From: Paracoccus sediminicola
GTDB taxonomy: Bacteria; Pseudomonadota; Alphaproteobacteria; Rhodobacterales; Rhodobacteraceae
NCBI RefSeq assembly: GCF_027912835.1
Contig: NZ_CP115770.1
Span: forward strand, 1-64,000
DNA: 64,000 nucleotides
Direction: 5' to 3'
In this document: positions 1 to 64,000 of the stretch, piece after piece
Numbering within the stretch: the first letter of the stretch is position 1
How the letters are laid out: the number at the start of each line of letters is the position of its first letter
Program-made: the position numbers and the translations under genes
The notes under the pieces: model-generated
Database searches by the model: none
Told to the model about the DNA's origin: nothing
The model's input: the letters and a program-made list of their open reading frames with translations, nothing else

Positions 1-4
1 CACG

Positions 5-24
5 ACAACACCTATAGGTGTTGT
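5..24. promoter_or_regulatory. Palindromic operator upstream of repA
   Basis: A perfect 20-bp palindrome with half-site ACAACACCTA lies about 150 bp before repA. In repABC plasmids RepA (with RepB) represses its own promoter by binding a palindrome upstream of repA. The sequence shows the palindrome; its use as the RepA operator is inferred from position. Confidence 0.5.
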
Positions 25-85
25 GGATAACTTTCACACTACATTTAGATTCTTCTTGCCGGACTCACTGGATCGTGGCATTCCC

Positions 86-130
86 ATTCTGACGGCAAAA
101 CGCGTCAGACACGCTGTACACCGTCAGAAT
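86..130. promoter_or_regulatory. Inverted repeat in repA leader
   Basis: ATTCTGACGG (86-95) and CCGTCAGAAT (121-130) form a perfect 10-bp inverted repeat with a 25-nt spacer. It lies between the upstream palindrome and the repA start, so it could be a second operator or a leader hairpin in the repABC transcript. Confidence 0.45.
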
Positions 131-171
131 GACTAAGAGCCTCAACAGAGGCCGAGAGTGGGCGGCAGGAC

Positions 172-1371
172 ATGGATGATCGTAACATTGGATACACGCA
201 AGGCATAGGCTCTTCCGATATCGGAGCATTTGCCGACAATCTGGCTGAGTCTTTGGATCGCCAGATGAAGATCGCTTTCGAACCCGAAGAACGAAAGTCC
301 CTACGTCGCTTCAGTTCCACCGAAGTCGCCGGCCTCCTGCGCGTAAGCACATCTAACCTGCGCAACCGGCACAAGGACGGCAGCTTCCCGGAAGTGCATA
401 CAGACAACCGCGGACACCGGTTCTACACAGCCCAAGAGATTGATGAGTTGCGCGATGTTCTTGGACGCACTGGGAAGAACGCAGAAAGCTACCGCCCAGG
501 TCGACGTGATGGCGATCGTCTCCAGGTGATATCCGTCGTCAACTTCAAAGGCGGCTCATCAAAGACTACTGCAACGATTCATCTTGCGCAAAGGTATGCC
601 TTGCGCGGTTACCGCGTGCTGGTCCTAGACCTCGATCCGCAAGCAAGTTTGACCACGTTTTTCGGCTTTCGGCCCGAGCTTGAGTTCGCCGATGGCGGCA
701 CAATCTATGATGCTTTGAGATATGAGGACCAAGTTCCTCTCTCGAACGTCATCCAAAAGACCTACTTCCATAAGCTCGACATGGTGCCCGCCGGTTTGAT
801 GCTCTCGGAGTACGAAACCGAGACCGCAAACGCTCTCGCCCGTCGCGTACAGCCCATCTTTGCAGAGCGCCTCGCCTTGGCGCTTGAAGAGGTTGAGGCA
901 AACTACGACATCGTCCTGATCGACTGCCCGCCTCAGCTTGGGTTTCTAACCCTGACTGCGCTGGCAGCCTCGACGGGGCTTTTGGTTACCGTGGTACCTG
1001 GCATGCTTGACATCGCATCTATGAGCCAATTCCTGAAGCTTGCTTCAGAAACGGTCAAGGCCGTGGAGGAAGCCATCGGTCGGCGTGTCACATGGGATTT
1101 TGTCAAGTTCCTGATTACCAGATATGAACCTTCGGACGGTCCGCAGACCCAAATGGCAGGCTACCTGAGATCAATTCTGGCAGGTCAGGTCATGACAGAG
1201 CCAATGCTGAAGTCTACGGCGATCTCCGACGCGGGGATGACCCAGCAGACCGTCTACGAAGTCGATCCAAGCCAATTCATCAGAAAGACAATTGATCGCG
1301 CCCTGACCAGCGTGAATGGCGTTGGCGATGAGCTAGAGCAGACGATCCAAATGGCATGGGGGCGTCGCTGA
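172..1371 (+). CDS. repA: RepA, ParA-type partition ATPase of a repABC replicon
   Basis: A 399-residue ParA-family ATPase that segregates plasmid copies with RepB and autoregulates the operon. An N-terminal MerR-like helix-turn-helix region (about residues 45-100) precedes the deviant Walker A KGGSSKTT (126-133), followed by a DLDPQAS motif and a Walker B-type IDCPPQLG. The length is usual for RepA of repABC plasmids. It is first in the operon, and the next gene begins on the last base of its stop codon (TGATG). The identification is firm because RepB and RepC follow in canonical order. Confidence 0.95.
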   Translation: MDDRNIGYTQGIGSSDIGAFADNLAESLDRQMKIAFEPEERKSLRRFSSTEVAGLLRVSTSNLRNRHKDGSFPEVHTDNRGHRFYTAQEIDELRDVLGRTGKNAESYRPGRRDGDRLQVISVVNFKGGSSKTTATIHLAQRYALRGYRVLVLDLDPQASLTTFFGFRPELEFADGGTIYDALRYEDQVPLSNVIQKTYFHKLDMVPAGLMLSEYETETANALARRVQPIFAERLALALEEVEANYDIVLIDCPPQLGFLTLTALAASTGLLVTVVPGMLDIASMSQFLKLASETVKAVEEAIGRRVTWDFVKFLITRYEPSDGPQTQMAGYLRSILAGQVMTEPMLKSTAISDAGMTQQTVYEVDPSQFIRKTIDRALTSVNGVGDELEQTIQMAWGRR

Positions 1372-2339
1372 TGGCCCGAAACATCTTCAACCAGCCTCCA
1401 AGGAATGAGACGGAGAGCGGAGCCCCCTCCCCTACCCCGCCAAAAGCGGCAAAGCTGCCGGGATCTGTTGGAGGATTGCGCGACTCTTTGCGCGAGATCA
1501 CAGCAAACTCGATTCGCGATATCGAACCCGATCAGATTGACATGGATGGGCTGCGCGATCGGTTGGTGCTGGAAGATTCCAGTATCGATGAGTTGGCCGA
1601 GAGCATTCGCAAGCATGGCCAACAAGTGCCCATCATGGTCCGTCCATCTGCCCAACCGGACAGATACCGCATCATCTACGGCCGCCGCAGGCTTGCGGCG
1701 ATCCGTAAGGTCGGTGGAACGGTCAAGGCAATTGTTCGAACCTTGGACGATGACGCATCTCTGATCGCTCAAGGCCAGGAGAACAACCTCAGGCTTGATC
1801 CGTCTTTTATAGAAAAGTCTCTTTTTATCAAAGAGATGCAAGAATCCGGGTACAAACCCGGTGTCATTCAAGATGCTCTAGGTCTGACCCGGCAAGGCGT
1901 ATCCAACCACAGGGTCGTCATAGAACAACTGCCAGACGGTCTTGTTCAACTCATCGGGCCAGCACATGGGATCGGACGACGGCAGTGGGGTGATCTAGCT
2001 GCCTTGTCGGTGAAGGTAGATTTGGTGGACATCGCCAAAGAGGCGCTCGCCGCCCTGCCCGACGACACTCCTAGTTCCGAAAAGTTCCAAGCGGTCTATT
2101 CGGCTTGCTCGAGCAAAGCACGTAGCGACAAGAAGCCGCCCAATCGTGGGCTGACTTCGGTCATCAATGATGAGAACGGCTGTTCATTGGGCACGCTGAC
2201 AATCGATGAGAAGGCGATCGCGCTCAAGGTCACCAAGAAGGACAATCCAGAATTCGGCCAATGGCTCGAAGAGCACGCGGAAGCTACGCTTTTGCAACTC
2301 TTCGTACAGTGGCGGAATGAGAGAGGCTCTGGGTCCTAA
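1371..2339 (+). CDS. repB: RepB, ParB-type partition protein
   Basis: A 322-residue ParB/Spo0J-family DNA-binding partition protein, which binds parS and loads RepA. The ParB N domain includes the GRRRLAAI motif and the GQENNLRLDPSF segment typical of RepB, followed by a helix-turn-helix (ALGLTRQGVSNH). I chose the ATG at 1371 (MARNIF), which overlaps the repA stop by one base, over the in-frame ATG at 1356; translational coupling to repA is likely. The two palindromes just after repC are its probable binding sites. Confidence 0.93.
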   Translation: MARNIFNQPPRNETESGAPSPTPPKAAKLPGSVGGLRDSLREITANSIRDIEPDQIDMDGLRDRLVLEDSSIDELAESIRKHGQQVPIMVRPSAQPDRYRIIYGRRRLAAIRKVGGTVKAIVRTLDDDASLIAQGQENNLRLDPSFIEKSLFIKEMQESGYKPGVIQDALGLTRQGVSNHRVVIEQLPDGLVQLIGPAHGIGRRQWGDLAALSVKVDLVDIAKEALAALPDDTPSSEKFQAVYSACSSKARSDKKPPNRGLTSVINDENGCSLGTLTIDEKAIALKVTKKDNPEFGQWLEEHAEATLLQLFVQWRNERGSGS

Positions 2340-2577
2340 CCCAGGCCACACAGAGCAACACGAGCAGAGGAGAAAAGCGAAGACCCGAAAGAAAAGAGCC
2401 CCCCAAAGTTTCCCCTGGAGAGCCCTCATCATCTGATTAGCATCTTTGATGTAGCAACCTCCAGCATACCGGTCAAGAGTCACCGATTCGGTGGACTGAT
2501 ATTTTTTGCCTTTTTCCGCGAAAATTCGAGGAAAGAGACGGGGAAGTTGTGGGCCGAACGGTCGTCGTGAACAAGCC
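2340..2577. other. repB-repC intergenic region, expected site of the antisense ctRNA
   Basis: No gene is seen in this 238-bp gap. In repABC plasmids this interval encodes a small counter-transcribed RNA on the opposite strand that limits repC expression and sets copy number. A short hairpin CACCGA/TCGGTG (2481-2493) is followed by T-rich sequence just before repC, and the region has AT-rich patches. The ctRNA itself is inferred from family knowledge; I could not fix its promoter or terminator. Confidence 0.45.
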
Positions 2578-3633
2578 ATGGCATTTACAAAACTCTCGAT
2601 CGAAGCCGCAGGTGCTGATGCAACCCGCGGCTCATTTCCCCCATCTGAAACCGACGTCTGGACCATCTTCAGAGCCCTGAGAGATGCACGCAGCGTGTTT
2701 GGTCTACGTCCTGGCCACATACAGACACTTCAAGCAATGCTCAGTTTTCTGAAACCTGGCCATGGCGAAACGGTTTTTGCGTCTAACAATTCACTTTGCC
2801 AGCGCGTTGGCGGAATCGACGAACGGACACTCCGGAGGCACATCAACCGCTTCGTTGAACTCGGATTCATCAAGCGCAATGACAGCTCGAACCGAAAGCG
2901 CTACCGCGTTCGCTCATCCGGCGGGGAGTGCATCAGTTATGGATTGTCTCTCACCCCCCTGCTCCAACGTGCGAGCGAGCTTATAGCCATCGCGCAAGAG
3001 ATGGAGAATAACCGGCGAGATCGGATATTTGTCCGCAAACAGATCCTTACAAAGCTCGCCCGTTTGGAAGAGCACGATCCTAGCAACGCATTCATCAACC
3101 ACGCACGGAAAGCTCTACGCAGGAAGCTGAGCCTCCCCGAATACCACGCTCTGCTCGCCAGTACAGATGCAGAATGCCAGAGTTTGTCTACCCCGGATGA
3201 CCCGCCTGAAACTATGGAATTGCCCGCCAATGACGGACAAACTGTCCGGCATCAATCTAAGTCTGAAGAAGAAAAAAAAGATTTAGATAGCAACATCGGC
3301 CTTGAGGCCCTGAAACCAGACTTGCTGACCTCAGTCTGCGATCAGGCGACATCGTTCTCCACAGAGAGACTTAGAAACTGGTTGGACATTGAAAACCATG
3401 CTCGAACACTTGCACCCATGATGGGCATTCACCCAGAGACTTTCGAGAAAGCCAAGAATGCTGTAGGAGCTCAGAAAGCGTCATGCACGATCTTCATCAT
3501 GCTACAGCTTGGAAAACGCATCAGGGATTTTGGAGCGTATTTTCACAGTATCACCCTGGGTCAAAGGCAAAACCAATTTGATCCATTAGCTTTGATCAAG
3601 CGACTGTCCGAAAACAATGAGCGAACTGTCTAA
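2578..3633 (+). CDS. repC: RepC, replication initiator
   Basis: A 351-residue RepC-family initiator, essential for replication of repABC plasmids; the origin usually lies inside repC. It opens MAFTKLSIEAAG and carries the conserved stretch with SNNSLCQRVGGIDERTLRRHI, a winged-helix DNA-binding region. A longer in-frame start exists at 2506, but the extra N-terminus (MPFSAKIRGKRRG) is not RepC-like and would run into the leader, so 2578 is preferred. The middle (about 225-260) is low-complexity and rich in Glu/Lys/Ser. A parS-like palindrome begins two bases after the stop. Confidence 0.93.
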   Translation: MAFTKLSIEAAGADATRGSFPPSETDVWTIFRALRDARSVFGLRPGHIQTLQAMLSFLKPGHGETVFASNNSLCQRVGGIDERTLRRHINRFVELGFIKRNDSSNRKRYRVRSSGGECISYGLSLTPLLQRASELIAIAQEMENNRRDRIFVRKQILTKLARLEEHDPSNAFINHARKALRRKLSLPEYHALLASTDAECQSLSTPDDPPETMELPANDGQTVRHQSKSEEEKKDLDSNIGLEALKPDLLTSVCDQATSFSTERLRNWLDIENHARTLAPMMGIHPETFEKAKNAVGAQKASCTIFIMLQLGKRIRDFGAYFHSITLGQRQNQFDPLALIKRLSENNERTV

Positions 3634-3634
3634 T

Positions 3635-3650
3635 GTCCACCGCGGTGGAC
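3635..3650. promoter_or_regulatory. parS: parS-like palindrome 1
   Basis: The perfect 16-bp palindrome GTCCACCGCGGTGGAC starts two bases after the repC stop. Known repABC parS sites are 16-bp palindromes of general form GTTNNNNGCNNNNAAC; this has the same length and central GC, with one base changed in each outer trimer. An identical copy lies 93 bp downstream. Confidence 0.7.
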
Positions 3651-3743
3651 TTCGAACGAGAAGCGGCGCTTGTGGCAACCAAAACTGTCCAAACGCACGT
3701 AGCGGCGCGTGGTGGTTCTTCAGTTCATCTCAGACCAGCAGAT

Positions 3744-3759
3744 GTCCACCGCGGTGGAC
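3744..3759. promoter_or_regulatory. parS: parS-like palindrome 2
   Basis: This is a second exact copy of GTCCACCGCGGTGGAC, 93 bp after the first, with the same preceding AT and the same following A/T-rich base context. Two identical copies directly after repC make a chance palindrome unlikely and support a RepB-binding centromere. Confidence 0.7.
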
Positions 3760-3845
3760 AAGTGACACACGAGCAAGCCTTGATGAAAATCTGGCCGCCC
3801 ATGGAAGAAATCGGCGGCCAGCCATTACACCCTAAATGCCTAAAG

Positions 3846-5048
3846 TTATTGTGGGAGGTCACCGTCTCCAAAGAGGTTTGGAAAGAGCCGCTCTCGATAA
3901 TCCAACGGAAACGCCAACCGAACCGGCGTCTTCGGCGAGGCGGACGTCATGTATCCGGCGGCGGTCAGTTTACTCAGCGTGTTGCGAGCAGTACGCTCGG
4001 ACGTCTTGAGCACAATCTGCGCATCGCCTCGTTCCAGTGCCCCATGCCGAAGAACCGCCGAGATTAGTTCCGGCGCTCGCTTGTCATCGATGGTATCTGC
4101 AACAAGACGGCGATACCGTTGGTCAAGTCCGCCGAGATCGAACAATCTTGCTGAGAAGGTGATCTGGTCGAGCGTCACCTTTAGGAACCATTCACTAAAC
4201 GTCTTCAGTGCCGCTTCTGACAGGTTCCCCCGTCCGTCGCGGTCTCCGCGGCGTGGACTGTCGGCCAGATCCATCATCCGTTTGTACTCGCCCCGATCGG
4301 TTAGCCCGCGGGCCAGCCCACGTGATACGGACCAGAGCCCTTGGCCACCAATCCCCGCTGTGAGGGCCATGGCATGAGACATCAGTCTGCTGACACGGCC
4401 GTTACCATCCGGGAAAGGGTGGATGTAGTTGAGCCGGTGATGCGCAGAGGCGATCGCGATGATCCGTCCGCTCGAAGACCGCGCCGCAATCTGAAATCGT
4501 TTGTCGAAATGGTCCATGAATGCCGCGACGCGCGACGATGAAGGAGGTAGGTGGCGCCCGACCGCAACTTCCCGATCATCATCCTGCCGCATGCGTCCCG
4601 GAACGATGGGCTCTTGTGTGCCGTCGGGATGTTCGATGACCCGAAACTCTTCCGGCATCTCGTCGTAGAAGCTCTTATGGACCCAAGTCAGGAATTCGAC
4701 GGATGTGGGGCGGGGCAGGGTGCCCTTGCGATGCATCTCGTCGATGGCCCGTTGAACGATGACGTGCGCCCGGGCCTCAAGGGCGAGGGGACGGGTTTCT
4801 TCCTCAAGCTCGGCACCAGCCAGCGCCCTTTCGATGTCGCGGGGGCGCGTGTTGTGTCCTTCGATCAGGTTGGAGTAGTAGCAGTTCATCACACGGACGA
4901 GATCGGCAAGTTCGGCTGCGCTGTCAGGATGCAACCCTTGTCCCAGCCCGGTGGCTTCCCTCTGGATGTCGACCGAAAGGTCTGCCAGTTCTGTAGGAAT
5001 ATGCTCCTCAAAGAAGCAGGGTTCGATCCTGGCGGGTGTCTCCAGCAT
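3846..5048 (-). CDS. Fic family protein with C-terminal winged helix
   Basis: A 400-residue Fic-domain protein; this family usually transfers AMP from ATP onto target proteins. The catalytic motif HPFPDGNGRVSR is complete (His and the GNGR anion hole), and upstream SNLIEGHN matches the self-inhibitory alpha-inh motif (S/T)xxxE(G/N), so activity is probably held in check in cis. The C-terminus (TSERTARNTLSKLTAAGY) is a winged helix that may bind DNA. I chose MLETPARIE at 5048; an in-frame ATG at 5111 adds 21 atypical residues. It stands alone between the replicon and the accessory operon, facing the opposite way. Its target is unknown. Confidence 0.88.
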   Translation of the reverse strand: MLETPARIEPCFFEEHIPTELADLSVDIQREATGLGQGLHPDSAAELADLVRVMNCYYSNLIEGHNTRPRDIERALAGAELEEETRPLALEARAHVIVQRAIDEMHRKGTLPRPTSVEFLTWVHKSFYDEMPEEFRVIEHPDGTQEPIVPGRMRQDDDREVAVGRHLPPSSSRVAAFMDHFDKRFQIAARSSSGRIIAIASAHHRLNYIHPFPDGNGRVSRLMSHAMALTAGIGGQGLWSVSRGLARGLTDRGEYKRMMDLADSPRRGDRDGRGNLSEAALKTFSEWFLKVTLDQITFSARLFDLGGLDQRYRRLVADTIDDKRAPELISAVLRHGALERGDAQIVLKTSERTARNTLSKLTAAGYMTSASPKTPVRLAFPLDYRERLFPNLFGDGDLPQ

Positions 5049-5340
5049 TTTGCCGATCTTCCATGTTTGCAAAGTAATTGAAAAATAAACACATTTCGTA
5101 CTTTCAAGCAAGGTTTTGCCGATATGCGTTGCCGATCTTGCCTGCCGATCTGGAATTGCTGCATGAAATCAATGGCTTCGGCAGAAGGGCCGGGCTTTTC
5201 GGTTTTGTTGTGTGCCCAAAGGGGCCGGAAAAAGAGAAAGTGTTCTTCGGGTTTTGTGACTGACGGATGAGGGCCTTTGGGGTCCCTCAGATGGGTCCGG
5301 GCCGGGTTCCGGTCTGTCTTTCCTGATGAAGGGCATTCCG

Positions 5341-5811
5341 ATGCAAACAGGTGTCTTGCGCGTGTTACGCGCGACCGCTGCCTCGTGGTGGCGACACAAG
5401 GAACTACGCCGAACCGGCCAGACGGGCCAGGCACTGCAGCTCGAGCGCGAGACCGTCCTGCGTGATCTCGGCTATCTCAGGCAGGCGGCAACGCTGCCGA
5501 ATGCCCATGTGATCTGCGGAGAGGGCGGCACGTTCATCCATCTCGGTTGGACCACCGTCTCGACCCTCGCGCCGATCGAGCGCTTCCCCTTGGCCACTCT
5601 TGCGGTCGCACGAGGGACCCCGTTTATCGATATCCGACCCGTCACCAATGTCATCGCCTGCGCGAACCTGCCGCGGGTGGCGCGGGACGGATCGGACGAC
5701 TCTGCACCCTCGGGCCCTGGCAGGTCCGTCTCGCTGACCGACTACATCGACATGGTCGAACGGCTCGGCGCGAGGATCGTCAACGATCCGCGGCCCCGTC
5801 AGTCAATCTGA
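5341..5811 (+). CDS. Hypothetical protein upstream of ArdC
   Basis: A 156-residue protein of unknown function. The start at 5341 (MQTGVLRVLRAT) has AAGGG about 8 bases upstream; an in-frame ATG at 5326 is an alternative. The N-terminal half is basic and helical (LRRTGQTGQALQLERETVLRDLGYLRQ), the middle is hydrophobic, and the C-terminus is polar. No catalytic motif was recognised. It is 40 bp before ardC in the same orientation and may be cotranscribed. Codon use matches the neighbours, which supports a real gene. Confidence 0.6.
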   Translation: MQTGVLRVLRATAASWWRHKELRRTGQTGQALQLERETVLRDLGYLRQAATLPNAHVICGEGGTFIHLGWTTVSTLAPIERFPLATLAVARGTPFIDIRPVTNVIACANLPRVARDGSDDSAPSGPGRSVSLTDYIDMVERLGARIVNDPRPRQSI

Positions 5812-5851
5812 TCCCCATTTCCTCTCACCAAGACTCGAAAGGAGGCCAGCC

Positions 5852-6793
5852 ATGGCCCGATCCCGCACGCCCAAATTCGATGCCTCCGAGGCCATCACAA
5901 ACGAAATCATCCGCATCATCGAGCGCGGCGTCCTGCCGTGGCGCAAGCCATGGACCGCAGGCGGCAGCTCTCGCCCCCTGCGCGTGGGCGGTGAACCCTA
6001 CCAGGGAGTGAACAACTTCCTGCTGACGATGCGGACCGTGATGGCGGGCCACAGCTCTCCCTTCTGGATGACGTTGCCGCAGGCCAATGCCTTGGATGCA
6101 AAGGTCCGCAAGGGCGAGAAATCCTCTGTCGTCGTCTATTACGGTCAAAGCCGGAAAGACGCGGGCGGCGATGAGCATGACCGCAGCGACGGGGATGATC
6201 ACTCCGAGGAAGCCCACATCTTTCGCTTTCAGAAATCCTACCGCGTGTTCAATTCCTGCCAGATCGAGGGCTTGCCCGACAGCTTCTTCCCCGATCCGGA
6301 GCCCGTGCCCGAGCATCCGCCGTCCGAGCCCATCCCGCACATGCAGGCGTTTTTCGATGCCATCGACATCACGACCGTCTTCACGGGCACGGAGGCGTAC
6401 TATTTGCCGCCCGTGGACAAGGTCTACATGCCGTCCATCACGCGGTTCCAGGACCCGCGCAATTTCTACGGGGTCTGGGCGCATGAGCTCGCCCATGCCA
6501 CGAAAGCCCCCCATCGATTGAACCGTGATTTCGGGTTCTCGAAGTTTGGCAACACGTCCTATGCGCGCGAGGAGATCGTCGCGGAATTGACCTCGGTGTT
6601 CCTGGGTCAGACGCTCGGCTTCACGGCGCATACGCTCGAGATGAATGCCGCCTATCTCCACAACTGGTTGCGCGTCCTGCGCTCGGACAAGGGTGCGATC
6701 TTCAAGCACGCCGCGGACGCGCAGCGCGCTTGCGACTACTTGATCGCCAGATCGGAGGCGGGCAGGGCAGGGCGCAGCGCCAAGGCGGCCTGA
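5852..6793 (+). CDS. ardC: ArdC-family antirestriction protein (zincin-like)
   Basis: A 313-residue protein of the ArdC/TraC-like antirestriction family, which protects incoming single-stranded plasmid DNA. The N-terminal ssDNA-binding domain starts with the typical DASEAITNEIIRIIERGVLPWRKPW and YQGVNNFLL segments. The C-terminal domain carries HELAHATKAPHRLNR, a zinc-protease-type HExxH motif, and a later EEIVAELTS segment that can supply the third ligand. An acidic insert (about 108-128) separates the halves. A good ribosome site (GAAAGGAGG) precedes the start. Its place at the front of the accessory operon fits early expression on entry into a new host. Confidence 0.9.
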   Translation: MARSRTPKFDASEAITNEIIRIIERGVLPWRKPWTAGGSSRPLRVGGEPYQGVNNFLLTMRTVMAGHSSPFWMTLPQANALDAKVRKGEKSSVVVYYGQSRKDAGGDEHDRSDGDDHSEEAHIFRFQKSYRVFNSCQIEGLPDSFFPDPEPVPEHPPSEPIPHMQAFFDAIDITTVFTGTEAYYLPPVDKVYMPSITRFQDPRNFYGVWAHELAHATKAPHRLNRDFGFSKFGNTSYAREEIVAELTSVFLGQTLGFTAHTLEMNAAYLHNWLRVLRSDKGAIFKHAADAQRACDYLIARSEAGRAGRSAKAA

Positions 6794-6816
6794 CCACACG
6801 GAGAACGGAGACTCGC

Positions 6817-7026
6817 ATGTCACGCAAGGAACCCAAGACGCTGCGGGTGGCCTGCTTCAAAGATGGCCGCCGCAAGATCATCACCTTCAAGCACGGCGCC
6901 TATTGGTGGAGCGCGTCTGAGGGCGCGTATCCGCTTTCGGCAGCGCTCGAGGCCATCACGGACCAAGGCGGCTGGGTCGAGACCATCCCCAACCCGAATT
7001 ACAGACCCAAGGGTCTGTTCGGGTAG
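6817..7026 (+). CDS. Small conserved plasmid protein
   Basis: A 69-residue protein starting MSRKEPKTLRVACFKDGRRK. It is basic at the N-terminus with aromatic residues in the middle (HGAYWWSASEGAYPLSAAL). Function is unknown. It lies 23 bp after ardC with GGAGA ahead of the start, so it is probably in the same transcript. I recognise it as a typical small companion gene on roseobacter plasmids but know no biochemical role. Confidence 0.65.
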   Translation: MSRKEPKTLRVACFKDGRRKIITFKHGAYWWSASEGAYPLSAALEAITDQGGWVETIPNPNYRPKGLFG

Positions 7027-7066
7027 GGCACCTTCTCCTTCGGTCCTGCCGCCAGGCGGAAAAGGA

Positions 7067-7080
7067 AAAGCGGGCTTTGG
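7067..7080 (+). repeat. Intercistronic stem-loop repeat, copy 1
   Basis: GGAAAAGCGGGCTTTGG lies between two accessory genes, with AAAGC/GCTTT forming a short stem. Similar units occur at 7567, 12384, 16707 and 18096. Confidence 0.55.
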
Positions 7081-7113
7081 GAAGGGTGTTTCAACTTCTC
7101 AAAGGAGATCCCC

Positions 7114-7503
7114 ATGTCCATGACCGTTCAACCCCAGCCAGACCGTCCAGAGCCGAGTGTGATCGCGGAGCAGAACGACGCGTTTCGCAAGCTCGCGTGC
7201 CTTGGAGTGCCGCCCGCGCAGCCCATCCAGGGCCGGATGCATGTCACCCGCTCGCTCATGGAGGCCGGTGAAGGCTTCATGGCCGAGGCGGTGAAGGCGA
7301 CCGGTGAGTTTGCCACATTCGAGCCTGAGAATGATCCCGAGGGATGGCACGATTTCGGAGCGGTAGAGATCCGGGGAGAGACCGTGTTCTGGAAGATCGA
7401 TCTCTATGAAGCAGACTCGGACTTCCGCTACGGGGCTGAGACCCCGGACAATCCCGCCACCACCATGCGCGTGCTGACCATCATGCTGGCGCGCGACTGG
7501 TAG
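7114..7503 (+). CDS. DUF3768 domain protein
   Basis: A 129-residue protein resembling the DUF3768 family. The conserved core is FEPENDPEGWHDFGAVEIRGETVFWKIDLYE, followed by the C-terminal TMRVLTIMLARDW. The N-terminus (residues 1-45) resembles a short linker with QNDAFRK. Function is unknown; the family is common on alphaproteobacterial plasmids and near antirestriction genes. The start is preceded by AAAGGAGATCCCC, a leader shared with several genes in this run. No catalytic residues are obvious. Confidence 0.8.
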   Translation: MSMTVQPQPDRPEPSVIAEQNDAFRKLACLGVPPAQPIQGRMHVTRSLMEAGEGFMAEAVKATGEFATFEPENDPEGWHDFGAVEIRGETVFWKIDLYEADSDFRYGAETPDNPATTMRVLTIMLARDW

Positions 7504-7566
7504 GGCAGGGGACACCCCCCTTCCTGACACCCCAGGCGATGAAGGCCCGCTGCCCCTCAAAAAGGC

Positions 7567-7580
7567 AAAGCGGGCCTTTT
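7567..7580 (+). repeat. Intercistronic stem-loop repeat, copy 2
   Basis: CAAAGCGGGCCTTTTG lies in the gap between the DUF3768 gene and the ParB-like gene. It has the same core as the other copies, with one extra C, and ends in four T residues, so it could also act as a weak terminator. Confidence 0.55.
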
Positions 7581-7661
7581 GTCGTGGTGATCCCTGAAGC
7601 CGGGGATTGGTCACGCGCTTGAAGGCGCGGGCCACACCTCACCCTCCTGGAAGGATATCCC

Positions 7662-9644
7662 ATGACCACAAGCTTTGCTCCCCTTACCGTCGCGATCGGC
7701 GATCTAGTCCCGCATCCTGCTAATGTGCGCAGCAACGCGCCGGAAACCTATGACCCCGAGAACATCGCGCATCTGAAAGCCAGCATTGCCGTTCTGGGTC
7801 TCCTGCAGCCGCTCCTGGTCCAGAAGCTCGACGGCAAATACGCCGTCCTCGCCGGTGGCCGGCGCCATGCCGCGCTGAAGGAGCTGATCGCCGACAAGGC
7901 CAGCAAGGGGTTCACGGCGAAAACCAAGGTGGACTGCCGCCTCGTGCCCGAGGACTGCGACGTCACCACGGCACTGTCGCTCGCCGAGAACATCACCCAG
8001 GCACCGATGAATGCCATCGACGAGTTCGAGGCTTTCGCCCGGATGATGGAGGTCGACGGCCAGACGCCCGAGACGATCGCGAAGACCTTCGGCACCACGG
8101 TGGCGGCCGTGAAAGGCCGGTTGCGCTATGGCCTCATCCACCCCGACATCCGCGCCGCGGCTCGGGGCAAGGTGATCACGCTCGACACAATGAAGGCCTT
8201 CGCCGAGCACCCGAGCCAGGAGGCGCAGCGCGAGGTTTTCGAGGCGCTCACGAAAGACGGCGGCTATCTGCAGGCCTACACGGTCCGACAGGCCCTCAAG
8301 TCCCGCGGCGTGCAGGTCAGCGACGATATCGGGGCTTTCGTGCGCGAAGACTACGAGGCGCGTGGCGGTGCCGTCGCGGCTGACCTTCTGGAAGAGCATT
8401 CCGTGCTTGAGGATGCGGCGCTGGTCGAGACCATTTTGCTCGAGAAGCTTGGGGCCGCCGCTGAAGAGGTCCGTGTGAGGCTGGGGTTTGCCTGGGCCGA
8501 TGCGATGGTGCGCTATGATTACGCGACCATGGCCGACTATGGCCGCGTCTATCCCGGCCCGATCGAGCCCGATGAGGCTGCCCGGAAGCGCATCGATGAG
8601 ATCACCGCCGAGCTTGAGAAATTGCAACTCGAGATGGAAGATGAGGGGCTCGAGGACGGTGCCTACAACGCCCTTTACGAGCGCGTGGACGTTCTGGAAG
8701 AGGAAGCCCGCGATCTGCAGGAGGCCTACAGCGACGAAGATCTGGCCCGCGCTGGGGTGATCGCCTCGTGGCAGGGTGGGCAGATCACGCTCCATGTTGG
8801 TCTCGTCCGACCGGAAGACACCGTCAAAGAGGAGGGCGCACGCGGCTCCTCGGCTGGCCCGACCGGGGAAGAAGCCCCGGACGCCGGCGAAATCACTTAT
8901 CCAGCTTCACTGGCCGAGGACCTCAAGACCGAGCGAGCCATGGCCCTTGGCGCCGCGATGGCGCTGCATCCGGAGGCCACGCTCGATCTGACGCTCTTCA
9001 AACTGGTCAGTGATGTTCTGGCCAGCGGTATGAGTGTCACGCAGGCGATCAAGATCGAGGCCCGCGAGGATTACCGCAGCCATGCCAAGATGGACGAGAT
9101 CGACGAGACCTCGCTCGAGCAGGTGGCGGCGGCGCATGATGCGCTTGATCTGTCCTGGCTTGATGACACCCGCCCGCCCGCCGATCAGTTCGCGGCGTTT
9201 CGCGCGCTGGAGGCAGGTGAAAAGGCCAAGCTCGTGGCCTATGCCACGGCCAGCACCACGCAGTCCTGCTTCGCGCGGGATCCTCGGCGCGATAGCCTGA
9301 TGCATGCGTTCGAGATCGAGATCATGCCCGACATCCGCGCCCACTGGACGCCGAACGCGGCGCTGTTCAATCGCTTCAAAAAGGCCTGGCTCCTGAAGAT
9401 CCTCGGCGAGGATCTGGGTCTGGCCCAGGAGGCGGTGACGCTGGCCTCGTCGAGCAAGAAGGAAATCGTCGACTTCTGCGACAAGCTCTTTGCAGAGCCC
9501 TTCGCGACGCTCACGGACGCGCAGCGCGCTGCCGTGGCCGCCTGGTGCCCGCCCATGATGCAGACCGCCGGTGTCGCCTGTGATGAGGCGGAGCCCACTG
9601 CGGACACCCCGGAGCCTGACAGCGAGGTCGCGCAAGCGGCCTGA
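7662..9644 (+). CDS. Large ParB-like (ParB/RepB/Spo0J family) protein
   Basis: A 660-residue protein. The N-terminal ParB nuclease-like domain (about 5-100) has GLLQPLLVQ, the GGRRHAAL box and SLAENITQAPMN. A helix-turn-helix region (about 135-155, IAKTFGTTVAAVKGRLRYG) follows. The C-terminal 450 residues are helical and acidic with coiled-coil-like Glu/Leu runs (about 300-350). It is twice the length of a partition ParB and there is no adjacent parA, so segregation is unlikely to be its main role; RepB serves that. Such large ParB-like proteins travel with ardC and helicase genes on alphaproteobacterial plasmids. The exact function is unknown; DNA binding or CTP hydrolysis is inferred only from the family. 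Confidence 0.85.
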   Translation: MTTSFAPLTVAIGDLVPHPANVRSNAPETYDPENIAHLKASIAVLGLLQPLLVQKLDGKYAVLAGGRRHAALKELIADKASKGFTAKTKVDCRLVPEDCDVTTALSLAENITQAPMNAIDEFEAFARMMEVDGQTPETIAKTFGTTVAAVKGRLRYGLIHPDIRAAARGKVITLDTMKAFAEHPSQEAQREVFEALTKDGGYLQAYTVRQALKSRGVQVSDDIGAFVREDYEARGGAVAADLLEEHSVLEDAALVETILLEKLGAAAEEVRVRLGFAWADAMVRYDYATMADYGRVYPGPIEPDEAARKRIDEITAELEKLQLEMEDEGLEDGAYNALYERVDVLEEEARDLQEAYSDEDLARAGVIASWQGGQITLHVGLVRPEDTVKEEGARGSSAGPTGEEAPDAGEITYPASLAEDLKTERAMALGAAMALHPEATLDLTLFKLVSDVLASGMSVTQAIKIEAREDYRSHAKMDEIDETSLEQVAAAHDALDLSWLDDTRPPADQFAAFRALEAGEKAKLVAYATASTTQSCFARDPRRDSLMHAFEIEIMPDIRAHWTPNAALFNRFKKAWLLKILGEDLGLAQEAVTLASSSKKEIVDFCDKLFAEPFATLTDAQRAAVAAWCPPMMQTAGVACDEAEPTADTPEPDSEVAQAA

Positions 9645-9715
9645 GTCCTCACGCGACCCGCGCGAGGCATTCCCCGCGTGGGTCGACCTCCCACACCCAA
9701 CGGAAAGACATCCTC

Positions 9716-10309
9716 ATGGCTATTCTCAAGTTCTCTGCGTCTGCTGTTGCGGCGCAAATCGCACATGCGCGCGCCTGCAAAACCTTCCTGCCCAACTGGA
9801 ACGGTCCCGTGGACAGGCCGGCCCTGATCCTCATCGTCGGCAATGGCGTGCATCTGCGCTCAAACGGCATCGATGGCACGACCACTCGCATCGTCACGAC
9901 CGAGCAGGCCGATCCGTCCTTTGCTTTCGCCGACGGCATGAACCCGTTTCGGGATACCGACTGGATGGCGCAGCGCCGCATGGCGTTTCGCGATCTGACC
10001 GGCCAGTTCTACACCGACATCCTCGACGATGTGCAGGTGCTCATCGACCGGGGGCAGGGGGCGATCCGGCTCGCCACCGATGGCCACAGCATCCGCGTCT
10101 TCGTGCGCCGGGCCTCGGATTATCTCATTGGCGGGACCTACGAGGTGCCCTCGGGCCTCGGCGGCACCTTCCGGGTCATCCTCAAGGATGCCTGCGACAC
10201 CTTCGCGATCGTGCAGAACTGCGGCAATTGCGAAGATTTCGACGCCATGCAGCCCTACCGCGTGCCGCTCGATGCGCTGATGGAACTCGATGATCGGAGG
10301 GTGGCGTGA
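9716..10309 (+). CDS. Hypothetical protein, DUF3085-like
   Basis: A 197-residue protein with features that remind me of DUF3085 (VGNGVHLRSNGIDGT followed by ADGMNPFRDTDW); this assignment is tentative. The second half contains DACDTFAIVQNCGNCEDFDAM, with three cysteines that could bind a metal. It overlaps the next gene by one base (TGATG), which indicates coupling. The leader GGAAAGACATCCTCATG resembles those of neighbouring genes. Confidence 0.65.
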   Translation: MAILKFSASAVAAQIAHARACKTFLPNWNGPVDRPALILIVGNGVHLRSNGIDGTTTRIVTTEQADPSFAFADGMNPFRDTDWMAQRRMAFRDLTGQFYTDILDDVQVLIDRGQGAIRLATDGHSIRVFVRRASDYLIGGTYEVPSGLGGTFRVILKDACDTFAIVQNCGNCEDFDAMQPYRVPLDALMELDDRRVA

Positions 10310-10962
10310 TGGGTTGGCTTTTCTACACCGATCGCCGCGTTCAGACCTACGCGGATGAGAAAGCGGAAATCGCCAGGCTCTGCACCTCTCATGGCGACAC
10401 GCGCAAAACTGAACTGGTCAAGGCCTGCAAGGTCGGCTCAACCTGGTATGCGGCGGCAAAGGTCACCAATCTCGACGGCACCCCTGTCGAAGACACGACC
10501 TATGTCACCGATGCGGATGGCTCCTTCACTTTCGGGGCTGTCTTCCTCACCCGATACGATGACGGCTGCTGGGGCTACAAGGACATGGAGGAAAGTGCTG
10601 GCCCGAACGAATCTCGTGCTCCGCTTGGGCTGATCGAGCTTCTCTCCGACCTGAAAGACCCGGACAGCTACGCCCAGGACTGGCGTCAGCGCTGCCGGAA
10701 TTGGGCTGCGATCCCGGACTACGAGGAAGGCGACAAGATCAGGCTCGCCACGCCCGTGACGCTCACCGATGGCAGTACATGCCAGATCGTCACCGCGACG
10801 TACTACAAGCGGGGGCGGCAAAAACGCCGCTGCTACCGCATCGAGGAAACCGGTGGGCTCGTACGCCTGTCGAAGGCCTCGCTTGCGGGCTCGGAGCTGC
10901 TCAGCTCCGCAAAAGGTGCGGCTAGCCCGGTGCTGGCGGAGTTCCTGGCGGGGCGAAATTAG
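10309..10962 (+). CDS. DUF6927-like protein
   Basis: A 217-residue protein starting MGWLFYTDRRVQTYADEKAEIARLC in its first segment, a beginning I associate with the DUF6927 group of plasmid proteins. The middle has aromatic, Gly-rich stretches (TYVTDADGSFTFGAVFLTRYDDGCWGYKDM), and the C-terminus is basic. Its start codon overlaps the stop of the preceding gene. Function is unknown. The gene is followed by a promoter-bearing gap before the toxin-antitoxin pair, so it probably ends this transcript. Confidence 0.75.
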   Translation: MGWLFYTDRRVQTYADEKAEIARLCTSHGDTRKTELVKACKVGSTWYAAAKVTNLDGTPVEDTTYVTDADGSFTFGAVFLTRYDDGCWGYKDMEESAGPNESRAPLGLIELLSDLKDPDSYAQDWRQRCRNWAAIPDYEEGDKIRLATPVTLTDGSTCQIVTATYYKRGRQKRRCYRIEETGGLVRLSKASLAGSELLSSAKGAASPVLAEFLAGRN

Positions 10963-11019
10963 GTCCTGCGCCGGACGGTTCATTGACCTGCCCGGCGACA
11001 GCAGATGCTGCGGCTTGTC

Positions 11020-11048
11020 TTGACAAGGCAATGCAAATGCATTACCTA
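11020..11048 (+). promoter_or_regulatory. Promoter and operator of the PrlF-YhaV operon
   Basis: A consensus -35 box TTGACA (11020-11025) is followed at 16-17 bp by a weak -10 (TTACCT or TACCTA, 11042-11048). Between them lies the inverted repeat AATGCA-AA-TGCATT (11030-11043), well placed for repression by the antitoxin. Type II antitoxins of the AbrB fold normally autoregulate this way; binding here is inferred. Confidence 0.6.
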
Positions 11049-11086
11049 TCGCGGGCAGCAAAGCCCCTTTTCTTCAGGAGACTGCC

Positions 11087-11413
11087 ATGACAGCCCTCGC
11101 ACAAGATGTCTCGAAACTCACGGATCGGTATCAGACGACCGTGCCGGCGGGTGTGCGCAAACAGCTCAAGCTGGGAAAGGGCGACCAGATTCGTTACTGC
11201 ACCGAGCCGAGTGGCAGGGTCTATATCGAGCCCGTGCGCAGCGACGAGGAAGATCCCGTGCTCGGAGCCTTTCTCGATTTTGTCGAGGCCGATATCAAGG
11301 CGCATCCGGACCGCATTCGGGCGTTCGATGGGGCTTTGCATGACCGTCTTGCAGCACTGGTCGGAGACGTTGACGTCGATCTCGATGCGCCGCTATCGCC
11401 CGAGGATGAATGA
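11087..11413 (+). CDS. prlF: PrlF-type antitoxin (AbrB/SpoVT fold)
   Basis: A 108-residue antitoxin of the PrlF/SohA family. The N-terminal swapped-hairpin AbrB DNA-binding domain is visible as KLTDRYQTTVPAGVRKQLKLGKGDQIRY. The acidic C-terminal half (DEEDPVLGAFLDFVEADI...) would bind and neutralise the toxin. It overlaps yhaV by four bases (ATGA), typical for an antitoxin-first pair. Expected role: plasmid maintenance and autorepression through the inverted repeat in its promoter. Confidence 0.9.
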   Translation: MTALAQDVSKLTDRYQTTVPAGVRKQLKLGKGDQIRYCTEPSGRVYIEPVRSDEEDPVLGAFLDFVEADIKAHPDRIRAFDGALHDRLAALVGDVDVDLDAPLSPEDE

Positions 11414-11928
11414 GCGGCGATAGCGTGCCCGCCCAAGCGCCTCTTGTCGTAAACGGATGGTCGATTTATGCGCATCCGCTCTTTCTGGATCAGCTCGAAG
11501 GGCTGATTGAAGAGGTCGAGGCGCGTAAGGCACGCGATCCCAAGACCTGGCGCAAGAAAAATTCCACGAAACGGCTGGCCGCCATCTTCAAGCTGGTCAC
11601 CGAGGCCATACCGGCAGATCCGGGTGCCGCCGCCTTCCGGCAAGGCGGCACACTCGGCGATCACCGCAAGCACTGGTTTCGGGCGAAATTCTTCCAGCAA
11701 TATCGGTTGTTCTACCGGTTCAACAGTGATGCGAAGGTCATCGTGGTGGCCTGGGTGAACGACGACAAGACCCTGCGCGCCTATGGCAGCAAGACGGATG
11801 CCTATGCGACGTTCAAAGGGATGCTGGAAGATGGCAACCCACCTGACAATTTTGACGCGCTCCTGAAAGAAGCCGCGGCGGCGGACAAGCGGTTAGAAAC
11901 TTCCCTTGAAGCGGCGCCCGATCGGTAA
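11410..11928 (+). CDS. yhaV: YhaV-type toxin (RelE-like ribonuclease)
   Basis: A 172-residue toxin of the YhaV family, a RelE-superfamily mRNA interferase. Family marks are NGWSIYAHPLFLDQLEGL at the N-terminus, DHRKHWFRAKFFQQYRLFYRF in the middle and VAWVNDDKTLRAYGSKTDAY near the C-terminus. It is coupled to the antitoxin by an ATGA overlap. Length and motifs look intact, so it is probably functional. With PrlF it would act as an addiction module stabilising the plasmid. Confidence 0.9.
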   Translation: MSGDSVPAQAPLVVNGWSIYAHPLFLDQLEGLIEEVEARKARDPKTWRKKNSTKRLAAIFKLVTEAIPADPGAAAFRQGGTLGDHRKHWFRAKFFQQYRLFYRFNSDAKVIVVAWVNDDKTLRAYGSKTDAYATFKGMLEDGNPPDNFDALLKEAAAADKRLETSLEAAPDR

Positions 11929-12028
11929 GTGGCCTAGGATGATTTTCTGCGACCCTAACGGCACCGCCGTTTACGGTATCACGCAAGGTGATGTAACCTC
12001 GCGCCTTAACACGGTTGGAGAAAACGCA

Positions 12029-12193
12029 ATGGACGAAACGGGAAAGGAAGGGCCACTTCTTGGTCTCGATGAGCAATGCGCGTCCCAGATGAAGCGGGGC
12101 CGTTTCCCAATTGCTGTGCACGTTGCAGACATGCCCGATGACCTCGGCAAGCTGCTGGATATCGGGCTCGAGGAGCATTTCCATGGCCGCTGA
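12029..12193 (+). CDS. Small hypothetical protein paired with an antitoxin-like gene
   Basis: A 54-residue ORF (MDETGKEGPLLGLDEQ...) with GGAG about 8 bases before the ATG. It overlaps the next small gene by 11 bases. The reading frame is open upstream to 11906, but the ribosome site favours 12029. No family was recognised. Position suggests the first gene of a two-gene maintenance unit; this is inference. Confidence 0.45.
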   Translation: MDETGKEGPLLGLDEQCASQMKRGRFPIAVHVADMPDDLGKLLDIGLEEHFHGR

Positions 12194-12335
12194 AGCGAAT
12201 TCGTATGACGCGTGGTTTCGCGCGAAGGTGCAGGCCGCGCTGGAGGAGGAATGCACGGGAACATCTCAAGTTCAGGTGATGCAGGCCGCACAGGCATTGA
12301 TTGATGCGAAACGGGAGGTCGAACCCAAGTCCTGA
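12183..12335 (+). CDS. RelB-like stability determinant (orphan antitoxin)
   Basis: A 50-residue protein. NSYDAWFRAKVQAALEEEC matches the start of RelB-like plasmid stability determinants, whose usual sequence reads YDAWFRAKVQEALDD. The ending VMQAAQALIDAKREVEP also fits. Such genes normally precede a relE toxin gene, but none follows here; the next ORF is the large helicase. It could be a relic, or its partner may be the 54-residue upstream ORF. Confidence 0.6.
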   Translation: MAAEANSYDAWFRAKVQAALEEECTGTSQVQVMQAAQALIDAKREVEPKS

Positions 12336-12383
12336 CCAAGCCTTGGAGGTCAGCGCGGTCTGACCCCCGTCACCTTGAAAAGC

Positions 12384-12398
12384 GAAAGCGGGCTTTTT
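12384..12398 (+). repeat. Intercistronic stem-loop repeat, copy 3
   Basis: GAAAGCGGGCTTTTTG lies just before the helicase gene leader. It has the clearest T-run of the family and could act as a weak terminator. Confidence 0.55.
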
Positions 12399-12438
12399 GT
12401 CCTTTGGAACTCAGACCCTGATCCAAAGGAAAATCCCC

Positions 12439-15400
12439 ATGTCCAAACCCAGACCGGCCAACCCGGCTCTCGCAATCTCCGACGCTAACCTCACCTCTGC
12501 CCTCGCGCAGATCGGCGCGGAGGTCGACAACCAGCCCCTGCGCAGTTCAGCGCTCGCGCGCATCATGCGCGAGACGTTTCATGGCAGCGATGCCGGCGGT
12601 GCCTGGGACTGGCGCATGGCCTATGACCTGATGCAGGCGGCGGCTGTGCAGGTGCTGCTGCGTGGGGACGGCGCGGCAGGTGACATCGCCGCTGCAAGGC
12701 TGCTTGCCTCGCGGCTGCTGACGGAAACGCGCCGGTCAGAGCAGCAGATCCGGCTGCAGCAGTTTTCCACGCCGCTGCCATTCGCGGCGCTGGTCTTGCG
12801 GGCCGCGGGGATCCGCAAGGGCGAGACCGTGCTGGAGCCCTCGGCGGGCACCGGTGCCCTGGCAGCTTTCGCCGCCCGGGCCGGTGCCACGCTTTTGCTC
12901 AACGAGATCGACCCCTTTCGCCAGCGCCTCCTGCGCGCGGTTTTCGGCGGCGAGGTCACAGGCCATGACGGCGAGCATATCGATGATCTGCTGCAAACGC
13001 CGGTTCTACCCGACGTCGTGGTGATGAATCCGCCCTTCGCCTCCTCGGTCGATCGCGCCCGGGACAAACACATCGCCGCCAAGCATCTCATCGCGGCTGC
13101 AAAGCGTCTGGCACCCGGCGGGCGGCTTGTGGCGATCATGCCGCCGGGGTTCACGCCCGAACGCGATGCCGCGCATTGGTCCCGCGCCTGCGGTCTCCTG
13201 ACGCCACGATTGGCGCTGACGATGCCGGGGCAGGTTTACCGCAAGCTCGGCACCTCTGTCGAAACCCAGCTCATGGTCTTCGACAAGGTGCAGGAGGACG
13301 GCGAAATGATCCGCGTCCCTGTGCGGGATCTGGATGAAGCCTTGGCATATGTCGATGCTGTGGCCGCAACACGGACCGAGATGAGCCCGGCCCAACGGGT
13401 TGAAGCGATCCCTCATGCTCGGCCGACCGTTCGATCATCTGTCCTGCGCAAGACCGCTGCCGGTGTTATCACCGCCCCCACAGCCAGGGCCAATGCCGTT
13501 GTCCCGCTAGTTTTCACGAGCCTTGATATCCCGCGCGACAACATGCCGATCTCGGACATCTATGCGCGCTACCGTCCGCAGCGGATCGAGATCGCGGGTG
13601 CGCAGGAACATCCCACGCCGCTGGTCGAAAGCATCGCCATGGCCTCGGTTGCCCCGACCATGCCCTCAAACACGGGCAGTGATGACTTGCGCCTGCCCGC
13701 ACGGTTGATCGAGGAGGGACATCTCTCCGAGGCGCAGCTCGAGACCATCATCATGGCGCATAATGCCCATGGGCGTGATCTGCCCGGTCGGTTTACCATC
13801 GATGACGACCAGACCAAGCCGACGCGCGCCGATGATGATCCAGACGCACGGGCCTATCGCCTTGGTTATTTCCTCGGCGACGGCACCGGTTGCGGCAAGG
13901 GCCGCGAATGCGCGGGGCTCATTCTCGTGAACTGGCTTTCCGGGCGCAGGAAGGCGATCTGGGTTTCCAAATCCGCCACGCTTATCGAGGACGCCATCCG
14001 CGACTGGACCGATCTCGGCGGCTCGCCAGCCGACATCCAGCCGCTCTCCAAATGGAAACCGGACCAGCCCGTCCCGATGGGCGACGGGATCCTCTTCGTC
14101 ACCTACGCCACGCTGCGGTCCGCGGGCAAATGCGGCACCACGCGGCTCAGCCAGATTCTCGACTGGATGGGCGGAGACTTTGATGGCGTGCTGGCTTTTG
14201 ATGAAGCCCATGCCATGCAGAACGCGGCTGGGTCCGAGCAGGGCAGGGGGGTCAAACCCTCCCAGCAGGGCCTTGCGGGCCTGCGTCTGCAACTCGCCGC
14301 ACCCCGCGCTCGCGTCTTCTACATCTCGGCTACCGGCGCCACGAGCGTGCACAACCTGGCCTATGCCGCGCGTCTCGGTCTCTGGGGGCAGGGGCCCGAA
14401 TACCCATGTCCAAGCCGCGAGAGCTTCGTCTCGGCGATGGAGGCGGGCGGTGTCGCCGCCATGGAGGTGGTCGCGCGCGATCTCAAGACGCTCGGGCTCT
14501 ACACGGCGCGTGCCCTCAGTTTTGATGGGGTGGAGTATGACGTGCTCGAACACGCGCTGACCCCGGCGCAGATCGAGATCTACGACGCCTATGCGGGCGC
14601 ATTTCGGACGATCCACCACAATCTCGAGGCCGCGCTGACAGCGACCGGCGTCAACGACGCCTCGGGAGAGACTAATGCCTCGGCCGCACGCGCCTCGGCC
14701 AAGTCCCGCTTCGAGAGCACGAAACAGCGCTTCTTCAACCATCTCCTGATGGGCATGAAAGCCCCGACCATCATCCGCGCAATCAAGGACGATCTGGCGG
14801 CGGGCAAGGCTTGCGTCATCCAGGTGGTCTCGACGGGTGAGAGCCTGCTGAAACGCCGACTTGAGACAATGGACCCGAAGGATGAACTCGTCGAGGGTGC
14901 CTTGACGCCGCGCGATTATGTTCTGGGATACCTCGAACAGGCCTTCCCGATTCATGCGCAAAAGCTGGTCGAGATCGACGGCAATATGGTGGCCGAGCCG
15001 CTCCGCGATGAAACTGGCGCGCTGGTCGTCTCGCGCGAGGCGCTCGCTCTGCGTGACGCGGCCATGATGGAGTTGATGACGCTGGCGCCGATCCCCTCGG
15101 CGCTCGATCAGATCCTCTGGGCTTTTGGCGACGAGGCCGTCGCAGAGGTCACGGGGCGGTCCATCCGGCCCCTCAAGGCCGAGGATGGCCATCTCTTTAT
15201 CGAAAAGCGCAGCCCCAGCAGCAATTCCTCCGAGACCCAGGCCTTCATGGATGGCGAAAAGGATATCCTGATCTTCTCCGATGCGGGCGGGACGGGCCGG
15301 TCCTATCACGCGGCCCAAACGGCGAAGAACCAGAAGCGGCGGCGGCATTATCTGCTGGAGCCCGGCTGGCGTGCCGATGCGGCCATCCAGGGACTGGGCC

Positions 15401-16701
15401 GCACGCATCGCTCGGCCCAGGTCAGCGCGCCCTTCTTTCGGGTCTGCACCTCCGATGTGCATGGCGAGAAGCGCTTCACCTCGACGATCGCCAAACGCCT
15501 CGACCAGCTGGGGGCGCTCACCAAGGGCCAGCGCGAGACCGGCTCGCAGGGTATGTTCCGCGAGGAGGACAATCTCGAAAGCCCGATTGCGCGGGCGGCT
15601 TTGCGGGGATATTTTGCCGATCTCGCCGCCGGGCGCGCCGAGGCGATGAGCTACGAGAGCTTCACCGATTGGACAGCCCTGCGGCTGATCGACAAGGACG
15701 GTGTGCTGCTCGAAGAGCTTCCCCCGATCCAGCGGTTTCTGAACCGGGTGCTTGCCCTCCCCATCCACATGCAGAACGCGCTCTTTGCCGAGTTCATGGC
15801 GAGAATATCTGATCAGACCGAACGGGCGCGCGCGGCGGGCACGCTCGATCTCGGGGTGGAAACCCTGCGTGGCGAAAAGATCGAGCAGGTCTCCACGGAA
15901 GATCTCTGGACCTGCCCGAAATCTGGCGCCGTGACGCGGATCATCGGACTTGAGGTGACGGACCCGGTCCACGTGCTGTCGGCGGATGACGCCCTGTCGC
16001 GCAACCCTGACAAGCTGCCGATGGTCAATCGCACCTCCGGTCGCGCGGCGCTCATCTCGGCGCGGCCCATGCAGATGTATGACGAGGACATCGTCACGCT
16101 GATGCGCAAGGTGGTGCGGCCAAACGGGTCGAGCTATCTCGAAGAGGCGCGGTTCGAGTCCTCGGCTTGGGAAGATATTGAGCGGCGCGAGTTCTCCCAG
16201 CTTTGGGACGCAGAGGCTGCGTCCCTGCCAAAAACCACCACGACCAAGCTCTACCTGCTGACCGGGCTGCTGCTGCCGATCTGGAAGGACATTCCGACCA
16301 CCAATGAGCGCATCTACCGGGTCACGCCCGATGGGGCGACCGCCATGATCGGGCGCACGCTGAGCGAGGAAGGGGCGGCCGCGCTGCGCGCCCGCTTCCT
16401 CGTCTCCAACCCGCAAACACCGCAGGAGATGTTGACCGCCGCCCTCGGCACCACCGCGCCTGTCGATCTGGGCCGGGGTCTGACCCTGACCCGTCGCCGT
16501 GTCGCAGGCGAGATGCGCCTCGAGCTGGGCGGCGCGGATCGGGGCATGATTGATGGCCTCAAGGCAATGGGGTGTTCCACTGAGATCATCGCCTTCCAGC
16601 TGCGGGTGTTCCTGCCGCATGGGGACGGGATCGACACGGGGAGCATTCTGGCCCGGATCGTGGGGCAGGAAGCCGCCATGACGTCAGAACAAGCCGCCTG
16701 A
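12439..16701 (+). CDS. Methyltransferase-Strawberry notch (SNO) helicase fusion
   Basis: A 1420-residue protein. An N-terminal class I methyltransferase has the SAM motif EPSAGTG (about 133-139) and the NPPF motif (about 197-200) typical of amino-methylating DNA methylases. The SNO helicase core follows: Walker A-like GDGTGCGKGR (about 476), DEAH box LAFDEAHAMQN (about 587), then the SNO C-terminal helicase domain with FSDAGGTGRSYHA and GLGRTHRSAQ (about 945-1000). The ATG at 12439 has AAAGGA 8 bases upstream; the in-frame start at 12397 lies in the leader repeat. Such proteins are carried by many conjugative elements and phages of alphaproteobacteria. The biological role is unproven; modifying or remodelling incoming plasmid DNA is a reasonable guess given ardC upstream. 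Confidence 0.88.
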   Translation: MSKPRPANPALAISDANLTSALAQIGAEVDNQPLRSSALARIMRETFHGSDAGGAWDWRMAYDLMQAAAVQVLLRGDGAAGDIAAARLLASRLLTETRRSEQQIRLQQFSTPLPFAALVLRAAGIRKGETVLEPSAGTGALAAFAARAGATLLLNEIDPFRQRLLRAVFGGEVTGHDGEHIDDLLQTPVLPDVVVMNPPFASSVDRARDKHIAAKHLIAAAKRLAPGGRLVAIMPPGFTPERDAAHWSRACGLLTPRLALTMPGQVYRKLGTSVETQLMVFDKVQEDGEMIRVPVRDLDEALAYVDAVAATRTEMSPAQRVEAIPHARPTVRSSVLRKTAAGVITAPTARANAVVPLVFTSLDIPRDNMPISDIYARYRPQRIEIAGAQEHPTPLVESIAMASVAPTMPSNTGSDDLRLPARLIEEGHLSEAQLETIIMAHNAHGRDLPGRFTIDDDQTKPTRADDDPDARAYRLGYFLGDGTGCGKGRECAGLILVNWLSGRRKAIWVSKSATLIEDAIRDWTDLGGSPADIQPLSKWKPDQPVPMGDGILFVTYATLRSAGKCGTTRLSQILDWMGGDFDGVLAFDEAHAMQNAAGSEQGRGVKPSQQGLAGLRLQLAAPRARVFYISATGATSVHNLAYAARLGLWGQGPEYPCPSRESFVSAMEAGGVAAMEVVARDLKTLGLYTARALSFDGVEYDVLEHALTPAQIEIYDAYAGAFRTIHHNLEAALTATGVNDASGETNASAARASAKSRFESTKQRFFNHLLMGMKAPTIIRAIKDDLAAGKACVIQVVSTGESLLKRRLETMDPKDELVEGALTPRDYVLGYLEQAFPIHAQKLVEIDGNMVAEPLRDETGALVVSREALALRDAAMMELMTLAPIPSALDQILWAFGDEAVAEVTGRSIRPLKAEDGHLFIEKRSPSSNSSETQAFMDGEKDILIFSDAGGTGRSYHAAQTAKNQKRRRHYLLEPGWRADAAIQGLGRTHRSAQVSAPFFRVCTSDVHGEKRFTSTIAKRLDQLGALTKGQRETGSQGMFREEDNLESPIARAALRGYFADLAAGRAEAMSYESFTDWTALRLIDKDGVLLEELPPIQRFLNRVLALPIHMQNALFAEFMARISDQTERARAAGTLDLGVETLRGEKIEQVSTEDLWTCPKSGAVTRIIGLEVTDPVHVLSADDALSRNPDKLPMVNRTSGRAALISARPMQMYDEDIVTLMRKVVRPNGSSYLEEARFESSAWEDIERREFSQLWDAEAASLPKTTTTKLYLLTGLLLPIWKDIPTTNERIYRVTPDGATAMIGRTLSEEGAAALRARFLVSNPQTPQEMLTAALGTTAPVDLGRGLTLTRRRVAGEMRLELGGADRGMIDGLKAMGCSTEIIAFQLRVFLPHGDGIDTGSILARIVGQEAAMTSEQAA

Positions 16702-16706
16702 AAGGT

Positions 16707-16720
16707 CAAAGCGAGCTTTC
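16707..16720 (+). repeat. Intercistronic stem-loop repeat, copy 4
   Basis: CAAAGCGAGCTTTCGG lies directly after the helicase stop codon; AAAGC/GCTTT arms are kept although the loop is GA instead of GG. Confidence 0.5.
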
Positions 16721-16822
16721 GGTCGGGCGTCGCGGATCGGGGTTTGCCCGGACTGCGCTTTCCGGGCGCGGGCAGACCAATGCCACGCCCGGCCCCCCAA
16801 ATTCAGACAAGAGGACAGACCC

Positions 16823-17209
16823 ATGACCAATCCCCAGATCGACTATGCCGCAATGGCGGCTCAGTGGCGTGCAGAGCGCGAAACCACATTGAAGGCATCC
16901 CGAACGGAGCTGCTCGCGCAACTACGTGCGCTTGGCATCAGCGAGGTCACTGCCGAATACGAAGGGTATGGCGACTCCGGCAATGTCGAGGATGTGACGG
17001 TGCAGCCTGCAGAGGTCCAACTGCCGGAGGCGCTTGCCACAGAGGTTGGCGACTTCGGCTGGTCGCTCGCCTATCACCATCACCCGGGGTTCGAAAACAA
17101 CGAGGGCGGCTATGGCACGCTGACCTGGGACATAGCACTAGACAGCATCATCCTCGATCACGCGGACCGCTATGTCGAATGCTCGCACAGCTATGACGAG
17201 GGGCTTTGA
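16823..17209 (+). CDS. DUF6878-like protein
   Basis: A 128-residue acidic protein. It opens MTNPQIDYAAMAAQWRAER, and the C-terminal half has WSLAYHHHPGFENNEGGYGTLTWDI and DHADRYVECSHSYDEGL, which I associate with the DUF6878 family of plasmid proteins. The His/Glu/Asp-rich face might bind metal. Function is unknown. It ends one base before the start of the next gene, so the two are probably translated together. Confidence 0.75.
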   Translation: MTNPQIDYAAMAAQWRAERETTLKASRTELLAQLRALGISEVTAEYEGYGDSGNVEDVTVQPAEVQLPEALATEVGDFGWSLAYHHHPGFENNEGGYGTLTWDIALDSIILDHADRYVECSHSYDEGL

Positions 17210-17210
17210 G

Positions 17211-17672
17211 ATGGCCCATCCGCTTCATCATGCTGAAAGCTCTGCCCGGAAATTCGGCGGGGTGCCGTCTGACTATCAGGCTGTGCACGATTGGTTCGAT
17301 GCCTCGAAAGAGCACCTCGCGCTCTTCACGCACCGCGCCATGCGTCACCATGCGCAAGGCCTGTTTGAGGCCGAACGGGTTTTTGGCCTGACACTGACCA
17401 ATAGTGCGGGCCGCGACATCCCCGTGCGCTGGATCGGCGAGCAGCATATCCGTGAAGACTGCCAGGGCCGCATCCCGAGCATGGCGGACTGGCTGCGACG
17501 GATACAGCCTGAGCCATGGATGGCCAATGGCCACATCGACCGGCATTCCGGCGATGAGCCCTGCGGCGACCCAAGGGTTGCCTGGGCCTCCGAGGTCGCC
17601 GCCGGAAGAACGGTTCTTGGCCTGAAGGATTGGATGGCGGCGCGCGCGACGCAAGCCACGCAAGGTGCCTGA
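17211..17672 (+). CDS. DUF6915-like protein
   Basis: A 153-residue protein with the recognisable family start MAHPLHHAESSARKFGGVP and LFTHRAMRHHAQGLFEAERVFG, followed by VRWIGEQHIREDCQGRIPSMADWLR. His-rich. Function is unknown; the family is almost always on plasmids or integrated elements of Rhodobacterales next to DUF6878 genes. I chose the ATG at 17211 over the upstream in-frame ATG at 17172, which lies within the preceding gene. Confidence 0.8.
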   Translation: MAHPLHHAESSARKFGGVPSDYQAVHDWFDASKEHLALFTHRAMRHHAQGLFEAERVFGLTLTNSAGRDIPVRWIGEQHIREDCQGRIPSMADWLRRIQPEPWMANGHIDRHSGDEPCGDPRVAWASEVAAGRTVLGLKDWMAARATQATQGA

Positions 17673-17708
17673 CAGCTCTCGGCCGTTGGCCAAACAAATG
17701 CTGCATGG

Positions 17709-17732
17709 AAGCCCGGTTGGACGACCGGGCTT
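17709..17732 (+). terminator. Hairpin after the DUF6915 gene
   Basis: AAGCCCGG and CCGGGCTT form a perfect 8-bp stem with an 8-nt loop, followed by TCTTGCGTCGTTT. It may be a terminator or an intercistronic stabiliser; the T-run is imperfect. Confidence 0.5.
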
Positions 17733-17772
17733 CTTGCGTCGTTTCCCCACCATTCTTCTTGAGGAGGTTCGC

Positions 17773-18075
17773 ATGAAACTCGATGAAATCAAGGCGGCCG
17801 TTGATGCCGGCCAGACCTTGCATTGGGCGAATACCGGCTACGTTGTCCACAAGGACCGGCTCGGTCAGTACCTCATCACCTATGTGCCGAATGGTAGCTG
17901 CATCGGTCTGACCGACCGGGGCGGGCACCAGTTGAACGGAAAAGAAACGGAGTTCTTCGTCGCGCAATCGAAGGACGCCGCAGAAAATCCGGGCAACCAA
18001 TCAAGACCAGACGGGCAGGGGAGGGGCGTAGCACCCGGAGGCGCGGGGGCATTCCCACCCGGACGGCAGCTTTGA
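17773..18075 (+). CDS. Small conserved hypothetical protein
   Basis: A 100-residue protein. The first 65 residues (MKLDEIKAAVDAGQTLHWAN..., LITYVPNGSCIGLTDRGG) form a compact conserved-looking unit. The rest is Gly/Pro-rich and resembles read-through of a GC-rich spacer, so the ancestral gene may have been shorter. AGGAGG lies 8 bases before the ATG. Function unknown. Confidence 0.65.
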   Translation: MKLDEIKAAVDAGQTLHWANTGYVVHKDRLGQYLITYVPNGSCIGLTDRGGHQLNGKETEFFVAQSKDAAENPGNQSRPDGQGRGVAPGGAGAFPPGRQL

Positions 18076-18095
18076 CCCGTGGGCGGGGCTGAAAG

Positions 18096-18110
18096 GAAAG
18101 CAGGCTTTCT
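18096..18110 (+). repeat. Intercistronic stem-loop repeat, copy 5
   Basis: GAAAGCAGGCTTTCTG lies between the small hypothetical gene and the DUF736 gene. The stem GAAAGC/GCTTTC has six pairs; the loop is AG. Confidence 0.5.
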
Positions 18111-18199
18111 GATTTGTGATCCCTCAAGGGGTCGAGAAAGCAATCCCGGATGCGTTGGCAAAAACGTCAGGCACCGGCCAATCCAAAAGGAACCATCCC

Positions 18200-18928
18200 A
18201 TGTTCGCAGGAACCCTCACCCGCAATGTCGAGACCGCAGCCGCTCAGTACACCGGCATGATCCACTCGACGCGCTTTGACATCGCCATCCAGTTGGAGGC
18301 GCGGGCCAGGATGTCTGAACGCAGCCCGGATTTTGACGTGACGGCAGTCAACAAATCAGGCCGCAAGGTGCGCATCGGCACGGCCTGGAACGAGACCGGC
18401 AATACCAGCGGCAACCCCTACATCTCGATGCAGATCGATGTCGGCTTGGGTCCGTTCCGGGTCAACGCGGTGCAGACGAAAGAGGCGCGCGCGGCCCAAA
18501 GCGGCGAATTTGAGATCATCCCGCTGGTCTCGAACGGCCTGATGAAATCCGGCTCGATCTCGGGCGAGCTCACCGCCATGGACGCCGACAACGCCTTCAC
18601 CGGCTACATCGCCAACATGATGTTCGATCTGGAGTTCATGCTGATCGAGAACAGCTACAAATCCGAGGAGACCCACCCCGATTACCGGATCGAGGTCAGC
18701 TCGCCCCGCGGCAAGCCGATCCGGGTCGGCTCGGCCTGGATGGCGAAGAGCAGCCGGACCGGCAACGACTACCTGTCGCTGCTGATCAACACACCCGACG
18801 GCGATCTGCGCGTCAACGCCGTGCAGAACGAAGAACAGCGCGGCGGGCAGACTTTCTCGATCATCCCGTTCATCGACAGCGGTGAGCAGCCGCAGGACGC
18901 GGGCACGGGGCTGTCGCTGGTCGCGTGA
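18200..18928 (+). CDS. Tandem DUF736 protein
   Basis: A 242-residue protein made of two diverged DUF736-like units. The first (about 45-100) has GRKVRIGTAWNETGNTSGNPYIS and FRVNAVQ; the second (about 170-225) has GKPIRVGSAWMAKSSRTGNDYLS and LRVNAVQNEE. Single DUF736 proteins are about 100 residues. Function is unknown, and the family is linked to plasmids and conjugative islands. The leader AAAAGGAACCATCCCATG resembles other cassettes in this operon. A strong terminator follows, so this gene closes the transcript. Confidence 0.82.
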   Translation: MFAGTLTRNVETAAAQYTGMIHSTRFDIAIQLEARARMSERSPDFDVTAVNKSGRKVRIGTAWNETGNTSGNPYISMQIDVGLGPFRVNAVQTKEARAAQSGEFEIIPLVSNGLMKSGSISGELTAMDADNAFTGYIANMMFDLEFMLIENSYKSEETHPDYRIEVSSPRGKPIRVGSAWMAKSSRTGNDYLSLLINTPDGDLRVNAVQNEEQRGGQTFSIIPFIDSGEQPQDAGTGLSLVA

Positions 18929-18962
18929 TCAACGCGCGAGATTAGACGATCTGAACCGAAAG

Positions 18963-18993
18963 GGGGAGCCGTGGGACCACGGTTCCCCTTTTT
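18963..18993 (+). terminator. Rho-independent terminator after DUF736 gene
   Basis: A 12-pair stem (GGGGAGCCGTGG with CCACGGTTCCCC, one G-U pair) is followed directly by TTTTT. It lies 35 bp after the DUF736 stop and is the strongest terminator seen in the window. Confidence 0.8.
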
Positions 18994-19025
18994 CCATGTC
19001 CGTTTGCGTGAAGGACGTCACCCGC

Positions 19026-19067
19026 TTGCGATCTGGTGTAAATGCGATACAATAATATATTATCGCA
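19026..19067 (+). promoter_or_regulatory. Promoter with AT-rich inverted repeat
   Basis: TTGCGA (19026-19031), a 16-bp spacer and TACAAT (19048-19053) form a good promoter for the following gene. TGCGATA (19043-19049) and TATCGCA (19061-19067) form an inverted repeat over the -10 region, a likely operator. The ten bases TATATTATCG inside it recur at the mobilisation promoter (28220-28229). Confidence 0.55.
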
Positions 19068-19084
19068 ATATCGAGGGCGGGCGC

Positions 19085-19621
19085 GTGGCGGCTAGATCAG
19101 GGACGGTTCCATGGTTCGAGAGCTTTGATGTTGAGGCAGAGGTTGCAGATCTCCTCGCCCATATCGAGCGCTGCACCGCATTTGCGCTACCCGCCCGACA
19201 GCGCGCCGTCATCATGTCCCATGCAACGGCGAAGCTCGACAAGAACCGGCAGGCGTATTTGGACGCCAAGGCAGCAGGAAAGTCGGTATCCACCTCGCGG
19301 CGTGCGTATCTGACCGACCTGCAGGACACGATCTTCATGGCGATCCCGGAGGAGAACCTTGCGCTGATGCCGCTGAGCGAACAGGTCCTGAACGACCCTT
19401 CATTTTACGCGGACGCTATGCACAGTGCCGCTGCGATCAGCAGGGATGAGCTTTTCATGGCGTTGTCCTCATCGCTGAACGATATGACGGTCCAAGACGC
19501 TCGGGCGTTTGTCTCGAAGCTGTGGCACAGCACGATCGATGACAATTCCCGCAAGTATGCCGAAGCCCTGAAGCGCCCCGAGCGTGAACCGCAGCCCTTT
19601 CGCCCGGGGAACACCGTGTAA
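19085..19621 (+). CDS. Hypothetical protein
   Basis: A 178-residue protein starting with GTG at 19085, with GAGGGCGGG just upstream and a promoter 30 bp before it. It is mostly alpha-helical by appearance ([26 protein letters not shown] in part) with no transmembrane segment or recognised motif. The open frame extends to 18971, but that part covers the promoter and terminator, so it was excluded. It is preceded by a terminator and has its own promoter, so it is an independent unit. Function unknown. Confidence 0.6.
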
Positions 19622-19697
19622 GATCGGAGCCATTCTCTTGGCTTGAGCCGTACCGAAGTTGGCCGCCTCGAACCCCCTTTCCTGGAGGTGGCATCCT

Positions 19698-20351
19698 GTG
19701 CAGCGTGCGAAAGCCGTTGAAGGTGCTGTGGTGACGTCTACTGTCGCCAACATGATGAACCGGGATCACATGCGCGCCTTCTTGCGGCGCGCCGCGGCGC
19801 TTGCCGCTTTTGTCGCACTGCTCTGGGCGGTCCAGGTCGTCAATTGGATCACCGGCTACGGCTTGAACCCGGCCTTCGGCCTGAGCCCCCGGCACGTCAG
19901 CGGATTGGATGGTGTCATCACCATGCCCCTCCTGCATGGAAGCTTCGCGCACCTTATGGCCAATACGCCGCCGCTCTTGGTGATGGGTGGGCTGCTGGTG
20001 GCCACGACCACGCGAGCCTTGCTGCCTGTGAACGCCGTGGTGATCGGCCTCGGCGGTGGTCTCGTCTGGCTGTTCGGAAGCTCCGCCATCCATATCGGTG
20101 CGTCAGGGCTCGTCTTCGGCTGGTTCGGCTTCCTCGTCGCGCGCGGCTTCGTGGATCGCTCATTGACCACGCTGGGCGCGGCATTGGTGGTCGGTGTCCT
20201 CTATGGCTCCATTCTCTGGGGTGTTCTTCCGGGCCAACCCGGTGTGTCGTGGGAAGCGCATCTCTTCGGTGTCATCGCGGGCGTGGCCGCGGCGTTACTG
20301 GTCCGAACGCATGTCCATGCGCCACGCTTGGGCGACGTCGATCTGGAATGA
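19698..20351 (+). CDS. Rhomboid-family intramembrane serine protease
   Basis: A 217-residue membrane protein with about six hydrophobic segments. Rhomboid marks are [19 protein letters not shown] (helix 2 region with His and Asn), [20 protein letters not shown] with the GxSG nucleophile serine, and [17 protein letters not shown] with the catalytic histidine. The GTG at 19698 has GGAGGT 8 bases upstream; ATG 19752 is the alternative. The family cleaves membrane proteins within the lipid bilayer. Substrate on this plasmid is unknown. No terminator or partner gene follows within 200 bp. Confidence 0.85.
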
Positions 20352-20570
20352 AGCAGTACGCCCGACGTGGTCTGCCCATTGCGGACGGTTGGCTTTGCCA
20401 ATGCGGTTCACCAAAGCGACCGTTCATCCTTTCTGCATCGAAACCGAAAGGGCGGTCTCGACCATGCGAGATATAGCCGTTGTATGGCAGGCGGCAGCTT
20501 CGGAGGAGCAGGACAGAAACGGTGGCTCAGGACCGGGGCGGGGCAAACGACCATCGGATCCGTTACTATG

Positions 20571-21080
20571 TCAGGACCTGCGGAGAAAGTGCAGGCGTTT
20601 TTCGATTTCGGCCGGGGGCAGGAACACAGTGCGGTCATCCCGCCAAAGCTCAAGGGCCGAGATCAGCAGGTCGGCTTCGCAAACGTCGGCCGCACGCAAT
20701 TCGTCGATGATCCAGAGCACGCCATGCACCCGCACACTGCGCGCAACGGCAACCTTCCGCAGGTTCGCGTCGCCTGTCAGCAAAATCCCGTTCTCGTGAC
20801 AAGTCGCGGTCACCAATGCAAAACAGTCGTTCGCCGAAAGACCGCTGTGCTCCCGCTTGATCGCAAACACCTCGGCGACCTCCTCACCGGGCAGGTCATA
20901 TGTCGCCAGACCTCCATCCTCGAGCATACGCCATTCCTGTGGTGTGAAGTCGAGCAGCTCTTCCAAGCGGATCGGCAAGGGCACTATGAACTGGTAGGGC
21001 AGCTGCAGAAGGACATGAAGCAACTGCCCCTTGCGGAGGTCGATCAGGCATGACGCGTCGTTGACGACAATGCAGGTCAA
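20571..21080 (-). CDS. PIN-domain protein (VapC-like nuclease)
   Basis: A 169-residue PIN-like nuclease. The N-terminal acidic motif is VNDASCLIDL, the middle ones are LSANDCFALVTA and LLTGDANLRKVA; together they give the Asp residues expected for metal-dependent RNA cleavage. Its ATG overlaps the stop of the Xre-ImmA gene upstream (four bases), so the two form a transcriptional and translational unit. Xre/ImmA-PIN pairs are known as toxin-antitoxin-like modules. Here the pair lies back to back with CBASS. Target RNA is unknown. Confidence 0.8.
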   Translation of the reverse strand: MTCIVVNDASCLIDLRKGQLLHVLLQLPYQFIVPLPIRLEELLDFTPQEWRMLEDGGLATYDLPGEEVAEVFAIKREHSGLSANDCFALVTATCHENGILLTGDANLRKVAVARSVRVHGVLWIIDELRAADVCEADLLISALELWRDDRTVFLPPAEIEKRLHFLRRS

Positions 21081-22156
21081 TGTTCGCGCGGCCCCCGGAT
21101 TTCACGTTCTATGATGTTCAGGGGCAGACCAAGCATCTGCGCCGCACGGACCGGGGAAATCAGTTCTTCGCCAAGGGCACGCCAGACCAGACGCTGAAAG
21201 CGTTGAGGGGCCTCGAACGCCGCAAACCCCTCTCCCTCTTTGATCGGCTCGGGTTCAACGGTTCGCCATTTGCGGGCGTAAGTCTTGAAGGCATATTCTA
21301 CAGCTGCTTCTGACAGAACGCCGACCTGGCGAAGCCGCATAAGCATCGCTGCGGCTGAAACGCCATAGGTCTGTTTGAGCCGCATGATCTCGTGATAGGT
21401 GACACTACGCGGGTGCTCACCAGTCATGGCGGTGAGGTGCTCTGCGGGTATCAGAAAAGCCCCTGCGAAACGGTTCATCGCCGGCTCCAGGCGCATCGAT
21501 GGATTGCCGGTCCCGTCGATGATCCGATGAGCCAGCTCGTGTGCTAGGTTGAATCGCTTGCGCTCGACATTGGTCTGGCGCGCGACAACGATCACTTCGG
21601 TTCGTGGGCGATTTGCCCGCTCGACATGGCATGCCATGCCGTTGATCCGTTCCGGCAGATCGGTCTCGATGACCTTCAGCCCCTTGTCCTCGAGCAGCAC
21701 GGTCATGCTGGGGATCGGATCTATCCCTAACTGCCATTTCGCCCGAACTTCCATCGCCTTTTTGTCGAGGGTGACATCGCTCTCGACATGGTCGATCCGG
21801 ATTTCCGCAAAGGGATCATCCGACGGGTGAAGGCCAAGAATGTCCTCGATGGCGAGGTAGTCTTCCAACTTCCCGATCACGACCGCTTCAGCCTTGGCGC
21901 GATCCTGTGCCGAGGCGTTGGAGGTTTTGCGCCATTCAAGGGACTGAAGCGCCTCCACCTGACCGCCCATCAGGAAGTCCAGCGACACCCCGAGGGACTT
22001 GCTTAGGCCGACCAGCACGCCCGACGACGGCATCATCTTGTCTGCCTCGTATTTGCTGATGGCCTGCGCAGAAACGCCCGGGGTCACGCTCTCTGCGAGT
22101 GCCTGCATAGATAATCCTGCCTGCTTGCGGGCAAGCCTGAGCCTTTGTCCGAACAT
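21077..22156 (-). CDS. Xre-type repressor fused to ImmA/IrrE metallopeptidase
   Basis: A 359-residue fusion. Residues 3-65 are a Cro/C1-type helix-turn-helix (AGLSMQALAESV ... AQAISKYEADK). The C-terminal half is an ImmA/IrrE-like zinc peptidase with RFNLAHELAHRIID (HExxH, 206-210) and the downstream NRFAGAFLIP segment typical of the family. Such proteins sense stress and cleave a repressor; having both parts in one chain suggests self-regulation. It is transcribed away from the CBASS operon from a 107-bp gap that contains an inverted repeat. CBASS loci are known with separate CapH (HTH) and CapP (peptidase) regulators; a similar role is inferred, not shown. Confidence 0.85.
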   Translation of the reverse strand: MFGQRLRLARKQAGLSMQALAESVTPGVSAQAISKYEADKMMPSSGVLVGLSKSLGVSLDFLMGGQVEALQSLEWRKTSNASAQDRAKAEAVVIGKLEDYLAIEDILGLHPSDDPFAEIRIDHVESDVTLDKKAMEVRAKWQLGIDPIPSMTVLLEDKGLKVIETDLPERINGMACHVERANRPRTEVIVVARQTNVERKRFNLAHELAHRIIDGTGNPSMRLEPAMNRFAGAFLIPAEHLTAMTGEHPRSVTYHEIMRLKQTYGVSAAAMLMRLRQVGVLSEAAVEYAFKTYARKWRTVEPEPIKEGEGFAAFEAPQRFQRLVWRALGEELISPVRAAQMLGLPLNIIEREIRGPREH

Positions 22157-22201
22157 GGTTCTCTCCCATCGACTTCACGGCGGTTGATAAACGCCATATC
22201 T

Positions 22202-22238
22202 TTGTGTATATATAAACACAAGGTTGACAAAGCGTCAA
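22202..22238 (-). promoter_or_regulatory. Promoter and operator of the Xre-ImmA/PIN operon
   Basis: On the minus strand TTGACG (22238-22233) and TTATAT (22215-22210) are separated by 17 bp. TTGTGT (22202-22207) and ACACAA (22216-22221) form an inverted repeat with an 8-nt spacer across the -10 box, a good site for autorepression by the HTH domain. The same gap must drive the CBASS genes on the plus strand, so one repressor could control both sides. Confidence 0.6.
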
Positions 22239-22263
22239 TGAAAATAGGGGTACAAAAGCCAAA

Positions 22264-22488
22264 ATGACCAAGAAAAATCAACATGTTGTGCCTCATGCGA
22301 GCGGATGGGCTGTCAGGGGTGAAGGTAACGGGCGCGCCACCTCAGTTCACGGCACGCAGCGTGAGGCGATCAGCGCGGCACGTGAAGTCGCGATCCGGCA
22401 AGGCAGCGAAATGCTGATCCATGGCGAGAACGGCCGCATTCGTGAACGCAACACATATGGCAAGGACCCTTATCCGCCGAAAGGCTGA
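22264..22488 (+). CDS. DUF2188 protein leading the CBASS operon
   Basis: A 74-residue basic protein with the typical DUF2188 layout: KKNQHVVPHASGWAVRGEGN, ATSVHGTQREAISAAREVA and IHGENGRIRERNTYG. Its stop overlaps the capV start by one base (TGATG), so it is cotranslated with the phospholipase gene. Function is unknown. Its position as first gene of the operon raises the possibility of a chaperone, inhibitor or DNA-binding accessory for CBASS. Confidence 0.8.
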   Translation: MTKKNQHVVPHASGWAVRGEGNGRATSVHGTQREAISAAREVAIRQGSEMLIHGENGRIRERNTYGKDPYPPKG

Positions 22489-23540
22489 TGGGCAAAAGCG
22501 GGATGGACGTTCGGATGAGCAGCCGCGAGAGTAACAGGCAAATACGGCGTATCCTCTCCATCGATGGTGGCGGGATCAAGGGCACAATGCCTGCTGCCTT
22601 CCTCGCGGGACTCGAGGAAGACTTGGGCGAGCCCATCGGGCGCTATTTTGATCTGATCGCCGGCACGTCGACCGGTGGCATCATCGCACTGGGCCTGGGC
22701 CTCGGTCGCACCGCAAAAGAGCTGCTGGAGCTTTACGAGCGTCGCGGGCCTGTCATCTTCGGCCAAGACAATGCGGATGTTGAGGTGCCGGGCTGGATGC
22801 GGAGGGCTTGGCGCACCCTCACCGCTACAGGCCGACACGCTGTCGGACCAAAGCACGATGCGGCAATTCTTGCCCGGGAGCTGAGGGCCGTCGTGAACGA
22901 CGATCTGATCGGGCAATCACAGACCCGGTTGGTGATCCCGGCATGGGATGCCGATCTCCGAAGCCCCTATATTTACAAGACCGCGCATCACACACGCCTG
23001 CAAACGGATTATCGCAAGACTGCGCTGGATGCCGCTCTGGCCACGGCGGCCGCGCCCACGTATTTCAAGCGGCATCGCACGGTCGATGACATCGGCCTGA
23101 CCGATGGTGGAACTTGGGCCAACAACCCCACGGCCATTGCCGTCGTCGAAGCCATCACCCTTCTGGGGTGGCATCCGTCAGACCTCCGCATTTTGAGCCT
23201 GGGTTGCTTGGATGAGGTCTACATGCTGCCCGAAAGCCCGGGTTTTGCAGGGCTCGGCCTCAAAGTCCTCAACCTCTACGCGGATGGGCAATCACACGGC
23301 GCCCTCGGCATGGCAAAGCTCCTGACGGGTCACCCTTACGACGGGGATCGCATCTACCGCGTCTCGCCGTCCGTCCCGAGTGGGTTTTTCACTTTGGACG
23401 ACACCACGAAGATCGGCCGCCTCAAGGGCCTCGGCATGTCGGAAGCCCGAAAGGCGAAGCCCCACCTGACCCCGATCTTCTTTACAAAACCCGCCGATGC
23501 CTTCGTGCCGGTCCATCAACTCAAGGAGGACGCGGCATGA
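22488..23540 (+). CDS. capV: CapV-type patatin phospholipase, CBASS effector
   Basis: A 350-residue patatin-like phospholipase. It shows the oxyanion loop DGGGIKGTMPA, the nucleophile elbow GTSTGG (Ser61) and the catalytic LTDGG aspartate. In CBASS, CapV is switched on by a cyclic dinucleotide made by the neighbouring CD-NTase and degrades membrane phospholipids, killing the infected cell. The stop overlaps the CD-NTase start (ATGA). All catalytic residues are present, so the effector looks active. The cyclic-nucleotide ligand cannot be told from sequence alone. Confidence 0.9.
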   Translation: MGKSGMDVRMSSRESNRQIRRILSIDGGGIKGTMPAAFLAGLEEDLGEPIGRYFDLIAGTSTGGIIALGLGLGRTAKELLELYERRGPVIFGQDNADVEVPGWMRRAWRTLTATGRHAVGPKHDAAILARELRAVVNDDLIGQSQTRLVIPAWDADLRSPYIYKTAHHTRLQTDYRKTALDAALATAAAPTYFKRHRTVDDIGLTDGGTWANNPTAIAVVEAITLLGWHPSDLRILSLGCLDEVYMLPESPGFAGLGLKVLNLYADGQSHGALGMAKLLTGHPYDGDRIYRVSPSVPSGFFTLDDTTKIGRLKGLGMSEARKAKPHLTPIFFTKPADAFVPVHQLKEDAA

Positions 23541-24739
23541 ACCAGATGTTGCGACAGCCGCTGACCGACAACGATATTCGTCGGCGCACGCAGATATTCA
23601 CTATATTGGACGAGATTGGCGAAGATCTGGATCTCACTGAAACCCAGTTTGATCGTGCCCGCCAGAGCTATGGTGCGGTTGGGGACTGGTTGTCGGGATC
23701 GACCGATCCGCTGCTTGTCAGCGTCATGGTCTACCTTCACGGGTCCAGCGCGCTCGGAACGGCCGTGAAACCGATCGGGCGCCGGGAATTCGATGTCGAT
23801 CTGATATGCTTCTGTGCAGGTATCGCGTCCAGCATCTCCCCGGAGGTCCTGAAGGCGGCGGTTGGCAACCGGTTGAAGGAACACGCGACCTACGTGCGGC
23901 TTCTCGAAGAAAAGAAGCGCTGCTGGCGTCTCAACTATGCGGGGGATTTCCACCTCGACCTGTCCCCGACCATCGCGAACCCGGCCTGCTTCAACCGGGG
24001 TGAACTGGTGCCCGACCGAGCTTTGAAGGCGTGGCATCCGACAAACCCGCGGGCCTACAAGACCCTGTTCGATGAGCGTGCTGCACTTCGCCCCACCTTT
24101 GCCGGCAAGCTTGTCGCCATGCAGCGGGATGAGGCGACGGTAGAGCCGTTCCCCGTTAGAGAAGCAGTGAAGGGCATCCTTCGCCGCATCGTCCAATTGC
24201 TCAAACGGCACCGGGACGTTTTCTATGAAGACAGCACGGAAGACGTCGCCCCGATTTCGATCATCATCACCACGCTCGCGATGCAGGCTTATGCGTATTG
24301 CGTGCGGCGGCATGTCTTCGAGGACGAGATGGATGTGGTGGTCGAAACGATCCGGATGATGCCGCACTTCATCGAGCGCCCCATTCTGGACGGACAACAG
24401 AGCTATGCCATCCTGAACGAGACAACCGATGGGGAAAATTTCGCGGACAACTGGAACAAGGATGCGCGGTGCGCTTCGGCATTCTACGCGTGGCACGCAC
24501 AAGCCTTTTCTGACTTCGAGGCTCTTCGTGATGCGGTTGGTCAGGACCGTTTGTCTTTGAACATGGAGCGTTCGTTCGGCCCCGGTGTCACCGGACGGGT
24601 TCTCGGAAAACGCATCAATGCGGTGTCGGATGGCCGCAAATCAGGCCTGCTTTCCGTCGCACCGCTGATCGGGTTGACGACATCACAGGTCGCCGCATCA
24701 ACGGCCGTTCCCGCCAACACGTTCTTCGGCGACCAATGA
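23537..24739 (+). CDS. CD-NTase (cGAS/DncV-like cyclic nucleotide synthase)
   Basis: A 400-residue nucleotidyltransferase of the CBASS synthase group. It has the GSSALGT motif (about 76-82), the metal-binding FDVDL pair about 15 residues later, and a third acidic site in FHLDLSPT (about 140). The usual role is to make a cyclic oligonucleotide after phage infection, which then triggers CapV. It overlaps both neighbours by four bases, so the operon is tightly coupled. The exact clade and product (for example cGAMP) need a phylogeny. Confidence 0.9.
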   Translation: MNQMLRQPLTDNDIRRRTQIFTILDEIGEDLDLTETQFDRARQSYGAVGDWLSGSTDPLLVSVMVYLHGSSALGTAVKPIGRREFDVDLICFCAGIASSISPEVLKAAVGNRLKEHATYVRLLEEKKRCWRLNYAGDFHLDLSPTIANPACFNRGELVPDRALKAWHPTNPRAYKTLFDERAALRPTFAGKLVAMQRDEATVEPFPVREAVKGILRRIVQLLKRHRDVFYEDSTEDVAPISIIITTLAMQAYAYCVRRHVFEDEMDVVVETIRMMPHFIERPILDGQQSYAILNETTDGENFADNWNKDARCASAFYAWHAQAFSDFEALRDAVGQDRLSLNMERSFGPGVTGRVLGKRINAVSDGRKSGLLSVAPLIGLTTSQVAASTAVPANTFFGDQ

Positions 24740-25233
24740 AGAGATCCGGCCGAAATCAGGACCTGACCCTGTCACAGCAACTGCTGTTTCTGAAGGCCAA
24801 CCCGGCAATCGGAGGTGGGGGAACGGTCCGCACAAACAAGCTGACATGGCAAGTGCCCATACAGCCGACCGCCTTGGCGCGCTCCTATCTTGCCACCGTC
24901 ACGTATCGACCGGGTCAAACGCCCGACGTTCAGATAGACGATCCGGACCTTGAACTGCTCGCAGACGGGCGACCTTTGCCTCATGTTTACAGGGATCCGC
25001 TTCGTCTTTGCCTCTATCTTCCGGGAACACGTGAGTGGGAGGCACGAAAGCGGATCGACCAGACAGTCATTCCGTGGACCTACCTCTGGCTCTACTATTT
25101 CGAGGACTGGCTTTGGTCTGACGACTGGAAAGGTGAAGGACGACACCCCGGTGACGAACCAGTACCTGCTGGAAACCGGGCGCTGCGCAGGGCGGTGGCC
25201 CGACCCTCAAGGGTGATTTCTGTCCCTCGTTGA
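24736..25233 (+). CDS. E2-like CBASS accessory protein
   Basis: A 165-residue E2 ubiquitin-conjugating-like protein of short type II CBASS. Family marks are LPHVYRDPLRLCLYLPG with a candidate catalytic Cys92, REWEARKRIDQTVIPWTYLWLYYFEDWLW and KGEGRHPG. Known E2-only CBASS proteins act on the C-terminus of the CD-NTase and prime it. No E1-like Cap2 or JAB-type Cap3 gene is present. About 25 residues follow HPG (Arg/Ala/Pro-rich), more than I expect; the tail may be recent read-through. It is the last gene of the operon. Confidence 0.82.
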   Translation: MKRSGRNQDLTLSQQLLFLKANPAIGGGGTVRTNKLTWQVPIQPTALARSYLATVTYRPGQTPDVQIDDPDLELLADGRPLPHVYRDPLRLCLYLPGTREWEARKRIDQTVIPWTYLWLYYFEDWLWSDDWKGEGRHPGDEPVPAGNRALRRAVARPSRVISVPR

Positions 25234-26091
25234 GCACTTCAGCGCATGCATCACGCTAGCACAGTCAGAACCCCCGGGCAAACCCAACTCGTTTCGGCAC
25301 GTTTGTGGCTGATCGCGGGAGCAGCCGTTCGCTGCGCTCCGCCGAACGGCAAAGGAGGGCTCACAGCCGACCTGCGGCAGCGCCGCTTGATCCCCACGTT
25401 CGTCATGGGTTGAATGTCAGCTTTTGACCCCGACGCATGAACGGTTCGCAGCTATGGCGAAGGTCTGGAGTCCGCCGATCACGTCGAATGCCTGGACAAG
25501 CAATCCCTATAGTCGGCAGCGTAGTCCCTGCACATCAACCGTGGCCAGAGCCTTACGGCCTCCCCTGCTCGGCTTCGCGTGTCGCAGGGGAGAACGGCCC
25601 TTCGGTCCGTCGCGCATTCGGCCATGCGGCCTCACCGCGGCGTCGCACCCGGCATCCCGGTTTGCCCGCCTCGCGAGCACGTCCCTCCCCGGCCGCTCCG
25701 CCGGATTGCGCTCTGGTCTGTTTTGGCCTGAGACCAAAACGATCCCGCCGCTTCATCCGTCTTCCGCGTCCGGTCGGGCCGTTTGCCTGCTCGGGTCGGG
25801 CAAACCTGCCGTCAAAACACACACACATGAGCGCGGAAGCATATCCTCCGGATGGCCCCCAAATCAGCCCGCGTCAAGGATCGCAAAACTTTTCGGCGAG
25901 GGCGGGGCCTGTGGCGGGGGCGGTCCCGTGCGCGAGCGCGCGCATGTGTCGGGTGCTGCGCGCGGAAAACTTTTGCGCCCGGCAAGCCGGCGGCTGCGCC
26001 GTCCCTGACCCGGGCAGATTCGGAAACCAGACATTCGGCCATGCCCCCACACTCACGTGGTGGCTCTATAACCGAACACTGGAGACCAGAC
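25234..26091. other. GC-rich intergenic region after CBASS
   Basis: No convincing gene is seen in these 858 bp; the open frames are compositional. GCCGTTCG (25325-25332) and CGAACGGC (25344-25351) form a hairpin about 90 bp after the E2 gene and could end the CBASS transcript. Two AAAACTTTT sequences sit in otherwise very GC-rich DNA near 25885-25980. The last 50 bp hold the leader of the DUF2493 gene. Confidence 0.5.
25325..25351 (+). terminator. Hairpin downstream of the CBASS operon
   Basis: Perfect 8-bp arms GCCGTTCG/CGAACGGC with an 11-nt loop; no T-run follows, so Rho-independent function is doubtful. Confidence 0.35.
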
Positions 26092-27021
26092 ATGGCTTAC
26101 GACACCGCAAACACCTACGAGACCATCGAACTTTTCGGGCTGACCGAGAGGGACGCGCAGCTCCCGATCCCGGAGGATCACGTCCTGACCGACCACATCA
26201 TCCGCGAGAGCTTCGAGGCTTTGCTCGGTCAGCTGCGCGGGACCGGGCTTGAAGCCGAAATCGAACCGCTGGCCCATGGGCTCGCGACGATCCTGCAGCG
26301 GCGCAATGTGGCGCTTGGCAAGGAGGTCGACCGCACCGCCGACAAGATCGGCGCGCTGGCAAAATCCCACGACGGATCGGAGATCGCCGAGACCGCGCTC
26401 GAAGAGGCGCAGGCCCGCTTCGTGCAGCTGCGCGAGATCGTCAGCGCCATCGAGGTGATGAGCGAGGCGGCGGCGGAATGCTACGAGATTGAAACGGGCC
26501 ACGCCTTCATCCCGGCGGCAGGCTCCCGCGCAAGCGTCCGGGCGCAAGAGACCGGGGCGGTCTTCGAGGCACGGCAGCTCCTGGAGCAGCACGACCGCGA
26601 GACTGCCGAGAAATCGAAAGTTGAGGGGGTTCCCCTGATCGTCTCAGGCGCCACCGACTGGACCGATGTCGATGTGATCTTCAACACGCTCGACAAGGTT
26701 CGCGAACGCATCAAGCAGAACCGCAATCAGGAGATCTTCCTCTGCCACAAGGGTGGCAAGCACGGGGCGGAGATGATTGCGGCTCGGTGGGCCCGGGCAC
26801 GCGGGGTCGCGCAGGCGCGCTTTGATCCTCGCTGGTCCGCGCATGGGCGGGCGGCACCGTTCAAGTGCAACGACGAAATGCTGGACGACAAGTTCGCGGC
26901 GACGGGGGTTGTTCTCTTCGGTGGCAACGGGGTCGCGCTGAACCTCGGGCAGAAGGCGGAAGCGAAAGGCCTGACGGTCATGCGGGTTGCTGACCCGGCG
27001 AAGAAGGCGTCGCAGGATTGA
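26092..27021 (+). CDS. DUF2493 (SLOG-like) protein
   Basis: A 309-residue protein. The N-terminal 180 residues are helical and acidic (FEALLGQLRGTGLEAEIEPLAHGLATILQ in part). The C-terminal domain (about 190-305) is a DUF2493/YspA-type Rossmann fold of the SLOG superfamily: PLIVSGATDWTDVDVIF, EIFLCHKGGKHGAEMIAARWAR and TGVVLFGGNGVALNLGQKA. SLOG proteins bind nucleotide-derived ligands; some take part in defence, but the plasmid DUF2493 proteins have no assigned role. The start at MAYDTANTY (26092) was chosen; a longer frame from 25852 is Arg-rich and not protein-like. A terminator follows. Confidence 0.82.
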   Translation: MAYDTANTYETIELFGLTERDAQLPIPEDHVLTDHIIRESFEALLGQLRGTGLEAEIEPLAHGLATILQRRNVALGKEVDRTADKIGALAKSHDGSEIAETALEEAQARFVQLREIVSAIEVMSEAAAECYEIETGHAFIPAAGSRASVRAQETGAVFEARQLLEQHDRETAEKSKVEGVPLIVSGATDWTDVDVIFNTLDKVRERIKQNRNQEIFLCHKGGKHGAEMIAARWARARGVAQARFDPRWSAHGRAAPFKCNDEMLDDKFAATGVVLFGGNGVALNLGQKAEAKGLTVMRVADPAKKASQD

Positions 27022-27028
27022 AGAGAGG

Positions 27029-27052
27029 GGGCCGCGCTTGGCGCGGCCCTTT
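27029..27052 (+). terminator. Terminator after the DUF2493 gene
   Basis: GGGCCGCGC and GCGCGGCCC form a perfect 9-bp stem with a 3-nt TTG loop, followed by TTTCG, eight bases after the stop codon. Confidence 0.7.
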
Positions 27053-27559
27053 CGTCATGTCTCATGGCGCGTGCGATCGGTCATGCGTGATCGGCAGTCT
27101 GCAGCGGCCGGCACTGCCATCCCTCTACCCAGTCCGTCAGAGTGCGGCCCATCCGCATCGGTACGGGATGGGGATGGTGAGCCCATGACGCACATCGTCA
27201 GCAGCGCAAGACGCGAGGGGTCGAGACGTCGCACATGAGGCTGAAGACCTGCACGTCCCTCGGGGCGTGTTTCGGAACATCGCATCCACGCGGGCGGGCT
27301 CCGTCAGCACCCCGGCCAGGCTCGGCGGGACGCGGACGCGGAAGGTGGCGGCTGCGTGATGGCAAGGGTCATCCGGATCACTCCTTTTTGCTCATAGATG
27401 TGGATCGCACGGGGTCGGCCCGTCCGTGCCCTCCGCTCCCGCTTCGGCAAGCACAAATACGGCTTCCACGGCTGGCCGCGGACCCTCCGCATTTGCGCTT
27501 GCGACCGGGCCTCTTGCCCCCGTGCTGGATGATCCCCATCGCAACAAGGAGTAACCCAA
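27053..27559. other. Gene-free spacer
   Basis: About 500 bp with no convincing gene or RNA. The long open frame that crosses it (27235-28182) is Arg/Pro-rich and overlaps a better small gene in another frame. A ribosome site (AAGGAG) for the next gene lies at its right end. Confidence 0.4.
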
Positions 27560-27766
27560 ATGACCAACCACTACGTCGCCACCGTCCCCGTCAAGTTCAC
27601 CGACACCGATGGCCAGGAGCGCACCCGTTTTCAGCGCGTGGGTGCGATGTTCCGCAACACCCGCAACGGGGACGGCGCGGAGTTCTTCAGCCTCAAGCTC
27701 GACTTCCCGGTCGCGGTCTCGGAGCTGGTGATGTTCCCACCGAGCGCGAAAGATCCCCAGGACTAA
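27560..27766 (+). CDS. Small conserved plasmid protein
   Basis: A 68-residue protein starting MTNHYVATVPVKFTDTDGQE, with beta-rich character (RTRFQRVGAMF, FFSLKLDFPVAVSELVMFPP). AAGGAG lies 10 bases before the ATG. It looks like a small single-domain protein; I do not know a function. It lies just upstream of the candidate oriT region and is followed by a strong hairpin. It might be a DNA-transfer accessory protein, but nothing in the sequence proves it. Confidence 0.65.
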   Translation: MTNHYVATVPVKFTDTDGQERTRFQRVGAMFRNTRNGDGAEFFSLKLDFPVAVSELVMFPPSAKDPQD

Positions 27767-27782
27767 ATCCTCTGACGAGGAT

Positions 27783-27813
27783 GGGCCGCCCCAGCACGAT
27801 CTTGGGGCGGCCC
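27783..27813 (+). terminator. Hairpin terminator after the small gene
   Basis: GGGCCGCCCCA (27783-27793) and TGGGGCGGCCC (27803-27813) form a perfect 11-bp stem with a 9-nt loop. No T-run follows, but the stem is very stable. A second hairpin, ATCCCTG-TTC-CAGGGAT, follows at 27815-27831. Confidence 0.6.
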
Positions 27814-27959
27814 GATCCCTGTTCCAGGGATGCCGGTCCCTGCGCGTTCAACGGACGCACTCCGCCCGGAATGATCAGGCCGCGACAGACCGGCCAGTCA
27901 GCCTCAAGGGGGCCATCCACAAAAACCTATCGGCCAGGGCCTCCCGGTTTTTGCGGCAG

Positions 27960-28061
27960 AGATTTGGCAAGCCAAATCTGGCCCTCCTTGACCCTGCCTG
28001 TCCGCCCTGTCGGTGGGGTTTGCGCCCGCCCGCGGTTCCGTCCGAACACATGCGTGTTCGG
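27960..28061. other. oriT: Candidate origin of transfer (oriT)
   Basis: AGATTTGGC-AA-GCCAAATCT (27960-27979) is a perfect inverted repeat. It is followed 11 bases later by CTTGACCCTGCC (27987-27998), which recalls the nic region of MOBP-type origins such as RP4 (CTATCCTG/CC). A second hairpin, CCGAACAC-ATGC-GTGTTCGG, lies at 28042-28061. The cluster sits about 225-325 bp before the relaxosome genes. oriT function is inferred from structure and position only. Confidence 0.45.
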
Positions 28062-28167
28062 CCAGAGCCTCGGGCGGGGCTGGCGGACGGGACCCTTAGG
28101 GCAGGTGGGTCGCCCGGTGGTGAGGGCGGCAGAGCCGCGCCCCTGCGGGCTGCGGCGTGAAGCGGAC

Positions 28168-28250
28168 ACCAAGGCTGCCTGAGACTGAAAGCGACGTAAG
28201 TATATAATTGACATCTTGTTATATTATCGTAAGGTAGGGGCAGCCTTGGT
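28168..28250. promoter_or_regulatory. Long-range inverted repeat around the mob promoter
   Basis: ACCAAGGCTGCC (28168-28179) and GGCAGCCTTGGT (28239-28250) are perfect 12-bp arms enclosing 59 bp of AT-rich DNA. Inside are TTGACA (28208-28213) and a weak -10 TAAGGT (28230-28235), a promoter for the mobilisation genes, plus TATATTATCG (28220-28229), which also occurs in the 19.05-kb promoter. The structure could be part of oriT or an operator for MobC or the relaxase. Confidence 0.5.
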
Positions 28251-28284
28251 GGAAGGTGGCAGGAAATAGGGGGTCTTTCTTCGC

Positions 28285-28878
28285 ATGTCGCGCTCAAAAC
28301 GTCTCTCAGATGCGGAACGCATGGAGATCGTTCGCGAAGCTGCGGAAGGTGTGACCACATCGGCCCTGGCGGAGCGGTTCGGCGTGTCGCCGCGGGCGAT
28401 CCAATACACCTTGAAGGCAGATGCCGAGCGCCAGACGGATGCCGCAATTCCGGTCTCAGCGGTCAGTGTAAAGGTCACGGCTGCGGAGCTCGCGGCACTC
28501 GACGAGGTGCTGGCCGAGGCCGGGATCGAGAGCCGTGCCGAGGGGCTGCGGCGGCTCATTCAGGCGGCAGGCGGGGTGTTCGTTCCGGACGCGCAGATGG
28601 CGGCCGAGATGGCGCGCTACCGCGCCTCGCTGCATGAGGTCGGCAATGGGGTCGCGCAAATTGCCAAGCAGATGACGCGGGCCAACCGGCGGGAGCAGGG
28701 GGCCGTGGGGGGCGCGAGTGCCGAGTTTACCGAATTGCGCCTTGCGCAGATGCGCGGGCTGGCGAGGTTCATTCTGGATTCTGCAGACGAGATCGATCTG
28801 CTCCTGCGCCGCCGTCGAGACGCGATGCAGCTGCGGGCCACGGCCGCGCTGAGGGAGTTTGCCCATGCGGCTGAATGA
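28285..28878 (+). CDS. MobC/VirD1-like relaxosome accessory protein
   Basis: A 197-residue DNA-binding protein. The N-terminus is a helix-turn-helix (LSDAERMEIVREAAEG, TSALAERFGVSPRAIQYTL). The central part (VKVTAAELAALDEVLAEAGIESRAEGLRRLIQAAGG) resembles the ribbon-helix-helix-type core of MobC proteins, and HEVGNGVAQIAKQMTRANRR is the usual MobC-like helix. It would open or mark oriT for the relaxase. It overlaps the relaxase gene by 14 bp, confirming they form one unit. Confidence 0.8.
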   Translation: MSRSKRLSDAERMEIVREAAEGVTTSALAERFGVSPRAIQYTLKADAERQTDAAIPVSAVSVKVTAAELAALDEVLAEAGIESRAEGLRRLIQAAGGVFVPDAQMAAEMARYRASLHEVGNGVAQIAKQMTRANRREQGAVGGASAEFTELRLAQMRGLARFILDSADEIDLLLRRRRDAMQLRATAALREFAHAAE

Positions 28879-31201
28879 TGCCGTCCATGCCGTCACGGGC
28901 GAGGTCTTTCGGGATGGCTGGAGCCGCGTCCGGGGCTCGATGCAGGGGCTGCATGTCGCCAAGCAGACCCAGCTTACGCGCGCGGCAGCGGGGCATCGGC
29001 CAGCGGTCTTCAAGGCGATCCGGGGCGGGGGTACGCATACCAAATCACAGCTCGCAAACCAGCTCGATTACCTCACCACCAAGTCCACCCATATCGTGGA
29101 CAGCAGTGGGTTTCTGGACGGCAAGGCGAAGCTCGAGGCCGGTGACATCAAGGACCTGACCGAGCGCTTTGCCAAACGGTGGGATGCGGGCTTCAAGCCC
29201 AAGCTCGGACAGACCACCCATATGCTCATGTCGTTCCCCATCGGCACGCGCGGCGAGGATGTGCGCGACATTGCGACGGACGTGGCCGAGCGGTTCTTCC
29301 AGACCGACGCGGGGCATTTCGACTACATTATCGCGGTGCATGAGGACCGCGATCACCCGCATGCGCATTTAGTGCTGAACCGCCGTTCGCAGGAAGGCGA
29401 GTTCTTCTTTCTGGGGCGCAACCATCGCTTCAACTATGATGATTTTCGCCTCGCCATGGTCGAGGAGGCGGAAAAGTATGGTGTGCGCCTGGAAGCCACG
29501 CGGCGGGTGGATCGCGGGGCTGTACATTACCCAGCCCCTACCCGCGAGGTCTACGCCGCGAAAGACGAGGGCCGCGCGCCCCGCGAGCGGGAACGCGTTG
29601 GGACCGACCTAGCCCGGACGCTGGCGGAGATCGCCAACACCAGAACCGTCTACCATTCGCTTGCCACGGAGGCCTCCCGCGAGGCCCGCGAGGATATTGC
29701 CGCGGCGCTATTTCGCGCGGGCGAGGTGCTGGCGCATGGCGGGCAGGTGGACCGAACAGGAGATGTGTATATGGCCGAGGATCAAAGTTTCGAGGACCTG
29801 AGAAGCCTCTATGCGGAGAAGCTCGCGCGGGTCCAGGGCATGATCGCCGAAAAATCTGACGCGGAACGTCCCGTGCTGGAAAAGCGCCTCATCGAGATCC
29901 AGACGCAGGTCCAGCACATGCAGCCCTTGGGGCTGCGATCATCCACGCTGTCAGAGACCCCCTCGGAGGGCGGGATCTATTCCGAAGCCAATATCGACGC
30001 CAGCCAGCGCGAGCGACTGGGGGAGCCCGACCTGAGATCGCGCATTGACGCGGCACTACGGGGCACCGGGATCAGCACATCGGAAGTGGTGGCCCGGATC
30101 GAGACGGGCGCGTCAAATGCAGCGCTCGAGCATCAATGGATCGCCAATGATCTCTCCAAAGTGGCCGAGGCGCGGAACCTGAACCTCGAGCGCCGCGCCG
30201 ATCTGGAACAGGCGCGCGACATTCTCAACGATGTGCATGTCGCGCTTGGCACGCTTCTGGAACGGGAAAACGTGCTGCGCCGGGATGGTGTCATGGAAGC
30301 GGAACCGGTCAGCGAGCAGTTCCATTATCATGAGGGCGCAGTCCGGGCGATGGAAGGGACAATCCGTCAGGAAATGCGCGCAGACGGCCTCACCGCGCAG
30401 CAGATCGAGGATCGGGACTGGGAGGTTGTCTCACGGGCGGAGCGCCGGATCGAGACGGAGCAACGCGCGTATCTCGAAGCACACCCAGACCTGCTCGCAC
30501 GCCCAGGCGATGTGATCGACCGGTCTGAACCCTACAGGGAGATCATCACCGATGCGGCCCGCGCCAGCGAGATCACCCGCGAGGTCGACCGGATCATGGA
30601 GGGACGCGACCTCCGCACGCCTGTTGCGGATGCTGTCGCGGATGACTTGCGCGCGCGCTATCCGGACATGCCGTCCCACCTCGCCCGTGGGCTCGGCGCG
30701 ACCTATGCCGCTGTCGTCGAGATACGGGACACGGACGCCATTAATCAGGTCCGCCGCGAAACCGAGTTACGCGACGGGATTGGGGTTGGCACACGCGACG
30801 AAGCTTTCGCAGCCCGCGATGAAACGGCGATGCGGTCTGATGAACGTGCCGACCGTCTTGCAGAGGAGATTGTGCGTGTCCTGGACCATGAGCGGGCCGG
30901 GGAGCTGTCCGCGCCCTTCGAGACCGAGGCGGAGCGGGACGCTTTCCGCGGCGAGATCGCGCGGGTGTTGGATGACCGCCAACTGGGCCGGCTCACATCC
31001 GGCGATGCCGATGCGCTGGACAAGGTTCTCGAGGACCGTCTCGACCGGCTCTATGTCGCCAAGGTCTACCTGCAATCCAATGCGGCGACGGCCAACACCG
31101 AGGCCTTGCGCCAGGTGGTCGATGAACTTGCCGACGCCGAGTATGAAAAACACCGCACTACAGACGTGGATGGCGAGAGCGAGCGGGGACAGGTCCATTG
31201 A
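28865..31201 (+). CDS. virD2: VirD2-like MOBP relaxase
   Basis: A 778-residue relaxase that would nick oriT and pilot the strand into the recipient. The N-terminal catalytic domain holds the three-histidine metal motif HEDRDHPHAHLVLN (about 158-171), typical of MOBP/VirD2 relaxases; the candidate nicking tyrosine lies in LANQLDYLTTK near residue 67. The long C-terminus (300-778) is acidic, helical and full of Arg/Glu repeats, as in large alphaproteobacterial relaxases. The ATG at 28865 lies inside the mobC end; a TTG at 28859 is possible. The coupling-protein gene overlaps its stop. Confidence 0.88.
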   Translation: MRLNDAVHAVTGEVFRDGWSRVRGSMQGLHVAKQTQLTRAAAGHRPAVFKAIRGGGTHTKSQLANQLDYLTTKSTHIVDSSGFLDGKAKLEAGDIKDLTERFAKRWDAGFKPKLGQTTHMLMSFPIGTRGEDVRDIATDVAERFFQTDAGHFDYIIAVHEDRDHPHAHLVLNRRSQEGEFFFLGRNHRFNYDDFRLAMVEEAEKYGVRLEATRRVDRGAVHYPAPTREVYAAKDEGRAPRERERVGTDLARTLAEIANTRTVYHSLATEASREAREDIAAALFRAGEVLAHGGQVDRTGDVYMAEDQSFEDLRSLYAEKLARVQGMIAEKSDAERPVLEKRLIEIQTQVQHMQPLGLRSSTLSETPSEGGIYSEANIDASQRERLGEPDLRSRIDAALRGTGISTSEVVARIETGASNAALEHQWIANDLSKVAEARNLNLERRADLEQARDILNDVHVALGTLLERENVLRRDGVMEAEPVSEQFHYHEGAVRAMEGTIRQEMRADGLTAQQIEDRDWEVVSRAERRIETEQRAYLEAHPDLLARPGDVIDRSEPYREIITDAARASEITREVDRIMEGRDLRTPVADAVADDLRARYPDMPSHLARGLGATYAAVVEIRDTDAINQVRRETELRDGIGVGTRDEAFAARDETAMRSDERADRLAEEIVRVLDHERAGELSAPFETEAERDAFRGEIARVLDDRQLGRLTSGDADALDKVLEDRLDRLYVAKVYLQSNAATANTEALRQVVDELADAEYEKHRTTDVDGESERGQVH

Positions 31202-33204
31202 GCGCCTCCATGGGAAAAGCGCGGATCGCGACCGGTGTGCTTCTCGTCACGCTGGTGACCGGGGCCATGGGCTATACCATCGCCTCGGCGGTGCTGACCT
31301 ACCAGGATCTCGGCTTCGGGGCCGAGATCGACTTTGCCTATATCGCGCAGAACTATCTGGCGATCCTGGACCGCCGCCCGGAGGACGCGCAACTTATTCA
31401 CCTGATCATCGGCAGCTTCGCTGCCGCCGGCCTCATGCTGAGCCTCGCCCTCTCGGGGTCCGCCCTGACACGCTTTGGCCAGACCCATTGGCAGAGTGCG
31501 CGCGAGATGAAGGCCAACGGGTTTTTCGGCGCGCCCGGCACCGGCTTCATCCTCGGCAAGCTCGGTTCCCCGAAGTCCCGCGCCAAGTACATCTGCTCCA
31601 AGGTCTTCCCGCATGCGCTGATCGTGGCGCCGACGGGCCGGGGCAAGACCTCCGGGTTCGTCATTCCGAACCTGCTGACCTGGCAAGGCTCCGCCGTGAC
31701 GCTCGATGTGAAGGGGGAGTGTTTCGAGGCCACGGCCCGCCACCGTGCGGCCCAAGGCGACAAGGTCTATCGCTTTGCCCCCACCGATTGGGAGGGAAAG
31801 CGCACGCATCGCTACAACCCGCTCCTGCGTATCTTTGAGCTGAAAGATCCCGCGCGCCAGCAGATGGAACTGCAGCTCCTGGCGACGCTCTTCCTGCAAA
31901 GCGACAATGACCGGGTGCAGGGCCTCCTCAAAGGCGGGATCGATCTCTTTGTGGCGGCAGGACTGCTGGCCTTCCAGCGCAAGCGCCCCACCTTGGGCGA
32001 GATCTACCGCATCGCGGCCTCCGGAGGGAACAAGCAGAAGGAGTATTTCGCGCGGGGGCATGAGGTCGATAACAGGGCCGCCAAGCTGATCTTCACGCGG
32101 CTCGCCTCGACCAACAACGACACGCTGACCTCTTACGTCTCGCTCCTGATGACCTCGGGGCTCGATCAATGGCAGAACCCGGCCATCGATGAAGCGACGG
32201 CAGTCTCGGACTTTGATTTCCGGACGATCCGCAAGAAGCCCTTTTCAGTCTATCTCGTGGTCCAGCCGCTGATGGTGAAACCGCTCGCGCCGCTGATCCG
32301 CCTCTTCTTCTCCGATCTTCTTTCCGCCATGCAGGAAAAAGACCCCGGCCCCGACGAGCCCTGGCCGGTGATGATCATGCTCGATGAGTTCAATCGCTTG
32401 GGCAAAATGCCCATCGTGGTCGAGAGCATCGAGACCCTGCGGACCTATCGTGGTCATCTGGCAGTGGTCACCCAAACCATCCCCGCCCTCGATGAAATCT
32501 ATGGCGAGAACACCCGCCGCGCCTTGCAGGGGAATGCGGGCGTGAAGCTCTACCTGACGCCCTCCGATGAAAAGACCGTCGAAGAGTTGAGCAAGGCTGT
32601 CGGCAAGACCACGAAGACCGTGGTCACGCGGTCTCAGTCCATCGGCAAGAACCCCTTCGAAGGGCGCAGCCAGTCGACCCGGACCGAAGAAAGTTCGTTG
32701 CTCCCCGAAGACGAGGCCCGCCGCCTGCCGCTCGACGAGATCGTCATGGTCATCGATGCGCAAATGCCTGTCCGGGCAAAACGGATCCAGTACTTCGACG
32801 ACCGACTCTTCAAAGCGATCCACGCGGCACAGTCGGGCGAGTTGCCGTTTCCGGAGCCGGGGGGAGGGGGGCCGCAGGGCACTCTGCCGCTAAGTGTGCG
32901 CGCCATGCCGATGAGGCCGCCACCGGACGGGTCAGGCGGATCTGAGGCCGACGTTGAGGCCGCACGCCAGGCTGCTGATGGCCAATCTTCAGTGCAAACC
33001 GATGTCGCCACAAAGAAGACAGCACCCGTCGTTCAAGCTGTCGTCGCAGAGGAACAGCGGCAGATGGAGATGGATTTTGAGGGCCAGGTTGCGGATTCCG
33101 ACACAGTGGATGATGAGGCGCAGATGCGCTCTGCAGTCGATGGCTTGAACGACATGGAAGCGATGCTGCAGGAGGAGGGTGGCAAAAAGCCAATTCACCG
33201 GTAG
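31198..33204 (+). CDS. virD4: VirD4/TraG-type coupling protein
   Basis: A 668-residue conjugative ATPase that links the relaxosome to the VirB channel in the inner membrane. Two N-terminal transmembrane segments (about 9-35 and 62-83) precede the Walker A APTGRGKTSGF (about 145) and Walker B IMLDEFNRLGKMP (about 393). The C-terminus (about 550-668) is low-complexity and acidic. The start is TTG at 31198, overlapping the relaxase stop; the ATG at 31210 is the alternative. It is the last gene of the mob operon; the VirB genes lie 23 kb away on the other strand. Confidence 0.9.
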   Translation: MSASMGKARIATGVLLVTLVTGAMGYTIASAVLTYQDLGFGAEIDFAYIAQNYLAILDRRPEDAQLIHLIIGSFAAAGLMLSLALSGSALTRFGQTHWQSAREMKANGFFGAPGTGFILGKLGSPKSRAKYICSKVFPHALIVAPTGRGKTSGFVIPNLLTWQGSAVTLDVKGECFEATARHRAAQGDKVYRFAPTDWEGKRTHRYNPLLRIFELKDPARQQMELQLLATLFLQSDNDRVQGLLKGGIDLFVAAGLLAFQRKRPTLGEIYRIAASGGNKQKEYFARGHEVDNRAAKLIFTRLASTNNDTLTSYVSLLMTSGLDQWQNPAIDEATAVSDFDFRTIRKKPFSVYLVVQPLMVKPLAPLIRLFFSDLLSAMQEKDPGPDEPWPVMIMLDEFNRLGKMPIVVESIETLRTYRGHLAVVTQTIPALDEIYGENTRRALQGNAGVKLYLTPSDEKTVEELSKAVGKTTKTVVTRSQSIGKNPFEGRSQSTRTEESSLLPEDEARRLPLDEIVMVIDAQMPVRAKRIQYFDDRLFKAIHAAQSGELPFPEPGGGGPQGTLPLSVRAMPMRPPPDGSGGSEADVEAARQAADGQSSVQTDVATKKTAPVVQAVVAEEQRQMEMDFEGQVADSDTVDDEAQMRSAVDGLNDMEAMLQEEGGKKPIHR

Positions 33205-33325
33205 GGCGGTGGGCATGGTCTGACGGTCATAGAGGGCGGGAAGCGGAAGTTCGCTGCGGGTGCATCACTGATGGTTCTGCGCTACACAAGCAGACTTTGG
33301 ATTGAGTGGACCCTGGCGCGAGTCG

Positions 33326-34549
33326 CTACAGTGGCAATTGCTTTAACGCGGAAACAAGCGTGAGCCGAGGCACACCCTCATCTGAAGTGATATCCGTTTC
33401 GCCGGAGTGGACTACCAACCTTTGTGTTGCTCCAACTGCATTGCATCCAATCGCAAAACCTTTTTTCGCCTTCGCATCTGAATTCACCTTAATCTCGATT
33501 GCGTAGATCGCGTCGCTCGAACACCTCAGGACGAGGTCGATCTCGTTTTTCTCGTTGTCTCGATAGAACGCAGGCGTCGCATTACCATTTGAAGCATTGA
33601 CGATCGCCTCGACTGCGAAGCTCTCCCAACTGTGTCCAAGTGCGTGGTGCCTCGAAAGCTGTTCCGTTGACCGAATGCCAAGAGCAGCGTGCAGCAAACC
33701 ACAGTCTCTGACGTAGAAAACCGGCATGGAGTTGAGACTCTGATTGCTTCCGGCTGGCCAGTTCGGCAAGCGACGTATGAGGCCTGTCCTTTCAAGTAGG
33801 TTTAGTGATTTTCTGATACTCTCTCTCTTCACAGAAAGGTTCTTTGCACAATTCGCATCGTCAAATTGCTCGCCGTTGGTGTTGGCGACATACTGAAAGA
33901 CATCAGGGAGACGATCACTTGCATCGATGCCCCAACAGTCCAGATCTTGATTGAGCAGAGAAGCAAGGTAATTCAATCTCCAGTTGAAGCTTTGCTCGTC
34001 GCTATCTGCATATAGACTCTCGGGAAGTCCACCGCGTAGCCAAAGGGCTTCTTTGCTCCACACGGGCGCATTGATGGATTGGGCTTGAGGGGCCGTGGTG
34101 CTCGACGGACCCTGAGTAGTCATCAGCGGTTTGCTATCGTTTAAATGTTCTATGACTTGGATCGGCGTAAGCTCCAAGTCTGTCATTATCCCAATCAGTA
34201 AACTATTAAGCATTTGATCTGTCTTTGCATTTCGGCCCACTAGAATGAACCTGGGCGCGGAACGCTGGTGTTCGGTGCATGAGCGGATAATCGATTCTAC
34301 TTTTGGTACTTGCGCCCCATCTATTGCGTCGACACACAGGACTTTCCCGCTGAATGCAGTGTGGATTTCTTGATGCGTCATGCAAACAAGCTGCTCCCCC
34401 GACATCACTGCTGAACCATCGTCCATTTCGGCGGCCAGAGCTGACAACAGAGAGGTTCGTCCAGCCCTCGGAAGAGCTCGAAGAAGAACGACCCCGCTAT
34501 GAAGCAGTTTTGACCGTAGCGTGTTCTGAGAGGCTCGAGCAATCACCAC
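33326..34549 (-). CDS. DUF4143 protein with defective P-loop
   Basis: A 407-residue protein of the AAA/DUF4143 group. At the place of Walker A it has LPRAGRTSLL (about 26-35), where the P-loop lysine is replaced by Arg31, and the ATPase part is short. The middle (about 165-250) has the DUF4143 mark EALWLRGGLPESLYADSD. A C-terminal PD-(D/E)XK-like nuclease fold is suggested by NEIDLVLRCSSDAIYAIEIKVN. The start is GTG, two bases after the stop of the NACHT/nuclease gene, so it belongs to the same operon. Base composition is visibly more AT-rich than flanking conjugation genes, suggesting transfer. Function with its partner is unknown; defence is inferred. Confidence 0.72.
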   Translation of the reverse strand: MVIARASQNTLRSKLLHSGVVLLRALPRAGRTSLLSALAAEMDDGSAVMSGEQLVCMTHQEIHTAFSGKVLCVDAIDGAQVPKVESIIRSCTEHQRSAPRFILVGRNAKTDQMLNSLLIGIMTDLELTPIQVIEHLNDSKPLMTTQGPSSTTAPQAQSINAPVWSKEALWLRGGLPESLYADSDEQSFNWRLNYLASLLNQDLDCWGIDASDRLPDVFQYVANTNGEQFDDANCAKNLSVKRESIRKSLNLLERTGLIRRLPNWPAGSNQSLNSMPVFYVRDCGLLHAALGIRSTEQLSRHHALGHSWESFAVEAIVNASNGNATPAFYRDNEKNEIDLVLRCSSDAIYAIEIKVNSDAKAKKGFAIGCNAVGATQRLVVHSGETDITSDEGVPRLTLVSALKQLPL

Positions 34550-34551
34550 GC

Positions 34552-37500
34552 CTAGGGCCTCGTCACGTCCATTACGAAGACTTCAACGTCGCCTTTCTTG
34601 GCCACGACGCTGTTTTCGATGAGAGCAAGTCTAAGCTCTTCTGCAGAAGCTGGGGGTTTCGCGCCACCGGTCGGTGATTTTGGCTTCTTGTTTTGCGGGA
34701 CTTCGGGGCCAAACCAAAACACAAGGTAAATACCTTTGCGCTCAGCACGCCAATCGTTGCTGTATAACCTGTCGAGTTGTGTGTCCGCGGCGTGCCAGAG
34801 GTCCTTGTGCCATTGCCCCTTGACTTCAATGGGTAACATCAGCCGTTTAATTGTGCACCGTATGTCTGCGCGCTTGTCATCGGCGAGATGGCCTTCTGGC
34901 TCACAGAGAATTCCGTACGGATAGTCCCCAAGCATCTTCAAGAGAGTGTCTCGGCAGTCTTCTTCGTCCTTGGGAACGTCGTCCATAAAAAAGTCTTTGT
35001 ACCAATCAACTGGGTGGGACCGAACTTTGCGTTGTGCTTCAAGTAACTCTTCCAGAACAACTGCTTGAAGTTGATCCATTGTTTGCGGTTGCCCATCGTT
35101 GAGCACTGACTCGAGATCGGCAAGTCTGGGAGGCACATAATTTTCTTCGACAACCTTTTGCGCCTGTTCTGCAAGGGTCCTCTTCAGGTAGTTTGTATAG
35201 CCATCCTCAGGTGCGTCACAAAGCGCGCGCAGTTCTTCAACTGCTTCGTCCGAAGTTAAGCCCCCAAGGCGATTAATCAGTGTACCCAGATAGTCTGCAG
35301 CGTCCCAAGGATTTGCGTCGCCCGTTGTCCCGCCACTGGGATGAGGCACGTTCGACCAAAGCTTTCGAAAGCATCGTATGATCCAAGAAAGCTGCGCGGC
35401 AGAAAGTGGTACCGGCTGACCTTCATCTCGGCGTCGACCGAAACGAGATCGCAAGTGCCAAAGGAAGTCGCGGTCATCACGCCGCGCGCCTAAAATCTCT
35501 TCTTGAACAGCTTCATAGTCGACAAATAATGCAACCGCGTCCCAGTCAGAGCGCCGTTCATTATCGTCGATATTGCTCGCTCTACGTTTGCCGACATATT
35601 GTTTCAAAAACCTGAAATCGCCAGCTGCTATGACACAGTCGATAAGCTCTGTTTCTGCTCGATGCGACATGTTCGGAAACCGTTCGAGCCATTCACATGC
35701 CAGGTTGGTCGCCATGTCATCGCCAGTCGTGCCACGGGCAATCTCATAGAGCCCATCAACGTGTCCCTTTTGGGCTTCCAACTGTGGTTCCACTCGCAAG
35801 CGCCAAAACTTCTCCCAAAGCCCTGGTCTGCTCTTGATTTCTCTCTCCACAACTTCAGAAACTTTGTCGATTTTGGCATGATCCAAAATATGGGTGAATC
35901 GAATTTCAAGAAGAACAGCGAGTAGCCTCTCGTCAGACAGATCATCAAAAGGCCTATTGTTGCGAACCCTCTCAGCAGCTGCAGCGACGAAAATATATGC
36001 GGCGTCCCAGCGCTTGCTTTCGGCGTAGGAAGTAGCAATTTCTTGCGCGGATGGCGTTGATCTTTCATTCGAAAGAAAAGCTTCGAAGCCTTCGAACGCA
36101 GCAGCTTGAAGTTCCTGGCCCAACCATTGCTCAATCCGTTCATGGGCGGGCACGTCGTCGCCCATGTCCGAGAAAAGGTTCAAGTACGCCTTAGCAGGAT
36201 TAACGACTTCGCCATATCGCCCGCCGCGAAGATCGTCGATGTGTTGGAGAAAGTTGGCTCGGTGCTCCGCCCAAGATTTCTGCTGTTTCTCGTTTCGTTT
36301 TCGGTCTCGATCTTCCTGTTCTATCTGCCAATCTGGAACCTGTGGGTTGGCTAGTTGTTGGAGGAAAGCCTGGCCATCTCTATCGATCGCGAAAGGAATG
36401 GCTGCTTTGCGCACGCTCTCTCCGCGTTCCTCATCGTGCGGGCATAAGCTTACGAGGTCCTTCCAGCGGTCTCCTTCGGCCTCGGCCAAAGGGTCAAGAC
36501 ACTCTAGAAGGGCAATGATATCGCCTTCATCTGGGTACAGCCCGTTGAGTCTGTCTCTGAGCCTCCAACCCCGCATCCAGACCGTCTTGGAGCCATCCTC
36601 TTCCAACAATGCAAAACGCTGAATTTTTCGTCTCGCATAAATGTTATTTTTCAGCCAGTTTGAGATTGCTTTCTGAGAATCGTCTCGAAAGCCACGATAT
36701 TCTCCAATAGACGATAGCCACTTCCATAGTTTAATCGGGTCGACATTACCCAAAGCCAAGCGTCTTTCGGTTAGCGCATAGACCACGTTGATGGCATCTG
36801 AGTTCTCGAAACGATCGAAGTTTTTGCCGAGCAGGGCACTGAGGTAGTCGGCCAAAATGTCGAGAACGGGTTCGATCCGTTCATCCGGAAGCCGTTTCTC
36901 TAAACCCCACAGCACCCCACCGATCCTATGTCGCGGTTTGTGAGGAAGTGCACACAGGCTGAGCCCGCTAAACGCTACGATTAACTCAACGATTTGGGTG
37001 TCCGTTGGACCTGCGAAGCTGATACCAGGAAGTAACTCCACCGCGAGTCGTAGCGAATTTTCATCCGCTAGACTGTGAAGATCTGCGAGCATCTGAGCCC
37101 AGTCAATCTCATCTTGTGACAAATCGGACAGTGCATCACCAGCTATTCGTCGTTCGTGGAACGTCACATTTGGATCAAGCACCATGTCTTTGAGGGTTCT
37201 AGAGAGCAAAGGCGCAACGGGGGACCCAAAAACCGAATGCAAGAGCATTGCTCTTAGAAAGAATGGCGTTGACCTAGATACAACTAAGTCTCTGATTTCT
37301 TTGTGAAGAGATGTCTTCGCAATACCTTTCAATGAGTGTGTCTTGTCAAAGTCATAGTACCTGGGGTCCCGGTCACCTAGGTCGAAGAGGGCTTCCAAAA
37401 GAGCACGCGACTGAGAATCCGAAAAGTCATCAGTGTCGCTATACTCCACCACTCCCATTGGATCGGCAGCAATAACATGCGTGGCCAGGCGAGCGTCTTG

Positions 37501-38556
37501 GGCAAGCCATGCGTGCACACCTCTCAGACTAGCGGGAACAAGCCCATATCCATGAAACAGCTTAAGCAGGCGTCGTCGTTTTCTGTCAGTTTCCGCCTTT
37601 TGCGCAAGCCAACGAGCCGCGAGGAACTCGCCAACGCTCCTGTGCGTGTAGCTGAACCTATCTGGGTCGCCCTCAACGTTGCTTGTGAGCAACCGACTGC
37701 CTAGGACCGCATCAAGAGCTTGCCGTGATGCCAGCATACCCACTTCCGTCAAAGAAAGATCATCTTGGTCCATCGCCGGAACAGGTGATCTGGAAACTGC
37801 TCTCTTGCCAGTTAGAATGAGAGAAGAAAATGCAGCCCCAGCAGCATCAAGAGCTTCGTTTTCACTTAACCTGGATAGCGAGGCATTCGGCTTTTGTTGA
37901 CTGTGCTCGGCCCACAAATTCGCCACTGCAAGTCGGAACAGCGCCGCTTTCGAGGTGGGCAGTTCTTCACTGTTTGCGACCGCTCTAATCAACTTCAGCG
38001 TTTGAGGGTTGCCAAACAGCCCTTCAAGACCGTTTTCCTCAAAGTGGGCGAGAACAGCCTCGGCGCGGTCACCTTCCATATCCTTCGACAACAGACTACG
38101 GGCATCGTCTCTAGAGATTGGTTCCAGAAATAGCTCCAGTGGATCATTGCCATAGGCGTCCCCCATAGCTTGTACGCTCGTGGCGCTTCTCCAATCAGCC
38201 ACTCGGCATGAAAGAATGAAGTTGGGAAACCCTGATTCTTCTAGAGAAGCTAGGACAGCATCGACAGCATCTCCTTCAGCTTGAACCGCTAATTCATCTA
38301 ATGCGTCAATGACGAAGGTAGTCGCGTCACCCAAGAGACTTAAGGGATTGGTCGATCGGATCAGGCGTCTTGCGTGAACAAATTTGTAGCCAGCCTCTTG
38401 TCCGATTTCTTCTAGTAGTGTCGTCTTTCCCATTCCAGCATCGCCCAAAACGACGATGGGTTTCTTCCGGCCTAGAAGGTCAGCTTGGGGCAGCTCAAAT
38501 ATTTTGCCATCGGCGTCAACGCCGCTCAGTCGCCTCGCAATGATGGTGTCAGTCAT
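34552..38556 (-). CDS. NACHT/STAND-like NTPase with C-terminal nuclease-like domain
   Basis: A 1334-residue protein. The NTPase is right at the N-terminus: Walker A VLGDAGMGKTT (about 36-46), Walker B TFVIDALDELA (80-90) and sensor-like ILSCRVADWR (about 114). A long helical-repeat body follows (about 300-1200), as in STAND sensors. The C-terminus has ADIRC ... LPIEVKGQWHKDLWHAADTQ (about 1230-1258), which fits a PD-(D/E)XK nuclease core (Asp, then ExK). Known antiviral STAND proteins mostly carry the effector at the N-terminus, so this order is less common. It is cotranscribed with the DUF4143 gene. AT-rich composition differs from neighbours. A phage-sensing, DNA-cutting role is likely but inferred. 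Confidence 0.75.
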   Translation of the reverse strand: MTDTIIARRLSGVDADGKIFELPQADLLGRKKPIVVLGDAGMGKTTLLEEIGQEAGYKFVHARRLIRSTNPLSLLGDATTFVIDALDELAVQAEGDAVDAVLASLEESGFPNFILSCRVADWRSATSVQAMGDAYGNDPLELFLEPISRDDARSLLSKDMEGDRAEAVLAHFEENGLEGLFGNPQTLKLIRAVANSEELPTSKAALFRLAVANLWAEHSQQKPNASLSRLSENEALDAAGAAFSSLILTGKRAVSRSPVPAMDQDDLSLTEVGMLASRQALDAVLGSRLLTSNVEGDPDRFSYTHRSVGEFLAARWLAQKAETDRKRRRLLKLFHGYGLVPASLRGVHAWLAQDARLATHVIAADPMGVVEYSDTDDFSDSQSRALLEALFDLGDRDPRYYDFDKTHSLKGIAKTSLHKEIRDLVVSRSTPFFLRAMLLHSVFGSPVAPLLSRTLKDMVLDPNVTFHERRIAGDALSDLSQDEIDWAQMLADLHSLADENSLRLAVELLPGISFAGPTDTQIVELIVAFSGLSLCALPHKPRHRIGGVLWGLEKRLPDERIEPVLDILADYLSALLGKNFDRFENSDAINVVYALTERRLALGNVDPIKLWKWLSSIGEYRGFRDDSQKAISNWLKNNIYARRKIQRFALLEEDGSKTVWMRGWRLRDRLNGLYPDEGDIIALLECLDPLAEAEGDRWKDLVSLCPHDEERGESVRKAAIPFAIDRDGQAFLQQLANPQVPDWQIEQEDRDRKRNEKQQKSWAEHRANFLQHIDDLRGGRYGEVVNPAKAYLNLFSDMGDDVPAHERIEQWLGQELQAAAFEGFEAFLSNERSTPSAQEIATSYAESKRWDAAYIFVAAAAERVRNNRPFDDLSDERLLAVLLEIRFTHILDHAKIDKVSEVVEREIKSRPGLWEKFWRLRVEPQLEAQKGHVDGLYEIARGTTGDDMATNLACEWLERFPNMSHRAETELIDCVIAAGDFRFLKQYVGKRRASNIDDNERRSDWDAVALFVDYEAVQEEILGARRDDRDFLWHLRSRFGRRRDEGQPVPLSAAQLSWIIRCFRKLWSNVPHPSGGTTGDANPWDAADYLGTLINRLGGLTSDEAVEELRALCDAPEDGYTNYLKRTLAEQAQKVVEENYVPPRLADLESVLNDGQPQTMDQLQAVVLEELLEAQRKVRSHPVDWYKDFFMDDVPKDEEDCRDTLLKMLGDYPYGILCEPEGHLADDKRADIRCTIKRLMLPIEVKGQWHKDLWHAADTQLDRLYSNDWRAERKGIYLVFWFGPEVPQNKKPKSPTGGAKPPASAEELRLALIENSVVAKKGDVEVFVMDVTRP

Positions 38557-39178
38557 GATCTTCTCTCACAAGCGCTTGCCGCACTGAACGTGACGCTGTT
38601 GTTTAATAGTAGAAGGCCCCGCATTGGTCTACAACGGCTGGAATGTTCGCCACGCAGAAAGATTCGAGTTATCTGTGCTTTACAGCAAAAAACTCCATGC
38701 GAGTTCTGCTTCGCTAAGTGGGGTTTTCTGCAGGAGCAGCGAACGTCGGGAATGCGGGCTGCGGTTGCAGTATGGGAGCTGCACAGTCAACGGCGGCTCT
38801 GGGCCGAGTGCGTCGCGCGGAGCTGGCTAACTTGGGTGCGTAATCTGCCGTGCCACCGCATGTCGGCTCTGAGCCCAAATTTCAGATTGCCGCGCGCAGC
38901 ATGAATGGCCGCTCCCTAACCTGGCAAGGAAATTTCGTGATTGGATTTATGCTTGTCGAAGGTTTTGGTCACATTTTTCCTTGGGCTTGCGAGTTCAGGC
39001 CGAATGGTTGCTAAGCTCTGTGCAAGTTGACCGCACCGATGCCTGTTCGCCGTATGGATTGGGCTCCCGCGTGATGTCCTTGCAGTTGCGATAATCGAAC
39101 TGTCTTCGTTATGTCGCCTGCGCCGCAGTTCTCGAGAGATGCCGATTTCTTCGGCTCCGGGACATATCGATCCGGTCT
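38557..39178. other. Spacer with dispersed repeat
   Basis: A 620-bp gap with no convincing gene. It holds module 1 (38721-38805) and module 2 (about 38852-38930) of the dispersed boundary repeat, between the NACHT operon start and the 3-prime end of the aldehyde oxidoreductase operon. The NACHT promoter should lie within the first 100 bp; I could not name clear boxes. Confidence 0.5.
38721..38805 (+). repeat. Dispersed boundary repeat, copy 1 (module 1)
   Basis: This is the most diverged of five copies. It shares AGCGAACG, GCTGCGG and the final AACGGCGGCTCTGGGCCGAG, and has the same spacing (65 bp from GAACG to GGGCC) as the copy at 45496. Module 2 with CGCATGTCGGCTCTGAGCCC follows at about 38852. 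Confidence 0.55.
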
Positions 39179-41362
39179 TCACATCCCGGCGATCACCTTG
39201 TCGAGCGTCGCCGGATAGTCCCGCACGCGCACGCCGGTGGCGTCATGGATCGCATTGGTGATCGAGGCCGCCGCACCGCAGATGCCCAGCTCGCCAATCC
39301 CCTTGGCCTGAAGCGGATTGGCCCATGGGTCACGCTCCTCCAGCAGGTCCACCGTGATCTGCGGTACATCCGCGTTGACCGCAATATGGTATTCGGCGAG
39401 ATCGTGATTGACGATATGTCCATCGCGCGGGTCGAAGGCCAATTCTTCGGTCAGCGCCATGCCGATACCCCAGACCATGCCGCCGAGGCATTGCGACCGC
39501 GCGGTCTTGGCGTTGAGGATCCGGCCCGCCGAGAACGTGCCGTGCATCCGCCGAACCCGCGTCTCGCCGGTTACGGCGCTGACCGCAACCTCGGCGAAAT
39601 AGGCGCCGTAGGTCGCTTGGCGGCTCTTCTCGCCCGCCTCGCCCGGTTCGATTTGGCCCTCGGCGGTCAAACTTCCGCCGTCGAGAATATCTTCCAGCGG
39701 TGTGGTGGTGTTGTCGAAGATCGCCGCACCGTCCTTCAGCGTCAGCTGGTCGTCTTCGCACCCAAGCCGGCTGCATATCTGCCCGCGAATGTCTTCGCAG
39801 GCAAGAAACACAGAAGAACCGCTCGACGCCGCGCCCCAGGACCCGCCGGAGCCGGAGGCGGCTGGCAACCTGGTATCGCCAAGCGTCACCGTCACCCGTT
39901 CTACCGGCAGGCCCAGCATCTCGGCGGTGATCTGGGTCAGGATTGCGTATGTCCCGGTGCCCAAATCGGTCATGTCCGTCTCGACCGTCGCCCTGCCCTC
40001 CGCGTCCAGCGTCACCCGCGCTCTGGAATCCATCAGCATGTTGACCCGCACCGCCGACGCCATGCCCGTGCCGATGAGCCACTCCCCCTCGCGGATACCG
40101 CCGGCCTTGCGATCGGCCCACCCGAACTTCTCCGCTCCACGATCCAGACAATCGGCGAAGCGGCGAGACGAGAACGGCTTGCCGTTCTCGGGATGATCTT
40201 CGGGAATATTCCGCTTGCGCAGCTCCACCGGGTCGATCCCCGCCTTATGGGCCAGCTCGTCCATCGCGTTCTCGAGGACGACAATGCCGATGGCCTCGCC
40301 CGGTGCGCGGACGGAACCGGCACAGGTGCGGTTGACGCGGGCGAGTTTCTCGCCGATCTCGCGGTTCTCACCGCGATAGAGGAAATGTGTCGCCTGTCCC
40401 ACCGGCTCTGAAAAGCTCTCGCCCGGCAGGTTGGAGACCAGCGATTCTTGGCCGATCCCCGTCAGCCGACCGTCCGCGTCCGCCGCCAGACGGATACGCT
40501 GGCGCGATTCCGACCGGCGCATGACGGCCTCGAACACCTGAGGGCGGGTCAGCGCGACCGAGACGGGACGCTTCAACTGCCTGGCCGCGATCGCCGCCGC
40601 CACCGCCTCGGGCGCGATGCCGAGCTTCGAGCCGAAGCCGCCGCCGACATAGGGAGACAGGATGCGGATGTTTTCCGGGTCGATCCCGAGGCTGTCGGCC
40701 AGTTCGTTACGGTTGTACTTCAGCATCTGATAGCTGCCGCGCAAGGTCAGGCTATCGCCCTCCCATTCTGCGATAGAGGCATGCGGCTCCATAGCGGCGC
40801 TGTTATGGCCGGGGGTGCGGTAGGTGACATCGACGCTGTACGCGGCGTCCTCCATCGCTTTCTCCAGATCGCCTTGGCTGGTGCCGTCGGGGCTTTCGAC
40901 TTCGGTACCGTCCGCTTCGGGATCGACCGCCGCCGTCTCGCCCTCGATCTCGATCACCAGGGACTGCGCGCCGTGCCGGGCCTGCTCGAACGTATCGGCC
41001 ACGACCAAGGCGATGGGCTGGCCGAAGTAAGCCACCTCGGACGGGTTTTGCACCGGGGCCTCGTTGGCGGTGCCCTGCGCGGGATTGCGCAGCATACGTT
41101 CGTCGGTGATGACAGCGAGCACGCCGTCCATCGCCTCGACAGCCTCCGCATCCACGCGCGAGACGCGGCCCTTTGCAGCCGTTGCGCGAACGAGCACGCC
41201 ATGGGCGAGGTTGTCGACGGCGTATTCGTTGGCGTAGGTGGCGCGCCCCGAAACCTTGAGCGGACCATCGGGGCGGTCGAGCGGCTGGCCGATCACACCT
41301 TGCGCCATGTCATCGAGGCGATTGCGGTTGTCGGGTTCGTCCATCTTCAGATGCGTGGTCAT
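39179..41362 (-). CDS. paoC: Aldehyde oxidoreductase molybdenum-binding subunit (PaoC-like)
   Basis: A 727-residue xanthine-oxidase-family large subunit that binds the molybdopterin cofactor and oxidises the substrate, probably aromatic or other aldehydes to acids. Family marks include [23 protein letters not shown] at the start, [13 protein letters not shown] in the middle, [20 protein letters not shown], and the C-terminal [15 protein letters not shown] containing the likely catalytic Glu. The start ([11 protein letters not shown]) overlaps the FAD-subunit stop (ATGA); a longer frame to 41533 is Arg-rich and spurious. Length is close to E. coli PaoC (about 730). It is the last gene of the operon. 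Confidence 0.9.
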
Positions 41363-42327
41363 TTGGTGGCCTCCTCCAGCACGGCAATCAGCGTGCGGCG
41401 CGCGAGCGGTATCTTGAAATCGTTGCCGCCATGACCAGTGGCGTCTTCCAGCAGGATGTCGGCGGCCTCTTCCAACAGGGCGGCGGAAGGCTCGGCGCCG
41501 ACCAGCGCGCGGTCCAGTGCATCGTTGCGCCACGGGCGCGGGGCGAGACCGCCGAAGGCAAGTGCCGCATGGGCGATCTTGCCGTCCTCCATCCCGATCA
41601 CGGCGGCGACCGAGACCAGCGCGAAGGCATAGGACGCCCGGTCGCGCACCTTGCGGTAGATCTGCGTCGATGCGACGGGCGCGGGCAGGGTCACGGCGGT
41701 GATAAGCTCATCGGGTTTCAGCACGGTCTCATGCTGCGGGGTGTCTCCGGGCAGCCGGTAGAAATCGTCCAGCTGGATGCTGCGCGCGCCGTCCTCCCCT
41801 TCGACTTCGACCACCGCCTTCAGCGCCAGCATGGCCACCGCCATGTCGCTGGGATGGGTGGCGATGCAATGTTCGCTCGCGCCCAGGATCGCGTGGATGC
41901 GGTTGAAGCCCTCCATCGCCGCACAGCCGCTGCCGGGGTCGCGTTTGTTGCAGGGCATCGCGGTGTCGTAGAAGTAATAACAGCGGGTGCGCTGCAGCAG
42001 ATTGCCGCCCGTTGTCGCCTTGTTGCGAAGCTGTCCGCTCGCCCCGGCCAGCAGCGCCTTGGCCAGCACGGGGTAGTCCCGCCGCACCGTCTTATCTGCG
42101 GCCAGGTCGCTGTTCGTCACGAGTGCGCCGATGCGCAATCCGTCGCCCGAGACAGTGATCTGCCCGAGATCAAGCCGGTTGATGTCCACCAGCGTCTCGG
42201 GGGCCATCACCTCCAGCTTCATCAGGTCCAGCAGGTTGGTGCCGCCCGCGATGATCGTGGCTCCACTGGCCGCCGCACCGATGGCATCTTCCGCCGAGGC
42301 GGCGCGCTTGTAATCGAACGGTTTCAT
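41359..42327 (-). CDS. paoB: Aldehyde oxidoreductase FAD subunit (PaoB-like)
   Basis: A 322-residue FAD-binding subunit (CO dehydrogenase medium-subunit family). It begins [19 protein letters not shown], has the FAD-contact motifs [13 protein letters not shown] and [15 protein letters not shown], and contains a cysteine-rich stretch ([22 protein letters not shown]) which in PaoB binds an extra [4Fe-4S] cluster. It overlaps both neighbours by four bases. It passes electrons from the iron-sulfur subunit to FAD and then to an acceptor. Confidence 0.9.
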
Positions 42328-42830
42328 TGCTTGTCCTTCCAGACCTCGCGGATGGCGTCGACGATGTTGGGATAGGCGGAGCAGCGGCAGAGATTGCCGC
42401 TCATCCGTTCCGAAATCTCGGCGTCGGTCAGTTCCGGCGCAGAGGTCACGTCGTCGGTAACATGGCTTGGCCAGCCCGCTTTCGCCTCTTCCAGCATCGC
42501 GGTGGCCGAGCAGATCTGCCCGGGCGTGCAATAGCCGCACTGATAGCCGTCATGCGTAACAAAGGCGCGCTGCAGGGGCGAAAGGTCACCCGGCTCGCCA
42601 AGCCCTTCGATCGTCGTGATCTCGTCGCCGTCATGCATGCAGGCAAGCGTCAGGCACGAATTGATCCGCCGGCCGTTCACCAGCACGGTGCAGGCCCCGC
42701 ATTGTCCATGATCGCAGCCTTTCTTGGTACCGGTCAGCCGAAGATGCGTCCGCAACGCATCGAGCAGGGTCGTGCGCGGATCGGCGTCGAGCGTGCGAGC
42801 TTCGCCGTTGATCGTCAGGTCGGTTTTCAT
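42324..42830 (-). CDS. paoA: Aldehyde oxidoreductase [2Fe-2S] subunit (PaoA-like)
   Basis: A 168-residue small subunit with two [2Fe-2S] clusters: the plant-ferredoxin motif [22 protein letters not shown] and the second site [10 protein letters not shown] ... [12 protein letters not shown]. coli PaoA has a Tat signal; none is seen here, so the enzyme may stay in the cytoplasm or be guided otherwise. The ATG at 42830 is preferred; a GTG at 42842 overlaps the hydrolase stop. It starts the three-gene enzyme set. Confidence 0.9.
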
Positions 42831-42834
42831 TTTC

Positions 42835-43656
42835 TCACCCACGCAGAAACGCGATCAGGTCAGCATTCAGCTGGTCGGTGTGGGTGGCGAAGAAGCCGTG
42901 CGGCGCGCCGTCGTATTCCTTTAGCTCGGCTCCGTCGATCTGCTCTGCCGCCGCGCGTCCCGCCGTGTCGATCGGCACGGTCTGGTCCGCGGTGCCGTGG
43001 ATCACGAGGGTGGGCACACTGAACGCCGCCACGTCAGGCCGGAAATCGGTCCTGCCGAACGCGTCGACACAGTCGATGGTCGCCTTCTCGCTGGCCTGCA
43101 TCGCCAGATCGTGGGTCCATTGCAGCACCTCGTCCGACACGCCGCCGCCCGAGCTGCCCTGGCCGTAGAAATCCTTGGCGAAATCCTTGAGGAAAGCCGA
43201 GCGGTCGTCGCGCAACCCCTGCTTCATCTCCTCGAAAGTTTCCGCGGGAACGCCATCGGGATTATCGTCGGTCTTGAGCATGAAGGGCGTCACGGCAGAG
43301 ACCAGCGCGGCTTTCGAGACATTGCGGCCACCGTGGCGCGACATGTATCTGGCCACTTCGCCGCCGCCCATCGAGAACCCGACAAGGGCAGCGTCGCGCG
43401 CGTCCGTTTCCTTCATCACCGCCGCCAGGTCGTCGGTCATGGTGTCGTAGTCGTAGCCGCCGCCTGCATGCTCAGAATGGCCGAAGCCCCGGCGGCAATG
43501 GGCGATCACCCGAAAGCCCGCCTCGGTCAGCGCGGTGATCTGCCATTTCCACATTTCGTGGCCCAGCGGCCAGCCGTGGATCAGAACGACGTCGGGGCCG
43601 TCGCCTTCGACATGGATATGGAATTTCGTTCCGTCATTCGCGGTGGTGTGGGGCAT
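42835..43656 (-). CDS. Alpha/beta hydrolase (haloperoxidase/esterase-like)
   Basis: A 273-residue alpha/beta hydrolase of the non-haem chloroperoxidase/arylesterase group. The oxyanion region is LIHGWPLGHEMW, the nucleophile elbow GFSMGGGE, the acid GTADQTVP and the histidine GAPHGFFATH; the triad is complete. It ends just before paoA in the same direction, so it may prepare substrates (for example aromatic esters) for the oxidoreductase. The substrate is unknown. Confidence 0.85.
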   Translation of the reverse strand: MPHTTANDGTKFHIHVEGDGPDVVLIHGWPLGHEMWKWQITALTEAGFRVIAHCRRGFGHSEHAGGGYDYDTMTDDLAAVMKETDARDAALVGFSMGGGEVARYMSRHGGRNVSKAALVSAVTPFMLKTDDNPDGVPAETFEEMKQGLRDDRSAFLKDFAKDFYGQGSSGGGVSDEVLQWTHDLAMQASEKATIDCVDAFGRTDFRPDVAAFSVPTLVIHGTADQTVPIDTAGRAAAEQIDGAELKEYDGAPHGFFATHTDQLNADLIAFLRG

Positions 43657-43764
43657 CGGTTGTTTTCCCTGTTTGAGAGCTTTGTCGCGCGCGATGTCAG
43701 GTCGCGCGGCCCTGACAAGCGCGACACTCCGATCCGGGGTCCGGCCGGAATGCCGCGCCGGGCG

Positions 43765-44325
43765 TCAGACGGCGCTGCGCTGATGGCGGCCCTCTTTCAC
43801 TTCCTCGATGATCTTGGCGCAGAAGGCGTCGAGATCGCCGGGGTTGCGTGAGGTGATGAGCGCCTGGTCGACGACAACCTCGCTGTCTTCCCACTTGCCG
43901 CCCGCGTTCTTCACGTCTGTCTGGATCGAATGATAAGAGGTTACGTTGCGCCCCTCGACCACACCCGCCTCGACCAGCAGCCAGGGCGCGTGGCAGACCG
44001 CTGCCAGCGTCTTGCCCGAATTGAAGAAGTCGTGCACGAACCTGACGGCCTTCTCGTTTGTCCGCAGTATGTCGGGATTGATCTGCCCGCCGGGCAGAAC
44101 GAGGGCGTCGAAATCCTCGACCCGGGCATCATCGAGGGAAAGATCGACATCGATGCTTTCGCCCCAGTCGTCCTTGTCCCATCCCTTGATGGAGCCGCTC
44201 TCGGGCGAGATCACGATGACGGTTGCGCCCGCCTCTTCCAGCTGGCGCTTCGGTTCGAACAGTTCGGACTGCTCGAAACCGTTGGTGGACAGAATTGCGA
44301 TCTTTGCGTCTTTCATGTCGGTCAT
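43765..44325 (-). CDS. DJ-1/PfpI family protein (YhbO-like)
   Basis: A 186-residue DJ-1/PfpI-superfamily protein. The nucleophile motif AVCHAPWLLVEAG has the family Cys-His pair, and the fold marks FDALVLPGGQINPD and GFEQSELFEPKRQLEEAG are present. Relatives are stress proteins proposed to act on glyoxal-type damage. It lies first in the minus-strand set with hydrolase and pao genes, which suggests a joint response to reactive aldehydes. Confidence 0.87.
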   Translation of the reverse strand: MTDMKDAKIAILSTNGFEQSELFEPKRQLEEAGATVIVISPESGSIKGWDKDDWGESIDVDLSLDDARVEDFDALVLPGGQINPDILRTNEKAVRFVHDFFNSGKTLAAVCHAPWLLVEAGVVEGRNVTSYHSIQTDVKNAGGKWEDSEVVVDQALITSRNPGDLDAFCAKIIEEVKEGRHQRSAV

Positions 44326-44480
44326 GACGGTTTCCTCCGTTCAGTTCAGATGCATCGTGTCAGCATCGATCCCGCGCCTATCGGACCCTTTCCGGGCACT
44401 GTCGCAAAGGAGCGGGAGGCCGGGGACCAACGCGATTCCGGCAATCAGCCGGAACCTAAGGGCACCCTCACCACAATACT

Positions 44481-44494
44481 GGAACGATCGTTCC
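44481..44494. promoter_or_regulatory. TetR-type operator palindrome
   Basis: GGAACGATCGTTCC is a perfect 14-bp palindrome between the tetR gene and the aldehyde-stress operon. Sites with ACGATCGT centres are common for TetR repressors. It lies about 155 bp before the DJ-1 gene start, within its likely promoter. Confidence 0.65.
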
Positions 44495-44544
44495 GCATTG
44501 CCCCAACGGTCCGATGCTCCCGAAAGTTCCCCTGGCGGAAGAAT

Positions 44545-45153
44545 TTAGTCGAGTATCGCCTCGCCGGTCGTCAGCAGTTTGCTGATCTCCGCCTCGCCCA
44601 TTCCCGTCTTGCGCATCAGCGTCGCGCCGTAGGCGAGCGAGATCAGCGCACGCGCTCTGGCGTCGGCTTCGGAATCCGCTCCGCCGCCCTGATGCCGAAT
44701 GATGAGCGTTGCCAGCAGATTTTCAATCCGGTCGCCCTGTTCCTGAGCGATGGCGCGCACGTGTTCGTCATGGGGGGCCAGTTCGGTGATGCAATTGACG
44801 AGAAGACAACCGTTTGTGCCGCCGACATTTGCAATCGACACAAGCATGGCATGAATGGCCTCCCGCGCTGTCACGGCCTCCCCGGCAATCCCGGCCAACC
44901 TGTCCCTGTTGATGTCGCAGTAATGCCGGATTGCGGACAAGAGCAGGTCATGCTTCGATCCGAACTCGTCGTAGAAACTGGACCGGCTGAGACCTGTTGC
45001 GTCAAGCAGGTCGCCGACCGATGTGCCTTCGAAGCCCTTTTTCCAAAAAACTTCCATCGCGGCAACCAGCGCTGTTGCGGTATCGAAGCCCTTCGGTCGA
45101 CCTGGCCGCGCGACCGATCCCGCCGTTGCTTCGCCTGGCTCCCGCGCACTCAT
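44545..45153 (-). CDS. TetR family transcriptional regulator
   Basis: A 202-residue TetR repressor. The DNA-binding helix-turn-helix is TSVGDLLDATGLSRSSFYDEFGSKHDLL (about 44-71). The C-terminal ligand domain has NGCLLVNCITELAPHD with two cysteines that could sense electrophiles or aldehydes. It is encoded directly before the pao operon in the same direction, with a palindromic operator between. It most likely represses that operon until an aldehyde is present. Confidence 0.87.
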   Translation of the reverse strand: MSAREPGEATAGSVARPGRPKGFDTATALVAAMEVFWKKGFEGTSVGDLLDATGLSRSSFYDEFGSKHDLLLSAIRHYCDINRDRLAGIAGEAVTAREAIHAMLVSIANVGGTNGCLLVNCITELAPHDEHVRAIAQEQGDRIENLLATLIIRHQGGGADSEADARARALISLAYGATLMRKTGMGEAEISKLLTTGEAILD

Positions 45154-45309
45154 TTCATCTACCCTGCCAGGGCTGTTGACCTCGTTCTGTCAGGATAACC
45201 CAGCGCGGATTCCATATCGACATATATCTGAGACCTTTCGAAATCGGTCCGAGCGCGCAGAAAACCTCCATCACCGGGTCGAGCTTCGCCTCCGAGCGAT
45301 GAGCATCAG

Positions 45310-45480
45310 AACATCGGCCGCTTCACAAAGCCTGGGCAGATACTGGAGACGATTGGTGTGTTGATTGAGGAGCTTGAGAAAACGACGCTGACCAAAGCGG
45401 AGGACCACATGCGTTTGCGGTACTTGAAAAACATCGCTTTCGATTTGATCGCCAAAGAAGTCCGCTCCGTCCCGCACAGC
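45310..45480 (+). pseudogene. Possible gene remnant
   Basis: In one frame the sequence reads IGRFTKPGQILETIG, then VLIEELEKTTLTKAEDHMRL and RYLKNIAFDLIAKEV, which looks like real protein (helical, balanced composition) but has no plausible start and breaks into the dispersed repeat after about 45490. It may be the 3-prime part of a lost gene cut by repeat or IS insertion. I do not recognise the family. Confidence 0.3.
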
Positions 45481-45495
45481 AGACCTTGTCCGTCT

Positions 45496-45580
45496 GAAAA
45501 TGTTGCACGACGCGCGAACGACCGTTTCGGTGAAGCTGCGCCGCGGCGTGATCACCCAGTCCCAACGGCGGCTCTGGGCC
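45496..45580 (+). repeat. Dispersed boundary repeat, copy 2 (module 1)
   Basis: GAAAATGTTGCACGACGCGC begins an 85-bp unit ending CCAACGGCGGCTCTGGGCC. It continues GCGAACGACCG, TTTCGGTGAAGCTGCG. The IS1182 element begins directly after it, and a module 2 copy lies on the other side of the IS (about 47229-47300), so the IS has split the element. Confidence 0.65.
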
Positions 45581-47180
45581 GAGGGTGTATGGAAACTCTG
45601 TCCGATTGGACTTCGCGGCCGGAAGTTAATGCGCCGCGACGGTCATGAGCCTTGCTGGGGATGCGGGCAAGCGGATGGCTATCAGGTGGGGATAGCTTCG
45701 ATCAGCCGCCGGATACCGATCTGAGCGATGACCCGCTTGATGTTATAGGCCAGCACGTTCAGCGCCATCTCGGTTCTGACATTTTTCAGCCTCCGCGTCA
45801 GGAAATGGGTCGTCCCCATCCAGGCCTTGATGGTGCCGAATGGATGTTAGACCGTTGAACGCCGCAGTGTCATCGGATCAGGATCGCTGCGCAGGCGCTC
45901 GCGCATGGCGTCGACCAGACGCTCATGTTCCCATCGGGTGATCCGGCGTTCCTTAGCGCTGGTGCATCGGGTTTGCAGCGGGCAGTGCTGACATTCGTTG
46001 ATCCAGTAACGCCGGACCTGCAGGCCGCCTTCCTCGCGCGTGTAGCGATAGACCAGATCTTCGCCTGCCGGGCAGACATAGACATCGCGGGCAGGCTCAT
46101 AGGCGAAGTCGGCCTTCACATACATGCCCTTGATGCGGTTCCCCGAGGTTTCCGGCCGGGGCACGGTCACAGTGATCCCATCTCTGTCGCAGGCGAGGAT
46201 CTGCGCACCGCTGAAATAGCCCTTGTCCGCAATGACGTGCAGATCATCCCGTCCGAGGGCGCCTTTGGCAGCCATTGACATCGGGTGCAACTGGTCGCGA
46301 TCGTAACCCTGATTGGTGACCTCGTGGGCAACGATGATATGGGTGTCGGTATCCACCGCGCTCTGGGCGTTGTAGCCAACCAGCCCGCTGAGCCGGGCAC
46401 TGGTCGCCATGGCCCGGGCGTCGGGATCGGTCAGCGATATCTGGCCATCCGGCGCATCGGCGAGGGCCTTGTCCATCGCCTTCAGCCGGGCGATTTCCTG
46501 CCGGATGCGGCCATAGCGGTGGGCCAGATGGCTGACCCTTTCGGTCCGCACCTCGCCCTCTTCCTGCCGGTCGATGCGCACCATCTCGTCGATATAGTGT
46601 TCGACATCGGCTTCCAGATGGGCGAGGCGGCTGGCGATCTTTCCCTTGGTAAAGTTGCGATCACGGTTGTTGACCGCCTTGAATTTGCTGCCGTCGATGG
46701 CGATGCAATCGCCCTTCAGAACCCCGATCCGCCGGCAGAGATCCACGAACTGCGCACAGGTCTTGCGAATTGCCGGCCCGTTATCACGCCGGAAATCGGC
46801 GATGGTCTTGTGGTCGGGCACCAGTTTGCCGGTCAGCCACATCACCTCGACATTGCGTCCTGCTTCCCGCTCCAGCCGGCGGCTCGACGGGATCCGGTTC
46901 AGATAGCCATAGATGAAAAGCTTCAGCAAAACCCCAGGATGATAGCCGGGGCGACCGGTCCGCGCTGGCGCCGCGCGGACAAACCCAAGGGTCGGAAGAT
47001 CGAGTTCCTCGACAAACAAATCGACAACGCGGACAAGGTGATCCTCACCGATCCAGTCCTCAATTCGCTCTGGAAACAGTGCTGTCTGATCGCGCTGAAT
47101 ACCCTCGATAAAACCTGCCATACCCGTCTCCTGCAACCTCGCGGAAGTTTACCACGCGACAGAGTTTCCACACACCCTCG
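45581..47180 (-). mobile_element. IS1182-family insertion sequence
   Basis: An about 1600-bp element. The left end GAGGGTGTATGGAAACTCTG and the right end (reverse complement GAGGGTGTGTGGAAACTCTG) are inverted repeats of at least 22 bp with one mismatch. It holds a single transposase gene on the minus strand. GGCC follows outward on both sides, so the exact end and any target duplication are uncertain by a few bases. It is inserted in a dispersed-repeat copy. Confidence 0.85.
45682..47121 (-). pseudogene. IS1182-family transposase with nonsense codon at the catalytic Glu
   Basis: The frame starts MAGFIEGIQRDQTALFP and runs through the DDE transposase marks LKGDCIAIDGSKFKA (first Asp) and HVIADKGYFSG (second Asp) to MTLRRSTV, then meets TAA (45849-45847). 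Reading on in the same frame gives HPFGTIKAWMGTTHFLTRRL and NVRTEMALNVLAYNIKRV, up to a natural TGA at 45684-45682. IS1182 relatives have Glu before HPFG (the third catalytic acid), so GAA has become TAA exactly there. The product lacks the catalytic Glu and about 55 residues, so it should be inactive. Confidence 0.85.
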
Positions 47181-47221
47181 GCCGAAGACGTCGATACAGT
47201 GGTGGCTCCCTCGTGATGGAG

Positions 47222-47300
47222 CTGCCGCGCCGCCGCATGTCGGCTCTGAGCCCGTTTTGCTCAATTTCTGCTATGTAGCGAATGGCTGCTCTCGCCGCAC
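47222..47300 (+). repeat. Dispersed boundary repeat, module 2
   Basis: CTGCCGCGCCGCCGCATGTC and GGCTCTGAGCCC match the stretch near 38852-38885 with only two differences over about 32 bp, and GCGAATGGCTGCT follows. With the module 1 copy left of the IS this makes one split element. Confidence 0.5.
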
Positions 47301-47425
47301 TGGCATCAAACTTCAAGACCGTTTTGAGTTTGAGCAACGAGCTTATTGTAACGGCGATCAAGGCGATTGGCGTTTGTGCGAAAAATGTATTTTAGCGGAC
47401 CGAGTGCTATGTAGATTTGAAAAGC

Positions 47426-47698
47426 TTACCGCGACGCCTTTTGCAGAAGCCCGATGAGCTCACCGAACTTTGCACGCTGCTCTTCTGGATCGCCACTCTG
47501 GATGGCGGTCTCGACGCAATGCTCTGCATGGTTCTCCAGGATGAGCTTTTCGACACCAAGGAGCGCAGACCGGATTGCGGCTGTCTGCGCAAGAATATCC
47601 ATGCAGTAGCGGTCAGCCTCGACCATGCCAGCCACGCCCCGCACTTGGCCTTCCAGACGGGAAAGCCGATCCAGTGTCTTGTCCTTGTTTGCCTTCAC
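47426..47698 (-). CDS. csoR: CsoR-family metal-sensing repressor
   Basis: A 90-residue all-helical repressor of the CsoR/RcnR/FrmR family. Residues Cys32, His57 and Cys61 (YCMDIL and NHAEHC) have exactly the spacing of the Cu(I) site of CsoR (C-x24-H-x3-C), and the N-terminal RLSRLEGQVRGV is the DNA-contact helix. It is divergent from the copper-type genes, with a GC-centred palindrome between them. Expected role: block transcription until Cu(I) binds. Confidence 0.88.
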   Translation of the reverse strand: MKANKDKTLDRLSRLEGQVRGVAGMVEADRYCMDILAQTAAIRSALLGVEKLILENHAEHCVETAIQSGDPEEQRAKFGELIGLLQKASR

Positions 47699-47744
47699 GT
47701 GTCGCGTCTCCCTGCCTTTTGGAACCTGCCGCGGACTATCTTGT

Positions 47745-47767
47745 TATATACCCCATATGGGTATATA
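47745..47767. promoter_or_regulatory. CsoR operator
   Basis: TATATACCC-CATAT-GGGTATATA has perfect 9-bp arms and a 5-nt spacer, in the gap between csoR and the divergent DUF305 gene. CsoR sites typically are TAxACCC..GGGTxTA, so both directions are probably controlled here. Confidence 0.75.
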
Positions 47768-47804
47768 AACAAGGCAGGAAATGGCATACCAGGAGGACAC
47801 TACA

Positions 47805-48338
47805 ATGGATTCACACGGCACGCATCACCATAGCAAAAGCGGCAAAGGCAGCGGCTATGGCCGGTTCTTCGCTATGATCGGCACCTCGACGGTTGTGATG
47901 TTTGGCCTGATGTATCTCAACACCTACGCCCTCGATCACGTCTTCTTCTCGCAGACCCGGATGTGGATGGCGCTCTACATGGGCGGGATGATGGCGATCA
48001 TCATGCTCGCTTTCATGCTGGGCATGTATTCCAACCGGAAAGCCAACATCGCGATTTTCGCGGGCGCAGCCATCGCCTTCGTCGCCGGGGTTTATCTTGT
48101 CCGGTCTCAGGACACCGTTGGCGATGTCGCCTGGATGAAGGCGATGATCCCGCACCACTCGATCGCGATCCTGACCAGCGAACGGGCCAACATTTCCGAC
48201 CCGCGCGTCCGCGAGCTGGCCGATGCGATCATCGAGGCGCAGCGCGGCGAGATCGCGGAAATGAAGCGATACATCGCGGATATCGAGGCCAACGAGGACG
48301 CTGCCCCCGGCACTCCCCGCATCGAAGAAGGGAACTGA
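47805..48338 (+). CDS. Membrane-anchored DUF305 protein
   Basis: A 177-residue protein. A His-rich N-terminus (MDSHGTHHHSKSG) that could bind metal precedes about three transmembrane segments (about 20-100, Met-rich: MGGMMAIIMLAFMLGM). The C-terminal DUF305 part has the IPHHSIAILTSERA motif. DUF305 proteins are linked to copper and other metal tolerance. AGGAGG lies 8 bases before ATG 47805; the upstream ATG at 47781 was rejected. First gene of the CsoR-controlled set. Confidence 0.82.
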   Translation: MDSHGTHHHSKSGKGSGYGRFFAMIGTSTVVMFGLMYLNTYALDHVFFSQTRMWMALYMGGMMAIIMLAFMLGMYSNRKANIAIFAGAAIAFVAGVYLVRSQDTVGDVAWMKAMIPHHSIAILTSERANISDPRVRELADAIIEAQRGEIAEMKRYIADIEANEDAAPGTPRIEEGN

Positions 48339-48341
48339 GCA

Positions 48342-48467
48342 ATGATGAATGGTGAAATGCACGAAGGTACAGGCTGGATAATGATGGGCGGCATGGGACT
48401 GATCGCCCTGCTGTTCATCGCCTTTCTGATCACCGGTATCGTTTATTTTGTCCGCAACTCTCGCTGA
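48342..48467 (+). CDS. 41-residue single-span membrane protein
   Basis: A short ORF starting MMNGEMHEGTGWIMMGG, with one hydrophobic helix (GLIALLFIAFLITGIVYFV) and a basic end (RNSR). It begins three bases after the DUF305 stop and ends 24 bases before the next gene, so it is well placed in the operon. It is rich in Met and His ahead of the helix, which would suit copper contact. No family was recognised. Confidence 0.6.
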   Translation: MMNGEMHEGTGWIMMGGMGLIALLFIAFLITGIVYFVRNSR

Positions 48468-48491
48468 CGCTGATCGCAAGGAGATTATGAA

Positions 48492-49283
48492 ATGCCAAAG
48501 GACACCCGCGACTTTGCCGACGTAACAACCGATCCCGCCACCGCCGCGATCGGGAAAACAGCTGTTCTCTACCGCATGGCTCTGCCGAACCATCTGTGCC
48601 CGGCAGGGCAAAAGGCACGCTGGCTTCTGGACCGCAATGGGTTCAAGGTCGATGACCGGCTATTCCGCGAACGGTCAGAAGTCGATGCGTTCAAGGAAGA
48701 ATACGACGTTCCCACCACACCGCAGGTCTGGATCGACGGCGAGCGCGTCGGTGGCTATGATGCCCTACGCCAGCAGCTCACCGACTACGATCCGAAGGCC
48801 ACGACCTACAAACCGGTGATCTACCTCTTCGCCGTGGCCGCCGCGACGGCGCTCGCGCTGTCCATTGGCTTCCTCGGCACGATCACATGGCAAACGCTCG
48901 GCTGGTTCATCTCGGTCTCGATGATCCTTTTGGGGATGCAGAAGCTCCGCGACATCGAAAGCTTCACGACGATGTTCCTCAACTACGATCTGTTGGCGCG
49001 AAAGTGGGTGCCATACGCCTATGTCTATCCGTGGGTTGAGACGGGGGCGGGTATTCTGATGACGGGTATGTTGTTGACCCCGCTTGCTGCTCCTGCGGCG
49101 CTCTTCATTGCAACGGTGGGCGCGATCAGCGTGTTCAAAGCCGTATACATCGACAAACGAGAGTTGAAATGTGCCTGTCTGGGCGGCAACTCGAACGTGC
49201 CTCTGGGTTTCGTAAGCCTGACGGAAAACCTGATGATGATGGGCATGGGCCTCTGGATGTTGGGGATGTGGTTCGCAGCCTGA
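48492..49283 (+). CDS. Glutaredoxin-MauE membrane fusion
   Basis: A 263-residue protein. Residues 20-95 are a glutaredoxin/thioredoxin-like domain (AVLYRMALPNHLCPAGQKARWLL, VPTTPQVWIDGERVGGYDAL), with a single Cys where a CxxC is usual. Four transmembrane segments follow (about 108-260), with the MauE-like ending CACLGGNSNVPLGFVSL. MauE/DoxX-type proteins pass reducing power across the membrane. In the copper set it could keep metal-binding thiols reduced; that is inference. Confidence 0.8.
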   Translation: MPKDTRDFADVTTDPATAAIGKTAVLYRMALPNHLCPAGQKARWLLDRNGFKVDDRLFRERSEVDAFKEEYDVPTTPQVWIDGERVGGYDALRQQLTDYDPKATTYKPVIYLFAVAAATALALSIGFLGTITWQTLGWFISVSMILLGMQKLRDIESFTTMFLNYDLLARKWVPYAYVYPWVETGAGILMTGMLLTPLAAPAALFIATVGAISVFKAVYIDKRELKCACLGGNSNVPLGFVSLTENLMMMGMGLWMLGMWFAA

Positions 49284-49335
49284 AACGTCCTCCACCGTTC
49301 CTCTCGGAAATCGACATAAACAGGAGAACTCGAAA

Positions 49336-49794
49336 ATGAACATCATCAAGACCGCCCTCGCAACTACCATTGCGGCGTTGGCATTTTCCGCACCAGCTTG
49401 GGCACAGGATGCCGGGTTCGAGCCCCCCGAACAGTGCACCGAAGTTTCTGCTATGGAGGAAATGGATCATTCGGCGATGGGTCACGACGATCCCGCTTAC
49501 AACGCGCGGTCGGAGAGTGACGATCATGATGCCATGCCAGAGCACGTGCAGGAGAATATGCGCAGAATGGCAATTACCATGCCCGCGATGGAGGAAGGTA
49601 TGATGCGTGAAGATGCCGACGTGGCATTCGCCTGCGCAATGATTGCCCACCATCAGGGCGCAATCGACATGGCGCAGGTGCTGCTTGAACATGGTGACGA
49701 CCCGCATATGATCGAACTTGCCGGAGAAATAATCGCCGCGCAGGTCGGTGAAATTGACCGAATGACAGCTTGGCTGGCCGAGAATGCCGAATAG
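49336..49794 (+). CDS. Secreted DUF305 protein
   Basis: A 152-residue protein with a signal peptide (MNIIKTALATTIAALAFSAPAWA, cleavage after residue 23). The mature part is rich in Met, His, Asp and Glu (MEEMDHSAMGHDD) and holds the DUF305 motif CAMIAHHQGAIDMAQVLLEHG. It probably binds metal in the periplasm. It is the last gene of the copper-type set; a strong hairpin follows. Confidence 0.85.
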   Translation: MNIIKTALATTIAALAFSAPAWAQDAGFEPPEQCTEVSAMEEMDHSAMGHDDPAYNARSESDDHDAMPEHVQENMRRMAITMPAMEEGMMREDADVAFACAMIAHHQGAIDMAQVLLEHGDDPHMIELAGEIIAAQVGEIDRMTAWLAENAE

Positions 49795-49895
49795 TATGAC
49801 GCTGGCCGCACGTTCCGGATTTTGCGGCTACTTCTTTAAGGCACCTCCCAAAAACCACCGATGCTGGTGACAAAAAGGTACGGGTTTGGGCCCAT

Positions 49896-49951
49896 ACTGC
49901 GCTGTGGAGAAGGTCCGGAACAAGGCCAAAGTTCCGGACTCGCTGCGCAGT
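49896..49951. terminator. Bidirectional terminator-like hairpin
   Basis: GTCCGGAAC (49913-49921) and GTTCCGGAC (49931-49939) are perfect arms; outer arms ACTGCGC (49896-49902) and GCGCAGT (49945-49951) extend the structure. It lies between the converging DUF305 and CDF genes, where a shared terminator is expected. The next bases (GGCGAATGTCGG) resemble part of the dispersed boundary repeat. Confidence 0.55.
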
Positions 49952-49995
49952 GGCGAATGTCGGTTTCCGGTTCGCACGTCAGCTTTTCCGCCAGA

Positions 49996-50847
49996 TCACT
50001 CGGTTTCTGACAGATCACTCCGCGCATCCCGGATGATCATCCATGACGAATGCAGGAACAGCCCTGCGATGGCGAAAGCAACGATAAGGTCAGGCCAGGC
50101 ACTGCCGAGCCAGGCGACCAGTCCGGCAGCGATCACCACGGCGAGGTTGCCGATGGCGTCGTTCCGGGAGAACAGCCATACGGCCCGCATGTTGGCGTCG
50201 CCCTTGCGGTGTTTTAGCAGCGGCAGCACCGCAAGAATGTTTACGATCAGCGCGCCCACGGCGAAGGCTCCCATTAACCCGGCCTCTGGTGTCGTCTGAT
50301 TCAGGACACGCCAGATTGTGCTGCCGACAACGCCAAGCCCCAGAAATCCCAAGAACACGCCCTGGATCATCGCCGACCGCGCCCGCCATGTCAGACTCCA
50401 ACCGATAGCGAGCAGGCCCAGAAAGGTGATTGCGCCGTCGCCCAAAAAATCCAGGGCATCTGCTTTCAAAGCTTGCGATCCGGACAGGAACCCGCCGAAC
50501 ATCTCGATCACCCCGTAGCCGAGATTGAGCAGGACCACGATCCAGAGCGCGCGGCGATAGCTCGGGTCTTTGTAAGCCGGATCGGACGATGTATCCCCGC
50601 TCTTGATCAGCTCAAAGCCATAGCCGGTTGCGTCCAGTGCTGGACGCACTTTCGGCAAGTCGTCTTCGGCGATCCGCAATGTCATGACATGGGTTGCGGC
50701 AGACACCTTCACATCGCCTTCAGCCACGCCCGCAGACCGAGCGGCCCGTTCGATCTCGGCGGCATCCTTGGCGCAGTCCATGCCATGCACCCGCATCCGG
50801 ATCGGCAAAGACGTTGTAGGCAATGTGGTGTTATCTGCTCGGCTCAT
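49996..50847 (-). CDS. Cation diffusion facilitator with N-terminal HMA domain
   Basis: A 283-residue CDF exporter of divalent metals (probably Zn, Cd or Co). The N-terminal 80 residues form a heavy-metal-associated domain with MRVHGMDCAKDAAEI (one Cys and Asp in place of CxxC). Five to six transmembrane segments carry the metal sites KADALDFLGDGA and SRNDAIGNLAV. The usual C-terminal cytoplasmic domain is missing. The CmtR-like regulator is divergent from it. Confidence 0.87.
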   Translation of the reverse strand: MSRADNTTLPTTSLPIRMRVHGMDCAKDAAEIERAARSAGVAEGDVKVSAATHVMTLRIAEDDLPKVRPALDATGYGFELIKSGDTSSDPAYKDPSYRRALWIVVLLNLGYGVIEMFGGFLSGSQALKADALDFLGDGAITFLGLLAIGWSLTWRARSAMIQGVFLGFLGLGVVGSTIWRVLNQTTPEAGLMGAFAVGALIVNILAVLPLLKHRKGDANMRAVWLFSRNDAIGNLAVVIAAGLVAWLGSAWPDLIVAFAIAGLFLHSSWMIIRDARSDLSETE

Positions 50848-50893
50848 ATGCGATCCTCTTGAAGGTAGCGTGCGAAAGAAGTCGCCGCTAACG

Positions 50894-50911
50894 TATCAGT
50901 GGATAATGATA
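50894..50911. promoter_or_regulatory. Possible operator of the CDF/regulator pair
   Basis: TATCA (50894-50898) and TGATA (50907-50911) form a short inverted repeat with an 8-nt spacer in the 63-bp gap between the divergent CDF and ArsR-type genes. The short arms make it tentative. Confidence 0.35.
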
Positions 50912-51261
50912 TGACATTGCAAAACATTCAAGACGATCTTTCGGCAGCTGACACCCTTGAGCCGCGGGCAAAGCTCTTCCGGGGTCTCGGCGACCCCAGC
51001 CGTCTTGCGATCCTCGATGCGCTACTGTCGGACGAACGCAGCGTGCAGGAAATCGTTACCCAAACAGGGCTTGGTCAGCCCAATGTCTCGAACCATCTGC
51101 GCTGCCTTTTGGATTGCGGTCTGGTCAGTCGCAGGAACGAAGGTCGGTTCGTCCGGTATCGCCTTGCGGACAGGCGGATCGCTGATCTCATCCGCGACGC
51201 AGATCAACTACTTGCCTCGACAGCCGTAGGGGTCGATGCCTGCCGAAGCTATACGGATTAA
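50911..51261 (+). CDS. CmtR-like ArsR/SmtB family metal sensor
   Basis: A 116-residue winged-helix repressor. The HTH is GLGQPNVSNHLRCLLDCGL; Cys65 and Cys69 lie in the recognition helix, and Cys111 near the C-terminus. This C-x3-C plus distant C layout matches the Cd/Pb sensor CmtR (C57, C61, C102). It is divergent from the CDF exporter and presumably represses it until metal binds. The ATG at 50911 was used; a GTG at 50899 would add four residues. Confidence 0.83.
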   Translation: MTLQNIQDDLSAADTLEPRAKLFRGLGDPSRLAILDALLSDERSVQEIVTQTGLGQPNVSNHLRCLLDCGLVSRRNEGRFVRYRLADRRIADLIRDADQLLASTAVGVDACRSYTD

Positions 51262-51369
51262 CCGACGTGTCCTGCTGCAATGTTCTATTGGTGCGCCAGG
51301 CCTAAAGCAGCCATTTGCGCAGCCGCAGCAAAATGGCGCTTTGTCCCGCATTGCTGCCGCCCGCCTCAC

Positions 51370-51454
51370 GAAAATGCTGCACCAGCGGTCGAACGGCCGG
51401 TTCGGTGAAAGTAACATTGCGGCATCCCGAAATCGCGAAGGGCAGGATTGGGCC
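51370..51454 (+). repeat. Dispersed boundary repeat, copy 3
   Basis: GAAAATGCTGCACCAGCGGT then CGAACGGCCGGTTCGGTGAA, ending GATTGGGCCGTCA. It has the same length (85 bp) as copy 2 and reads in the same direction. A relative of module 2 (reverse complement AAATGGCTGC) lies just left at about 51305-51355. Its GGGCCGTCA end contains the stop codon of mcrC. Confidence 0.65.
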
Positions 51455-51455
51455 G

Positions 51456-52535
51456 TCAAATTCCGATCCGCGCTTGCGCAGTAGCAGTCTTGTGCAGTTG
51501 CGAAGCAAACTCTGTTGTGGGCGCGGTCAGGTCTATCGTTCTAAACGAAATAGGGTGTCCTTGAATAACCAGGGTTTCGTCAACGCTGCCGCCAACTTGC
51601 GGATGGAGCAGAATTCCTTCCGAGGTCAGACTGGGAGGCTGCTCCATGTGTTCCTGTGTACGCAAATATGCATACATCTGGTATAGATACCCGCTTCGCA
51701 AGATTTCGTCCCTGTGGTTCGATCTGGTCAGAATTCGGGTGAACTTGGTGTCGATGACCACGTGACGTTCGGTTTCGGGATGGGTCAGTTCGATGTCGGT
51801 CTGCATGCCAGGAAGGATCGCGGACAGGCCTGGGGTTGTGCCGGACACAGGCCAAGCGAGGCGTCGCCCCTGGGCAATGGACCACCCCTCTGGCTTCAGG
51901 GCTATACGGAGCGCATTGCCGATGGCGCGTTCGAAGAGACGGCGGATCAGGTGCTCGGTCGTCTCATCACCGGGCTGTAGCGAGGCCCCTTTGGTTTCGG
52001 TCGGTATCGTCCCATCGAAGACCATCCGGGCAAGTGCCACCATCATTCTGTCCGCATTCTCGTTCCTGCCTATCTGGTCGGTCGCCAGTTCGGCGCGAGA
52101 GGGCCTGCGCGCCGAGACGCCCGCGCGCGCGAAATCCGCCGCGAGGCTGCGACAACGATGTCCGGTCTCCCGGGCGGAGACTCGGGCAGAGAGACGTTCA
52201 AGCGCAGCGCGAACCAGCCTGTTTCGCGGCGTGTCCATGACATGCTCTTCGAACCGGCAGGCGATCTGACCGCGCTCCATGAGCTGGCCCGCCTCTGTCG
52301 CCAGCATGTCGATGCGACCGCGTACACGCGGCAGAACTGCTGTCCGCGCCTGGTAGCCACGGCTCAGGTTGCGGTGAAGTCGATCTTCGACCACGTGGGC
52401 CATCAGGCGGCCGATGAGATCCGGCAAGTCCTGGGCCTGCTCGACATCGCGCTCGAATCGACCCTGGAGTTGAACGAGATCCGCGGCATAGAGAAACAAG
52501 ATCCAGATGTTGCGAAGCGGAATCTCGGAGGCCAT
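51456..52535 (-). CDS. mcrC: McrC-type nuclease subunit
   Basis: A 359-residue McrC protein, the nuclease part of a modification-dependent restriction enzyme. It opens IPLRNIWILFLYAADL, typical of McrC, and the PD-(D/E)XK core is MQTDIELTH ... HVVIDTKFTRIL with QMYAYLRTQE following. Its ATG shares a base with the mcrB stop (TGATG). With McrB it should cut DNA carrying modified cytosine, for example from phages. Confidence 0.88.
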   Translation of the reverse strand: MASEIPLRNIWILFLYAADLVQLQGRFERDVEQAQDLPDLIGRLMAHVVEDRLHRNLSRGYQARTAVLPRVRGRIDMLATEAGQLMERGQIACRFEEHVMDTPRNRLVRAALERLSARVSARETGHRCRSLAADFARAGVSARRPSRAELATDQIGRNENADRMMVALARMVFDGTIPTETKGASLQPGDETTEHLIRRLFERAIGNALRIALKPEGWSIAQGRRLAWPVSGTTPGLSAILPGMQTDIELTHPETERHVVIDTKFTRILTRSNHRDEILRSGYLYQMYAYLRTQEHMEQPPSLTSEGILLHPQVGGSVDETLVIQGHPISFRTIDLTAPTTEFASQLHKTATAQARIGI

Positions 52536-54337
52536 CAGAGCCCGTCGCGCAGCCGCGCCTTTGCTTCGGCAGCCCTCTCGGGCGCATCAAACCAGTATTC
52601 GTCGAGCAGCGGTCCGATCTCCGTTTCTATCACGTCGTTGAACCAGCCCTTCGGATCGGCCAGCGGCTCGGTTGGCGTGATGTAGGAGTGGCCGACGCGG
52701 AACTGCTGACCTAGAGTCCTGTCGCCGGATATCTCGTCGTTCAGCGCCGTCATGCGCGCCCGGATCAGATCCACCATGTCGCTGTCGAGCCCGCGATCCG
52801 CGCACCATGCGGCCCAGGAATCGTTCAGCATGGGCTCGAGCGAGATGAAGGCGAAGCGCCGCCGAAGCGCCAGATCTACGAGTGCCAGCGAGCGGTCGGC
52901 CACGTTCATCGTACCGATGATGTAGAGATTGTCCGGGACATGCACGCGCTCGCCTGGCTGTTTTCGGTAGGCGAGCTCGATCGCGTCAGCGCGGCTGCGC
53001 TTGGTGTTCTCGAGTAGTGTCAGCATCTCGCCGAAGACCTGAGCCGGGTTGCCGCGATTGATCTCCTCGATGATGAGTAAATGCGCGATGTCGGGCTGGG
53101 CGCGGGCGGCCTCCACCACCTGCAGGAACACACCGTCGGTGATCACAAGACCCGCTGAGCTGGGCCGATAGCCTCGCACGAAATCCTCGTAAGAGAGCGA
53201 CGGATGGAACTGGACCGAGCGCAGTTGCTCGGGCTTCGGCGTGCGTCGCCCGATCAGCGCCTTTGCCAGGCGCTTCGCGAGCCAAGTTTTGCCGGTGCCT
53301 GGCGCACCCTGAAGGATCAGGTTCTTCTTATCCTCCAAGCGTGCAATCAGTTTCGCGAGCGCGCCACGCGACAAGAACCCGCCCTCGGCAATGATGTCGT
53401 CGATGCCATAGGGCTCGATCGGAGGCGCATCTGTCTCGCCGTCCGCCTGCTCCTCCTCCTCGATCAGGGTGAGGGGTTCGAGGTCCTCGGCGTACTTTTC
53501 GGCCCAGTAGGGATGCGCCAGGAACCGTGCCAGGTCCTGGTTTTCTCCGTCGAAGGCGAATGCCACCAGTTGCCTCGCCATGTCGTCGTCCTCAAAGCGC
53601 GCCCTGGCGACAGTCGTGCGGTAGGTATAAAAGAACCACTCGCGTGGCGGGTCGACTTCTTCCCAGGCGACATCGACAGTCTTCCCGTCCCCCGGATTGC
53701 CAGTAATCGTGCCAATCGCCTTGATGCGCATGGCGCTGACCGGTCGCCCTCGGTTCTCGAACGGCACATCGTTCTTGCGCGTGTAAGTCGCCTTGATCGC
53801 GATCCGGTCGCCCTGCTTCATCTGTTTCACGAGATGTGAGAACTTGTCGTCATAGCCATTCTGCCAGATGCCTTCACCAAGGAAGCGTGGGGTCTGGTCG
53901 CCTTCGTCCCATGCTGCACCGACGAACCAGTAGTTGATGCCTTCCGGGACGATATCGCCCTCCGGTGCCTGGTCTTCGTCTTCATCAGCCTTGAGTGCTG
54001 CATGCTCTTGTCTGAAGATCTCGACGGCGAGGTCATCCGTCATTTCGATGGAACCACCCGCATCGGTCAGGGCCCAAATGCCGCGCTTCGGGGAATAGAG
54101 GTAGCCGGCCTTAACAAGGTAGAACCGTGCCCAGGCAACCCGATTGTTGAACTTCGGCTGCCCGTTTTTGTTGGTCTGGTTCAGGAAGTCGTCCGGTACT
54201 TCATGTCGCTGCGCGATTTCTTGGAAGACCTGTTTCGGGCGCGCCCGCCCCCCAAGATCGCGCAAGACCTCAAGGACCGGCGCGAAGTAGCTGACGAACT
54301 GCGGAACGCCTTCAATTTTCTGCTCGAAAAGTTTCAC
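52535..54337 (-). CDS. mcrB: McrB-type AAA+ GTPase with N-terminal EVE-like domain
   Basis: A 600-residue motor of the McrBC system. Residues 1-95 form a winged-helix Mrr N-terminal-like domain; about 135-245 (YWFVGAAWDEGDQTPRFLG...) resembles an EVE/PUA-like domain that could read modified bases. The AAA+ core has Walker A GAPGTGKT (344-351), IIEEINRGNPAQVFGE and the McrB GTP signature GTMNVADRSLALVD. It is encoded before mcrC and is the first gene of the pair. Confidence 0.9.
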   Translation of the reverse strand: MKLFEQKIEGVPQFVSYFAPVLEVLRDLGGRARPKQVFQEIAQRHEVPDDFLNQTNKNGQPKFNNRVAWARFYLVKAGYLYSPKRGIWALTDAGGSIEMTDDLAVEIFRQEHAALKADEDEDQAPEGDIVPEGINYWFVGAAWDEGDQTPRFLGEGIWQNGYDDKFSHLVKQMKQGDRIAIKATYTRKNDVPFENRGRPVSAMRIKAIGTITGNPGDGKTVDVAWEEVDPPREWFFYTYRTTVARARFEDDDMARQLVAFAFDGENQDLARFLAHPYWAEKYAEDLEPLTLIEEEEQADGETDAPPIEPYGIDDIIAEGGFLSRGALAKLIARLEDKKNLILQGAPGTGKTWLAKRLAKALIGRRTPKPEQLRSVQFHPSLSYEDFVRGYRPSSAGLVITDGVFLQVVEAARAQPDIAHLLIIEEINRGNPAQVFGEMLTLLENTKRSRADAIELAYRKQPGERVHVPDNLYIIGTMNVADRSLALVDLALRRRFAFISLEPMLNDSWAAWCADRGLDSDMVDLIRARMTALNDEISGDRTLGQQFRVGHSYITPTEPLADPKGWFNDVIETEIGPLLDEYWFDAPERAAEAKARLRDGL

Positions 54338-54453
54338 ACCTGTCCCCGGGTTTTTCAGGAAATTCCGACCAGTACACCCGATGGCTGAGATCTTTGCAAT
54401 TGGGTCGGGACTTCGGGTTTCCTCGATTACCTACTGCTGACCTTCGCGTATCC

Positions 54454-54538
54454 AATTTTTCTGCGCGATGTCACGAAAGGCCGGTTCGGGGAACTGCGTT
54501 GCAGCGATGACCGTCCTGGCGAATGTCGGCTGTGGGCC
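54454..54538 (+). repeat. Dispersed boundary repeat, copy 4
   Basis: CGAAAGGCCGGTTCGGGGAA resembles copy 3 (CGAACGGCCGGTTCGGTGAA) and is followed by GGCGAATGTCGGCTGTGGGCC at the same spacing. It separates mcrB from the recombinase gene. Confidence 0.55.
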
Positions 54539-54561
54539 GCCAGTGACGGCGGCCCGGTCCA

Positions 54562-55194
54562 TTAGATTTCAACACTTTCGGAGATGGCAAGCGCGTCTTC
54601 TAGGTCCACGCCCAGATACCGGACCGTGCTGTCCATCTTGGTGTGTCCCAGAAGAAGCTGAACGGCGCGCAGGTTCCCCGTCTTCCGATAGATCTCCGCG
54701 ACTTTCGTCCGGCGCATGGAGTGAGTTCCGTAGGATGTGGGGTCCAGGCCGATGGATGACACCCAATCCCGAACGAGACGAGCGTACTGCCGTGTCGAGA
54801 TGTGCAGGCGCTCATGGAAACGGCCCGGCCAGAGAAATTCCGAGCCGACCATCAACGGCTCTTCCATCCAGCGCGACAGCGATTTCCGCGTTCCTTCCGT
54901 GATCTCAAACCTGACCGGCCGTTGGGTCTTGCTTTGAATGATCGATGCACGTTCCTTGACCTGGCCGGAAGCGTAGACGTCGACGACCTTTAGTTTCACC
55001 AAGTCGCAGCCACGGAGCTTGCTGTCGACGGCCAAGTTGAAGAGGGCAAGGTCGCGATGGTTCCCGGCGATCTCTAGGCGAACGCGGATGGCCCAGACAT
55101 GTTTCGGCAAAAGTGGGCGTTTCTGACCTATCAGGCGCCCCTTGTTCCAGGCAGGGCGGCAAGCGCGGATGGCAGGTAAGTTGGCAGTAGGCAT
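54562..55194 (-). CDS. Tyrosine recombinase/integrase
   Basis: A 210-residue tyrosine recombinase consisting mainly of the catalytic domain. Visible residues are Arg in DSKLRGCDLVKLK, HSMRR (His and Arg), LLGHTKMDSTVRYLG with His and the final Tyr. The core-binding N-terminal domain is short, as in several plasmid or integron-like small integrases. The start MPTANLPAIR (55194) was chosen; the longer frame to 55299 lies in repeat-like DNA. It stands alone, flanked by repeat modules, and might have moved the McrBC cargo or resolve plasmid multimers. Confidence 0.83.
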   Translation of the reverse strand: MPTANLPAIRACRPAWNKGRLIGQKRPLLPKHVWAIRVRLEIAGNHRDLALFNLAVDSKLRGCDLVKLKVVDVYASGQVKERASIIQSKTQRPVRFEITEGTRKSLSRWMEEPLMVGSEFLWPGRFHERLHISTRQYARLVRDWVSSIGLDPTSYGTHSMRRTKVAEIYRKTGNLRAVQLLLGHTKMDSTVRYLGVDLEDALAISESVEI

Positions 55195-55264
55195 GTTCTG
55201 TCCTCCAACCTCCTCGCCCAGCCTCGACACCAACCACATGTTGGTGACACAGTATACCACATCA

Positions 55265-55345
55265 AGCCAGCCCACCGCGAAGGTCTGCTCCGAGCCCAAT
55301 TTCAGCTTTCCGCGCTGAACGAAACGCCCCTCCGGGCAAGCCGGG
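55265..55345 (+). repeat. Dispersed boundary repeat, module 2 relative
   Basis: CCACCGCGAAGGTCTGCTCC then GAGCCCAATTTCAGCTTTCC, GCGCTGAACG resembles the stretch at 38850-38920. With copy 4 on the other side it brackets the recombinase gene as copies 2 and its module 2 bracket the IS. Confidence 0.4.
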
Positions 55346-55518
55346 GCGGTTCAAATTGTGAAAAGTTTCGTTGAGCGTAAGAGTGAGGGGGAACGGAAGG
55401 GCGCCAACTGATGCTAATTGAAACCCGGACATTGTACGTAATGACCGTCCTGGCGTTGATGAGTACGCCGGGACCAAGCCAGTTATTGATGCCCGCCGCG
55501 CCTCTTTGTCTCCTAGTT

Positions 55519-55866
55519 TCACTCATTGTTTGGTGTGCATTGCAGCAGGGACTCTTCCTTGATCGTATCGGTCAGCGTGACATTCTCACCCTTTGTCCAC
55601 CATTCGTACCGCCCAGACACGTAACGGGCGCCTGAGGCGGAGACCACGTTGACGAATACACGATGATCTTCATCCACTGGCACCAGTGCCAGCACGTCGG
55701 ATTCTGAAGTGAAATAGTGCACGACGAACGGTTGCCCTTCGTCGCATTCGTATTCTATCGTGCGTATCGCCATGTCTTCGGTATCAAAGCCGAGCGAAAA
55801 CGAGACGTCCGCCGACGCGGCCGAAGCTAATGCGACAGTTATCGCAATAATTGACACAAAGCGCAT
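55519..55866 (-). CDS. mliC: MliC-like lysozyme inhibitor
   Basis: A 115-residue secreted protein. A signal peptide (MRFVSIIAITVALASAASA) precedes a small beta-rich domain with YECDEGQPFVVHYF, GARYVSGRYEWWTKGENVTL and two cysteines (Cys41, Cys110 region) that could form a disulphide; these are MliC/PliC marks. Such proteins inhibit C-type lysozyme. On a conjugative plasmid it might temper the lytic transglycosylase of the transfer machine or protect against host lysozyme. Confidence 0.72.
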   Translation of the reverse strand: MRFVSIIAITVALASAASADVSFSLGFDTEDMAIRTIEYECDEGQPFVVHYFTSESDVLALVPVDEDHRVFVNVVSASGARYVSGRYEWWTKGENVTLTDTIKEESLLQCTPNNE

Positions 55867-55986
55867 AAAATATCCTTCCTGTTTGTCAGAGACGGCCCTA
55901 GTAACAGCCGTTGTCCACGATCCTACTCCGACTGTATGGCTCCTACGAACGGCAGAAAAGTCCCGCTCAGCGGACCTTCGTCCTCG

Positions 55987-56072
55987 GAAAATGCTGCATC
56001 ATGGACGAATGGCCGGTCTGGTGAAGCTGCGGCGCGGCATCGGCGTGCTGGATGGAAGGCCGCTTTGGGCCG
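55987..56072 (+). repeat. Dispersed boundary repeat, copy 5
   Basis: GAAAATGCTGCATCATGGAC then GAATGGCCGGTCTGGTGAAG, GCGGCGCGGC, and the end GCTTTGGGCCGTCA. It is 86 bp long and ends in the stop codon of virB6, as copy 3 does for mcrC. Confidence 0.65.
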
Positions 56073-57149
56073 TCACCGTCGCCCAAGCCGTCCCAGTCTC
56101 GCCAGCTGCGCCAGCATTTTTGATCCCGAGTCTGCGGATCCTGTGCCGCCTCCGGAACCCGTCTGTCCCATGCCTTGCCGCACTGGCATTTGCTGCACGC
56201 CAAAGAACTGCCGCGCCCTGAGGGCTGCGTATTCTGCGCCACTGGCCCCGCCGATGAGGTAGCGATTGTAGGCCTGCTGGCTTCCCATGGCGGCGCGGGC
56301 AAAGCTGTAGCCGCCGCCGAGGCCACCGGAGAGGGCGGGCATCATGATGTTGCCGGAGATCGCGCGGACGATGAAGGGCGTGGCGATAATGAAGCCCTTG
56401 GCCATGAGCACCATCATGAAGAAGGGGATGAGCGCGCCGATGTTTGAGGCCCCTTCGGGATCGCCTAGTTCACCGATGAGCGCGGAGGAAACGCCTGTGA
56501 TCGTTGCGAACACGCCTGCGACGACGATGGGGTATAGCGCAAAGGAGATCAGCGCGGACAGCCAGCGCGCGAAATAATCCTTGGTCACCTCGAAGAGGGT
56601 CAGGAATATCATCACCGGGGCGATCCCGATCAGAAGCGCGATCATCAGTCGGGAGGCCACGAGGATGAAGGCGGCCAGTCCGCCGAGGATTGAAAGCAGG
56701 AGGACGCCGACGATGTCGAGCATGGCGCCAGCCATCCAGTTCAGCTCGGACCCGGCAGCGTTCAGATAGTCGCCCAGCTCCGCGATCAGCCGGTCGAATT
56801 CCTCCGCGAAGGTGCCTGAAGGGCCCGGGCTGCCGCCGCCGACGGAAGCTACAAGCGCGCCCGCGATACTGTCGATCCCATAGAGAATGGCAGACGAGAA
56901 GGCGTTGAACTGCATCCAATTGGTCGCGAAAATCCCGATGAGCCCGATCTTGACCGCGAGCCAGAAGGCTGTGTGCCCATCCATGGCCCGATATTGATAG
57001 ATCATGTTGATGCCGACGAGGATCACCACCAGCGTTGTCCCCAAAACCAGGAGCGTGCCGACCGTTGCCGCAACCGCACCAAACTGGGTCTCAGCGGCGG
57101 TGTCGAGATAGGCTTGGGAGGTTTCAACGAAGTAGGTGACGACACTCAT
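56073..57149 (-). CDS. virB6: VirB6-like inner-membrane channel protein
   Basis: A 358-residue polytopic membrane protein with six or more hydrophobic segments. The TrbL/VirB6 mark is the central stretch VASRLMIALLIGIAPVMIFLTLF and DYFARWLSALISFALYPIV. The C-terminus is Gly/Gln-rich. It is the last gene of the T4SS operon, 12 bp after the preceding gene. Its stop codon lies inside the dispersed repeat. Confidence 0.87.
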   Translation of the reverse strand: MSVVTYFVETSQAYLDTAAETQFGAVAATVGTLLVLGTTLVVILVGINMIYQYRAMDGHTAFWLAVKIGLIGIFATNWMQFNAFSSAILYGIDSIAGALVASVGGGSPGPSGTFAEEFDRLIAELGDYLNAAGSELNWMAGAMLDIVGVLLLSILGGLAAFILVASRLMIALLIGIAPVMIFLTLFEVTKDYFARWLSALISFALYPIVVAGVFATITGVSSALIGELGDPEGASNIGALIPFFMMVLMAKGFIIATPFIVRAISGNIMMPALSGGLGGGYSFARAAMGSQQAYNRYLIGGASGAEYAALRARQFFGVQQMPVRQGMGQTGSGGGTGSADSGSKMLAQLARLGRLGRR

Positions 57150-57161
57150 CGCGGGGCTGCC

Positions 57162-57575
57162 TTACCAATTACCTGCGGCGTCGCAGATGGCCTTGGCGGC
57201 AGTTCGGGCGGCGTTGGCGCGGCGGTTGTAGGCGTCCGAGGCCTGCAACATTTCCCAGCGTTCGTCACTGGCGTGGCGCTCACGAAACGCCCCCTCGGCA
57301 TCATCCCAGGACGGGAACCGGATCTCGCAAGCGCAGCTGCCAGTCTCCACGATGCGTTCAAGATTTTGGGCTCGGTAGATGTCTTGAACCAGCACGCGCT
57401 GATAGGCTTGGTGCAGGGGGATCTCCTGCATCCACACGGGTTCAGCGGGCCGTTCTGGACAGACGTCGAAACTGCGCTCGAGGGTCGGCACGAGATTGCG
57501 CTCAGCGAAGCCGGGTGCCGACGTCAGGCCCAGGACCAGCGCAATCAGTGCGAGGGTACAGCCCGCCTGCCTCAT
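57162..57575 (-). CDS. Secreted hypothetical protein in the T4SS operon
   Basis: A 137-residue protein with a signal peptide (MRQAGCTLALIALVLGLTSAPGFA). The mature part has four cysteines (VCPERP, GSCACEIRF, AICDAAG) and is otherwise charged. It overlaps the DUF4177 gene stop. Its place between virB11 and virB6 suggests a periplasmic T4SS component (a VirB5/VirB7-like helper or an entry-exclusion protein); family unknown. Confidence 0.65.
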   Translation of the reverse strand: MRQAGCTLALIALVLGLTSAPGFAERNLVPTLERSFDVCPERPAEPVWMQEIPLHQAYQRVLVQDIYRAQNLERIVETGSCACEIRFPSWDDAEGAFRERHASDERWEMLQASDAYNRRANAARTAAKAICDAAGNW

Positions 57576-57766
57576 GCCGTAGCTCCGGCGAGTGTGGTCT
57601 CACGCTTCAGGAAGACCGTGTGTCCCACATTGGCGAATTCCGAGGAGCTGATCGACACCACCTCCCAGCCTTTCGCACCTTTGGCATTCAGGCTGGCCTG
57701 CATGTCGGCAAGGCTGGTCTTACGAGTCATGGGAAAGGACAGGATATCGTATTCAAATGTCTTCAT
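57572..57766 (-). CDS. DUF4177-like small protein
   Basis: A 64-residue protein: MKTFEYDILSFPMTRKTSL, LNAKGAKGWEVVSISSSEFA and HTVFLKRE match the DUF4177 pattern (LN.LG.EGWE.V). It overlaps virB11 and the next gene by four bases on both sides. Function is unknown; it is an unusual member of a T4SS operon. Confidence 0.72.
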   Translation of the reverse strand: MKTFEYDILSFPMTRKTSLADMQASLNAKGAKGWEVVSISSSEFANVGHTVFLKRETTLAGATA

Positions 57767-58749
57767 GGAGAAGTTCCAATCTCGGTTGCGCCGGGTAGGT
57801 AGAATTCGGTGATGCCGCGCCTGCCGTCGTGGCGACCGGCCTGGATGATCACATCGATGGAGTTCTCGATGTACTGGATCATGTCGGCATAGGTCATCGG
57901 GATCTCGGTCTTAAGTGCCGCGATCGCGAGGCGCTGCACGGCAAGCTGTGGGGTTTCGGCATGTAGGGTGGTCATGGACCCGCCGTGCCCTGTATTTATG
58001 GCTTCGAGGAAGGTCATTGCCTCCTTGCCGCGCACCTCGCCCAGGATGATCCTGTCGGGGCGCATGCGCAGCGTGGCGGTGAGCAGCACATCGGCGGTCT
58101 GGAACTCTGCATCGCGATTGGCGATGAGGGTCACGGCATTTGGCTGGGTCGGCAGAAGCTCGGCGGCTTCCTCGATGGTGACAATGCGTTCCTCTGGTGG
58201 CACATGAGTGAGGATCTTCCGCGCGGCGACGGTCTTGCCGGTGGAGGTGCCGCCTGAGACAATCATGTTGAGTTTGTTCTCGACGCAAAAAGCAAGCGCA
58301 TCATCGATGACGCCAGACGTAACAACCTCGCGCAGTTCCCGGGTTTTCTCGAGACGGAGTTCTTCAAGCTTGCGTTCCTTGCCATAGAGGAAATCGAGCG
58401 CGATTCCATCGAGCGGCAAGCTTGAGAAAAACCGCAGGCTGATCGACATGGCCGAGAGCACGGCGGGTGGTGTGATGACCTGTGCCCGGATCGGCCGCCC
58501 CTTGTAGGTGATTGAGACCGAGACGATGGGGCGGTCCTTGCTCATCGTGGTATTGGCAGAAGAGGCGATCTGGTTGCCGAGGTCTTTCACTTCGGTTGCG
58601 GTCAACGCTTGATCCAGCTTTCTCATGAAGTGATCGCCCTGAAATTCTCCCCAGCAGGTGCCGTCAGGATTGATGCAGATCTCGATGACATCGTCGCGTG
58701 CTGCGGCGTCGATCCGATCAAGCGAGGTCTGGAGATAGCTCAGCGACAT
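57763..58749 (-). CDS. virB11: VirB11 secretion ATPase
   Basis: A 328-residue hexameric ATPase that powers pilus assembly and DNA transfer at the inner membrane. Marks are MIVSGGTSTGKTVAARKIL (Walker A), IVTIEEAAELLP (Asp box-like), MRPDRIILGEVRGKEAMTFLEAINTGH (Walker B and His box). The start MSLSYLQTSL (58749) begins 4 bp after the virB10 stop; the longer frame to 58845 lies inside virB10. Confidence 0.92.
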   Translation of the reverse strand: MSLSYLQTSLDRIDAAARDDVIEICINPDGTCWGEFQGDHFMRKLDQALTATEVKDLGNQIASSANTTMSKDRPIVSVSITYKGRPIRAQVITPPAVLSAMSISLRFFSSLPLDGIALDFLYGKERKLEELRLEKTRELREVVTSGVIDDALAFCVENKLNMIVSGGTSTGKTVAARKILTHVPPEERIVTIEEAAELLPTQPNAVTLIANRDAEFQTADVLLTATLRMRPDRIILGEVRGKEAMTFLEAINTGHGGSMTTLHAETPQLAVQRLAIAALKTEIPMTYADMIQYIENSIDVIIQAGRHDGRRGITEFYLPGATEIGTSP

Positions 58750-58753
58750 GGGA

Positions 58754-60133
58754 TCAGAAGATCTCCAGATCGCGGTCGACCATGACGGTGACGCGGGCGC
58801 CCTGGTCGATATAGATGACCGGACCGATCGAAAGGTAATCGCCAATCACGCTGTCCGTGGCATCGGCAAGATCATCGCCCACGTCTTCGAGCACATCCGC
58901 GGCGGTCTCATCCTGCACATTTGCTGCAGCGGCGCTTGGGGCCGCTGAGATCAGCGAAATCAACGCCGCCGAGCCAAAGCGTTCATCAAAGCGCGTGTCG
59001 ACAAAGCCGGTCACGCCGGAGCGGCCCAACTCGTCACCCCCGAAAGAGCTGATCTGGATGGTTTGATTGTCAGGCAGGATGATCCGGTCCCAGGCGATGG
59101 TGACCCGGCGCTGCGCGATATCGACGCCGGAACGATACCGCCCGATCAGGCGTGACCCGCGCGGGATCAGAAGGCGCGAGCCATCGAAACTGAACACATC
59201 TTCGGACACGACGGCACGGGTCTGGCCGGGCAGGGAGCTGTCGAGGGCGGTTTCCATGACGGCCTGGATCATCGTGCCCTGTATGATGGTATTGGACGGG
59301 TTGGCGATGACCTCGGCTTGCGTCACAGAAGTGGGCAGCGCGCCGTTCAGCACGAAATCCGTCACTTCCCCAAAGGTCCGTTCGGTCAAGGCCGTCTCAT
59401 TTGCACCGGAGGTGCCGCCAAAGGCAATGGTGGGTGAGGTGATGCGCCGATCCTGAAATGCGCGTTCCTCAGCCGCGCGGCGTTCAAGTTCCGCAAGCCG
59501 TCTTGCTTCCTCCTCGCGGCGCAGTCGCTCTTGCTCGCGTGCGCGCAGCTCATCCTGCGTGGGGCCCGTTGGCGCGGGTTGCGGTCGGCTGGCCTCGAGT
59601 TGGGCCAGTTCCAGATCCATGCGGAGTTGCTCAAGGCTGCGATCCCGCGCCGTCAGTTCGTCCTGAAATCGTTGCTGTGCGGCTTCCGAGGCGGCTTGTA
59701 GCGCCGCGATCTGAGCAGTCAGCGCGTCAATTGCCTCTGCGGCGGCGGTGTCTTCCTCGACAACTGGTTCAGGGGCGTTGCGCAACTCCTCGATCTGGGC
59801 CTGCAGGGCGGTGATCTGCGCCAGAAGCTCCGCGTTGGGCTCGACGGGGTCTGGTCCGACGAACACAACCTCGGGCTCGGGCGGGGGCAAGGTCTCGATG
59901 GCGCCAAAGCCATCCCCTTCGTTTTGGAAGACGTCCGGAGTGGCCGTCGGCAAGGCTTCCTCTCCTTCGGGCTGTGAGAGGAGATAAAGCATGGCACCAC
60001 CCGCGCCGATGACGAGGACCACGACCAGCGCGAGAAGGGGCGACCGGCGCTGCGCCGCTATGGGCGCGCGGGCACTGCCTTTCTCAAGGGCGGCGAGGCG
60101 CCTTTCCAGCTCGGTGTTCTCGGTATCGCTCAT
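58754..60133 (-). CDS. virB10: VirB10 core-complex protein
   Basis: A 459-residue TrbI/VirB10 protein spanning both membranes. A single transmembrane helix (LLALVVVLVIGAGGAMLYLL, about 29-48) is followed by a Pro/Glu-rich region and a coiled coil (about 95-210) of Arg/Glu repeats. The C-terminal domain has IIQGTMIQAVMETALDSSLPGQTRAVV, LLIPRGSRLIGRYRSG and the antenna region SFGGDELGRSGVTGFVD. Its start overlaps the virB9 stop (ATGA). Confidence 0.92.
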   Translation of the reverse strand: MSDTENTELERRLAALEKGSARAPIAAQRRSPLLALVVVLVIGAGGAMLYLLSQPEGEEALPTATPDVFQNEGDGFGAIETLPPPEPEVVFVGPDPVEPNAELLAQITALQAQIEELRNAPEPVVEEDTAAAEAIDALTAQIAALQAASEAAQQRFQDELTARDRSLEQLRMDLELAQLEASRPQPAPTGPTQDELRAREQERLRREEEARRLAELERRAAEERAFQDRRITSPTIAFGGTSGANETALTERTFGEVTDFVLNGALPTSVTQAEVIANPSNTIIQGTMIQAVMETALDSSLPGQTRAVVSEDVFSFDGSRLLIPRGSRLIGRYRSGVDIAQRRVTIAWDRIILPDNQTIQISSFGGDELGRSGVTGFVDTRFDERFGSAALISLISAAPSAAAANVQDETAADVLEDVGDDLADATDSVIGDYLSIGPVIYIDQGARVTVMVDRDLEIF

Positions 60134-60825
60134 GAGGTGGCCTCCGCGGGCGGGATCGCCTCAATGCAGACCACTTCTTCGCCAAGTCGCAGGACCCATT
60201 GGCGGTTCACGCCGCTGACGCGGATCACGTCGTTTTCAGGAATTTGCGTGTTGACCGTGCGCTCGCGGCCGCCCGCGTAGCGGAAGATCGCGGGCACAGG
60301 CGCGTTTCTTGGAAACGCGAAATACGTAAACGTCCCGTCATCCCAGATGCGCGTTGGCGTGAACTCGGTCCGCGCGCTGGCGCCGTAGTTGTAGTTCGGC
60401 GCTTGGGCGGCGATGGCCCGGGTCGGGCGCGCAGCGTCGTCAGGGTAGCGGAACTGCACCACGTAGAAGGTCGGGCTGCGGACCTCCTGGACGTTGAAGT
60501 AGTAGCTCCGGCGGTTCGTATAGACTGTCACATTGGTATGCACCCCGCGCGCCACAGGCTTGATTGCGAAGGCCTGACCGCCCGGGACGCCGTCGATCTC
60601 GAAGCCCTCGGTGTCGCCCGCGATGATCGAGCGGATGCTTTCGCCCTCGCCGAACTCGATGGTGGTCACATGGGTGAGCGACACGCTGAGGCGGTAGACC
60701 TGACCCTCCTGGTAGGTGGCCAAGCGCACTCGGCTGTCGTTGGGACCACCACGCGGGATGGCTTCGGCAGAGGCGAAGCCGGGCAACAGGGCAATGACAA
60801 AAATAAGCGATCTTATAAACAACAA
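60130..60825 (-). CDS. virB9: VirB9 core-complex protein
   Basis: A 231-residue periplasmic VirB9/TrbG-like protein with a signal peptide (SLIFVIALLPGFASAEA, cleavage about residue 20). Family marks: RGGPNDSRVRLATYQEGQVYRL near the N-terminus and the C-terminal outer-membrane part RIWDDGTFTYFAFPRNAPVPAIF. The start codon is TTG (60825), next to the virB8 stop. It forms the outer-membrane ring with VirB10 and a lipoprotein. Confidence 0.9.
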   Translation of the reverse strand: MLFIRSLIFVIALLPGFASAEAIPRGGPNDSRVRLATYQEGQVYRLSVSLTHVTTIEFGEGESIRSIIAGDTEGFEIDGVPGGQAFAIKPVARGVHTNVTVYTNRRSYYFNVQEVRSPTFYVVQFRYPDDAARPTRAIAAQAPNYNYGASARTEFTPTRIWDDGTFTYFAFPRNAPVPAIFRYAGGRERTVNTQIPENDVIRVSGVNRQWVLRLGEEVVCIEAIPPAEATS

Positions 60826-60827
60826 CG

Positions 60828-61481
60828 TCAGTTCTCCAATCTGTCGGAGCGGATGGAATATTCGAGGACGGTGAAGCCGAATGGATTGGTCCAGACCTCA
60901 TCGATGGAGCGGCGGGTCTCCGGGCGGAACTCGAAGAGAAGCGTCGCAGTGAAGAGGCCGGTCTGGGTGCCGTTAATGGACGTCAGGCGCTTGCGCAGGC
61001 GGACCGTCGCGCGGTTGGTTCCGATCCGGTTGATGCTGAGGATCTCCACGTCGAGCCGCGCATTGGGGCCATAGACCGTCGGCGGGTAGTTCTCATTTGC
61101 GCTGTTCCAGATCTGGCGTAGCCCGCTCTCGGCAGCCCCGTCAGAGCGGCGCAGGACGCTGCGGATGCGCAGGTCGTTGTCGAGCTGGTTGTAGACCTCG
61201 CGGTCGGTCACATAGCGGAACACTTCCGCCTCGATGATCGCCTGGTTGGCGGTCACCGAGGAAGCGCCCACCGATGCTTCGGGGAGTGCAAAGCCGGTGG
61301 CGGGATCATAGGGGACAACGACGGGGGGCGGATCGACATCGAGGATCGAGACAGCCGCGGCACTCAGACAGCCGATGATGCCGATGACAAGGCCTATCAG
61401 GCCAAGACGCTGCCAAAGCCGTTCACGGCGCAGGGCACCGTAGACCAGCTCTTCCTCGATGATCTCTTGTTCACTCGCCAC
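60828..61481 (-). CDS. virB8: VirB8 inner-membrane protein
   Basis: A 217-residue VirB8/TrbF-type protein with one N-terminal transmembrane helix (LGLIGLVIGIIGCLSAAAV, about 26-45) and a periplasmic NTF2-like domain (about 75-215) with EVFRYVTDREVYN, LDVEILSINRIGTNRATVRLRKRL and RRSIDEVWTNPFGFTVLEY. It is a nucleation factor of the channel. It ends two bases before virB9. Confidence 0.9.
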   Translation of the reverse strand: MASEQEIIEEELVYGALRRERLWQRLGLIGLVIGIIGCLSAAAVSILDVDPPPVVVPYDPATGFALPEASVGASSVTANQAIIEAEVFRYVTDREVYNQLDNDLRIRSVLRRSDGAAESGLRQIWNSANENYPPTVYGPNARLDVEILSINRIGTNRATVRLRKRLTSINGTQTGLFTATLLFEFRPETRRSIDEVWTNPFGFTVLEYSIRSDRLEN

Positions 61482-61497
61482 GCGTCACACCCCGCAC

Positions 61498-62310
61498 TCA
61501 CTCGGCCCGCAGCTCGGGCAGCGTGAAATCCATGAAGCGCTGCTCCTCGGCGATGGTGGCGGCATCGATCACGCCGCCGGTGCCATCGCCCACGGTTTGA
61601 ATCGCTTCCAGCTGCCACATTGCCACGAGGGCGATGGCCAATTCAGCCGTCACGCGCGTGTTGAGATCGACGCTTTGCTTGAGCTCTTCCATGTCGTCGA
61701 TGAGCCCGACAAGGCGGTCTACCCGCTCGAGCGACTGGCTGGCATCTTCATAGCTGTTCTGGGCGGCGGCTGAGACGAGTGCGCCGGTTGTTGCCTGCGT
61801 GGCCACACGGTTGGCCCCGGGATTGCCGCTGGTGGCCATTTCCGAGAGGGTGTCTTCATCGAAGCCGAGATCGGCCAGCACCCGGTCCATCTGGGTTTCG
61901 ATTTCGCTTGCGCCGGAGCCCGAGAGGCCCGAGAAATCCCCAGTCTTGATCGCCTCAATCGTGGCGAGGATGTCCCCGAACTCTTGGTCGAGCAGACCGT
62001 TCAACTCGTCTTCCATTTCCGTCCGGATGATTTCGGGAAGCTCGGCAAGTCGGGTGAGAGCCTCGTAGGTTCTTTGCAGCTCCGCGAGTTGATCCGTGAG
62101 AAGGCCGAGCTGTTCACGGAGCTGCGTCAGCTGCTCGTTTTGCAGGATCTCGTCTTCGATCATCTGCCGCAGCTGCTGGATGTTTTGCGCGATGTTCTGG
62201 GTGTCGACGACCGGTACACCTTGTGCTGCGGCAGGGGGTAGGGCGCTGAGCTGCAAGCCAACGCCAAGTGTCGTGGCCAAAGCTGTCCTCAAGAGCAGAT
62301 GTCCCATCAT
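61498..62310 (-). CDS. virB5: VirB5-like secreted protein
   Basis: A 270-residue protein with a signal peptide (about 1-29, ending PPAAAQG). The rest is helical, with Leu/Gln/Glu-rich coiled-coil stretches (QQLRQMIEDEILQNEQLTQLREQ in part), typical for VirB5/TrbJ-like minor pilus proteins. It overlaps virB1 (ATGA) and precedes virB8 by 16 bp. VirB5 assignment rests on context and fold more than on sequence motifs. Confidence 0.78.
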   Translation of the reverse strand: MMGHLLLRTALATTLGVGLQLSALPPAAAQGVPVVDTQNIAQNIQQLRQMIEDEILQNEQLTQLREQLGLLTDQLAELQRTYEALTRLAELPEIIRTEMEDELNGLLDQEFGDILATIEAIKTGDFSGLSGSGASEIETQMDRVLADLGFDEDTLSEMATSGNPGANRVATQATTGALVSAAAQNSYEDASQSLERVDRLVGLIDDMEELKQSVDLNTRVTAELAIALVAMWQLEAIQTVGDGTGGVIDAATIAEEQRFMDFTLPELRAE

Positions 62311-63461
62311 TCAATCTCCCTGATCGTAAAATCCATGAACGCGCCTTCGGCCATGCGGGCGCTGGCCTGGGCCAGCTCTTCGGCGGAGAGCACGCGGGTG
62401 CGGGCGGCCTGAAGCCGGATGCGGGCGGCCACGAGACGCACCAGTTCGGCGCGGGCATAGGTGTTGAGCGCGATGCTTTCCTGAACGTCTTCAGTCTCAG
62501 AAATCCGTTCGACGATATCCGCAATGCGCAGGGTGGCCTGCCTGATCGCCGCAGGCGAGTTGTTGCCATAGAAGGACGCGCCGTGCCCGGTGATTGAGAG
62601 GTTGGCATTGGCGAGAAGCGCGGGGTCGATCGTGCCAAGCGCTTCGATCCCGCCGATACGGGTCAGATAGAGATTGTAGCGTTCAGGGATAACCTGGACG
62701 TAGTGCTGGGTCTCGCGGAAGGGTGGGACGCCGCCATACTCGAAAACCCGGCCGGGTCCGGCGTTATAGGCCGCGAGGGCGTTGATGATGTTGCCATCGA
62801 ATGTGTTGAGCTGGGTCGCGAGGTAGCGCGCGCCGCCATGCACCTGCAGGTAGGGGCTGTCGTAGTATTCCGGGTTGATGCCGAGATCGCTGGCCGTACC
62901 GGGCATAATCTGAGTGAGGCCAAAGGCGCCGACCGGCGAGCGTGCGCCAATGGTGAAGCGGCTTTCCTGCCAGATGAGAGCCTGCAGCAGGGCCCGCCAT
63001 TGGACCGGAGAAAGGCCCGCGCGGCCCACGCCCGCAAACCCGCTGGTCTCCTGGGCCACGCGAATGATGAGTTGCTCGATGCTTTCCGCCGCATCGCCGA
63101 ACATCTGCGCGCCGCCAGGGTTGGGATCGATTTCGGCAGTGCCATAGACGGCCTCGACGGAGCGGTCGGGATCGCCGCTGCCGCTCTCCAGCCCTGAGAC
63201 CATGGCCGGCAGCCCCTGACCGCCGAAGCTGGTCTGGGCATCGAGGATGCGTCGGAGGGTTTCCAGCTGCTCCCGTTCGATCTCGGCGATGAGTTCGCGC
63301 ACGGCAAGCTTGTCGGCCTGAACAGCCAAGTCTGCCTCGCGATCGCCAGTCTCGACGATGTCACGCGCGGTCAGCCCACTGTCATTGGTCGGCACACCTT
63401 GAGACAAGGCGAGACCGGGCAGCAGGCAAAACGCCAGGATATGAGGCAGGCTAGACTTCAA
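62307..63461 (-). CDS. virB1: VirB1-like lytic transglycosylase
   Basis: A 384-residue secreted muramidase that opens peptidoglycan for the channel. The start is TTG 63461 with GGAGGG upstream, giving a signal peptide (KSSLPHILAFCLLPGLALS). The SLT domain (about 175-290) has IWQESRFTIGARSPVGAFGLTQIMPGTASDLG with the catalytic Glu and AAYNAGPGRV. A helical N-terminal extension (about 35-150) and C-terminal extension are unusual additions. Longer upstream frame lies in the lipoprotein gene. Confidence 0.87.
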   Translation of the reverse strand: MKSSLPHILAFCLLPGLALSQGVPTNDSGLTARDIVETGDREADLAVQADKLAVRELIAEIEREQLETLRRILDAQTSFGGQGLPAMVSGLESGSGDPDRSVEAVYGTAEIDPNPGGAQMFGDAAESIEQLIIRVAQETSGFAGVGRAGLSPVQWRALLQALIWQESRFTIGARSPVGAFGLTQIMPGTASDLGINPEYYDSPYLQVHGGARYLATQLNTFDGNIINALAAYNAGPGRVFEYGGVPPFRETQHYVQVIPERYNLYLTRIGGIEALGTIDPALLANANLSITGHGASFYGNNSPAAIRQATLRIADIVERISETEDVQESIALNTYARAELVRLVAARIRLQAARTRVLSAEELAQASARMAEGAFMDFTIREIE

Positions 63462-63618
63462 CGTCGCCCTCCGGCGCACCGAGCGGTGCGAAGTGGCAAT
63501 CCTGGGCTGTCGCTGCCGTCGAGGCGAGAAAGGAAAAGCAATTGGCCTGCGGCTCCCGATACTGGGTGCAGGAGGCCAGTGCGCCGAGCGCAGCCAAAGC
63601 GACAAGATTACGGATCAT
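63451..63618 (-). CDS. Small T4SS lipoprotein (VirB7-like)
   Basis: A 55-residue protein: MIRNLVALAALGALASCTQY gives a lipobox (LASC) with Cys17 as the acylation site; the mature part has two more cysteines (Cys27, Cys41). It overlaps virB4 by four bases and virB1 by 11 bases. VirB7 lipoproteins are this size and join VirB9 by a disulphide; here the gene lies earlier in the operon than usual, so the role is inferred. Confidence 0.7.
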   Translation of the reverse strand: MIRNLVALAALGALASCTQYREPQANCFSFLASTAATAQDCHFAPLGAPEGDVEV

Positions 63619-64000
63619 GAAAGCCTCCAAAAATCTGGGCGGTTGCGGTAATCGGCGCCGACAAGCGCTTCGCCCTTTTCCATGCCGCCAAGGATGGTGA
63701 GTGTGGGGCCAAGGGCGCTCAGATCGGCATCGACGACGATCGAGCCCTGATCGTCGCGGATCAGTGCGAGGCGGCTGTTGCTGCCCGTGTTGAGAAGGAC
63801 GTCGAGCTCCTTCTCCGTGAGGTTCAGCATGGCGTAGTCCGCAGGCTGCGCGCGGATATTGGGCAGCAGGATCTGCGTCGGAACGGCTTCGACGATGGTC
63901 TTGCCGGTCCGGGTGCGCTCAAGCTGGCTTGCGTATTGCGTCATCATCACGGCAACCGTGTTCTGCTTGCGCGCGGTCACCAGCCAGTTCGACAGCCGCT
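63615..64000 (-). CDS. virB4: VirB4 ATPase, C-terminal part (cut by window end)
   Basis: The last about 128 residues of a VirB4-type secretion ATPase; the gene continues past the right edge. Visible are SNWLVTARKQNTVAVMMTQY, corresponding to the conserved end after the Walker B motif, and ILLPNIRAQPADYAMLNLTEKE. It is first among the visible T4SS genes; virB2 and virB3 are expected further right. Confidence 0.83.
   Translation of the reverse strand, partial: RLSNWLVTARKQNTVAVMMTQYASQLERTRTGKTIVEAVPTQILLPNIRAQPADYAMLNLTEKELDVLLNTGSNSRLALIRDDQGSIVVDADLSALGPTLTILGGMEKGEALVGADYRNRPDFWRLS

Follow-up and report, generated by a model that had tools for sequence, protein, structure and literature searches.

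An EruA-family STAND protein and its accessory DUF4143 partner with a degenerate P-loop on a Paracoccus sediminicola plasmid

Introduction

In PMC12931631, STAND proteins are described as carrying the effector at the N-terminus and the sensor at the C-terminus, and the effectors of Avs1-4 are nucleases. For the paired plant NLRs RGA4/RGA5 and RRS1/RPS4, PMC9528088 describes an autoactive helper that the sensor keeps repressed; of the two P-loops, the helper's alone is required. In the literature searches, none of the matches listed deals with EruA or HyoA as an antiphage protein or gives the source of the EruA name; the sole EruA paper found concerns an unrelated E. coli regulator, and a term search of the DefensePredictor main text gave neither 'Eru' nor 'Hyo'. 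A search for DUF4143 together with NACHT found no literature, nor did one combining it with both ATPase and nuclease, and 'DUF4143' was absent from the matches listed in a looser search. Here we describe an EruA-type gene and an adjoining DUF4143 gene in a window of 64,000 nucleotides (the whole stretch of DNA that was analysed) from Paracoccus sediminicola. Within the literature searched, a partnership of EruA with a DUF4143 protein whose P-loop is fixed in a degenerate form appears not to have been described.

Gene layout and plasmid setting

A sequence-only reading of this DNA had noted a 1334-residue ORF followed after 2 bp by a DUF4143 ORF. Both ORFs were confirmed at the coordinates below, and both lie on the minus strand, which that reading did not give.

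34552..38556, minus strand: eruA-type gene, 1334 aa, ATG start (ORF; NCBIfam NF058535)
34550..34551, minus strand: gap of 2 bp from eruA to the partner gene, the two genes being co-oriented
33326..34549, minus strand: DUF4143 partner gene, 407 aa, GTG start (ORF; Pfam PF13635)
28859..33204, plus strand: relaxase and VirD4/TraG coupling protein, the eruA-partner pair converging on the virD4 3' end

The AT-rich composition reported earlier is borne out by the GC content, which is 51.6-52.0% at 34-38 kb versus 64.5-64.8% at 26-32 kb and 64.4-66.5% at 40-44 kb, and the description of the locus as plasmid cargo agrees with a ParA/RepB/RepC cassette at 172-3633 and with the conjugation genes on either side of the locus. 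Its nearness to other defence genes also holds, viz. to a CBASS cluster (22488-25233) and a McrBC-like pair (51456-54337). The former, on the plus strand of the same plasmid, encodes a patatin-like phospholipase effector, a SMODS/DncV-like cyclase and an E2-type protein, and the latter, on the minus strand, a Mrr_N + AAA_5 protein and a McrBC-component (McrC-like) protein. Further, a gene for a Fic/DOC-family protein (3846-5111, minus strand) adjoins the replication genes, and at 12397-16701 on the plus strand lies the gene for a very large protein that resembles helicases, has strawberry-notch-type domains and includes a methyltransferase-like stretch.

The virD4 3' end (33204-33326 here) resembles a variable cargo slot of Rhodobacterales conjugative plasmids. 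In a comparison of 8 records (L028, L059-L065), hand-picked from 20 listed of at least 5000 records matching virD4, the cargo following virD4 includes SMC/SbcCD genes with a WYL protein, an AAA ATPase, ABC-three-component genes, mercury resistance (two records), CBASS, and an ATP-dependent endonuclease accompanied by a UvrD-type helicase; in five of the records the slot is closed by the next conjugation gene within the stretch shown. In Phaeobacter inhibens pP72_b, also among the 8, a distant EruA-family gene (about 25% identity) is found at the virD4 3' end without a DUF4143 gene. If its position beside virD4 and the relaxase reflected its function, the locus would act on plasmids or conjugation and not on phage, and the same seat of the P. 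inhibens gene is consistent with such a role. However, the slot carries other cargo elsewhere (viz. CBASS, ABC-three-component genes, the endonuclease with its helicase, and mercury resistance), relatives are present in many sampled genomes, in some cases on very long, probably chromosomal contigs, and antiphage is part of the family name (NF058535); a role directed at plasmids or conjugation appears very unlikely to us.

The large protein as a member of the EruA family

The large protein matches the NCBIfam equivalog NF058535 ("antiphage_EruA"; 'NACHT domain-containing antiphage protein EruA') with 1321.3 bits, the cut-off being 1000, and the match is full-length, with residues 8-1332 of the protein corresponding to positions 1-1318 of the profile. 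By this match the protein is a member of the named antiphage family EruA, to which antiphage activity is attributed by the family name. Because the match lies over the cut-off along the whole length, the earlier description of the NTPase as undescribed has to be withdrawn: it already bears the name EruA in NCBIfam, where the family is labelled antiphage.

A database search gave 395 homologues among 7992 scored candidates, and the listing holds the best 120 of the 395. The EruA alignment consists of 120 relatives, inclusive of the window copy, and all counts are over rows with letters. The NTPase motifs are as follows.

38419..38445, minus strand: Walker A GDAGMGKTT, residues 38-46 (K44 in 118/118 rows)
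38290..38313, minus strand: Walker B VIDALDEL, residues 82-89 (D84, D87 and E88 in 118/118 rows)

The intact Walker A and Walker B motifs noted earlier near the N-terminus are thus found at these residues, and G43 is also kept in 118/118 and G41 in 114/114 rows. The residues before Walker A, which starts at residue 38, leave no room for an N-terminal effector domain. The Pfam matches of the large protein are below the gathering scores (NACHT, 19.9 versus 26.7; nSTAND_NTPase5, 19.5 versus 34), and precomputed PF05729 or PF25199 hits are present on some homologues among the 120 listed. PADLOC gave nothing convincing for the large protein (best 16.9 bits), and no chain among the PDB sequences was matched by the EruA profile at E<=0.01.

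The C-terminal nuclease of EruA

The C-terminal D..ExK pattern that had been seen in the sequence corresponds to D1231 and E1244-x-K1246, which are conserved across relatives and form part of the following feature.

34708..34965, minus strand: nuclease core, residues 1198-1283, with E1198, E1221, D1231, E1244-x-K1246, Q1260 and Y1265 (conservation, AlphaFold2 model, fold search)

D1231 is present in 117 of the 118 aligned rows with letters (the remaining one has E), and E1244, K1246, Q1260 and Y1265 are each found in 117/117. The predicted structures cover the EruA C-terminus (past about residue 1084) and the partner protein. In the AlphaFold2 model of the C-terminus (mean pLDDT 86.7), the elements follow an alpha-beta-beta-beta-alpha-beta order in which the second strand bears D and the third ExK, as a PD-(D/E)xK core demands, and the closest solved structures in a fold search are restriction enzymes. 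Structure prediction, which had been proposed as the check for a nuclease fold, therefore gives a PD-(D/E)xK fold, and the effector of EruA is predicted to be a C-terminal nuclease of this kind. Together with the motifs described above, the predicted fold supports the earlier reading of the protein as a STAND/NACHT-type NTPase with a C-terminal effector. When the EruA C-terminal alignment (with full-length relatives) was compared with the partner alignment by hhalign, the nuclease domains were not aligned; what this comparison did align, with 25% probability, were the P-loop domains of EruA and partner.

The DUF4143 partner protein

The assignment of the second gene to DUF4143 was confirmed by Pfam (PF13635, 108.4 bits versus a cut-off of 28.1, E=3.9e-31), and the protein also matches the PADLOC candidate PDC-S01 (2e-46). 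Two features are of importance here.

34454..34477, minus strand: degenerate P-loop ALPRAGRT, residues 25-32, with R31 replacing the lysine of other DUF4143 ATPases
33488..33544, minus strand: nuclease motif E336-x-D338 ... E352-x-K354 (partner-clade alignment)

In the P-loop, Arg is found in 36 of the 38 partner-clade rows with a residue at this position (the others have one S and one K), versus Lys in 22/23 of the comparison DUF4143 rows (P0179-P0201). The Walker-B glutamate is found in none of 51 partner-clade rows, and the window partner reads VDAID. The nuclease motif is fully kept in the partner-clade rows with letters (E336 and D338, 58/58 each; E352 and K354, 57/57 each). The model of the partner (pLDDT 86.7, pTM 0.85) contains a STAND ATPase, a winged helix and a nuclease-like domain; in the C-terminal part the strand order and motif placement fit PD-(D/E)xK, and the fold search barely reached past residue 306. 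Weak winged-helix matches lie between residues 205 and 262, and one winged-helix match was found with the partner profile in the PDB (E=0.0077).

Based on its predicted fold, the partner is a STAND-type ATPase with a conserved degenerate P-loop, a feature missed by the earlier note. Because the Lys-to-Arg change in the P-loop is fixed and the Walker-B glutamate is missing, ATP hydrolysis has probably been lost, and with neither the Walker A lysine nor the Walker B glutamate the protein is therefore classed as a relative of the AAA_14-DUF4143 ATPases and not as an ATPase. In NCBIfam, the winged-helix and other hits of the partner were below threshold and no partner model was found. An EruB model next to that of EruA in NCBIfam was also considered and rejected, as NF058536 is an unrelated acyltransferase, NF058534 is HyoA, and the partner matched no EruB in NCBIfam. 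Many of the deposited partner proteins (P0135-P0159, 366-374 aa) begin past the degenerate P-loop, probably due to mis-annotated starts, and at the Sulfitobacter delicatus locus the partner P-loop is in frame upstream.

These features can also be read as those of a protein whose main role is to lock or regulate an autoactive EruA for safety, viz. an immunity-type subunit or a winged-helix repressor, whose nuclease motif would serve for DNA binding and not cutting. The degenerate P-loop with its fixed Arg and the weak winged-helix matches fit such a role, and there is an analogy in the plant NLR pairs RGA4/RGA5 and RRS1/RPS4, in which, according to PMC9528088, the sensor represses the helper. 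However, the E-x-D...E-x-K motif is kept in every partner-clade row with letters, beyond the needs of a pure lock, and most of the EruA-like loci examined are without such a lock. We regard this reading as unlikely.

Recurrence and limits of the pairing

The check for co-occurrence of DUF4143 genes among homologues revealed a recurrent link, in more than one gene order. The arrangement seen in the window, with direct adjacency of the two genes, is found in Sulfitobacter delicatus (64% and 54% identity), and in Leisingera sp. ANG-M1 the EruA-type and partner proteins bear consecutive locus tags. As indirect evidence, 21 of the 57 partner-clade clusters agree in longest-contig size with at least one of 119 other listed EruA-type clusters, such agreement indicating, for very long contigs, the same replicon only; 0 of the 22 comparison rows (among P0179-P0201) with this size given agree with EruA-type clusters, and when the numbers were shifted as a control, agreements averaged 0.155 and never exceeded 2. 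The identity matrices of 22 EruA/partner pairs are correlated (r=0.959; 0 of 2000 permutations as high), as are those of the 16 closest pairs (0.831). At the level of sequence, this correlation shows joint inheritance of EruA and its partner, and it should not be interpreted as showing contact between them.

Other forms of the pairing involve DUF4143 genes with an intact P-loop, which are located downstream of EruA in L004 (genome G123) and upstream in L005, L039, L040 and the 5' fragment L048. In the upstream arrangement, the DUF4143 stop overlaps the presumed EruA start (ATGA or TTGA), in frame by coordinates. In six genomes that were picked because they hold an EruA-DUF4143 pair, the DUF4143 genes over the Pfam cut-off number 1 (G000), 4 (G065), 1 (G123), 2 (G811), 1 (G1046) and 4 (G996), and in each of them the EruA neighbour is one of these genes. 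Among the 74 genomes of the G811 family, both EruA matches starting at the profile start have a DUF4143 neighbour, these being L039 and L048, the loci already found in the phylum sample.

The pairing is not general. An adjacent DUF4143 gene is present in 4 of 24 full-length EruA-like loci of the sampled genomes (L004, L005, L039, L040), a set with one short flank at L019, L041 and L045, from which the window locus (L003/L032), the paired S. delicatus locus (L002), L001/L010 (ending just past the gene), L038 (in-frame stop) and the partial genes or distant partial matches (L007-L009, L014-L018, L020-L022, L048-L058) were left out; among the partial loci outside the 24, L048 alone has such a neighbour. 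The EruA-family gene of L038 is over the cut-off, has one in-frame stop and is without a DUF4143 hit. No DUF4143 neighbour was found at any of 7 plasmid EruA-like loci (L023-L028, L068; 29 plasmid records match), nor at any of the 8 unbroken over-cut-off EruA loci of the phylum sample, the window locus aside. A universal DUF4143 link is thereby ruled out. The earlier suggestion of a two-component variant is upheld as regards a recurrent DUF4143 link but not as a strict two-component system, and because most of the EruA-like loci examined lack a DUF4143 neighbour, the DUF4143 gene is an accessory one, with EruA standing alone in most hosts examined. Loci over the NF058535 cut-off occur both with the partner (L002, 1308 bits; L004, 1147 bits) and without it (L023, L028), and the presence of the partner therefore does not track the family boundary. 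A quick tree of 48 rows requires 4 changes of partner state, a rough figure given the speed of the method, a single long branch and contig-based labels for 16 rows, and the upstream and downstream arrangements were in different parts of the tree.

Of the 398 genomes sampled from the phylum, 10 carry EruA over the cut-off, the window genome counted. Within the family of the window genome, matches to the large protein at E<=0.001 occur in 10 of 394 genomes, with only one close match (96%) beyond the window genome. Three EruA-type clusters (P0022, P0028, P0032) have an equal longest-contig size of 5152084, which suggests three paralogues in one genome. A phage-borne module was also considered and rejected, as scans of viral contigs with the large protein and alignment A1 found no relative; a scan with alignment A2 gave two distant DUF4143 loci (L066, L067) that scored on the DUF4143 side. 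Two partial EruA matches were found in phage records, and for the larger one no DUF4143 gene was seen within 9.3 kb, the contig ending upstream.

If EruA alone were the defence system, then the DUF4143 gene could be a chance passenger, DUF4143 ATPases being widespread; the missing neighbour at most of the EruA-like loci examined, and the many plasmids that carry DUF4143 relatives of the partner (316 matching records), would agree with this. However, the adjacency recurs in more than one gene order, with overlapping stop and start codons in the upstream form, the two proteins are jointly inherited (r=0.96), the fixed P-loop change is specific to the partner clade, and few DUF4143 genes are present in the six pair-holding genomes counted. 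A chance passenger seems improbable to us.

Proposed mechanism

The reading that we favour, and hold to be reasonably probable, is that of an EruA-type STAND nuclease with a dedicated accessory subunit, viz. the ATPase-dead, nuclease-like DUF4143 protein. The N-terminus of EruA would be the ATP-dependent switch, and the long middle region probably senses. As in STAND proteins in general, a phage signal would lead to ATP-dependent oligomerisation of EruA, bringing the nuclease domains together to cut DNA, and the cutting by the window copy would provide abortive or direct defence. The partner, related to AAA_14-DUF4143 ATPases and retaining the winged helix and nuclease motif, would most likely be in contact with EruA as a stable subunit of its complex, restraining resting EruA and/or supplying DNA binding along with a second nuclease site after activation.

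A bolder form of this proposal, which we put forward tentatively as a possibility, is a counterpart of the paired NLRs, in which the active STAND nuclease EruA and the STAND-derived pseudo-ATPase DUF4143 protein would assemble into a single hetero-oligomer in which two PD-(D/E)xK active sites differ from each other. The ATPase of the partner would have been abandoned after EruA had become the sole nucleotide switch, and intact DUF4143 ATPases would have been recruited into the partnership on more than one occasion, as the upstream and downstream arrangements may indicate. Should the proposed partnership hold, some of the widespread DUF4143 proteins would gain a function, a STAND-type defence protein that ends in a nuclease would be teamed with a STAND-derived protein past burning ATP, and bacteria would offer a compact, testable model of how sensing, restraint and killing are split between paired NLR-type receptors.

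Comparison with known systems

Of the systems considered, the likeness to EruA (NF058535) is closest, the match being full-length (1321 bits versus a cut-off of 1000), and the window copy differs in having a dedicated DUF4143 partner 2 bp downstream. In contrast, the match to HyoA (NF058534) is weak and covers the protein in part, its best stretch being residues 143-817 (104 bits versus a cut-off of 1200), and the large protein is not a member of that family. With the Avs/AVAST proteins EruA shares a STAND NTPase and a large downstream region; however, it opens with the NTPase and closes with the predicted nuclease, and thus differs from proteins with an N-terminal effector. The partner resembles the AAA_14-DUF4143 ATPases (PDC-S01) in its DUF4143 domain, PDC-S01 match and E-x-D...E-x-K motif, whereas its clade, which pairs with EruA, is without the P-loop lysine and the glutamate of Walker B. 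The match to Upx (PDB 9wuf) is weak and at the level of fold only. Lastly, the plant paired NLRs are alike in idea only, as two STAND proteins of which, in some pairs described in PMC9528088, just one requires its P-loop; no homology to them is claimed, and the EruA partner differs in carrying a nuclease-like domain.
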